A stretch of DNA of 34,281 nucleotides from Alphaproteobacteria bacterium (lineage in GTDB: Bacteria; Pseudomonadota; Alphaproteobacteria; Sphingomonadales; Govanellaceae), in assembly GCA_003695065.1 (NCBI GenBank), contig RFJA01000288.1, positions 1-34,281 of the forward strand, in the 5' to 3' direction. The notes under the pieces are model-generated. The model did not search any database, was not told the DNA's origin, and saw nothing but the letters and a program-made list of their open reading frames with translations. Every line of letters starts with the position of its first letter. The first letter of the stretch is position 1. Positions 1-34,281 of this stretch are shown one piece after another. Made by a program: the position numbers and the translations under genes.

Positions 1-64
1 CCTCTTCCTCGATGAACGAGACTAGCTGATCGTCGATGGTTAAACCTGCAATTTCACGTGTCAT
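1..64 (-). CDS. Partial CDS, N-terminus only; possibly malate synthase G
   Basis: Reading the minus strand from 64 gives an open frame that begins MTREIAGLTIDDQLVSF and runs off the left edge after 21 codons. A GGGAG Shine-Dalgarno lies about 9 bases upstream of the ATG, which supports a real start. The pattern 'GL-x-hydrophobic-D-x-x-L-x-x-FIEEE' resembles the first residues of malate synthase G (a glyoxylate-cycle enzyme, typically continuing ALPGTG), but 21 residues are too few to be sure. The gene is divergent from the RidA gene, and the operator at 127-138 lies between them. It may be ordinary chromosomal or cluster DNA. Confidence 0.4.
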   Translation of the reverse strand, partial: MTREIAGLTIDDQLVSFIEEE

Positions 65-126
65 GCCGGTTATGCTCCCGTTTTCTGACGTTCTTCACCC
101 TGCACCTTTACCTGCCCGAATCTTAA

Positions 127-138
127 ATGTAAATACAA
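127..138. promoter_or_regulatory. HutC-type operator, site 1
   Basis: ATGTAAATACAA differs from the perfect palindrome TTGTAAATACAA at one base. It lies 36 bases before the RidA start and 63 bases from the start of the divergent partial gene. It belongs to a ten-member set of similar sites in this window. Confidence 0.6.
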
Positions 139-173
139 GTGGTCGAGTGTTCATTTCGCCGAGGAGATTTGAT

Positions 174-650
174 ATGGGGCGCATCGAAGAAAAACTGGAG
201 AGTATGGGCATCGTTCTGCCGCCACCGCTTGAACTACCGAGCGCAAACCGGACGTCGGCTGTTCTGGCAGGTTCAATGCTCTACGTGTCGGGTCATGGGG
301 CTCAACTTCTCGACGATGACAGTTGCGCAAGATGGGGCAAGGTGGACGTGGACATAACCGAGGAGCAGGCGTACGACACGGCCCGCGCGCTTGGCATCAA
401 GATGATTGCCACGGTCAGGCACCATATCGGGGACCTGGACCGGGTTCAGCGTGTTGTGAAGATACTGGGCATGATCAATGCTCACCCTGATTTCGAGCGC
501 CAGAACAAGGTGTTGAACGGCGCCTCCGACCTGTTTTACGAAGTCTTCGGCCCGGAGATCGGGTGTCACGCCCGTTCTTCCGTGGGTGTTGACGGGCTGG
601 TTGGACGTCAGCCCGTGGAGATCGAGGGTATTTTCCAGATCGCCCTCTGA
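174..650 (+). CDS. RidA/YjgF/YER057c/UK114-family protein
   Basis: 158 aa. I chose the ATG at 174 because GAGGAG sits 7 bases upstream and the operator at 127-138 would otherwise be inside the gene; the frame is open back to 36. Family signatures visible are the 'YVSGHGA' strand near residue 40, 'VKILGMIN' near residue 97, 'GASDL' and, near the C-terminus, 'HARSSVGV', whose Arg matches the carboxylate-binding Arg of RidA enamine/imine deaminases. Known members hydrolyse reactive 2-imino/enamino acids; some catabolic relatives are 2-aminomuconate deaminases. This variant is longer than the usual ~128-aa RidA and matches the 150-160-aa subgroup. Its inclusion in the cluster suggests, but does not prove, a nitrogen-containing intermediate. 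Confidence 0.9.
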   Translation: MGRIEEKLESMGIVLPPPLELPSANRTSAVLAGSMLYVSGHGAQLLDDDSCARWGKVDVDITEEQAYDTARALGIKMIATVRHHIGDLDRVQRVVKILGMINAHPDFERQNKVLNGASDLFYEVFGPEIGCHARSSVGVDGLVGRQPVEIEGIFQIAL

Positions 651-682
651 AGCTTTCAGGCGGATTCCAGCGCGGGAAAAAA

Positions 683-1405
683 TCAGTTCGGTTTATAACG
701 GCTTCCGAGGGTGAAACCGGACCCGGCATAGACGAACCTCGTCACCGTGATTGGTTTGCCCTTGAAGAAGTTTCGCCGTTCCAGAAACAGCGCGGGCTCA
801 CCCTCGGGCAGCCCAAGGAGGAGTGCTTTCTGTTTATCGGGTAAAATTGCTCTCAGGACCGTTTCGACATCCTGCAGGGTCGAGCGTTCGGTGAGAAACT
901 GATACACGCTCTTGGTGGTGAAGTCCTGTTCGAGGAAGTCTTCGAAAAGATCGCATACCAGATAGCGGTCCTCGACCGCCACGGGCTCATTATCCGCCTT
1001 CTGGAGGAGGGAGGCGTGATACACAGGTTCATCAGGCCCCAGTTCCAAAAGGGTACGCACCCCTTCACCCGGAATGATCTTGCGTTGAATGAGCACCTCG
1101 GTTTCGGGCTCCTTTCCCCGCGCCCGCGCCTCTTCCGCCAGGTCCCGAACCTCAAGGAGCGAAAACCGCGTGGGCCTCGGCTGAACAAAGGTGCCCGCAC
1201 CCTGAACCCTGCGAACCAGACCTTCGCTCACCAAATCTCTGACGGCCCGTTGAACAGTCAATCGTGAAACATCGAACTTTCGCGCAAGCTCATTCTCGGA
1301 CTCGATTTTCGATTCCGGTTTGGCCTCACCGGACTGGATCTTGGTGATTATATAATCCTTGATGTCCTGATAACGGGGTTGCGATCCGTTTTCTTTCTTG
1401 CCCAT
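683..1405 (-). CDS. GntR-family transcriptional regulator, HutC subfamily (wHTH + UTRA)
   Basis: 240 aa. Residues ~11-80 form the GntR winged helix ('YQDIKDYIITKIQSG', 'SENELARKFDVSRLTVQRAVRDL', 'VQGAGTFV'). Residues ~95-235 have the UTRA ligand-binding pattern ('EVLIQRKIIPG', 'EPVYHASLLQ', 'LERRNFF'), which defines the HutC subfamily. Such proteins are usually repressors relieved by a pathway metabolite, and HutC-type operators are typically TTGTATATACAA-like. Ten matching palindromes lie in this window, including one at 1495-1506 in this gene's own intergenic region, so autoregulation and control of the whole cluster are likely. The start at 1405 has AGGT about 9 bases upstream. It is convergent with the RidA gene, with a 32-base gap and no clear terminator. 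The inducer cannot be read from sequence. Confidence 0.93.
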   Translation of the reverse strand: MGKKENGSQPRYQDIKDYIITKIQSGEAKPESKIESENELARKFDVSRLTVQRAVRDLVSEGLVRRVQGAGTFVQPRPTRFSLLEVRDLAEEARARGKEPETEVLIQRKIIPGEGVRTLLELGPDEPVYHASLLQKADNEPVAVEDRYLVCDLFEDFLEQDFTTKSVYQFLTERSTLQDVETVLRAILPDKQKALLLGLPEGEPALFLERRNFFKGKPITVTRFVYAGSGFTLGSRYKPN

Positions 1406-1494
1406 TTGCTGGTCACCTCGGGTTTTCCGGTTTGTGATTTTTCAGGAAGCATATCAACGGAAGTCGGTAACTCGTTCGCTGATGATCCGCAAAG

Positions 1495-1506
1495 TTGTAT
1501 TTACAT
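1495..1506. promoter_or_regulatory. HutC-type operator, site 2 (regulator intergenic region)
   Basis: TTGTATTTACAT, preceded by G, has one mismatch to the perfect palindrome. It lies between the divergent HutC-type regulator (start 1405) and the gene starting at 1561, so it could serve both. TTTACA (1500-1505) with a 17-base spacer to TATCGT (1523-1528) is a possible rightward promoter overlapping the site. Confidence 0.75.
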
Positions 1507-1560
1507 ATTTACGGTTTGCCCTTATCGTCTCTATTCAAGGAAAAATCGGGAAGATACGCA

Positions 1561-2109
1561 ATGGCTTTTTTCATTTATCAACCGCATATCCACAAGGCCA
1601 GCAAACGCATTACACCTGACATCCTGATCAGGTCTGCGGAAGCTGTCTTCCAGGGAGGAGAGGCTTGTCCTTTGCGCGTCGGCAACCTGTCCACTGCTAT
1701 TGAGCAGGAGGTCGTGCTCGCCCAAACGGTCATTGCGCCCGGGCTGGGGCTGTTGGCGGGTCAGGATACTAACTATGTGGTCCCAGCCTTTCTTGTGCTG
1801 GAGGAGCGGTTGCTGGAGGCAGAACAGGGGCTCGCGGTACGGACCGCCCCGGTTGTGCTCATGCGGTTCGGATGGCGGCTTGATGAAGCGGGCGGCAAGC
1901 CGATCATGTTCCGGGTTTCTCAGGATGGGGACGAGACCCCGCCCATGACAATGGAAATAGATGACGGCCCGCTCGGTCGTGGAGAATTCAGCCTGAATCT
2001 CGCCGGCCCATTCACCGCAGTAATCCCCGGGCCATTGGACGTTCGGGTTTCTGCCGAAGGTCAGGAAGACCTCCACACCCGTTTTGTCCTTCAAGAGATG
2101 AAAGGATAG
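1561..2109 (+). CDS. Protein of unknown function, paired with the Asp-box propeller
   Basis: 182 aa from the ATG at 1561, with a GGGAAG ribosome site about 8 bases upstream. A TTG at 1495 would also be in frame, but it lies inside the operator, so I rejected it. I do not recognise a family. The protein has no signal peptide, membrane segment, cysteine or metal-binding motif. The C-terminal half is rich in alternating hydrophobic residues ('MTMEIDD', 'GEFSLNL', 'DVRVSAEGQ'), suggesting a beta-sandwich. It ends 7 bases before the propeller gene, so the two are probably co-transcribed and may form a complex. It is the first gene after the operator divergent from the regulator. Confidence 0.75.
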   Translation: MAFFIYQPHIHKASKRITPDILIRSAEAVFQGGEACPLRVGNLSTAIEQEVVLAQTVIAPGLGLLAGQDTNYVVPAFLVLEERLLEAEQGLAVRTAPVVLMRFGWRLDEAGGKPIMFRVSQDGDETPPMTMEIDDGPLGRGEFSLNLAGPFTAVIPGPLDVRVSAEGQEDLHTRFVLQEMKG

Positions 2110-2116
2110 GTCAGCA

Positions 2117-3193
2117 ATGTACAACACTGATCGTTTGCCTGAGGGCACCCTGCCTGTGGTTTATGCTGCGTCGATCGGTCATTCCGGCTGGTTCAGCCAT
2201 GATCTGGGCGAGAGCTGGCAGCGGGCGCACACCAATTGGGGTGGCATTTATAACGAAAGCCGCTGCTGGTGTTTCGCCATTCATCCTGACAGACCGGGAG
2301 AGCTTCTGGCGGGCACGGATCAGGGCATTTATCGTTGGGATCCGCGAGTACAGCGCTGGAATTACGTGCCGTCACCCATGGACGGGCTTCATATTCTGAA
2401 ACTGACCCAATGCCCCGCAAACTCCGACCTAATCATTGCGGGCACACGACCGGCCGAATTGTTCCGGTCAGAAGACGGCGGATTGACATGGGAATGGACG
2501 CCAATCGCCAACAAGACCGAGGTTCCCTACATCAATACGCCGCGTGTCACCTCCCTGCAGTTTGACCCGGAGGTTGCCGGCAAGGTCTGGATGACAATTG
2601 AAATTGACGGGGTTTGGCGCTCTGACGACGCGGGAAAAAGCTGGGTCCGGCTTGGAACGGATCTGCCCGATCAGGATACGCACAACGTCGTCATATTGAG
2701 GCAGGACGGGAAGCGGGTTGTTCTTTGTACAACCGAGATCGGCCTTTTCAGGAGCGAGGATGAGGGGGAGACCTTCGCGAAAGTCGACACAGGCGACATT
2801 CCCTATCACTATTTCCGCCACATGCTTCACCGGCCCGACAATACCGGCGTCCTGTTCCTCTCCGTCGGAGATCGGCCGAGCGGTGATGATGCCATGCTCT
2901 TGCGCAGCCGGGACTACGGGGCGAATTGGGAAGTGGTGGACCTGCCGGGAAATCAGAACTCAACGATCTGGAGCATCAGCGCGCATCCGGCCGATCCCAT
3001 GCTCCTTTTCTGTCACTCCATCATGGGCGAAATTTATCGCAGTCTGGATGGCGGGGAGACCTGGGAAAAGATGGAGAAGTTCCTGGGCGAGTTGCGTGAA
3101 GTCGTATGGGCGCCCGTGCCCGAGCAATTCCTCTCCGACCGGCCCAAGGCCTGGGTGACTGCGGACGAATTCGCGGCAGAGAGTTCCGCCTGA
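2117..3193 (+). CDS. Asp-box (BNR/sortilin-like) beta-propeller protein
   Basis: 358 aa. Six Asp-boxes (S-x-D-x-G-x-[TS]-W) are visible: SHDLGESW at 27-34, SEDGGLTW at 118-125, SDDAGKSW at 169-176, SEDEGETF at 213-220, SRDYGANW at 264-271 and SLDGGETW at 309-316. These mark the sialidase/Vps10/Ycf48-type beta-propeller fold. Sialidase catalytic residues are not evident (no FRIP motif seen), so I do not call it a glycosidase. No signal peptide is visible, so it is probably cytoplasmic, which is unusual for Asp-box proteins. It may be an enzyme, a lyase or a scaffold in the pathway; the function is unknown. Its translation signal is AAAGGATAGG, ending about 7 bases before the ATG, and it directly follows the unknown 182-aa gene. 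Confidence 0.85.
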   Translation: MYNTDRLPEGTLPVVYAASIGHSGWFSHDLGESWQRAHTNWGGIYNESRCWCFAIHPDRPGELLAGTDQGIYRWDPRVQRWNYVPSPMDGLHILKLTQCPANSDLIIAGTRPAELFRSEDGGLTWEWTPIANKTEVPYINTPRVTSLQFDPEVAGKVWMTIEIDGVWRSDDAGKSWVRLGTDLPDQDTHNVVILRQDGKRVVLCTTEIGLFRSEDEGETFAKVDTGDIPYHYFRHMLHRPDNTGVLFLSVGDRPSGDDAMLLRSRDYGANWEVVDLPGNQNSTIWSISAHPADPMLLFCHSIMGEIYRSLDGGETWEKMEKFLGELREVVWAPVPEQFLSDRPKAWVTADEFAAESSA

Positions 3194-3231
3194 TCGCAAG
3201 TGCTCAGGACCTCGGCTCGAATTGTTTCAAA

Positions 3232-3245
3232 GTTGTAGTTACAAC
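3232..3245. promoter_or_regulatory. HutC-type operator, site 3
   Basis: GTTGTAGTTACAAC has two perfect 6-base arms around GT. It lies 63 bases before the Rieske oxygenase start. A possible promoter is TTACAA (3239-3244), a 16-base spacer and TAGTTT (3261-3266); this part is weak. Confidence 0.8.
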
Positions 3246-3308
3246 ATTGCCAGCGGGCGTTAGTTTAATGGTCTCACTGAACATGTTTGAAATACCGAAG
3301 GCCAGCTG

Positions 3309-4460
3309 ATGACCATACAGCAAAAAATTCCCCATTCTGCCACCCCGGCCCCAAGCCCGGAGATCGGGGCCATTGCCGATCGTTTGACCCCGCTTGTCCG
3401 CAATGCCTGGTACGTTGCGGCATGGAGCAGCGAGGTGAGCCGCACACTCACACGGCGCTGGGTCCTGTCCCAGGATATCCTGATGTACCGCGATCGGGCC
3501 GGTCGGGTGGTCGCGCTTCAGAACCGTTGCGCCCATCGGTCGTTCCCGCTTCACAAGGGCAGGCTCGACAGCGACAATGTGGAGTGTAACTACCATGGGC
3601 TCACCTACGGCCCGGATGGCGCCTGCGTGCGCGTGCCTGCCGACCCGGGCGGTAAATCCTGCGCCAACTTCTCCCTCCACAAATATCCGGTGGTGGAGAG
3701 GCCCCCCTTCATTTGGATCTGGACAGGAGACCCGGAACTGGCGGAGGAGAGCACTATCCCTGACCATCACTGGCTGGGCGCAGAAGGCTGGGCCTATGCG
3801 GGCGGATACAAGCAAATCGCCGCCAATTATATTGGCCTGCACGAGAATCTTCTTGATACGACTCACTTCAGCTTTCTTCATGCGGGAAATGTCGGGACGC
3901 CAGAATATGCGTCCGACGCGGGCATGGTGACGGAGGTGGAAGGTGACACCGTTCGCCAGCACAGGACTCTTGAGGGTCAGATCCTGCCCGCGCTTTATGA
4001 CAAGCCGATGGATCTCATCAACAAGCGGGTCAAGCGTCACACCGACTCGCGTTTCTTCTCGCCGGGCTGGCATATTGCTCACGCGCGGGTGACGGACCAT
4101 AATCCCGAACCGGGGCGGCAGAGGGAATACCGAACCAAGATCCTTCACGGGATCACCCCGCTCTCGCAGACCGAGACCCATTATTTCTGGGCGATCGCCC
4201 GCGACTATAATACCGCCGACCCGGACATCACCGCTTATATGGAGCAGGCGATTACAGAGGCCTTCGAGGAAGATCGCGAGGCCCTTGAATGGATCGAGCA
4301 AATTCAGAGCCGGGAGAACCGGCCTGAGTATCAGGAGCGCAGCTTTCGGGCGGACAAGGGGGGCATTTCCATGCGCCGGATCATCGCACGTCTTGCGCGG
4401 CGCGAAGCGGCGGAAGCCCCGGAATCAAGACACTCAAGGAAGGGAGTAAAACGCATATGA
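3309..4460 (+). CDS. Rieske non-heme iron oxygenase, alpha subunit (VanA/phenylpropionate-dioxygenase type)
   Basis: 383 aa. The N-terminal Rieske [2Fe-2S] motif is C74-x-H76 and C93-x-x-H96 (CAHRS...CNYHG). The mononuclear iron site is D183-x-x-H186-x(4)-H191 in the 'NLLDTTHFSFLH' stretch. Length and layout fit the single-component-type oxygenases such as vanillate O-demethylase VanA, which hydroxylate or O-/N-demethylate aromatic acids with electrons from a VanB-like reductase. No reductase or ferredoxin gene is present in the window, so electrons must come from elsewhere. The C-terminus is basic and low in complexity (RREAAEAPESRHSRKG). The gene overlaps the next by ATGA (4457-4460), indicating translational coupling. 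Operator site 3 lies upstream. The substrate is unknown. Confidence 0.93.
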   Translation: MTIQQKIPHSATPAPSPEIGAIADRLTPLVRNAWYVAAWSSEVSRTLTRRWVLSQDILMYRDRAGRVVALQNRCAHRSFPLHKGRLDSDNVECNYHGLTYGPDGACVRVPADPGGKSCANFSLHKYPVVERPPFIWIWTGDPELAEESTIPDHHWLGAEGWAYAGGYKQIAANYIGLHENLLDTTHFSFLHAGNVGTPEYASDAGMVTEVEGDTVRQHRTLEGQILPALYDKPMDLINKRVKRHTDSRFFSPGWHIAHARVTDHNPEPGRQREYRTKILHGITPLSQTETHYFWAIARDYNTADPDITAYMEQAITEAFEEDREALEWIEQIQSRENRPEYQERSFRADKGGISMRRIIARLARREAAEAPESRHSRKGVKRI

Positions 4461-5140
4461 CTTTTGAGATGCCACAATATGTGATTGATCGCGTCATCAA
4501 GAAGCGGGGACGTCTTCACGTTTTCGATGAACTGGACCCCACGAAAACGGCGCTCGTGGTGATCGATATGCAGAACGCCTTCGTCAAGGGCAAGGTGAAG
4601 GCGGAAACCGCCCTGGCGATCATGCCCACGATCAACCGGCTTGGCGCAGAGCTCAGGGAAATGGGTGGGCATGTGGCCTGGGTCCAGCTTCAGGCGGGCA
4701 CACCCGACGGCAAGAGCATTGCCGAGCTCTATCATAAATACTTCTTCAGCCCGGAAGGTGCAGAGGCCCATCGGTCCTCGCTCACACCCGGAGAGTGGGG
4801 GTATGAAATTTGCGAGGAGCTGGACGTCCAGCCCGGTGACATTCGTGCCTGGAAATCGCGTCATTCGGCATTTGTCCCGGGTCATGGCGATCTCAAGGAG
4901 AAGCTTGACGAGAAGGGTATCGAGAACCTCCTCATCGGCGGCACGGTGACCAACTTCTGCTGTGAGACCACGGCGCGGGATGCCATGATGCTGGATTACC
5001 GGGCTGTCATGGTGTCGGACTGTAACGCGGCCCGTTTTCCCGAGGATCACTCAGCCGGACTGACCACATTCTTCCAGAGCTTCGGCGACGTCTACACCGC
5101 TGACGAAGTCATGGAGGTTCTCAGGAGAGGGCAGGGCTGA
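4457..5140 (+). CDS. Isochorismatase-fold cysteine hydrolase (amidase-like)
   Basis: 227 aa. The family triad is visible: Asp37 in 'VVIDMQNAF', Lys133 in 'WKSRHSAF', and a nucleophilic Cys at 168 in 'TVTNFCCETTARDA', followed by a second Cys169. The 'GGTVTN' cis-peptide region is also intact. Relatives hydrolyse C-N bonds (nicotinamidase, N-carbamoylsarcosine amidase, maleamate amidohydrolase, ureidoacrylate hydrolase) or the enol ether of isochorismate. The 4-base overlap with the Rieske oxygenase suggests sequential steps. With RidA nearby, an amide or carbamoyl substrate is a reasonable guess. The ribosome site AAGGGAG lies inside the end of the upstream gene. It is convergent with the dehydrogenase that ends at 5146. 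Confidence 0.92.
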   Translation: MTFEMPQYVIDRVIKKRGRLHVFDELDPTKTALVVIDMQNAFVKGKVKAETALAIMPTINRLGAELREMGGHVAWVQLQAGTPDGKSIAELYHKYFFSPEGAEAHRSSLTPGEWGYEICEELDVQPGDIRAWKSRHSAFVPGHGDLKEKLDEKGIENLLIGGTVTNFCCETTARDAMMLDYRAVMVSDCNAARFPEDHSAGLTTFFQSFGDVYTADEVMEVLRRGQG

Positions 5141-5145
5141 CCGGG

Positions 5146-6018
5146 CTAGTTCTGACGGATGCCTTTCAGGCGGTCTGCAAACGACCGCCAGTCGAATGAC
5201 GCGGCCGGGTCATATTCAAGGCCCTTGTCATCCATCAGGTCGCGCAGGTGGTCCTGAGTTCGCGCCACTTCTGCGGCCATTCCGGTCTGAAGTCCGCTTT
5301 CGCGCACGGTCAGCGCCACTTCGCGCATCTCGGCTGCCCGGCGTCGCCCATGCTGGGCAATGCGCGAGATCAGGTAATCTGCGGCCCTGTCGTTCCAGCC
5401 CATTTCCGGGAAGCTCTCATGCAGGGAAGAAAGAACTTCCTTTTCGACCCCGTAATGCCGGGCGGTCAGCAGGCTTTCGGCGGTCAACGCTTCGATCCCC
5501 TTGATCATCACGCTGCGGCACATCTTGATGGCCGCCGCCCGGCCCACCTCGGTTCCGGCGCTTCTGGCGTTCAGCCCTATCCCGGAGAGACAATCTGCAA
5601 CCATGTCCGCGTCCGGCCCCGCCACCAGCAGAGGCACGGCGGCGCCTGCGGGATAGACCGGTGACATGATCGCCACATCCAGCAGGTCCGCTCCCGACTC
5701 CGATATCAGGCTTGCGTTCTTGCGTTTGGTGTCAGGTGATACGGAGTTCATCTCCAGGTAACGCTGGCCCGGCTTGATAATGCGGGCCGCTATCCGGGCC
5801 GCCTGCTCGGACTGGTCGGCAGTTACCAGGGAGAGAATCAATTCGGCGTCGCCGATGGCCCGGTCCGAGCTGTCTTCAAGGATCACGCCCGCCTCCTCAG
5901 CCCTTTGCGCGATCTCCGGCACCGTGCTGATGTCGTAAGCGCGAACGTGGTGCGCGGCCGCCAGTGCGGACCCGAACATGTGCCCGGCTTCGCCAAATCC
6001 GATGATCGCGATCCTCAT
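5146..6018 (-). CDS. NAD(P)-binding beta-hydroxyacid dehydrogenase-like protein with DUF1932-type C-terminus
   Basis: 290 aa from the ATG at 6018; the longer open frame to 6162 lies inside the GalD gene. The N-terminus 'MRIAIIGFGEAGHMFG' carries the GxGxxG Rossmann motif, and residues 1-160 resemble the 6-phosphogluconate/3-hydroxyisobutyrate dehydrogenase fold. The C-terminal helical half, with 'AAAIKMCRSVMIKGIEAL', is typical of the DUF1932 group. The stop of GalD overlaps this start by ATGA (6015-6018), so the two are translationally coupled. Such proteins are often found next to oxalomesaconate-pathway genes; the reaction is not certain (a 2-hydroxy/2-keto acid oxidoreduction is the best guess). 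Confidence 0.88.
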   Translation of the reverse strand: MRIAIIGFGEAGHMFGSALAAAHHVRAYDISTVPEIAQRAEEAGVILEDSSDRAIGDAELILSLVTADQSEQAARIAARIIKPGQRYLEMNSVSPDTKRKNASLISESGADLLDVAIMSPVYPAGAAVPLLVAGPDADMVADCLSGIGLNARSAGTEVGRAAAIKMCRSVMIKGIEALTAESLLTARHYGVEKEVLSSLHESFPEMGWNDRAADYLISRIAQHGRRRAAEMREVALTVRESGLQTGMAAEVARTQDHLRDLMDDKGLEYDPAASFDWRSFADRLKGIRQN

Positions 6019-7100
6019 TGACCAGCCCCCTTGTGCGGAAAGACGACGCCGTCCATCAGCTTTCTGGCCGTGCGGATGAGCGCTGTTCGTATCACTGTTC
6101 CGTTCTCCCACTCGAGCTCCACAGTCAGTGCGCCCGAGGGGTGCTCCACATCCACCCGGCAAGGGTTCGAAGGCTCAAGATGTGCAATATCATGACCGAC
6201 GCTTCCTTCAATCATACAGGCTGCTGCGTCCGACGCTGCGGCCAAAACGCCAAGCGTTTCGTGAACGCGATGGGGAATGAAGGTCCGGGTATTGATCAGG
6301 CCGCCATGCCTCGGCGGGGAAATCAGGCACATCTTGGGCACGGTCTTGGGCCCAACGTTGCCGAGCCCCATCATTGGCCCGGCCTTGAGACGGATCGCCT
6401 CTACCTTGTCCCTGAGCGTGGTATTTTCCTCGAGTTCGGCGGGCGTCTCATATCCCGTGACGCCAAGACTTTCCGCGCGTATCAGTACACTGGGCATGCC
6501 GTTGTCCACAAGTGTGCAGGGAACGCCTTCGATAACATCCGTCGGATTGCCGGTTGGCAGCAGCGCCCCGCATTGTGCGCCTGCCGTGCCAAAGTAATTC
6601 TGGATGATGGGTGCATGACGGCCCGGAACACCATCAATGCGGGTGTAGCCTTCATAATTGACCCTGCCGTCGGGCGTCTGCACGACCAGATCCGCGCGGG
6701 CGTCCGAATTCACCATGTACACCCGAACGGTGGTCTCAGGGGCTGTTGCCTTGACGAGGCCGCGCTCGATCGCAAAGGGTCCGACACCGGCCAGAATATT
6801 CCCGCAATTCTGCGCATCGGACACCGCCCCTGTGTCCGGGGTCACCTGAAGAAAGAGGTAATCCACGTCACAGTCTTCGTGGTCCGAGGGTGAAACGACC
6901 GCGACCTTGCTGGTGAGCGGATGTCCGCCGCCCACCCCGTCGATCTGGCGGCTATCCGGGGAGCCGAGCACAGTGCAGAGAAGAGCGTCCCGGGCCGAAG
7001 TGTCCTCCGGCAGGTCAGATTTCAGGAAATATGGTCCTTTCGAGGTTCCGCCACGCATCAGCATGCAGGGAATACCCTCGATTTCCGGGGAGGTAGACAT
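6015..7100 (-). CDS. galD: 4-oxalomesaconate tautomerase (PrpF/LigU/GalD family)
   Basis: 361 aa with the start at 7100 (MSTSPEIEGIPCMLMRGG), matching the remembered 361-aa length of GalD. Upstream in-frame codons (to 7190) cross the operator, so I rejected them. The PrpF signature 'CMLMRGGTSKGPYF' is at the N-terminus, with 'GGGHPLTSKVAVV', 'NCGNILAGVGPFAIE' and 'GMPSVLIRA' following. The fold is diaminopimelate-epimerase-like with two acid/base positions. The known role is to isomerise 4-oxalomesaconate (from protocatechuate 4,5-cleavage or gallate cleavage) to the form hydrated by LigJ. It is divergent from ligJ, with operator site 4 between them. A generic PrpF isomerase with another substrate is possible, but the adjacent ligJ and ligK make GalD/LigU most likely. 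Confidence 0.88.
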   Translation of the reverse strand: MSTSPEIEGIPCMLMRGGTSKGPYFLKSDLPEDTSARDALLCTVLGSPDSRQIDGVGGGHPLTSKVAVVSPSDHEDCDVDYLFLQVTPDTGAVSDAQNCGNILAGVGPFAIERGLVKATAPETTVRVYMVNSDARADLVVQTPDGRVNYEGYTRIDGVPGRHAPIIQNYFGTAGAQCGALLPTGNPTDVIEGVPCTLVDNGMPSVLIRAESLGVTGYETPAELEENTTLRDKVEAIRLKAGPMMGLGNVGPKTVPKMCLISPPRHGGLINTRTFIPHRVHETLGVLAAASDAAACMIEGSVGHDIAHLEPSNPCRVDVEHPSGALTVELEWENGTVIRTALIRTARKLMDGVVFPHKGAGQ

Positions 7101-7133
7101 GTATTTCGACCCTTGCTGCATCACTGTTGAAGC

Positions 7134-7145
7134 TTGTATTGTCAA
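7134..7145. promoter_or_regulatory. HutC-type operator, site 4 (variant)
   Basis: TTGTATTGTCAA has one perfect half-site; the second differs at two bases. It lies between the divergent galD (start 7100) and ligJ (start 7193). The same variant spelling, with a TCAA or ACAA end, recurs at sites 5 and 6. A possible rightward -10, TAGAAT, is at 7165-7170. Confidence 0.55.
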
Positions 7146-7192
7146 CTGCTTCAGGATAAAAGCATAGAATGCAATCACGCAAGGACGCAATA

Positions 7193-8218
7193 ATGCTTGT
7201 CATTGATATTCACGGTCATCAGACTATTGTGCCCAAGGCGCATCTGGCCTTTCGGGAGGCCCAGATGGCGCGGCTTAAGGACGCGTCATTACCGCGTCCG
7301 GCATTGCCTGAAATCGATGATGACGAGCTGCGGGAGATTATTGAAAACAATCAGCTCAGGCTCCTGCGCGAACGCGGCGCGGACATGACTATCTTCTCGC
7401 CGCGCGCCTCGCGGATGGAACCTCATGTGGGGGACCGGGAAACGTCAGTGGACTGGGCGCGGGCCTGCAATGACATGATCCGGCGGGTAATAGACCTGTT
7501 CCCGGACCATTTCATCGGTGTCTGCCAGCTTCCGCAGCGCCCGGATGCCCCCCTTGACGCTTCGATCGCGGAACTTGAACGCTGCGTCAACGAGCTTGAT
7601 TTCGTTGGCTGCAACCTTAATCCGGATCCAAGCGGCGGCAAATGGACGGCGCCGCCGCTGACCGATCGCTATTGGTATCCTCTTTACGAAAAGATGTGCG
7701 AGCTTGAAGTCCCGGCGATGATCCATGTGTCGGGCTCGTGCAATCCGACGTTCCATGCCACCGGCTCCTATTACATCGCGGCAGACACCAATGCCTTCAT
7801 GAATTTCCTGACCGGTAACCTGTTCGCGGACTTCCCTGATCTTAAATTCATCATTCCCCATGGCGGCGGGGCAGTGCCATATCACTGGGGGCGATACAGG
7901 GGGCTTGCCGATATGCTCGGCCAGCCGCCCCTTGGCGAACATGTGATGAAGAACGTTTTCTTCGACACCTGCGTCTATCATCAGCCCGGGATCGATCTCC
8001 TTTTCGAGGTAATCGACATCGACAATATCCTGTTTGCGTCCGAAATGGTCGGGGCCGTGCGCGGGATCGATCCCGAGACGGGTCATTATTTCGACGATAC
8101 GAAGCGCTATGTCGATAATCTCGATCTTTCAGACGCGGATCGCCAAAAGGTTTTCGAGGGGAACGCGCGGCGGGTCTACCCGCGCCTCGACGCTCAATTG
8201 AGGAAAAGGGGCCTTTGA
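7193..8218 (+). CDS. ligJ: 4-oxalomesaconate hydratase (LigJ-type amidohydrolase)
   Basis: 341 aa from the ATG at 7193. AAGGA lies about 7 bases upstream, and the resulting 'MLVIDIHGH' matches the LigJ N-terminus better than the ATG at 7169. The HxH metal motif is H7/H9. Further family blocks are 'TIFSPRAS', 'NLNPDPSGG', 'WYPLYEKM', '[14 protein letters not shown]', '[13 protein letters not shown]', '[18 protein letters not shown]' and '[13 protein letters not shown]', which are near-identical to what I recall of Sphingobium LigJ (342 aa). LigJ hydrates the tautomerised oxalomesaconate to 4-carboxy-4-hydroxy-2-oxoadipate in the cytoplasm and uses zinc. ligK begins 2 bases after its stop. Confidence 0.94.
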
Positions 8219-8220
8219 CC

Positions 8221-8892
8221 ATGGGGATAGTTGTTCAGAATATTGACCGGGTGGACCTCGGTCTTGTTGACCGGCTCGGTGGTTTCGGCGTTGCAACTGT
8301 TCACGAGGCCCAGGGCCGCAAGGGCTTGCTCGCTCCCTTCATGCGTCCGATCTATGACGGCGCGCGGATTGCCGGGAACGCCGTCACGGTCTCGATCCCG
8401 CCTGCCGACAACTGGATGATTCACGTGGCGATCGAGCAATGCCGGGAAGGCGATATCCTTGTTGTTGCCCCGACTTCGGATAGCCACGCAGGCTATTTCG
8501 GGGATCTTCTGGCCACCTCTCTCATGTCACGCGGGGTGCGCGGCCTCGTGATCGAGGGCGGCGTGCGGGATATTGCGGACCTGAAGGCCATGGGGTTTCC
8601 GGTCTGGTCCAAGTATATCCATGCCCAGGGAACGGTGAAGGAGACACTCGGGAGCGTCAATGTCCCCATCGTTTGTGCGGGCGCGCATATCGAGCCGGGC
8701 GATGTGATCGTGGCTGATGATGACGGTGTCTGCGTAGTACGCGCATCTGAAGCCGAGACCGTGGCGCAAAAGTCGGCCGATCGCGAGGCTAACGAAGCCC
8801 AGAAGCGCAGCCGGTTTGAAGCTGGCGAGCTGGGGCTCGACGTTTACGACATGCGCGAGCGTCTCAAGGAGAAGGGGCTCAAATATCTGTAA
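8221..8892 (+). CDS. ligK: 4-carboxy-4-hydroxy-2-oxoadipate aldolase (LigK/HMG aldolase, RraA-like fold)
   Basis: 223 aa from the ATG at 8221, two bases after the ligJ stop, with AGGGG about 9 bases upstream; a TTG at 8215 is a poorer choice. Blocks typical of class II HMG/CHA aldolases are present: '[12 protein letters not shown]' (residues 25-36), 'GDLLATS' (94-100) and 'IEGGVRD' (111-117) with the Arg116/Asp117 pair at the metal and pyruvate site. The C-terminal helix is long and charged. The enzyme splits the LigJ product into pyruvate and oxaloacetate, and many relatives also decarboxylate oxaloacetate. With galD and ligJ it completes the lower oxalomesaconate route. It is convergent with the broken GMC gene. 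Confidence 0.92.
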
Positions 8893-8898
8893 TTACCG

Positions 8899-10503
8899 TC
8901 AGGTCCGCCAGTCTGCGCGGATCAGGTCGCTTGCCTTCTCCGCGATGGCGGCGGTCGGCGCATTGGTATTCCCTGACGTGATGTCCGGCATGATCGACGC
9001 GTCGGCCACCCGCAGGCCTTCAACGCCGCGAACGCGCAGCCTCGGGTCCACCACGGCGTTCTGGTCACTGCCCATGCGGCAGGTTCCAACAGGGTGAAAA
9101 ATGGTGCTTGCGTTCGCGCGAACGTAAGCGAGAAGGTCCTCTTCCGTCTGGCAATCAGGGCCGGGCGCAAATTCCCGGACGATCAGGTCCCTGAGCGGTG
9201 AGCGGGCGGCAATCGCGCGGGAGAGCTTGAGCCCGTCAATGGCAGTTTGCCGATCCTTTTCCGAGGCGAGGTAATTGGCTGCGATCAACGGTGCGTCTTT
9301 TGCGTCGGGCGAACGCAGCGTGATGCGGCCCCGGCTTTCAGGCTTGACGGGGCAAATGGACGCGGTGAAGCCCGAGAACGGGTGCATGATCCCTTTGGAG
9401 GGCTCGGACGAACTCCAGGGCAGCACATGGAACTGGATATCGGGGGCCTCGAGACCCGGCTTGGAGCGCGCGAAACAAAAAACCGGGGCGGCGGCCATGG
9501 TCATGGGGCCGCGGCGCGTGAACGCATACTCAAGTGCGATTCCGATCTTGCCAAACCAGCTGTTAAGGCGATCGTTGAGGGTCGGGATGGTGACTTCGTA
9601 AGAATTGTGAATCTTGAGATGGTCCTTGAGATTGGCACCCACCTCGGGGTTGTGCGCAATAACAGGAATGTCGAGCCCCCGGAGATGATCCCCCGGCCCA
9701 ATGCCTGACAGCATCAGTCGCTGGGGGGAGCCGATTGCGCCCGCCGAAATGATGACTTCCTTGAGTGCATTCGCCAGCAGGCTGCCCCCGTTTTTCTTTC
9801 GGTACTGGACACCACGGGCCCGTCCGTCCTCGATGATGATCTTTTCGCAGTGGGCCTTTGGCACGATGGTGAGATTTTTCCGGCCCTTCGCAAGCCGACG
9901 AAGTCCGGTCGCGGTACTGCTGCGCATGCCATTCTTAATCATGACCTGATAATAGCCAAGGCCCTCGGGGTCACCGCGATTGCAGTCTTCCAGAAAAGGA
10001 AGGCCATAATTCTGCGCAGCTTCAATGAACTTTGGGGAGATTGCAAAATCTGTCCGGTCGTCAGATACGGCAAGGGGTCCGCCAGTTCCGTGCCAAGGGT
10101 CGGCACCGCGTTCCTGATCCTCGGAACGTTTGAACATCTCCAGCATGTCTGCCCAGCCCCATCCCGGACAACCCGCCTCTTACCAGGCGTCATAATCACT
10201 GGCCTGCCCCCTGACATAGACAAGCCCGTTGATGGACCCCGATCCGCCCATAACCTTGCCGCGGGGCCATAAGATGGAACGATAATCAAGCTCTCCCTCT
10301 GGCTCCGTGGCGTACATCCAGTCGGTGCGAGGATTGCCGACGGTCTTGAAGTAGCCCACGGGAACATGAAGCCAGGGGGCTAGTCGCGGACCCCCGGCCT
10401 CGATCAGGCACACGCTGACAGCCGGGTTCTCGCTGAGCCTGAGCGCCAGGATACAGCCCGCTGTTCCGGCACCGACGATCACTAAATCCCACTGGCTATC
10501 CAT
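8899..10503 (-). pseudogene. GMC oxidoreductase (FAD alcohol/choline dehydrogenase type) interrupted by an in-frame TAA
   Basis: The frame from 10503 to 8899 would encode about 533 aa, normal for a GMC oxidoreductase. A TAA at 10180-10182 (codon 108) interrupts it, in the conserved 'YVRGQASDYDAW-stop-EAGCPGWGW' region; both halves are in the same frame. Intact motifs on both sides include the FAD site 'VIVGAGTAG', 'GGSGSINGLVYVRG', 'SAGAIGSPQRLMLSGIGP', the active-site His in 'IFHPVGTCRMG' and 'MPDITSGNTNAPT' near the C-terminus. Relatives place Gln or Ala at the stop position, so a single C-to-T change (CAA to TAA) is a simple explanation. It could be a recent pseudogene, a sequencing or assembly error, or readthrough. 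An ATG at 10146 could restart translation, but that product would lack the FAD nucleotide-binding segment. Confidence 0.88.
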
Positions 10504-10552
10504 CCCTAGCGTCCGTTTCTGTTACAGTTGACCAAATCTACACCCAATAAAG

Positions 10553-10564
10553 ATGTATTGACAA
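10553..10564. promoter_or_regulatory. HutC-type operator, site 5, overlapping a promoter
   Basis: ATGTATTGACAA, followed by G, has two mismatches to the palindrome. It contains a perfect -35 box TTGACA (10558-10563), followed after 17 bases by TCTACT (10581-10586), a fair -10. Transcription would run toward the ALDH-SDR-transporter operon. The site is also 50 bases upstream of the divergent GMC gene. Confidence 0.6.
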
Positions 10565-10615
10565 GTTCGTGTTGCTCATTTCTACTCAGCCTGAATCCAG
10601 TATGGAAAGAACGGA

Positions 10616-12145
10616 TTGATTCCAATGGCTCCAAGTGGTCTCTACGAAAAATATCGGCCAAGGATTTCTGAAGTCGCTCCCGCGATCATCAACGGCAAGA
10701 GGGAAGCGGCTTTATCGGACGAGCGGGTGTCTGTTATAAACCCCGCTGACGGCACGCAACTTCTTGAAATTGTCGAAGCCGATGAGGCGCAGGTCAATCA
10801 CGCGGTAGGTCGTGCCCGTGACGCATTTTTGCGGGGGAGCTGGTCACGTGCCCCGCTTCTTGAGCGGCAGGCCGTGCTCTCCCGGGCGGCGAACCTGGTG
10901 CGTGAAAATGCAGAGGAATTGGCCGTACTGGACACCATGACAACGGGCCTGACGTTTGCGGGTGCAACGCATGGCCAGGCCCAGGCGGCGGCGGGCTGGT
11001 TTGATTATTTCGCAGGCTTTCTTTTGAATATGGGCGACGATCTCTATCGTCAAATTCCCCATGTCCAGACCACCGTGACCCGGAACCCGGTCGGCGTGGC
11101 CGCTCTCTTTACGCCCTGGAATATTCCGCTGATGGGGGCGGCACTGAAGCTTGGGGCGGCCCTGTCCATGGGAAACAGCGCGGTGATCAAGCCGTCGGAA
11201 CAGAGCCCGCTTGGCACCATCCGTTTGGTCGAGCTGCTCCACGAGGCGGGCCTGCCCGAGGGGGTTCTCCAGCTTGTCAACGGGCGCGGTGCAGTGACCG
11301 GTGCGGCCCTTGCCGGGCATGCGGATGTGGACCTGATTTCCTTTACAGGCGGGGAAGGGGCCGGGCGCATTATCTCCCGCATGGCGGCGGAGCGGTTTGC
11401 CAAGATCACCATGGAACTGGGTGGCAAGTCGGCCAACATCATTTTCGATGACGCAGACTATGACCGCGCGCTTGATGGGGCGATCATGGCCATCTACGCC
11501 AATAACGGTGCAGCCTGCCTCGCCGGGTCGCGCATTCTTGTGCAGAACAGCATTGCCGATAAGTTCATCGCTGATTTTGCCGATCGGGCCAAGGCGATCG
11601 CAATCGGCGATCCGTTCGATCCGGCAACGGAACTGGGACCTCAGTCGTCGAAGGCGCATATGGATCGTGTCCTGTCGTTCAAGGACAAGGTCCGCGACGA
11701 GGGAGGGGAAATCATTCTCGACGGCGCGCGCGTTCCGACATTGGGCGAGGGGTTCTATATTTCCCCTACCGTTTCGGTCGCCATAAGTAATCGTAACGCC
11801 GTATGCCAGGAGGAAATCTTCGGGCCTTTCGCCACCTTTCTTACTTTCGAGACAGAAGAAGAAGCAGTTCAGATTGCCAACGACACGCGCTTTGGCCTTG
11901 CGGGCTATGTGTGGTCGGACAACCTGCAGCGGGCAATGAGGGTCGCGGACGCCTTGCGGACCGGTTACGTGCTGGTCAACAGTCCCATGGTCCGCGAACG
12001 CAACGCGCCGTTCGGGGGTTATGGACACTCTGGTATTGATCGGGAAGGCGGGCGCTGGAGTCTTGATTTCTATAGCGAGGCCAAGACCACCGTCATCCCC
12101 TTCCGGGACTTCGCGGTCCCGACCATGGGCAAATCAAAGGAATAG
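10616..12145 (+). CDS. NAD(P)-dependent aldehyde dehydrogenase
   Basis: 509 aa from a TTG at 10616, which has GGAAAGA 5 bases upstream. An ATG at 10625 is the alternative but has no well-spaced ribosome site. ALDH superfamily residues are in place: Asn169 in 'FTPWNIP', Glu267 in 'ITMELGGKS', catalytic Cys301 in 'NNGAACLAGSR', and the C-terminal 'EEIFGPF' and 'PFGGYGHSGIDREGG' blocks. It oxidises an aldehyde to a carboxylic acid in the cytoplasm; the closest feel is the betaine/vanillin/hydroxymuconic-semialdehyde dehydrogenase group, and the substrate is not deducible. The SDR gene starts 3 bases after its stop. Paired with the broken GMC alcohol oxidase across a divergent promoter, an alcohol-aldehyde-acid sequence is plausible. 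Confidence 0.93.
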   Translation: MIPMAPSGLYEKYRPRISEVAPAIINGKREAALSDERVSVINPADGTQLLEIVEADEAQVNHAVGRARDAFLRGSWSRAPLLERQAVLSRAANLVRENAEELAVLDTMTTGLTFAGATHGQAQAAAGWFDYFAGFLLNMGDDLYRQIPHVQTTVTRNPVGVAALFTPWNIPLMGAALKLGAALSMGNSAVIKPSEQSPLGTIRLVELLHEAGLPEGVLQLVNGRGAVTGAALAGHADVDLISFTGGEGAGRIISRMAAERFAKITMELGGKSANIIFDDADYDRALDGAIMAIYANNGAACLAGSRILVQNSIADKFIADFADRAKAIAIGDPFDPATELGPQSSKAHMDRVLSFKDKVRDEGGEIILDGARVPTLGEGFYISPTVSVAISNRNAVCQEEIFGPFATFLTFETEEEAVQIANDTRFGLAGYVWSDNLQRAMRVADALRTGYVLVNSPMVRERNAPFGGYGHSGIDREGGRWSLDFYSEAKTTVIPFRDFAVPTMGKSKE

Positions 12146-12148
12146 GAT

Positions 12149-12922
12149 ATGGGGGGTAACAGCAATATGGGGACACTTGACGGCAAGGTGGCTGTGGTCA
12201 CCGGGGCGGCCCAGGGGATCGGCGCGGAGCTTGCCCGCGGGCTAGCCGCCATGGGTGCGATGGTTGTGGTGTCTGACGTGCTTGACGGGGCGGCTGTTGC
12301 CGACGAGATAAAAGGTGCGGGCGGCAGTGCTATTTCGTTGGTTACAGATGTGACCAGCGCGGACTCGCTTACCAAAATGGTCGAAGCGACGATCGGGGCG
12401 TTTGGCGGGATCGACATTCTGGTAAACAACGCGGCGTTATTTGGCAAGCTGCCATTGGCACCCATGCAGGAAATCCAGGTTGAGGTCTGGGACCGGGTTA
12501 TGGAGGTCAACGTTCGCGGCGTTTGGCAGGCCAGCTGCGCTGTGCTTGATAGTATGAAGGCACGTGGGGGCGGGTCGATTGTCAACATCGCCACCAACCG
12601 GGTTTTTAAGGGGTTTCCCATGATGCTGCATTATGACGCGTCCAAGGGGGCCGTGGTTGCGATGACCAAGTCCATGGCGGTGGAGCTTGGCGACCTGAAT
12701 ATCCGCGTCAACGCCATCGCCCCCGGCCTGACAATGAGCGAGAACGTGCTTGCCAAGGACGGGATCGAGGATCGAAAGGGCGCGATTGCGGGCGCCCGCG
12801 CGCTCAAGCGTGACCAGCAGCCCGAGGATCTGGTGGGGGCCGTAGCTTTTCTGGCGAGCGACCAGAGCTCTTTCATGACGGGGCAGACGCTGGTTGTCGA
12901 TGGCGGCGGGATTATGCGGTGA
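12149..12922 (+). CDS. Short-chain dehydrogenase/reductase (SDR)
   Basis: 257 aa, classical SDR. The cofactor motif is TGAAQGIG (18-25), 'NNAA' is at 93-96, and the active site has Tyr162 and Lys166 in YDASK. The residue 13 before Tyr, normally Ser, is Thr149 ('NIATNRVF'), a conservative change. The C-terminus 'FMTGQTLVVDGGG' is typical. It probably interconverts a secondary alcohol and a ketone with NAD(P). AAAGGA before the ATG at 12149 supports that start; a second in-frame ATG lies at 12167. The stop overlaps the transporter start by GTGA (12919-12922), so translation is coupled. Confidence 0.93.
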   Translation: MGGNSNMGTLDGKVAVVTGAAQGIGAELARGLAAMGAMVVVSDVLDGAAVADEIKGAGGSAISLVTDVTSADSLTKMVEATIGAFGGIDILVNNAALFGKLPLAPMQEIQVEVWDRVMEVNVRGVWQASCAVLDSMKARGGGSIVNIATNRVFKGFPMMLHYDASKGAVVAMTKSMAVELGDLNIRVNAIAPGLTMSENVLAKDGIEDRKGAIAGARALKRDQQPEDLVGAVAFLASDQSSFMTGQTLVVDGGGIMR

Positions 12923-14295
12923 CGGGTCCCGCCCCTTCCAGCATGCCTGTATCCACGAAGCTTGGATACGGGATAGGTATTTTCGGGCCCATGCTGGGTT
13001 GGGTCGCAGCGACCCAATACCTCATGTACTTTTATACGGATGTGGCGGGCATTGACCCGGCGCGCGCCGGGCTCATTTTCATGCTCGGCATGGTGTGGGA
13101 CGCCATCAGTGACCCGCTCATCGGCACCTTCGCCGACAAAACCCGGACCAGGTGGGGAAAATACCGTCCCTACCTGCTATTCGGTGCGGTGCCCTTCGCC
13201 CTATCTGTATTTCTGGTATTTACCCCCTACTGGGGCAGCGAGGCCGGCATATTCTGGTTCGCGCTCATTACCTGTCTGCTGTTCAGGACGGGGTATACTG
13301 TGGTTTACATGCCCTACACCGCGATGATTGCGCGAATGACAACCTCCTACGACGTGAGAACGAGTTTGACCGCGGTCAAAACCGCCTTCGTTTTTGCGGG
13401 GAACCTGGTGGTATCCTTCGGTTTTTACAGCCTCGTTCTTTTCTTTGGTGCGGGGTCAGAGGCCCGTGGCTTTCCGCTGGCAGCTCTGGTCATTGGTTTG
13501 TTCGGGGCCATTACAACCCTAATATGCTTTGCCCAGACCCGGGAGGCACCGGAGGACGGGGAAACGCCGGCGGGTCAGTTAGCAGCGGACAGACGGTCAA
13601 ATCTGAAGGCGCTGTTCCGCGTATTTGCGGACCTTGCCGGCAACAGGGCGTTCCTTCTGTTATTCTTCGGGGTGTGTCTGTTCGGCGGCTTCTACGGACT
13701 TGAATTGGCCATGACGGCCTATTTTGCTAAGTACTGGCTGGGCGACGCCGGACACACCCGAACGATCTTCACCGTTCAGGCCCTAACTTCGCTTGCGTCA
13801 ATTCCGCTCTGGCTCTGGCTGGCAAAGGTACATAGCAAGACGCTGGTCTGGGTATCGGGGATATTGCTGGCGACTTTTGGCCTGGTGCTGGTCTTTTTGC
13901 TGCGTCCCACAAGCGTTGAGGCGTTGAGCGCGCTTTATGCCGTGAAGAATGCTGGCGCTACCGGCTTCATCATGATTTTCTATGCCATGACCGCGGACAC
14001 AGTCGACTGGGGTGAATGGGTGCGGGGGCGGCGGCACGAAGGTGTTATCTTTGGCGCCATTTCCTTTGCGAACAAATTCTCGGCGGGGGTGGCAACGGGC
14101 GTCCTCGGCCTGACCTTGTCGCTGATCGGCTTCGTTGCAAACGAAAATCCTTCCGCCGGGGTAATTGACGGCATGTTCGTGGTGGGCACGCTCGTCCCGG
14201 CAATTGGGTTCTGTTTGGCCGCCCTATTAATGCGCTGGTATCCCGTGACCCGGGACAGACATGCACAATTGATCGCCGAAGTCGAAGCCCGTTAG
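12919..14295 (+). CDS. MFS transporter, GPH (glycoside-pentoside-hexuronide:cation symporter) family
   Basis: 458 aa from the GTG at 12919, overlapping the SDR stop; an ATG at 12943 is an alternative. About 12 hydrophobic segments are visible. The GPH signature is clear: 'GMVWDAISDPLIGTFADKTRTRWGKYRPYLL' in the loop between helices 2 and 3, and 'FYAMTADTVDWGEW' in the second half. The family takes up glycosides, uronates and related compounds with Na+ or H+. Here it is co-expressed with ALDH and SDR, so it probably imports the pathway substrate or an intermediate, perhaps a glycoside. A second GPH gene is at 30748-32142. The two are recognisably related but clearly diverged. Confidence 0.93.
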   Translation: MTGPAPSSMPVSTKLGYGIGIFGPMLGWVAATQYLMYFYTDVAGIDPARAGLIFMLGMVWDAISDPLIGTFADKTRTRWGKYRPYLLFGAVPFALSVFLVFTPYWGSEAGIFWFALITCLLFRTGYTVVYMPYTAMIARMTTSYDVRTSLTAVKTAFVFAGNLVVSFGFYSLVLFFGAGSEARGFPLAALVIGLFGAITTLICFAQTREAPEDGETPAGQLAADRRSNLKALFRVFADLAGNRAFLLLFFGVCLFGGFYGLELAMTAYFAKYWLGDAGHTRTIFTVQALTSLASIPLWLWLAKVHSKTLVWVSGILLATFGLVLVFLLRPTSVEALSALYAVKNAGATGFIMIFYAMTADTVDWGEWVRGRRHEGVIFGAISFANKFSAGVATGVLGLTLSLIGFVANENPSAGVIDGMFVVGTLVPAIGFCLAALLMRWYPVTRDRHAQLIAEVEAR

Positions 14296-14560
14296 GCAAG
14301 CCCTCTTCCGAATCAATATATCATTACAAGCTGCCCTCAGTAGAACTTGTCGCGTGCTGGCGAGTTCAGGATGTGATAATGCATAACCCCTTGAGTATGG
14401 GTCAAAATATGTTGCGCAACTGCAACACGGGGCAAAATTTTGATATTCGGTCTTTACAAAATGACAATACAACTTCATTCTTGGGTTTGTTAGGCGAGGA
14501 AAACCTGACGACAGAAAGGCCTATTGAACGGGTGCGACACCAAAAAGGAGGGGAAACACC
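14296..14560 (+). promoter_or_regulatory. 265-bp leader region of the TonB receptor gene
   Basis: This non-coding stretch holds a perfect 10-base palindrome GTTGCGCAAC (14411-14420), a variant HutC-type site (14461-14472) and, just before the ATG, a full AAAAGGAGGGG Shine-Dalgarno. A small open frame (14373-14651) overlaps the receptor start, but its sequence does not look like protein. No RNA gene is seen. Confidence 0.5.
14461..14472. promoter_or_regulatory. HutC-type operator, site 6 (weak variant)
   Basis: ATGACAATACAA, followed by C, lies 89 bases upstream of the receptor ATG. It has three mismatches to the perfect palindrome but is one base away from the reverse complement of site 4 (TTGACAATACAA). 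Its call depends on the other sites. Confidence 0.4.
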
Positions 14561-16912
14561 ATGGCGACAAAGACTCATCCATCAGTTAGAGCGAAAGGCA
14601 CCAAGGCATCGGTCCTTCTCGGGACAGCGCTGGTCAGCATTTCGTTTATGACGCCGGCACAGGCGCAATCCAAGTCCTTCATGGACGAGATCGTTGTGAC
14701 AGCGCAGAAGCGGGAGCAAGGCCTCCAGTCCGTGCCTCTTGCGGTGACCGCCGCCACGGGCGAGCAGCTGGAGATGCTGAATCTTACAGATGTTGGGGAC
14801 GTGGAGTTCTTCACCCCCGGACTCCTTTGGGGGGAAGGTGGCTCGTCGCAGTGGCCGACCATCCGCGGCGTCAATACGCCCGTGAACGAAAACATCGGTG
14901 ACCCGTCCGTCGCCTTCTTTATCAACGGGGTTTACAAGAGCCGCACCGGTCAGGCCCTGGCCACCATGGTGGATGTGGAGCGTATCGAAGTGCTGCGCGG
15001 CCCACAAGGCACCCTGTTCGGACGGAATGCCACGGCCGGGGCGATCAATGTTGTAAGCCGCAAGCCCACTGATGAGTTCGAGTACGGGGTTGACGGTACC
15101 TTCGGAAATTATTCCACCCTTGAAGCGCAGGGTTATGTGAACATTCCGATCACCGAAAAGTTTCAGCTTCGCCTTGCCGGGTCAGGCAAGTCCCGGGACG
15201 GCTATGTGAACAATATCGGGACGGGGCCGGATCTGAACGATGAGGATATCTTCTACGGCCGCCTTTCGGCCAGAATCCTGCCGTCCGAGAATGTGGAGGT
15301 GATTGCCCGTATTTCAGGCATGGACCGCGACCGGGCTGGCGGCGGCGCGTTCACCTACAAGGTGCTTGGCCAGATGTTTGATGTATCCCAGGGCCAGCGC
15401 AGCGTCTTTGGCGAGCCCGTATTCATCAACCCCCGGGTCAGAGATGGTATTGCGGATTTTGTAAATGGTGTAAATGTGGGTGACATCGGGGTGCCGGTGA
15501 ACCTTGACCCCTATGTGGTTGACACCAACTTCAAGAATACGGAACGGACCAAGTCCATTGACGCCGATCTGGAGATTACCGTCGATCTCGACGGTATGGA
15601 GTTGAAGTCCATTACTGCCTACTCGGACTTCAGTTCGCTGCCCACCAACGATAACGACTTTACCTCATTGTCCGACATCCTGAACCGTTCGAGCCTGCTC
15701 AGCCAGGACGCGGAAACATTCACACAGGAAATTCAGCTGTCGTCCAACGATGATGGTCCCCTTCAGTGGGTGGTCGGTGCGTTCTACCTGAACGACAAGA
15801 CGTTCGAGATCTTCAGTATCGACGATGAAAATGGCATTCAGGGGCCTTTCCCCAACCGGGACGGTGACCTGACGACCTTCGTCTTCAACCGTCAAACGGA
15901 TGTGGATACGGAGTCATGGGCCGTCTTTGGTCAGGCCACCTACAACCTCACCGAAGACTTCAGCATCACCGCCGGGGGCCGGTACACCGAAGACAAGAAG
16001 GACTTCAAACTTCGGGAGTTCGGCTGGCTTGGCTTCCTCGGTTTCAACCCGGACATCGACTCCAGTGAGACGTTCGACAAATTCACGTGGCGCCTTGGTG
16101 CCGAGTACCAGGTCGATGACGACTCGCTTCTTTATGCCTCGGTGGCAACAGGGTTCCGCTCAGGTGGTTTCAACCGGTTTGTCGACGCGGGCACGACAGA
16201 TGCCAATACCTTCGACAGCGAAACCATCCGGACCTACGAGGTCGGGAGCAAGAACTCGCTTCTGGATGGCCGCATGCGTCTAAACCTTGCGGCCTATTAC
16301 AGCAAGCTCAAGAACCAGCAGGTTGCTACCGTGATTTCCGTTGGCGGCACCGGTCAGTCCGGCTTTGATAACGCCGGTAAGTCCGAGATCTATGGTGCCG
16401 AGCTTGAGCTTCAGGCCCAGGTCACGGAAAACTGGTTTGCCCAGGGAACGATGGCCTATGTCCATTCCGAATATAAGGAGTACTTCGCGGCCGGTTTTGC
16501 CGGGGATGGTCTGGGTGATCCCAACGTCATCGATGCCGGTGGCAGCCCGGTTATCGACCTTGCAGGCAATACCACCGAGCGCTCGCCCGAGTTCCGCGCG
16601 ACGTTGCTGTCGGGGTATGACTTCCCGCTTGATAACGGTGGGATGCTGACGCCGCTGGTTGCCTTTACGTACACCAGCAGCTTCTATAACACCCAGTTCA
16701 ACACGCCGCTGTTGAAGCAGGACAGCTATACGAAAACCGATCTCCGGCTCGTCTACACATCGCCTGACGCCCGCTTCAAGATCGAAGGCTATGTGGAGAA
16801 CCTTGAAGATGAGGCTGTCATCAGCCGGGGGACCTATGGCGGGAGTAATGCGGCATTCGTATCCTATGCCGCGCCGCTGACCTACGGGCTGCGTATTCGT
16901 CTTCGTAATTGA
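14561..16912 (+). CDS. TonB-dependent outer-membrane receptor
   Basis: 783 aa. The signal peptide is residues 1-35 with probable cleavage after AQA (TPAQA/QS). The TonB box DEIVVTA is at 42-48, followed by a plug domain ('VPLAVTAATGEQL', 'IRGVNTP', 'VDVERIEVLRGPQGTLFGRNATAGAINVVSRKP') and a 22-strand-type barrel. The layout is the sphingomonad-type receptor often found in aromatic and glycoside clusters. It imports a substrate too large or too scarce for porins, using TonB energy. The last residue is Asn (LRIRLRN) instead of the usual terminal aromatic residue. A very strong ribosome site implies high expression. A terminator follows at 16934-16958. Confidence 0.96.
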   Translation: MATKTHPSVRAKGTKASVLLGTALVSISFMTPAQAQSKSFMDEIVVTAQKREQGLQSVPLAVTAATGEQLEMLNLTDVGDVEFFTPGLLWGEGGSSQWPTIRGVNTPVNENIGDPSVAFFINGVYKSRTGQALATMVDVERIEVLRGPQGTLFGRNATAGAINVVSRKPTDEFEYGVDGTFGNYSTLEAQGYVNIPITEKFQLRLAGSGKSRDGYVNNIGTGPDLNDEDIFYGRLSARILPSENVEVIARISGMDRDRAGGGAFTYKVLGQMFDVSQGQRSVFGEPVFINPRVRDGIADFVNGVNVGDIGVPVNLDPYVVDTNFKNTERTKSIDADLEITVDLDGMELKSITAYSDFSSLPTNDNDFTSLSDILNRSSLLSQDAETFTQEIQLSSNDDGPLQWVVGAFYLNDKTFEIFSIDDENGIQGPFPNRDGDLTTFVFNRQTDVDTESWAVFGQATYNLTEDFSITAGGRYTEDKKDFKLREFGWLGFLGFNPDIDSSETFDKFTWRLGAEYQVDDDSLLYASVATGFRSGGFNRFVDAGTTDANTFDSETIRTYEVGSKNSLLDGRMRLNLAAYYSKLKNQQVATVISVGGTGQSGFDNAGKSEIYGAELELQAQVTENWFAQGTMAYVHSEYKEYFAAGFAGDGLGDPNVIDAGGSPVIDLAGNTTERSPEFRATLLSGYDFPLDNGGMLTPLVAFTYTSSFYNTQFNTPLLKQDSYTKTDLRLVYTSPDARFKIEGYVENLEDEAVISRGTYGGSNAAFVSYAAPLTYGLRIRLRN

Positions 16913-16933
16913 CGAAAGCCTGATAGTGGGGGA

Positions 16934-16958
16934 AGGCGCTGCAATCACTGCGGCGCCT
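16934..16958 (+). terminator. Rho-independent terminator after the TonB receptor
   Basis: AGGCGCTGCA (16934-16943) pairs with TGCGGCGCCT (16949-16958) as a 10-bp stem with one G-T pair and a 5-base loop. The tract TTTTCTTT follows. It separates the highly expressed receptor gene from the MATE gene, whose start is only 33 bases downstream. Confidence 0.85.
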
Positions 16959-16990
16959 TTTCTTTGTGAGAGACTGCTGGAGAACCGGCC

Positions 16991-18343
16991 TTGAATTCGG
17001 CGCAATCAAAAACCCTCGGTCCAGAACTCGGGCAGGCCTACAGGCTTGGTTTGCCGATGATGGCGACACGGCTGCTGATGCCCTTTTTTCTGACCGCTGA
17101 CCTGTTCTTTGTCGGGCGGCTCGCTGGGGTCGAAGCAGGCGCATATGGGCTCGGTTTTGCGCCGATGCTCTTCCTCCAGTTCCTGGTCATCGGGGGACTT
17201 CAGCCGGTCCTGTTGATGGGGGCGCAGGCCGTTGGTGCCGGAGAGGACGAGTCCCTCGGCAAGATTGCCCGTCTTGGTCTCTTGTCACTTCTACTAGTTG
17301 TGCCGGCGGTAGGCCTTATGGCGGTCAGTCTGCCGTCGGTATTCTATTTTCTCGATTACGCGCCTGATATTGCGTCAGTAGCCAGTCGTACGGCGGCAGT
17401 GTTCGGTCTGTCAGTTCCGTTTTTGCTTATCTTCCTTGTCGGGACCTTTTGCCTTGAAACGTTGTCCCAGGGACATGTAGGGCTCGTGGCCTTGATGATC
17501 GGCACCGCGCTCAATCTTCTGTTGAACGCTGTTCTTGCGCCCTTGTCTCTCGAAATTTCGGGAGATGCGAGCTCAGGAGTGGCGTATGCCACGGTCATTG
17601 CCCGGGCGGCAATGGCTGCTGTTGTTTGGGTCTATCTCCTGCGTCATGTAGATTTGACCCGGTACGGTTTTCACGGTGGGTTCAGGGGGCTCGCCCCTCT
17701 TCTGGGACGCGTGGCACGGCCCGCGCGATTGACTGCAATATCCTATGGGGCCGAGCATGGTGTGGCCATGGTGATGATCTTCATCGCAGCTTCTTTCGGG
17801 CCTGCAGCTCTCGCCGTACTGCAAATTTCCCTGAACTATGCGTCCCTTTCGGGAATGGCGGCGGTTGGTGCTGGGGCGGCCGGCGCGGTTATGGTGGGAC
17901 GATGTGTGGGTGCAAATGATCCTGCTGGCGCCAGGCGGGCGGGCGCACTCGCGGTCGCTGTCGGGCTAACGGTTCTCCTGCCAATTTCCCTGTTCACGCT
18001 TATATTTCCTGACCTGATCGTCAGCTTGTTCTTGCGTGACGCCGTTGATGTGGACAGTGCCGCCCGTATTTTCAGGCTGGCCGCACTCCTGATCCTCAGT
18101 AACGGGCTTTTTCTGATGGCCGGTAATCTGGTACGGGCGGCAAGCAGCGTTCGCTATGTCCTTGGCGCTGTCATCGCGGCAAATATCCTGATCGCGATCC
18201 CGGCAGGAGTGCTGCTTGCGCGTGTCCTGAACCTTGGTGTATGGGGGTTGATGGCGGGGATGATCATCGGCGGGGGGCTCGTCGCGCCTGTCCTTTACTG
18301 GCGGTTCAGGCGTATAACTGCGCGACAGGTTCCGAGGCTCTGA
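16991..18343 (+). CDS. MATE-family efflux transporter
   Basis: 450 aa from a TTG start at 16991, with GGAG about 8 bases upstream. The next ATG (17057) would delete the conserved 'LPMMATRLLMPF' entry to helix 1. Twelve hydrophobic segments form two similar halves; the first begins 'LGLPMMATRLLMPFFLTADLFFVG', as in NorM/DinF proteins. MATE carriers export cationic or amphipathic compounds with Na+ or H+. In this cluster it may remove toxic intermediates. It follows the receptor terminator by 33 bases, so it needs readthrough or its own promoter. It is convergent with the AAHS-like carrier. Confidence 0.92.
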   Translation: MNSAQSKTLGPELGQAYRLGLPMMATRLLMPFFLTADLFFVGRLAGVEAGAYGLGFAPMLFLQFLVIGGLQPVLLMGAQAVGAGEDESLGKIARLGLLSLLLVVPAVGLMAVSLPSVFYFLDYAPDIASVASRTAAVFGLSVPFLLIFLVGTFCLETLSQGHVGLVALMIGTALNLLLNAVLAPLSLEISGDASSGVAYATVIARAAMAAVVWVYLLRHVDLTRYGFHGGFRGLAPLLGRVARPARLTAISYGAEHGVAMVMIFIAASFGPAALAVLQISLNYASLSGMAAVGAGAAGAVMVGRCVGANDPAGARRAGALAVAVGLTVLLPISLFTLIFPDLIVSLFLRDAVDVDSAARIFRLAALLILSNGLFLMAGNLVRAASSVRYVLGAVIAANILIAIPAGVLLARVLNLGVWGLMAGMIIGGGLVAPVLYWRFRRITARQVPRL

Positions 18344-18373
18344 CGGGCCCACCGTCTCATACCATTGGCAGCC

Positions 18374-19711
18374 TCAGGCGCGAGCCACTTGCAGTTCCCG
18401 AGACTGAATGGCCATGACGGCATATGCTGCAAACGCCATCGGCACCGCGAAGAAGAAGAAGGTTGCGCCTGTTGACCAGCCTGCCGCAGCCAACAAACCG
18501 CCAACGTAGGGCCCCGCAATGCCGCCCAGCCGCCCCGCCCCGATTGCCCAGCCAATTCCCGTCGTGCGAATTTCCGCTGGATAAATGCGGGCCGCAACGG
18601 AATAAAGGCCGGCAAATCCGCCGTCCACAAAGGCGCCGATGAAGAAGGTCAGGATCAGGAGGAGGTAGAGCCCCTCGGAAATCAGGCCGAATACCACCAT
18701 GAAAGCGCCGCCAAGAACACAGAACAACGCAATCAGTTCGCGCAGTCCCTTTTTATCCGCAACGTAACCGAGCGCGAGGACGCCCAAGATCGCCCCGGCG
18801 TTAAAAGTAATTCCCGCAGAAATGCCGTCTTCCATACGAAAGCCCGCATCCACAAAAATCTTGGGGATCCAGCTGAGGAGGAAATAGAGGGTGAAAAAGG
18901 TCAGGAAAAATGCTGACCAGAGACAGAACGTGCGGCCTCGGTGAGCCTGTTGCATCAGGGAAGAAAGGCGTGCAGGGGCGAGCGCCTCGGTTCCGGGCTC
19001 CGGCAGCCGGTCAAGTCGCTCCAGGTTCATCTTTTCAAGAATGACATTCAACCTCTCAAGCGCGTTAGGCGGACGGCGCTTTATGAGGAAATCCACAGAT
19101 TCCGGAAGCCAGATCAGAACCAGCAGAATCATTGCAGCCGTTAGTATTCCGCCCAGCAGGAAGAGCCCTCGCCACCCGTATTCCGGCAAGACCCAGGCAG
19201 CGATAAAGCCGCCGATGGTGGCGCCTACCGGGTAACCTGTTTGCAGGAACCCGATGGCGAAGTTCCGTCGTCTTCGCGGGGTATATTCGGCAACCAAAGC
19301 CGTCAGACTCGCCAGCATGCTACCGATACCAAGACCCGTCAGACAACGTAAAAGCATGAGTTGCCAGACTGCATTTGCCAGACTTGAAAGGGCCATTGTC
19401 ACGGCGACGACCACCATCGCGGCCAGGATCATTCTTCGTCGACCAATGACGTCGGTCAGGGGCGCGAGGAACATGGCGCCGAGCGTCATGCCGATCAGGC
19501 CGGCACTGAATACAGCCCCGAGCGTTGCCGGGCTGATAGACCAGTCTGTGGAAATGGAGGGTGCGGCATAGGATATGGCTACCACATCAAAGCCGTCGTG
19601 AACGTTTAGGCTGAAGCAAAGGATAATCACGGTCAGCTGCAGGCGGGAGATTGCCGCCTTGTCCATACGTGCCTTAACGTCCATGGGATTGCACCCCACT
19701 GCTCGAAACAT
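18374..19711 (-). CDS. MFS transporter, AAHS (aromatic acid:H+ symporter)-like
   Basis: 445 aa. The start is uncertain: the ATG at 19711 has GAGGG close upstream, while ATGs at 19684 and 19666 are alternatives nearer to typical PcaK N-termini. Twelve hydrophobic segments are visible. The helix 1 motif 'DGFDVVAISYAAPSI' is the aromatic-acid symporter signature, and 'APLTDVIGRRRMIL' is the MFS loop 2-3 motif. 'LTGLGIGSMLASLTALVAEYTPRRRR' precedes the central loop. Relatives import benzoate, vanillate, protocatechuate or gallate. The gene is divergent from the MFS gene at 19908, with operator site 7 between them. Confidence 0.92.
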   Translation of the reverse strand: MFRAVGCNPMDVKARMDKAAISRLQLTVIILCFSLNVHDGFDVVAISYAAPSISTDWSISPATLGAVFSAGLIGMTLGAMFLAPLTDVIGRRRMILAAMVVVAVTMALSSLANAVWQLMLLRCLTGLGIGSMLASLTALVAEYTPRRRRNFAIGFLQTGYPVGATIGGFIAAWVLPEYGWRGLFLLGGILTAAMILLVLIWLPESVDFLIKRRPPNALERLNVILEKMNLERLDRLPEPGTEALAPARLSSLMQQAHRGRTFCLWSAFFLTFFTLYFLLSWIPKIFVDAGFRMEDGISAGITFNAGAILGVLALGYVADKKGLRELIALFCVLGGAFMVVFGLISEGLYLLLILTFFIGAFVDGGFAGLYSVAARIYPAEIRTTGIGWAIGAGRLGGIAGPYVGGLLAAAGWSTGATFFFFAVPMAFAAYAVMAIQSRELQVARA

Positions 19712-19842
19712 CAAACCCTCACAATACGCTACCGGGAATGTCTTTACAAGAAAGCGAGCTTCACCGACGGGATCTATCTCTGTCTATCTTTGGGAAAGGG
19801 GCGGGGGATTGAGTTTCCGGACGCATTGTGGTTGTTTCTATC

Positions 19843-19854
19843 TTGTAAATACAA
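19843..19854. promoter_or_regulatory. HutC-type operator, site 7
   Basis: TTGTAAATACAA is a perfect 12-base match to the consensus. It overlaps a possible rightward promoter: TTGTGG (19826-19831), an 18-base spacer and TACAAT (19850-19855). It lies between the divergent AAHS-like carrier and the MFS carrier starting at 19908, so it may control both. Confidence 0.8.
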
Positions 19855-19907
19855 TCTGAGGGGAGTGGACTGCTGCCCCTTCATTGCCACGAGGAGTTGG
19901 AGTAATC

Positions 19908-21149
19908 ATGCGCAAGTGGGGCCGGGAAGTTCTAGGTGGGATCCGGGATCCCTATTATCGCGGTGCACTGATCCTTTTCGTTTTTGGGCCCATGTTATTT
20001 CTGATCCAGCCGCTGGTGATTGGCGCGGTCAGCGACGCCTACGAATTAACGCACCGACAGATCGGCTGGTTTGCTTCCAGCGATCTATATGGCAGCGCGC
20101 TGGCTGCTTTCGTGGCTGGCTTCTGGATAACGCGCGTCTCGCCCCTGATCCCGATTGTCGGCGGGCTGATCTGCTTTATCCTTGGGAATCTGATTACCCT
20201 TGGTTCGCCGTCTTTCGATGCGTTGCTTCTCGTCCGGATGTTTTGTGGAGCAGGCGCAGGAACGGTCGTGTCCGTGGCAACTGTGATCCTCGGTCGTCAC
20301 CAGAGCCCCGCCTTCGTCTTTGGGGTGGGCATTGCTGGCCGGTCGTTTGTGTCGACTATCGCCTTGTTTGCGTTGCCCACTCCTATCGCTTCCTTTGGAT
20401 TTCAGGCAGCATACTGGTTTCTGATCGGGGTTGCCGTAATCGCCTTCGTCTTTGGTTCCGCCATACGATCGTGGGGCCTCGATGTTTCTGCGACCCAAGA
20501 AGAGAGCGCTCGACGGGATGATCGTCAGAACTTTGAAGGTGCGAATAACCGCAGGGGCGCGCTGTTGTCGATCTTCGGTCTCTTATCAAGTCTGTTTCTC
20601 CTCACTGCTGTTGCCGCCGTCTGGGCTTATTCTCAGCCAATTGCAAAGGAATCAGGGATTGACCTCGAGTTTGTAGGGTTTGCGGCTGGCCTGGCCGGGG
20701 TGTCTGCAGTGCTTGCATCACTAGTGGCGTCGGTAACTGGGCGGAAAGGTACGCTTCGATTACAGCTCGTGGCCAGTATAACAATTCTCCTGGGCGCGAC
20801 TGCATGCCTCCAGCCCGGCGTCAGCCCGCTCCTTTTCGCTGTCGCCATCTTCATATTCAAGGGCGCATACTGCTTCGTCATTGCTCTTCAAATGGCCATA
20901 GTGGCGTTTGTCGACCGCTCCGGACGGTTTTTGGCGGTCTTGCCTTCGTTCCAGATTCTTGGCTCGGCCATTGGTCCCTCGCTCGTTGCCCTAGCAATGA
21001 CCGCTGGAGACCTATCCATGGTGACGGTAATTGCCGGGTCAATGTTGGCAGCCACACTCCTCAGTATTCTGCTGCCTGCGAGGGTGACGGATACAGGGGG
21101 CCGCCTCGCGTCCAGAGCCGCTCTGGGGGCCGGTGGGGCGGGGACATGA
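19908..21149 (+). CDS. MFS transporter of unknown substrate
   Basis: 413 aa from the ATG at 19908, with GGAG a few bases upstream; a TTG at 19884 is in frame but less likely. Twelve hydrophobic segments are visible, with a hydrophilic central loop at residues ~198-220 ('TQEESARRDDRQNFEGANNRRG'). Loop 2-3 lacks the classic charged MFS motif, and I cannot place it in a named family. It stands alone between operator site 7 and the LigM-type operon, so it is probably an importer or exporter of a pathway compound. Confidence 0.88.
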   Translation: MRKWGREVLGGIRDPYYRGALILFVFGPMLFLIQPLVIGAVSDAYELTHRQIGWFASSDLYGSALAAFVAGFWITRVSPLIPIVGGLICFILGNLITLGSPSFDALLLVRMFCGAGAGTVVSVATVILGRHQSPAFVFGVGIAGRSFVSTIALFALPTPIASFGFQAAYWFLIGVAVIAFVFGSAIRSWGLDVSATQEESARRDDRQNFEGANNRRGALLSIFGLLSSLFLLTAVAAVWAYSQPIAKESGIDLEFVGFAAGLAGVSAVLASLVASVTGRKGTLRLQLVASITILLGATACLQPGVSPLLFAVAIFIFKGAYCFVIALQMAIVAFVDRSGRFLAVLPSFQILGSAIGPSLVALAMTAGDLSMVTVIAGSMLAATLLSILLPARVTDTGGRLASRAALGAGGAGT

Positions 21150-21337
21150 TAAAAAGACAATTTCCCGAGTCGTGTCTGTTTGGGCCTATTTTAACCAGAA
21201 GAGTTGATGTTCCGGCACATTGAACCTAGCGACATACCTCGGCATCTGGATTGGGGGCGCTAGCTCAAGCTTCTGAAATACAATGAAAAGGTTGTCCTCT
21301 TGTCGGGGATACTAAAAACCGTTTGCTTTGAATAAAA

Positions 21338-21351
21338 GTTGATAATACAAC
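21338..21351. promoter_or_regulatory. HutC-type operator, site 8
   Basis: GTTGATAATACAAC keeps both outer GTTG/CAAC arms and the right half-site; two bases in the left half differ from consensus. It lies 93 bases before the LigM-type O-demethylase start and is the likely control point of the C1 operon. Confidence 0.7.
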
Positions 21352-21444
21352 TATGGGAGTCTCATCCGAGCAAATTGTCGGCTTTGCCCCTCAGGCGGGC
21401 GCAATGTTCGAATACGCGAAGAATTGATAAGGAGGTCTGTCCTG

Positions 21445-22815
21445 ATGTCTAGCCGGTCGCTTGAAGACAAGATCAAGGAAGTCGGGAATCCGGTCGATAT
21501 GCTGCGGAATGCGCAGATCGGGCCCTATGAATTCCCGATCAAGAGCGAATTCAGTAACTGGCGGGATGAGCAGGAGGCCTGGAACAAGACGGCGGTCCTT
21601 TTCGATCAGTCCTATCACATGACGGATCACTATATTGAAGGCCCGGATGTCAAGCGGCTGCTCAAGGACCTCGGGATCAACTCCTTCGAGACTTTCGGTC
21701 GCAACAAGGCCAAGCAATTGGTGGTTTGCAACTACGACGGTTACGTCATTGGCGACGCAATCCTGTTTGGCCTTGAAGAAGACAAGGTCAATATTGTCAA
21801 CCGTCCCGTGGCGGGGAACTGGGTCCAGTTCCATGCCGAGACGGGCGGCTATGATGTGAAGGTGGACAAGGATGACCGTGCCCTCGACAACACCGGCGTC
21901 CGCAAGGGTTACCGTTTCGAAGTTCAGGGCCCGAACGCCTGGGAAATCCTTGAGAAGGTGAACGGCGGCCCCATCGAAGGTTTCAAGTTCTTCGGTATGG
22001 GCGAAATCACCATCGCCGGGCGCAAGGTCCGGGCGCTTCGCCACGGCATGGCGGGTGCGGCGGGCCTCGAGCTTTTCGGCCCCTATGAGGAGCGCGAGGA
22101 CATCCGGGGTGCAATCCTCGAGGCGGGCCGGGACCTTGGCCTTCTCGAGGCCGGGTCCAAGACCTATTCAACGGTTGCCCACGAATCCGGGTGGATCCCG
22201 TCTCCGCTTCCGGCCATCTTTACCGGCGACAAGATGAAGGCGTTCAGGGAATGGCTGCCTGCCGACGGGTTCGAGGCCAATGGCTCGCTCGGTGGCAGCA
22301 TGGTAAGCGATAATGTTGAGGATTATTACCTGACGCCCTGGGATCTCGGTTACGGGCACATCCTGAAATTCGACCATGACTTCATCGGCCGCGAGGCGCT
22401 TGAGAAGATGAAGGACCAGCCCCACCGCAAGAAGATGACGCTGGTGTGGGAGCCCGAAGACGTGATCCGCATCTTTGCATCCCTGTTCAATGACGGCGAT
22501 CGCTTCAAGTTCATGGACATGCCGGCGTCCCACTATGCAACCTATCCCTACGATATGGTGGTCAAGGGTGACAGGCAGGTCGGGATTTCCTGCTATCCGG
22601 TCTACACCTCCAATTATCGGCGCTGGATTTCGCTCTGCATGCTGGACGAGAGCGTGGCCAATGTGGGTGACGAGCTTGAAATCGTCTGGGGTGAGCCCGG
22701 CGGTGGGTCCGACAAGCCCGTGGTCGAGCGTCACATCCAGACCCGGGTGCGGGCGAAGGTCACTGACTGCCCCATCTCGAAGACGGCGCGGGAAGTCTAT
22801 CGGAAAAATCCCTGA
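21445..22815 (+). CDS. ligM: Tetrahydrofolate-dependent aryl O-demethylase (LigM/DesA family, GcvT fold)
   Basis: 456 aa from the ATG at 21445, which has a full AAGGAGGT 8 bases upstream. The protein aligns by eye along its whole length with LigM (471 aa) as I remember it: 'MLRNAQIGPYEFP', 'EFSNWRDEQEAW', 'AVLFDQSYHM', 'NKAKQ', 'YGHILKFDHDFIGREAL', 'ESGWIPSPLPAIFTGDK'. LigM functional residues Gln57, His60, Arg122 and Tyr247 correspond to Q55, H58, R120 and Y241 here. LigM and DesA move the methyl group of vanillate, 3-O-methylgallate or syringate to THF, giving 5-methyl-THF. The neighbours metF and purU recycle the folate. Which methoxy substrate is used cannot be told; a non-aromatic methoxy donor is possible. 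Confidence 0.92.
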   Translation: MSSRSLEDKIKEVGNPVDMLRNAQIGPYEFPIKSEFSNWRDEQEAWNKTAVLFDQSYHMTDHYIEGPDVKRLLKDLGINSFETFGRNKAKQLVVCNYDGYVIGDAILFGLEEDKVNIVNRPVAGNWVQFHAETGGYDVKVDKDDRALDNTGVRKGYRFEVQGPNAWEILEKVNGGPIEGFKFFGMGEITIAGRKVRALRHGMAGAAGLELFGPYEEREDIRGAILEAGRDLGLLEAGSKTYSTVAHESGWIPSPLPAIFTGDKMKAFREWLPADGFEANGSLGGSMVSDNVEDYYLTPWDLGYGHILKFDHDFIGREALEKMKDQPHRKKMTLVWEPEDVIRIFASLFNDGDRFKFMDMPASHYATYPYDMVVKGDRQVGISCYPVYTSNYRRWISLCMLDESVANVGDELEIVWGEPGGGSDKPVVERHIQTRVRAKVTDCPISKTAREVYRKNP

Positions 22816-22834
22816 GAACTTTGAGGGGTCCGAT

Positions 22835-22867
22835 ATGTCATCCGACCTGCGGGCACTCGCGGCATAG
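22835..22867 (+). CDS. Possible 10-residue leader peptide (MSSDLRALAA)
   Basis: ATG at 22835 and TAG at 22865-22867, with GAGGGG 9 bases upstream, in the 69-base gap between the O-demethylase and metF. It may couple metF translation, or be the remnant of an earlier metF start. It is weakly supported. Confidence 0.25.
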   Translation: MSSDLRALAA

Positions 22868-22884
22868 CTTGAACGGAGACCTGT

Positions 22885-23805
22885 GTGGCGGACACCATCA
22901 ATAGCGACGCGGCGCTTTCACGCCTGCTGACCGGATATTCGGCGGAAGTCACATCGCCGGACCGCAAGGCCATTGATGCAGCGGCGGATGTCATGCCTGA
23001 AGGCGCTCGGGTCTATATCGCGGCGCTCCCGAACAAACCGGTGGATGGTCAGGTGGAGGCGGCCTCAAGGCTGCGGGGCATCGGGCTTGAACCCGTTCCT
23101 CATCTGGTGGCGCGTAGTTTCGCAAGTCCCGAAGACCTCGACAGGCTTCTCGGGCAGCTCGTGGAGGGTGCGGCCATAGAGCGAGCGCTTGTTCTGGGTG
23201 GTGACCGGGATGATCCCGCAGGGAACATGACGTCCGCGCTGGATATCATCAGGACAGGGCTTTTAGAGGATCACGGTATCCGCCGTATCTCCATCGGGTG
23301 TTACCCTGAAGGCCATCCACGGATCAGCGATGAGGAGCTGCGTCGTGCTTTGCATGAAAAGCTGGAGGCGGCGGACAAGGCCGGGCTTGAAACGATCCTG
23401 GTCAGCCAGTTTTGTTTTGACCCCAATGCAATACTGAATTTTGTCCGGGATTTGCGGGCGGACGGTATCAATACGCCTATTCGCATCGGTGTGGCAGGCC
23501 CGGCCAAGGCTGCGACGCTGATCAAGTACGCCATGATATGCGGGGTCGGCCCGTCGCTTCGCGCACTGAAGGAACGGCAAAGTCTGGCCCGCAACCTGCT
23601 GGGTGCGGTCACGCCAGAGGACATTCTTCGTGATGTTGCCGTTGCGCGGGAGCGGGAGCCCGAGCTTAGGATCTGGGGGATTCACTTTTTCACGTTTGCG
23701 GCGCTCAGGAAATCCATCGAGTGGGCAGAAGAGCGGATTGACAGGTCAAAGGACCCGGATGCGGTCCCCGATGACGTTTTCGCTGAAAACTCCGAAAAGC
23801 CATAA
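22885..23805 (+). CDS. metF: 5,10-methylenetetrahydrofolate reductase (MetF family)
   Basis: 306 aa from a GTG at 22885, with GGAG about 6 bases upstream. The TIM-barrel flavoprotein pattern is visible: 'AEVTSPDRKAID', 'ALVLGGDRDDPAG' (the family 'LxGD' block), 'IGCYPEGHP' (matching the conserved 'YPExHP'), 'LVSQFCFD' and 'WGIHFFTFA' near the C-terminus. In methionine synthesis it makes 5-methyl-THF. Beside a LigM-type demethylase it most likely runs in reverse, oxidising 5-methyl-THF to methylene-THF, as proposed for Sphingobium metF next to ligM. It is slightly longer than the ~296-aa E. coli protein. The next gene follows after 59 bases. Confidence 0.92.
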   Translation: MADTINSDAALSRLLTGYSAEVTSPDRKAIDAAADVMPEGARVYIAALPNKPVDGQVEAASRLRGIGLEPVPHLVARSFASPEDLDRLLGQLVEGAAIERALVLGGDRDDPAGNMTSALDIIRTGLLEDHGIRRISIGCYPEGHPRISDEELRRALHEKLEAADKAGLETILVSQFCFDPNAILNFVRDLRADGINTPIRIGVAGPAKAATLIKYAMICGVGPSLRALKERQSLARNLLGAVTPEDILRDVAVAREREPELRIWGIHFFTFAALRKSIEWAEERIDRSKDPDAVPDDVFAENSEKP

Positions 23806-23864
23806 GACCGGCTTTCAGGGTTTGCGGGGGGTGTAGCCTCCGGGCCCTCAGAAGGAGAGATGTA

Positions 23865-24467
23865 ATGGCAAGGCGGAATTCATATCTCGAACTTGTTAAT
23901 GGGCCCCCCAATCCGTTGCAGGAGGCATTGGGGCTAAACAAGGCGGCCGGTGAGATGGTGAATGCCTACCATCAGGTGGTCATGCGTGGCGAATCCAGCA
24001 TTTCTCCCGCCCTCAGGGAAGCCATTGCGGCTTTTGTATCCACCCTCAACATGTGCCCATTGTGCAGCGAGGCCCATACCCGTGTCGCAGAGTTACTGGG
24101 CGTTGACCCCGATGTGATCTTGGCGCTGCGTAAAGATGTGGAGGGAGCGCCGGTGAGGGAAAAGGAGCGCCCGCTCTTTGCCTACGCCAAGAAGATGACC
24201 CTGGCTCCTTCTACATTATCGAAAACCGATGCAGAGCGTGTCTTCAAGGCAGGATGGAACGATCGAGATCTGCACGACGTGATTAACGTCATCTGCATCT
24301 TCAATTTCATAAATCGGTTCGTCCTCGGTCACGGAATAGAGGTGAGCGAGGCGGATGTGGAATACAGCGCGCAGATGCTTGCGAGCAAAGGTTACTGGGA
24401 TGGGGAAAAAGTCCCTGCCCTTGGTGATATCTTCTTTACCGAAGTTCGGCCGATACTTGCACAATAG
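23865..24467 (+). CDS. AhpD-like / carboxymuconolactone-decarboxylase-family protein
   Basis: 200 aa; AAGGAG lies 8 bases before the ATG. The AhpD motif E52 ... C64-x-x-C67-x-x-x-H71 ('NMCPLCSEAH') is intact, which favours a thiol peroxidase or disulfide-reductase type rather than a true gamma-carboxymuconolactone decarboxylase. The all-helical CMD fold is suggested by the rest. Such proteins are often called 'peroxidase-related enzyme'. In this operon it may protect the oxygen-sensitive THF or flavin enzymes, or act on a lactone intermediate; neither is shown. Confidence 0.85.
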   Translation: MARRNSYLELVNGPPNPLQEALGLNKAAGEMVNAYHQVVMRGESSISPALREAIAAFVSTLNMCPLCSEAHTRVAELLGVDPDVILALRKDVEGAPVREKERPLFAYAKKMTLAPSTLSKTDAERVFKAGWNDRDLHDVINVICIFNFINRFVLGHGIEVSEADVEYSAQMLASKGYWDGEKVPALGDIFFTEVRPILAQ

Positions 24468-24531
24468 TCTGTTCATTATGATGCGCCATGTTCTCTGATA
24501 TCCGTTCATGTGCCGAGAGGAGAAAAGCCCG

Positions 24532-25392
24532 ATGATCAATCCTTTGATCCTCACCCTGTCCTGCGATGACAAGCCAGGCATTGTCGCCGCGGTCACGACC
24601 CTTCTTCATGAGAACGGTGGCAACATCCTTGAGGCCCAGCAGTTCGACGATATGGAGACCGGGCGCTTCTTCATGCGTGTGATGTTCAACCTGTCTGACG
24701 AGGGCGGGTCTGCAGAGGAGGTGAGGGAGCAGTTCCACCGCCTTGCAGAAGAGTATGGTATGGACTGGAGAATTCGTGCCCGGAATGCGCGGAAACGCGT
24801 TTTGATGATGGTTTCAAAGTTCGATCACTGTCTTGGTGACCTGCTCTACAAGATGCGCATTGGGGAACTAAACATGGATGTTGTGGGGATCATCTCCAAT
24901 CATCCCAAGGATGCGTTGAACCTCACCACGTTCGGTGACATCCCTTATCATCATCTTCCGATCACGAAAGAAACCAAGCCTGAGCAGGAAGCCCAGGTCA
25001 AAAAGATCATCGAGGACACGGGCGCCGAACTGGTGGTGCTCGCCCGGTACATGCAGGTTCTGTCCGATGACATGTGCCGCTTTCTTGATGGCCGATGCGT
25101 CAACATTCATCACAGTTTCCTGCCCGGCTTCAAGGGCGCAAAACCCTATCACCAGGCGCATAGCCGGGGGGTAAAGATGATCGGTGCAACGGCTCATTTC
25201 GTGACCAGGGATCTTGATGAGGGTCCGATCATCGCCCAGGATGTGGAGCCCATAACCCATGCGGACTCGCCGGATGACCTTGTGCGAAAGGGCCGGGATA
25301 TAGAGCGCAGGGTACTCTCCCGGGCCGTGGCCCATATCCTGGAGGACAGGGTCCTGATGAACGGATCGAAGACGGTGGTTTTTGCAGGATGA
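24532..25392 (+). CDS. purU: Formyltetrahydrofolate deformylase (PurU)
   Basis: 286 aa from the ATG at 24532, with GAGGAG upstream; the earlier ATG at 24508 lacks a ribosome site. An N-terminal ACT-like domain (residues 1-80, 'LILTLSCDDKPGIVAAV') is followed by a formyltransferase domain from 'RVLMMVSKFDHCL'. Catalytic features are 'VNIHHSFLPGFKGAKPY' with His193/His194 and the Asp of 'RDLDEGPII' (Asp229). It hydrolyses 10-formyl-THF to formate and THF. Here it would close the C1 loop: methyl to THF, oxidation, then formate release, with THF regenerated for the demethylase. The intermediate FolD step is not encoded in the window. Its stop overlaps the next gene by ATGA. Confidence 0.95.
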   Translation: MINPLILTLSCDDKPGIVAAVTTLLHENGGNILEAQQFDDMETGRFFMRVMFNLSDEGGSAEEVREQFHRLAEEYGMDWRIRARNARKRVLMMVSKFDHCLGDLLYKMRIGELNMDVVGIISNHPKDALNLTTFGDIPYHHLPITKETKPEQEAQVKKIIEDTGAELVVLARYMQVLSDDMCRFLDGRCVNIHHSFLPGFKGAKPYHQAHSRGVKMIGATAHFVTRDLDEGPIIAQDVEPITHADSPDDLVRKGRDIERRVLSRAVAHILEDRVLMNGSKTVVFAG

Positions 25393-26237
25393 CGAAGATG
25401 CTGGACTGGCTTGAAGATCAGTACGTTACAGATCTCGCGCGCCAGAAATCATCTGACCTTTTTGCGGAATATGCGGAGCGCAGTGCAGAATGCGCACGCA
25501 CTCTCGGGACGCACATAGATGTCCCTTACGGTGACGCCCCTCGGCAGCGCCTGGACATTTACATGCCCGCGAGCGATGCGCCTGTGCCCGCCCTGTTCTT
25601 TATTCACGGCGGATACTGGAAAGCCGGGGACAAATCCATGCGCAGCTTCCCGGCGCCTGCCTGGGTTAACCGCGGGTGCGCCTTCATTGCGATCAATTAC
25701 CGCCTCCTGCCGGACACGCCCCTGGCGTCCATTCTGTCTGACGCGCGCTCCGCGCTGATCTGGGTGATGCGAAACGCTGAAGGGATCGGAATAGACCCCG
25801 CCCGCATTGCTATCTCGGGCACATCGGCGGGCGGGCACCTCTCCGCAATGCTGGCGACAGAGGACTGGCGTGCTTACGGTGGCGGGGCTCCGGGAGGAAT
25901 TAGCTGTGCGGCCCTCATCAGCGGGCTCTTTGACCTTGGGCCCTTGCTCGCCACTTCCATGGGATCTGCCCTCGCGTTGACGCCTGCGGATGCGCACGAA
26001 TTGAGTCCTGTCAATCGACTCCCCTGCGACCAGCTTCCGGTGATGATTGCGGTGGGCGAACAGGAATCCGATGCGTTTAAATATCAGAGCAAGGCTCTGG
26101 CCAACCGCTGGCAGGCATTTGGTTTGTCGCCAAAGCTCTCCGTCGTGCCGGAGCGGGACCATTTCACGGTTTTTGCGGACCTCGCAGATCCCGATAGCGA
26201 GCTTTCCTGTTTCGTGGCGCAAAATCTGGGTGTTTAA
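25389..26237 (+). CDS. Alpha/beta hydrolase (kynurenine-formamidase/esterase-like)
   Basis: 282 aa, overlapping purU by 4 bases. The oxyanion-hole motif HGGYW is at 73-77, the nucleophile elbow GTSAGG at 144-149 (Ser146), and the catalytic His258 in 'PERDHFTVF'; the acid is probably in 'GEQESDAF' (224-231). This layout is shared with bacterial arylformamidases and hormone-sensitive-lipase-like esterases. It probably hydrolyses an ester, lactone or formamide of the pathway. Translational coupling with purU (formate release) makes an N-formyl substrate attractive, but there is no direct evidence for it. Confidence 0.9.
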   Translation: MTKMLDWLEDQYVTDLARQKSSDLFAEYAERSAECARTLGTHIDVPYGDAPRQRLDIYMPASDAPVPALFFIHGGYWKAGDKSMRSFPAPAWVNRGCAFIAINYRLLPDTPLASILSDARSALIWVMRNAEGIGIDPARIAISGTSAGGHLSAMLATEDWRAYGGGAPGGISCAALISGLFDLGPLLATSMGSALALTPADAHELSPVNRLPCDQLPVMIAVGEQESDAFKYQSKALANRWQAFGLSPKLSVVPERDHFTVFADLADPDSELSCFVAQNLGV

Positions 26238-26264
26238 GTCCGAAACCTGATCGGCCCTCTTTTG

Positions 26265-26278
26265 GTTGTATTTACAAC
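26265..26278. promoter_or_regulatory. HutC-type operator, site 9
   Basis: GTTGTATTTACAAC is a perfect match to the consensus arms. It overlaps the -35 box of the promoter listed at 26266-26294, so a bound regulator should block RNA polymerase. Confidence 0.85.
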
Positions 26279-26294
26279 TTTTCTCGCCTATAGT
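26266..26294 (+). promoter_or_regulatory. Predicted promoter of the PYROXD2-aconitase X operon
   Basis: The -35 TTGTAT (26266-26271) and -10 TATAGT (26289-26294) are separated by 17 bases. The expected leader is about 80 nt. The same arrangement, with TACAGT as -10, precedes the paralogous gene at 32239-33816. Confidence 0.7.
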
Positions 26295-26378
26295 CTGGAA
26301 AACTTCGACAAGCGTAAGCAGAGAGTGCTGTCGGCTGTTCAACGGGCAGGTCGGCCATGGGAAGGTACGGAAAACCAT

Positions 26379-27953
26379 ATGACGGACAAGTATGATGCGA
26401 TAATTGTTGGCGGCGGCCACAATGGATTGACATGTGGCGCCTATCTCTCGAAAGCGGGCCTCAAGACGCTTGTGATTGAACGCCGTGATATTCTGGGCGG
26501 GGCGGCCGTCACGGAAGAGTTTTCACCGGGCTTCAGCGCGTCGTCCTATTCCTTCATCATGGGGCACCTGCACCCCAAGGTGATCAAGGACCTTGAGCTT
26601 GAGAAGTTCGGCCTGAGCCGCGTGGTCGTTGATAACGTTATCAACCCGACCGAGGACGGTGACTGCATCGTCTTCTCCAAGGACCCGAAGAAGACGCAGG
26701 CCCAGATCGCACGCTTTTCCCAGAAGGATGCGGAGAATTACCCCAAGTTCTTCGCCTCCATGCAGAACGCCATCGACCTCTTGCGCCGCCTTCAGTTCGA
26801 AGTGCCGGTGGACCCGGTCAAGCGGGATATCAAGTCCCTGATCAAGGCCGGCAAGTTCGGCTGGAAATACCGGGATGTGAGCGACGAAATCTACGATATC
26901 ATCGACGGCCTCTCCTTGAGCGCGCACGATTATGTGGACCGCTGGTTCGAAACCCCGGTGGTCAAGGCGAAATTCATGTACTGGGCGACCATAGGCGGTA
27001 ACGTCGGCCCCTATTCGCCGGGCACCGCCTTCTACCTGATCGCTCACCTGATCGGTCAACTGGGCATGAGCTTCCCCATTGGCGGCATGGGCGCCATATC
27101 GAATGCCATTCACGCGTCCGGCAAAACGGCAGGTCTCGAGACGCGGGTCTCTGCCCCGGTGGAAAAAATCCTCGTTCGCGACGGGCGGGCCTATGGCGTG
27201 CGCCTTGAAAGTGGGGAGGAAATCCATGCCAGGTGCGTGGTCACCAACGTCAACGCCAAGATCGCGTTCGGCCAGATGGTGGACAAGGAACATCTGCCCG
27301 AAGAAATCGTTGGCAGGATCAGTCGCTATCGGACACGGGGCAAATCGTTCAAGATCCTTTGCGCGACGGACAGCCTGCCTGAGTACGCGTCCTTTAGCCA
27401 GGAAAAGACCGGGGTCGATTACCCCGCCTATGCCCATATCGGTCCCACGCCCGAATACCTGGAGCGGGCGTTCGACGATGCGAAATACGGCTGGTATTCC
27501 AAGAAGCCGTTCCTCTCGGCTATCGTGCCCACATATTATGACAAGACCCTCGCGCCCGAGGGCAAGCATGTGGTGTCGCTTTATGGCGGGGTCGCGCCTT
27601 TCGAACTTGAGGGCGGAAGCTGGGACAAGGAACGCAAGAACCTGGTCCGGAATGCCTTTGACGTCATGGACGAATACGCTCCCGGATTTTCGGATACGGT
27701 CCTCGACTATAAGCTGATCCTGCCCAAGGACATCGAAGAAGTGGTCAACATGCCGGGCGGCAATACGCTTCACGGTGAAATGACGCTGGATCAGTTGTTC
27801 TTCGGTCGTCCTGTTCCGGGCCTTGCCGATTATCGCAGCCCCATCACGGGCCTCTATCAGTGCGGTGCCTCAAGCCATCCGGGTGGTGCAGTGTCCGCCG
27901 TGCCGGGCCATAATGCGGCCCGCGAGATCCTGAAGGACTGGAAGCGGCTCTAG
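26379..27953 (+). CDS. FAD-dependent oxidoreductase, phytoene-desaturase/PYROXD2-like (copy 1)
   Basis: 524 aa from the ATG at 26379; the frame is open to 26262, but that extension contains the promoter and operator. The FAD dinucleotide motif 'DAIIVGGGHNGLTCGAYL' is at the N-terminus, followed by 'VIERRDILGGAAVTEE'. 'GMGAISNAIH' and 'GASSHPGGAVSAVPGHNAAREIL' at the C-terminus are typical of the COG1233/PYROXD2 group. Known relatives desaturate or saturate isoprenoids, but for this branch no reaction is established to my knowledge. It probably oxidises a cyclic or enol intermediate. It leads an operon with the tautomerase-like gene, aconitase X and FAH. A paralogue is at 32239-33816. Confidence 0.92.
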   Translation: MTDKYDAIIVGGGHNGLTCGAYLSKAGLKTLVIERRDILGGAAVTEEFSPGFSASSYSFIMGHLHPKVIKDLELEKFGLSRVVVDNVINPTEDGDCIVFSKDPKKTQAQIARFSQKDAENYPKFFASMQNAIDLLRRLQFEVPVDPVKRDIKSLIKAGKFGWKYRDVSDEIYDIIDGLSLSAHDYVDRWFETPVVKAKFMYWATIGGNVGPYSPGTAFYLIAHLIGQLGMSFPIGGMGAISNAIHASGKTAGLETRVSAPVEKILVRDGRAYGVRLESGEEIHARCVVTNVNAKIAFGQMVDKEHLPEEIVGRISRYRTRGKSFKILCATDSLPEYASFSQEKTGVDYPAYAHIGPTPEYLERAFDDAKYGWYSKKPFLSAIVPTYYDKTLAPEGKHVVSLYGGVAPFELEGGSWDKERKNLVRNAFDVMDEYAPGFSDTVLDYKLILPKDIEEVVNMPGGNTLHGEMTLDQLFFGRPVPGLADYRSPITGLYQCGASSHPGGAVSAVPGHNAAREILKDWKRL

Positions 27954-27984
27954 GCCGCCCCCACATGAAGCGAAGGAGACTATA

Positions 27985-28176
27985 ATGGCGATTGTAAGAG
28001 TGATCATGCTTGAGGGCCGAAGCACCGAAATCAAGGCGCGGGTGATCAAGGGCATCACCGAGGTGATGAACCGGGAAGTGGATCCGGACCCGAGCCATGT
28101 GCGGGTCGTCATCGAGGAGGTCAAGCCCGAAAACTATGGTGTGGCCGGTCGCTACATCGGCCAGCCGGCTGACTGA
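27985..28176 (+). CDS. 4-oxalocrotonate-tautomerase-like protein with Ala replacing Pro-1
   Basis: 63 aa including Met. AAGGAG is well placed before the only sensible ATG, so the second residue is certainly Ala ('MAIVRVIMLEGRS'). After Met removal the chain has 62 residues, like 4-oxalocrotonate tautomerase (4-OT). Arg11 and Arg39 (in 'HVRVVIEE') of 4-OT are kept, and position 50 is Tyr. The catalytic Pro-1 of the superfamily is Ala. It could be a non-tautomerase catalyst, a partner subunit or a decayed enzyme. The position between the flavoenzyme and aconitase X suggests a role on an enol or keto acid in the same branch. Confidence 0.9.
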   Translation: MAIVRVIMLEGRSTEIKARVIKGITEVMNREVDPDPSHVRVVIEEVKPENYGVAGRYIGQPAD

Positions 28177-28201
28177 TAACAACGGTTGAAGAGGTAAACA
28201 C

Positions 28202-29488
28202 ATGTTTCTCACCGACGAGGAAAAGGCGGTTCTGGACGGGAGCGAGGGCGAGGCCCGCGCCCACGCCATGGACCTGATGGTGCGCTATGCGAAGGCGTTA
28301 GGGGCCGAGCGGCTGGTCGAAACGAACAACGTGTGCGGCGGTGTAGTAGGCTCTCTGCCGGGCCGCCGGGATGTGCTTCCCGAGGACAAGCGCCACGACA
28401 TGAATGCGGTCTATTCGCTTTTGAATCTTGATAGCGACAAGACCCTCGACATCCCGCCGGTCAAGACCAATACCTACCGCCTGATCGAGGCCATGGACGC
28501 CGATCTTTATGACGTTCAGGGTGTCGGGGAGGAAACCCAGCGGCTCGTCCGGGAGACCACCGCATTCTGCCAGAAGAGCGGCTACCAGCTTTGTAACACC
28601 TGTACGCCCTACCAGGTGGGCAATGTGCCCTTGTTTGGTGAGCATTGCGCCTGGATGGAATCCTCGGCCGTCATTTACATCAATTCCCTGATTGGTGCGC
28701 GTTCCAATGTCGAGGGAGCGCACAGTACGGCAGCGGCTTCCCTGATCGGTAAAATTCCCTATTGGGGATACCACATCCCGGAAAATCGCCGGGGCACACA
28801 TCTGGTAGAGGTGGAGTACCCGATCGATAACATGCTCGACTGGGGGTTGATGGGGTATTACGTGGGCGAAAAGGTGCAGGAGAACGTGCCTGTCTTCACA
28901 GGCATTTCCGGTGTGCCCAACGCCAACAAGCTGAAGCATTTCGGCGCCTCCATGGCAAGCTCCGGCGGGGTCGAGATGTACCATATCGTCGGCGTGACCC
29001 CCGAGGCGCCAACCCGCGACGTGGCCTTTGGCGGTAACCGGGCACAAGAGACGATCAGGTTCGGGCGCGCCGAGCTGGAGGAGGCCTACAGCTGGTTCAG
29101 CACGGCCAAGGACACGGACGTTGATTTCGTCGTGCTCGGCTGTCCCCATGGCTCGCTTGAACAGGTCCGCCTTGTTGCCGGCCTCCTCGAAGGCAAGAGG
29201 CTCTCCGCCAATACCGACCTCTGGATGTTTATCCCGCGCTCCATAAAGGCGATCGCGGACCGAATGGGGTATACGGACACATTCCGCAAGGCGGGAGCCT
29301 ACCTGATGACCGACAGTTGTGCAGCACTCAGCAAGGTTTCTCCCAAAGATGTGAAGACGGCAGCTACCGACTCCTGTAAGCAGGCGCATTATCTGCCCGC
29401 CACCATGGGATTCGGCACTTGGCTTGGCAGCACGGAACAGTGTGTGAATGCGGCCATTAGCGGAAAATGGACGGGAGGTCTTGAGTGA
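28202..29488 (+). CDS. Aconitase X large subunit (AcnX catalytic domain)
   Basis: 428 aa. AcnX family blocks are clear: 'CNTCTPYQVGNVPLFGEHCAWMESSAVIYINSLIGARSNVEG' from residue 131, and later 'FVVLGCPHGSLEQ' and 'MTDSCAALS'. Cysteines are at 45, 131, 134, 149 and in the later two blocks; some should ligate the iron-sulfur cluster. Known AcnX proteins are cis-3-hydroxy-L-proline dehydratase (bacteria) and mevalonate 5-phosphate dehydratase (archaea). The large and small subunits are separate genes here, and the start of the small subunit overlaps this stop (29485-29488). Neighbours do not point to hydroxyproline or mevalonate, so the substrate is probably another beta-hydroxy acid of this pathway. 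The gene starts 25 bases after the tautomerase-like gene. Confidence 0.92.
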   Translation: MFLTDEEKAVLDGSEGEARAHAMDLMVRYAKALGAERLVETNNVCGGVVGSLPGRRDVLPEDKRHDMNAVYSLLNLDSDKTLDIPPVKTNTYRLIEAMDADLYDVQGVGEETQRLVRETTAFCQKSGYQLCNTCTPYQVGNVPLFGEHCAWMESSAVIYINSLIGARSNVEGAHSTAAASLIGKIPYWGYHIPENRRGTHLVEVEYPIDNMLDWGLMGYYVGEKVQENVPVFTGISGVPNANKLKHFGASMASSGGVEMYHIVGVTPEAPTRDVAFGGNRAQETIRFGRAELEEAYSWFSTAKDTDVDFVVLGCPHGSLEQVRLVAGLLEGKRLSANTDLWMFIPRSIKAIADRMGYTDTFRKAGAYLMTDSCAALSKVSPKDVKTAATDSCKQAHYLPATMGFGTWLGSTEQCVNAAISGKWTGGLE

Positions 29489-29916
29489 CCGTAATCATTC
29501 TCAAGGGTCGCCCGGTCGTGGAAGGGGTTGCCGAGGGTGAAGCGCTTGTCACCCGACAGACCATCTCCGGCTTTGGCGGCATCAACAACCAGACAGGGGA
29601 AATAACTGAAGTCCGCCACGAACTCAGGGGCAAGTCCTTCAAGGGCAAGGTTCTCGTCTTTCCCGGCGCCAAGGGATCGTCCGGCTGGGCCAGTCATTTC
29701 CAGACCGTGCGGCTTGCCGGCGCCGCCCCCGCGGCGATGATCTTCAACATCACCACCACGAAGATGGCGCTGGGCGCGGTCGTGACGCGGGTGCCAGCCG
29801 TCACCGATTTGGATCAGGATCCCCTTGACGTGATCGAGACCGGTGACTGGGTCAAGGTGGATGGCAATACGGGCACGGTCACCATAACCAAGCCGGACAG
29901 GAAGGACGGGGCGTGA
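29485..29916 (+). CDS. Aconitase X small subunit (AcnX swivel domain, DUF126)
   Basis: 143 aa. The DUF126 swivelling-domain pattern is visible: 'LKGRPVVEGVAEGEALVT', 'ISGFGGINNQTGEI', 'KVLVFPGAKGSSGWASHFQTVRLAG', 'GTVTI'. Ser residues in the 'GAKGSSG' loop match the conserved active-site region of aconitase X small subunits. It forms a heterodimer with the preceding large subunit. It overlaps that gene's end by 4 bases and the FAH gene's start at 29913-29916, so three genes are translationally coupled. Confidence 0.93.
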   Translation: MTVIILKGRPVVEGVAEGEALVTRQTISGFGGINNQTGEITEVRHELRGKSFKGKVLVFPGAKGSSGWASHFQTVRLAGAAPAAMIFNITTTKMALGAVVTRVPAVTDLDQDPLDVIETGDWVKVDGNTGTVTITKPDRKDGA

Positions 29917-30737
29917 GAGTAGCTATAACGGTCGATGGACGGATCATCATCGAGCAGGGGGGCAGCCAGTTCGACGCAAGCGCGCTCGCCCGGAAGATAA
30001 AGCCCGTGTGGCCCGCCGAGCCCGGCGACCCGTTCATGCAGATCTGGGCCGATATCCGGGCATTGACGGACGACGAGATCGCGGCGCTGCCCCCGATCTC
30101 TGTTGACGGGTCCAAGCTCAGGAATCCCATCCGCTCCCCCAACAAGATACTCGGGGCCATGGCCAACTACACCGCGGCCGACGGCGCGATCCCCGAAACC
30201 TCGATCCGCAAGTATGGCTTTTTCGTCAAGGCGAACTCTGCCATCACGTCTCCGACGGAGGGGGTGGTGGTCCCTGCGGACATGCCCACCCTGCACGAGC
30301 CTGAACTCTCGCTGATTATCGGGCGGACGATCAGGTTCGCAAGCCATGACGAGGCCCGCGAGGCCATCGCCGCCGTCTGCGGGTCGCTCGACATGACGGG
30401 CAAGAGCAGCCACCTTTTCAGTCACCGCAAATCCCTGGACAGTTTCGCCGTGTTCGACTCATGGCTGACACCGATTGATGAGTTCAGTGCGCCCGAGGAC
30501 CTCCACGACCTCGGCATAAAGCTCTGGATCAATGAAGACTTGCGCCAGGACGGTAGCACCAATCGGCTGATCTGGAAGCCGATAGATCTGGTTGTGGAGG
30601 CGTCGCGCTATTTCACACTTTACCCCGGCGACATCATAATGTGTGGCACGCCGTCCGGCGTTGGGCCTGTGGAGCCCGGCGACCAGATCCGGGTTGAAAT
30701 CGAGCGGACGGCAGGTTTCAGTGTTCCGGTCCGGTGA
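29913..30737 (+). CDS. Fumarylacetoacetate hydrolase (FAH)-family protein
   Basis: 274 aa. Metal ligands of the FAH fold are visible: Glu129 and Glu131 in 'HEPELSLIIGR' and Asp160 in 'CGSLDMTGKS'. The C-terminal 'GDIIMCGTPSGVGPVEPGD' block is intact, as is 'RKSLDSFAVFDSW' near residue 172. Members hydrolyse acylpyruvates, decarboxylate oxaloacetate or hydrate 2-oxopent-4-enoates; all act on 2-keto-acid carbon-carbon bonds with Mg or Mn. It overlaps the AcnX small subunit by 4 bases, so it probably acts directly after AcnX. The N-terminal ~70 residues form the usual small cap domain. Confidence 0.93.
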   Translation: MRVAITVDGRIIIEQGGSQFDASALARKIKPVWPAEPGDPFMQIWADIRALTDDEIAALPPISVDGSKLRNPIRSPNKILGAMANYTAADGAIPETSIRKYGFFVKANSAITSPTEGVVVPADMPTLHEPELSLIIGRTIRFASHDEAREAIAAVCGSLDMTGKSSHLFSHRKSLDSFAVFDSWLTPIDEFSAPEDLHDLGIKLWINEDLRQDGSTNRLIWKPIDLVVEASRYFTLYPGDIIMCGTPSGVGPVEPGDQIRVEIERTAGFSVPVR

Positions 30738-30747
30738 GTAACGCGTA

Positions 30748-32142
30748 ATGGGCAAGGTGCAGGTGGCTGACGAGGACAGACTGACAGTTCGCCAGCGCGC
30801 GTCCTACGGGGTCGGGATCGGAGGGCTGTGGATGGTCTTCATGACCACGGCCTTCTACCTTCTCTATTTCTACACGGACGTGCTTGGCCTGTCCGGCAGC
30901 GAAGCCGGGCTCATTCTTCTGATCGCGACGCTCTGGGATGCGGTTACGGACCCGGCCATGGGATATCTGGTCAGCCGCACACGCAGCCGATGGGGGCAGT
31001 ACCGCCCGTACCTGATCTTTGGCGCTTTCCCGATGGCGGTCAGCTTCGTCGCCGTGTTTCTGCGTCCCGACTTCGTAGCCGGACAAATTTTCCTGTTCGC
31101 GCTCCTGACCCAGATTATTTTCAGGACCCTGTTCACGGTGGTCTATATTCCCTATACCGCGCTCATTTCACGCTTGTCGCGGGATGCGAACGAGCGCGCC
31201 TCCATTGCGAGCGTCAAGGCCTTCTTCGTCTCCGCCGGTGCCTTGACGGCGTCCTATTTCGGCCTCCCACTGGTGGCGGCGCTTGGGCAGGGGGATGATC
31301 TTCAGGGTTTCATTCTGACGGCCGGGATATTTGGCGGCGTCGCCACACTCACCCTGATGTTCACTGGCTTTACCGTCCGGGAGAAAGGGGCTGTTGGCAA
31401 GACCCGGGCGGAAGCCGCCGGGGAGGCCCTGTTCGAGGATACATCCTCCATAAAGGAAGCGCTCAGTGGCCTGTTCAGGAACCAGGCGTTCCTTCTCGTT
31501 TTCTTTGGCGTGATCATGTTCACGGGCTGCTACACGGTGCTGAACAAGACAAGCATCTATTTCTTCGAATATGACTATGGTGACCGCGGCGCGGTCCGCT
31601 ATCCGTTGACGGCCATATCCGTCGCCGGACTGGTCGCACCCTTCCTGTGGGCGAAGGTCACCCATATGACCAGCAAGCGCTTTGTCTGGGTCAGCGGCTG
31701 CCTTTTGGCGGCGGCCTGTCTGGTGACGTTCTACGCGCTCGGTTCGCAGAACCTGTCGCTGGTGTGGATCACGGCCATCTATTTCATGACCGGCGTCGGC
31801 ATTCAGGCCTTCCTGATGACGTTCTACGCGATGACGGCGGACGCCATTGATTACGGGGAATGGAAGACGGGACAAAGGGTAGAGGCTATGGGCTTTGGCC
31901 TTCTCTCTTTCGCCAGCAAGTCGTCGCTCGCACTGGGCGGTTTTGCCCTTGGCTTCCTGCTCGACGAGATCGGCTACGTTTCGAAGGCGGTCCAGAGTGA
32001 AGACGTTCTCGCCGATATCCGCCTTATCCTTGTTTTCTTCCCGACTGCCGGCTTCCTTTTGTCCGCGCTGATTATCAGCTTCTTCCCGGTGTCCACGCAA
32101 AAGCATCGGGAAATCATGAAGGAAATTCGGAACCGTAAGTGA
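30748..32142 (+). CDS. MFS transporter, GPH family (second copy)
   Basis: 464 aa, about 12 hydrophobic segments. GPH signatures are 'ATLWDAVTDPAMGYLVSRTRSRWGQYRPYLI' and 'FYAMTADAIDYGEW'. It begins 10 bases after the FAH stop and is the last gene of the operon. It is a paralogue of the carrier at 12919-14295. Na+- or H+-coupled uptake of the substrate of the PYROXD2-AcnX branch is likely. Confidence 0.94.
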   Translation: MGKVQVADEDRLTVRQRASYGVGIGGLWMVFMTTAFYLLYFYTDVLGLSGSEAGLILLIATLWDAVTDPAMGYLVSRTRSRWGQYRPYLIFGAFPMAVSFVAVFLRPDFVAGQIFLFALLTQIIFRTLFTVVYIPYTALISRLSRDANERASIASVKAFFVSAGALTASYFGLPLVAALGQGDDLQGFILTAGIFGGVATLTLMFTGFTVREKGAVGKTRAEAAGEALFEDTSSIKEALSGLFRNQAFLLVFFGVIMFTGCYTVLNKTSIYFFEYDYGDRGAVRYPLTAISVAGLVAPFLWAKVTHMTSKRFVWVSGCLLAAACLVTFYALGSQNLSLVWITAIYFMTGVGIQAFLMTFYAMTADAIDYGEWKTGQRVEAMGFGLLSFASKSSLALGGFALGFLLDEIGYVSKAVQSEDVLADIRLILVFFPTAGFLLSALIISFFPVSTQKHREIMKEIRNRK

Positions 32143-32238
32143 CCTCGACGGGTAACTTAGCTCATGAAGGGGAGGCGTAACAGGTCAGGAAGCCGCAGCA
32201 GTCATCGAAGAAGATGGCGTCGCAACTAAGGTCTTAGA

Positions 32239-33816
32239 TCATTTCAGTTTGCTGTAATCCTTGAGAATCTCTCGTGCGGCATTGTGACCTGGTACGGCAG
32301 AGACCGATCCTCCTGGATGAGCCGAGGAGCCGCATTGGTAAAGCGACCGGATCGGGCTGCGATAATCTGCGTAGTGTGGTGCAGGACGCTTGAAAAATAG
32401 CTGGTCAAGGGCTACTTCCCCATGCAGTTCGTGGCCACCGGGCATGCCCAGAACATCCTCGAGATCGTGGGGCAGAAAGACTTTGTAGTCGATCAGGCTC
32501 TCGCTGAATCCTGGCGAGAATTCATCCATCACCGAAAAAACATTGGCGACGAAACGGTCACGTTCATCGTCCCAGCTTGCTCCTTTCAGTTCATAAGGGG
32601 CGTGTCCGCCCGATAGTGTGACCACGTGTTTGCCTTCGGGGGCAAGTGTGTTGTCAATGGCGCTTGGTGTGATCGGAGACACGAAGGGACGAGCCGAGTA
32701 CCAACCGTGTTTGGCGTCGTCATAGGCGCGTTCCATGAACTCGATTGTCGGGCCGATATGGGCATAAGCTGGATATTCCAACCCTGCTTGGCCGGGCGTG
32801 AAGCCGCGGTACTGCGGAAGCCGGTCGACGGCACAGTTGATCTTGTAAACCTCGCCCCGGCTTCGCCAGCGGTCTATATTGGCCATGAAGTCTTCAGGCA
32901 GTTCCGATCTGGGGACCAGGCGTCCAAATGAAACCGGAGCCGCGAGGTTGGACGCTACCAGTTTCGCATTGAATTCGCGCCCGTCCTCTGTCACCACACC
33001 AGTGGCACGTCCATTTTTAACAACGACTCTTTCGACGGCCGCATCGGTCAGGATTTCCATCCCGTATTTACGCCCGGCTGCGGCGATCGCATTCGACACG
33101 CTGCCCATTCCACCCTTGGCAAAACCCAGCCCATTTTCTCCCAGAAGGTGGAACAGGATAGAGTACGCGGTGCCTGCGGCACGCGGACCCCGGAAATTAC
33201 CGATGCCAGCCCAATAGCAGAACAGCGCCTTGACTTCCTCGCACTCGAACCAACGGGACACGAAATCATAGGCTGACTGGGTCATGGCATCGGTGATATT
33301 GTAAAACTCCTCACCCATGCCACGGTAACGCCAGGCCATGCGCGCCACATTCTTCAGCGCAGACCAACTGCGGTCACCGGGGTCGACGGGTGTTTCCAGT
33401 AGCATTCGTCGAAGCACCGAGATCGTTTGGGTGATGTCCTCGATAAATTTCGGATAGGCTTCGGCGTCTTTTTTCGAAAATCGCGCAATTTCAGTCTGAG
33501 TTGTCGATACATCGGTGGAGAAAACGATGCTATCGTCATTATCCAGCGGATGCAGCACCTCGCCCATTTTCAGATGGGTCAGGCCGAATTGCTCCAGCTG
33601 CAGCTCTCGGATCACCTTCGGGTGCACGTGGCCCATGATGTAGCTGAAGGTCGAGGCTCGGAAGCCGGGGTGGAATTCTTCGGTTACCGCGGCGCCACCG
33701 ACAATGTGGCGTCGCTCCAGCACCAGCGTCTTGAGGCCTGCCTTGGCCAGATAAGCTCCGCAGGTCAGTCCATTGTGGCCCCCGCCAACGATTATCGCAT
33801 CGTATTCATTCGTCAT
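32239..33816 (-). CDS. FAD-dependent oxidoreductase, phytoene-desaturase/PYROXD2-like (copy 2)
   Basis: 525 aa, the same domain layout as the copy at 26379-27953: FAD motif 'DAIIVGGGHNGLTCGAYLAK', 'ERRHIVGGAAVTEEFHPGF', 'KGGMGSVSNAIAAAGRK' and C-terminal 'GSSAHPGGSVSAVPGHNAAREIL'. By eye roughly half the residues are identical, so the duplication is old. The ATG at 33816 has GAGGAAA about 8 bases upstream. Its promoter, operator and part of its leader resemble those of copy 1. It points toward the other operon. The two proteins could catalyse sequential steps or form a heteromer; this is inference. Confidence 0.93.
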   Translation of the reverse strand: MTNEYDAIIVGGGHNGLTCGAYLAKAGLKTLVLERRHIVGGAAVTEEFHPGFRASTFSYIMGHVHPKVIRELQLEQFGLTHLKMGEVLHPLDNDDSIVFSTDVSTTQTEIARFSKKDAEAYPKFIEDITQTISVLRRMLLETPVDPGDRSWSALKNVARMAWRYRGMGEEFYNITDAMTQSAYDFVSRWFECEEVKALFCYWAGIGNFRGPRAAGTAYSILFHLLGENGLGFAKGGMGSVSNAIAAAGRKYGMEILTDAAVERVVVKNGRATGVVTEDGREFNAKLVASNLAAPVSFGRLVPRSELPEDFMANIDRWRSRGEVYKINCAVDRLPQYRGFTPGQAGLEYPAYAHIGPTIEFMERAYDDAKHGWYSARPFVSPITPSAIDNTLAPEGKHVVTLSGGHAPYELKGASWDDERDRFVANVFSVMDEFSPGFSESLIDYKVFLPHDLEDVLGMPGGHELHGEVALDQLFFKRPAPHYADYRSPIRSLYQCGSSAHPGGSVSAVPGHNAAREILKDYSKLK

Positions 33817-33901
33817 CCGGATTTCCTCGTTTTGCTAAGCCGACCTGCCCGGTAGAACGGTTGAGGATACTCAATACTTGAGCATTTTGACGTTAACCAA
33901 G

Positions 33902-33930
33902 ACTGTAGGCGAACAAGGTTGTATATACAA
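33902..33930 (-). promoter_or_regulatory. Predicted promoter of PYROXD2-like copy 2
   Basis: On the minus strand TTGTAT (33930-33925), a 17-base spacer and TACAGT (33907-33902). It mirrors TTGTAT-N17-TATAGT of copy 1, with CGCC at the same place in both spacers. Confidence 0.7.
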
Positions 33931-33932
33931 CC
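33917..33932. promoter_or_regulatory. HutC-type operator, site 10 (best copy)
   Basis: GGTTGTATATACAACC is a perfect 16-base palindrome and the strongest site in the window. It overlaps the -35 box of copy 2, so binding should repress it. Confidence 0.88.
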
Positions 33933-34182
33933 TAGAATCATTTGCCGCCATAAGCTATCGGAAGAATAAAAGTATCCGGTTTCTTTACCGCTTCCTTAAC
34001 TGGAGGCAGTGAACCATATCCATTGCCAAACCATTAAAGCGGCGTGGCCTAAGGCGCCATTCGAAAACGGTGGTTGCTGACATGTGATCACAACTCACAA
34101 CTTTTTAGTAAATGATGTTCTCGGTGGTATCGGGCCTCTGCAACCACTTTCAGACACGCTTTGCTAATGTAGGATCTTGACA

Positions 34183-34202
34183 AAATCCTGCCCCCGCAAC
34201 CA
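34183..34202 (+). repeat. 3' end fragment of initiator tRNA (fMet), candidate att site
   Basis: AAATCCTGCCCCCGCAACCA equals the 3' T-arm, acceptor strand and CCA of alphaproteobacterial tRNA-fMet as I remember it, including the hallmark A72 (CGCA-ACCA). No 5' half of a tRNA lies upstream (CGCGGGG is absent within 100 bases), so this is a fragment. Such fragments mark the distal end of elements integrated into a tRNA gene. Confidence 0.65.
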
Positions 34203-34244
34203 ATAATTTAGGGCCCGTACCATCCGGTGCGGGCCTAAATTATT
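34202..34244. terminator. Strong, possibly bidirectional terminator
   Basis: AATAATTTAGGGCCCG pairs with CGGGCCTAAATTATT, with one bulged G, and the inner CCCGTACC/GGTGCGGG extends the stem around a 4-base loop ATCC. The A/T-rich flanks can act as U-tracts on both strands. It abuts the tRNA fragment, as a native tRNA-gene terminator would. Confidence 0.8.
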
Positions 34245-34281
34245 TGTAGGTGGGGCCTGGTGAATGAACCTGTGTTCGGCC

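Follow-up and report, generated by a model that had tools for sequence, protein, structure and literature searches.

A predicted two-subunit dehydratase of an uncharacterised aconitase X clade in a conserved gene island probably serving the catabolism of an O-methylated, gallate-patterned ring

The window, i.e. the whole 34,281-nucleotide stretch of DNA that was analyzed, contains a gene pair for an aconitase X (AcnX) and the genes listed below. Island counts refer to nine AcnX-bearing gene islands described further on.

36..650, plus strand: RidA/YjgF-like protein (PF14588; 5 of 9 islands)
683..1405, minus strand: GntR/UTRA regulator (PF07702/PF00392)
2117..3193, plus strand: BNR/sortilin-type beta-propeller protein (PF15902/PF02012)
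3309..4460, plus strand: VanA-type Rieske oxygenase (PF19112/PF00355; 2 of 9 islands)
4457..5140, plus strand: isochorismatase-like hydrolase (PF00857; 7 of 9 islands)
5146..6162, minus strand: DUF1932 NAD-binding dehydrogenase (PF09130; 4 islands)
6015..7190, minus strand: 4-oxalomesaconate (OMA) tautomerase, GalD/LigU type (NF033377, 504 bits, cut-off 440)
7169..8218, plus strand: amidohydrolase-2 protein (PF04909), flanked by the OMA tautomerase and CHA aldolase genes
8215..8892, plus strand: 4-carboxy-4-hydroxy-2-oxoadipate (CHA) aldolase, LigK/GalC type (TIGR02798, 364 bits, cut-off 304.5)
10616..12145, plus strand: aldehyde dehydrogenase (ALDH; TIGR02299, 484 bits, below cut-off)
12149..12922, plus strand: SDR dehydrogenase
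12919..14295, plus strand: second GPH symporter (PF13347)
14561..16912, plus strand: TonB-dependent receptor (PF00593/PF07715; 7 of 9 islands)
21424..22815, plus strand: LigM/DesA-like tetrahydrofolate (THF)-dependent O-demethylase (NCBIfam LigM, 591 bits, cut-off 580; DesA model, 619 bits)
22885..23805, plus strand: methylenetetrahydrofolate reductase (MTHFR)-like protein (PF02219)
23865..24467, plus strand: carboxymuconolactone decarboxylase/AhpD-like protein (PF02627; one other island only)
24508..25392, plus strand: formyltetrahydrofolate deformylase PurU (TIGR00655, above cut-off)
25389..26237, plus strand: alpha/beta hydrolase (esterase; PF20434)
26262..27953, plus strand: CrtO/phytoene-desaturase-like FAD oxidoreductase (PF01593)
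27985..28176, plus strand: 4-oxalocrotonate-tautomerase (4-OT)-like protein, 63 aa (PF01361, E 2.1e-14)
28202..29488, plus strand: AcnX large subunit (AcnX-L), domains 1-3 (PF04412, 387 bits, E 1.2e-115)
29485..29916, plus strand: AcnX small subunit (AcnX-S), swivel domain (PF01989, 82.5 bits, E 1.9e-23; aligned to 7cnr_B and 7d2r)
29913..30737, plus strand: FAH-family hydrolase (PF01557, 121 bits)
30748..32142, plus strand: GPH-type sugar:cation symporter (TIGR00792, above cut-off)
32239..33816, minus strand: second CrtO-like FAD oxidoreductase (same cluster as 26262-27953)

The genes for AcnX-L, AcnX-S and the FAH-family hydrolase form a tandem in which both junctions are 4-base overlaps, as described in the initial annotation, and the domains were confirmed by Pfam. 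The catalytic and swivel domains of the AcnX family are both present, split over two chains, and no further AcnX gene was detected in the source genome (82% complete). The statement that a hydroxyproline context is lacking also held, as neither a proline racemase nor a pyrroline reductase gene was seen in the window; likewise, no isoprenoid context was seen around the pair.

A profile alignment to 7cnr/7cnq placed the Fe-S ligands of AcnX-L at Cys134, Cys314 and Cys373, which are invariant in 21 aligned relatives. Judged by these residues, the pair most likely carries a [4Fe-4S] cluster on the three cysteines. The active-site positions Glu153, Ser154, Lys393 and Tyr397 of AcnX-L align with residues of AtAcnX and TkAcnX, and Ser65 of AcnX-S, the predicted general base, aligns with the AcnX general-base serine. 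All four C3LHyp landmarks are replaced (Trp35 by Phe30 and Thr72 by Gly67 in AcnX-S, Asp203 by Cys45 and Ile206 by Val48 in AcnX-L). The phosphate-loop residue Ser50 of the Tk enzyme corresponds to Val48 in AcnX-L; Asn53 and Asn79 fall in a stretch that is unreliably aligned to 7cnr.

In a phylogenetic tree, calculated without a type IIa reference sequence, the window AcnX belonged to a clade of nine members (support 99/98). It did not cluster with the type I hydroxyproline enzymes, and AU tests argued against grouping with type I (p = 2.6e-7) and with the archaeal enzyme (p = 4e-4), the latter represented by TkAcnX with a long branch and an incomplete sequence. The landmark residues and the tree bear out the earlier proposal that the pair dehydrates neither hydroxyproline nor phosphomevalonate, and the hydroxyproline and mevalonate functions were rejected. 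Since the landmarks are substituted and the tree argues against both type I and the archaeal enzyme, a new AcnX reaction is plausible on the basis of the sequences.

The nine islands were located by AcnX searches, so that all of them contain AcnX by construction. The propeller, the SDR and the 63-aa tautomerase also occur in all nine islands, the ALDH, the CrtO-like flavoprotein and the GntR regulator in eight, and the LigM-like O-demethylase in seven. A bicupin protein was found in eight of the nine genomes and an OMA tautomerase above cut-off in seven. Among 401 Sphingomonadales genomes, close homologs of AcnX, the LigM-like protein and the propeller were found in exactly the same three, which belong to three families; the LigM-like proteins of these three reached 77% or more, and the next best match among the 401 reached 61%. 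The GntR/UTRA regulator (683..1405) likely controls the island. For the SnoaL and bicupin proteins, matches among solved structures were weak or lacking. The tautomerase gene, located just upstream of the AcnX-L gene, had been overlooked in the initial annotation. The catalytic Pro1 of its product is replaced by alanine in all nine islands; for Arg11 and Arg39, GR and VRV motifs were seen in the alignment.

The LigM-like protein is 51% identical to LigM (5x1i), with homology over the full length, and Tyr247, which we take to be the catalytic tyrosine by LigM numbering, is kept in six aligned LigM-like members. The amidohydrolase-2 protein (7169..8218) is likely a LigJ-like 4-oxalomesaconate hydratase. 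Links of AcnX to the LigM-like O-demethylase operon (21424-25392) and to the oxalomesaconate genes (6015-8892) had not been drawn in the initial annotation. The complete genome of Parasphingorhabdus marina contains genes for OMA tautomerase, LigJ-like protein and CHA aldolase, and a LigB-type dioxygenase (PF02900) was not found in it; the oxalomesaconate of this organism therefore probably does not originate from a standard gallate dioxygenase. The LigB of the source genome was rejected as gallate dioxygenase because its gene adjoins those for an HpaE-type ALDH and a DHDPS-family protein, which makes a homoprotocatechuate-type enzyme more likely. In summary, the genes conserved around AcnX suggest O-demethylation, oxidation of an alcohol and a route through 4-oxalomesaconate.

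We consider it probable that the AcnX pair is a two-subunit dehydratase of an uncharacterised clade and that its conserved island serves the catabolism of a gallate-patterned C7 ring with an O-methyl group. The genes, residues, tree, conservation and co-occurrence described above are observations, whereas the reaction, the order of steps and the substrate are inferred. A beta-hydroxy acid, or an equivalent beta-hydroxy enolone, would lose water on AcnX, with Ser65 of AcnX-S abstracting the proton at the alpha position and the open iron pulling off the beta-hydroxyl. An alcohol in the side chain would be the target of oxidation by the SDR and ALDH; the Ala1 tautomerase would shift an enol, and the LigM-like enzyme would pass the O-methyl group to THF for disposal by MTHFR and PurU. 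The bicupin is a candidate ring-cleaving oxygenase, although it has no match among solved structures and may not cleave rings. OMA tautomerase, LigJ-like hydratase and CHA aldolase would end the route at pyruvate and oxaloacetate.

Our leading guess for the substrate, offered tentatively, is the mycosporine/gadusol core (4-deoxygadusol). AcnX might then be the committing dehydratase of a bacterial degradation of mycosporine-like amino acids or gadusol, a role that we regard as possible but doubtful. The amino substituents would be removed first, and 4-deoxygadusol (C8H12O5) would lose one water to yield 5-hydroxymethyl-2-methoxyresorcinol (C8H10O4). Oxidation of its CH2OH group would give 4-O-methylgallate, the LigM-like enzyme would convert this to gallate, and ring opening by the bicupin would lead to oxalomesaconate. 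Each atom of the C7 skeleton, and each of its three neighbouring ring oxygens, has a counterpart in gallate and oxalomesaconate. One point argues against this substrate: the carboxylate-binding residues of AcnX are kept, suggesting a carboxylate, whereas 4-deoxygadusol is a vinylogous acid. A point against the proposal as a whole is that, to our knowledge, LigM-family enzymes act on aromatic ethers. In the literature searched, no bacterial degradation pathway for mycosporine sunscreens was described; only the bacterial conversion of shinorine and porphyra-334 to mycosporine-glycine and 4-deoxygadusol was found.

A catabolism of the syringyl/lignin type is a less likely explanation. The LigM-like and OMA enzymes would degrade a methoxylated phenol, and AcnX would act as dehydratase on its side chain after oxidation to an aryl beta-hydroxy propanoic acid, for example an arylglycerate, which SDR plus ALDH could form. 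The LigM/DesA-like demethylase, the VanA-type Rieske oxygenase and a GMC oxidoreductase in the window, and a tannase in one island and a GST in another, are in line with this. However, PF02900 was not found in complete P. marina (the LigA search, PF07746, had no positive control and does not show absence), the LigB-type gene of the source genome adjoins an HpaE-type ALDH, CoA-dependent side-chain genes were not seen in the islands, and the tautomerase, the propeller and the bicupin would be left unexplained.

The initial annotation had based its reaction on a unit in which a beta-hydroxy acid with two or three carboxyl groups loses water on AcnX before the FAH-family hydrolase cleaves the product. 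The tandem order and 4-base overlaps in the window favor such a unit, as does the fact that relatives of FAH are hydrolases that split C-C bonds in 2,4-diketo acids; the closest solved relative is maleylpyruvate hydrolase 6jvv (E 1.7e-37). The FAH gene is missing, though, from all eight other genomes with the AcnX clade, where the best match (36%) lies in an unrelated place in one genome. It is a local addition, accessory to the source genome; the coupling has lost its basis, an obligatory FAH partner is ruled out, and the unit as a whole is improbable. A DUF2848 protein, considered as a stand-in for FAH, was set aside; it had no solved relative. Similarly improbable is AcnX as a second (de)hydratase for OMA/CHA at the pathway end. 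In favor of this role, CHA is a citrate-like beta-hydroxy acid and OMA genes occur in seven of nine genomes. The CHA-like pathway end suggested earlier does fit, but LigJ-like and CHA aldolase genes already serve it. The hydration step is covered, since LigJ-like proteins stand beside AcnX in three islands, and in most islands AcnX adjoins SDR/ALDH or the CrtO-like gene, not OMA genes. A C3LHyp dehydratase is very improbable: its family gave the best NCBIfam model, though at 219 bits far below the cut-off of 700, and besides the four replaced landmarks and the AU test the window has no hydroxyproline genes, while true type I loci carry an epimerase.

The AcnX family as a whole has two known reactions. 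For its bacterial two-chain types IIc-IIf, the literature assigns no function (PMC8184944, PMC10040528). The present clade offers a conserved context of about 20 genes and a cultured, completely sequenced carrier, P. marina DSM 22363; these, with a concrete substrate hypothesis, mean that a third AcnX reaction can be put directly to the test. Should the mycosporine core prove to be the substrate, the island would hold genes for the breakdown of widespread natural sunscreens, the algal sunscreen pigments. The clade is also accompanied by a conserved tautomerase that lacks the catalytic proline; a 2017 survey counted only 13 Pro1-less members in the 4-OT subgroup (PMC5818174).

As in gallate/protocatechuate 4,5-cleavage, the window encodes an OMA tautomerase and a CHA aldolase, both scoring higher than the curated cut-offs, with a LigJ-like gene adjoining, whereas LigC and LigI were not seen in the islands. 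The O-demethylation module resembles LigM/S6MTHFR of Sphingobium lignivorans SYK-6 (PMC12585457) in combining a THF-dependent O-demethylase with an MTHFR homolog. The island LigM-like proteins differ from SYK-6 LigM in forming their own orthologous group (48-51% identity to LigM, 63-77% within), in having Phe for Tyr31 in six aligned members, and in the linkage of their gene to AcnX and the tautomerase. Type I AtAcnX (7cnp/7cnq) belongs to the same superfamily and shares the domain set and the Ser, Glu, Lys and Tyr catalytic positions, but is one fused chain with a [2Fe-2S] cluster and a different cysteine ligand set. The type IIb phosphomevalonate dehydratase TkAcnX (7cnr/7cns) has separate large and small subunits like the window enzyme, and its Cys110, Cys283 and Cys342 occupy the same three ligand positions; the archaeal type IIb enzyme ApPMDh carries a [4Fe-4S] cluster. 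Common to TkAcnX and the window enzyme are Glu, Ser, Lys, Tyr and the general-base Ser, whereas Tk Ser50 is replaced by Val48, and the window enzyme belongs to a separate clade without isoprenoid context. Types IIc-IIf are, like the window pair, bacterial two-chain AcnX proteins without the landmark residues of both known reactions, and, judged by their published descriptions, the window clade most likely belongs among them.

The window contains a co-directional gene run (21424-32142) that begins with a LigM/DesA-like THF O-demethylase, an MTHFR homolog and PurU and has the aconitase X (AcnX) genes at its end:

27985-28176, 4-oxalocrotonate-tautomerase (4-OT)-like protein of 63 aa, directly before AcnX-L (PF01361, E = 2.1e-14)
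28202-29488, AcnX large subunit, AcnX-L (PF04412, E = 1.2e-115)
29485-29916, AcnX small subunit, AcnX-S (PF01989, E = 1.9e-23)
29913-30737, FAH-family hydrolase, FAH (PF01557, E = 6.4e-35)

Pfam matches and coordinates bore out the last three genes, their placement and the 4-base overlap at both junctions as described in the initial annotation, in which the tautomerase gene had been overlooked. A single AcnX match was present in the window's own genome (2.46 Mb, 82% complete). This genome falls within the order Sphingomonadales, as does Parasphingorhabdus marina.

Residues were assigned by profile alignment to solved structures and by published active sites (PMC8184944). Cys134, Cys314 and Cys373 of AcnX-L correspond to the cluster ligands of the archaeal enzyme, whose A. 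pernix representative binds a [4Fe-4S] cluster (PMC10040528), and Glu153, Ser154, Lys393 and Tyr397 of AcnX-L as well as the general-base serine of AcnX-S (Ser65) are retained in this alignment. The residues Trp35, Thr72, Asp203 and Ile206, diagnostic for cis-3-hydroxyproline dehydratase (type I), are replaced by Phe30 and Gly67 of AcnX-S and Cys45 and Val48 of AcnX-L, the latter also occupying the position of the phosphate-site residue Ser50 of the archaeal phosphomevalonate dehydratase. In a 42-sequence tree, the window protein and eight relatives (59-77% identity) formed a clade with support 99/98. Grouping with the type I hydroxyproline dehydratases was rejected (AU p = 2.6e-7), as was grouping with the archaeal enzyme (AU p = 4e-4; long branch). 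Both the replaced landmark residues and the tree thus agree with the earlier view that neither described AcnX function applies.

The proposal that FAH acts on the AcnX product was not supported. The FAH gene occurs in none of the other islands compared, and an ortholog is absent from all eight other genomes with window-type AcnX, the best match (36%) lying in one genome at an unrelated place. Therefore, the AcnX reaction should not be inferred from FAH.

The conserved neighborhood (16-61 kb assembled per genome) was compared in nine islands: the window, G781, Parasphingorhabdus marina (G772, complete genome), Hyphomonadaceae G782, Sphingomonadales G389, the gammaproteobacteria G783 and G784, Rhodobacteraceae G785 and the betaproteobacterium G786. 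All nine contain AcnX-L, AcnX-S, the tautomerase, a BNR propeller protein and an SDR. An ALDH, a CrtO-like flavoprotein and a GntR regulator were found in eight, a LigM-like demethylase, an isochorismatase-like hydrolase and a TonB receptor in seven, a RidA-like protein in five and a sulfatase in one. Among 401 Sphingomonadales genomes, close AcnX (≥69% identity), the LigM-like protein (≥77%, next best 61%, a threshold chosen after this gap had been seen) and the propeller (≥47%) were confined to one and the same set of three genomes, each of a different family; the chance of this for one pair is 1 in 10.7 million, or 1 in 79,800 when the window's own genome is left out. The BNR/sortilin-type propeller (window 2117-3193) is as constant as AcnX across the nine islands and restricted to the three of these 401 genomes with window-type AcnX. 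DUF2848-type proteins adjoin its gene in several islands (window 1495-2109, related by eye and without Pfam match; L002:3226-3900; L006:2282-2944).

In all nine islands, the tautomerase carries Ala in place of the catalytic Pro1. In a 2017 survey of >11,000 tautomerases, 346 lacked Pro1, only 13 of these in the 4-OT subgroup (PMC5818174).

The left part of the window encodes a 4-oxalomesaconate (OMA) tautomerase and a 4-carboxy-4-hydroxy-2-oxoadipate (CHA) aldolase, each scoring higher than its curated cut-off, with a LigJ-like amidohydrolase between them. A GMC oxidoreductase (8899-10503, minus strand) is interrupted by a single in-frame stop and so reads as two ORFs, reflecting either an assembly error or a decaying gene. 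The OMA tautomerase is present in four of nine islands and above cut-off in seven of nine genomes. The LigM-like proteins share 63-77% identity among themselves and 48-51% with LigM; they retain the catalytic tyrosine, and Tyr31 (LigM numbering) is Phe in 6/6 aligned.

The complete P. marina genome contains the OMA tautomerase, LigJ-like and CHA aldolase genes and no LigB-type dioxygenase, so OMA is probably formed there by something else, perhaps by a bicupin (four of nine islands, eight of nine genomes). The first domain of the bicupin shows the cupin motif HxH..E; the protein gives a weak acireductone-dioxygenase match and has no relative among solved structures. In P. marina (L094-L071), two SnoaL-type proteins are encoded near the bicupin, and the three may form a new ring-opening system. 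The same island encodes a cobalamin-independent methionine-synthase-like protein (L094:13467-14774, PF01717; homolog in G785), possibly serving a second methyl-transfer step.

By analogy with its two known relatives, AcnX would remove a beta-hydroxyl and an alpha proton. The LigM-like enzyme would pass an O-methyl group to THF, and MTHFR and PurU would then clear the C1 unit, in line with the role of the LigM/MTHFR pair of SYK-6 (PMC12585457). A carbinol would be oxidized by SDR and ALDH, and the OMA tautomerase, the LigJ-like protein and CHA aldolase would yield pyruvate and oxaloacetate. An O-methyl group, a beta-elimination and OMA as end together point to a C7 compound with a gallate-patterned ring as the simplest substrate. 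We tentatively propose the mycosporine core 4-deoxygadusol, the leading candidate although less likely than not: by our own chemical derivation, loss of one water would give 5-hydroxymethyl-2-methoxyresorcinol and then, via 4-O-methylgallate, gallate, and the RidA-like and amine-oxidase-like proteins could handle imine or enamine groups. Against 4-deoxygadusol speaks that it is an acidic enolone and not a carboxylate. Its main rival as substrate is the group of syringyl-type aromatics.

AcnX proteins of 45-55% identity (L010-L040, L058-L069) from Sphingomonadaceae, Rhodobacterales, Actinomycetota and others make up a second, more distant clade, which is larger than the window clade and represents another uncharacterized AcnX context. 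Here the neighbor is a PF12831 flavoprotein, frequently joined by an IlvD/EDD dehydratase and by TRAP or ABC transporters. Since G786 carries both clades, they probably differ in function.

The AcnX family and its uncharacterized subclasses are already published, including types IIc-IIf, which have neither landmark residue set and no known function (PMC8184944, PMC10040528). This analysis adds the island of this clade, the finding that FAH is not a constant partner, the tautomerase with Ala1 and a hypothesis for the substrate.
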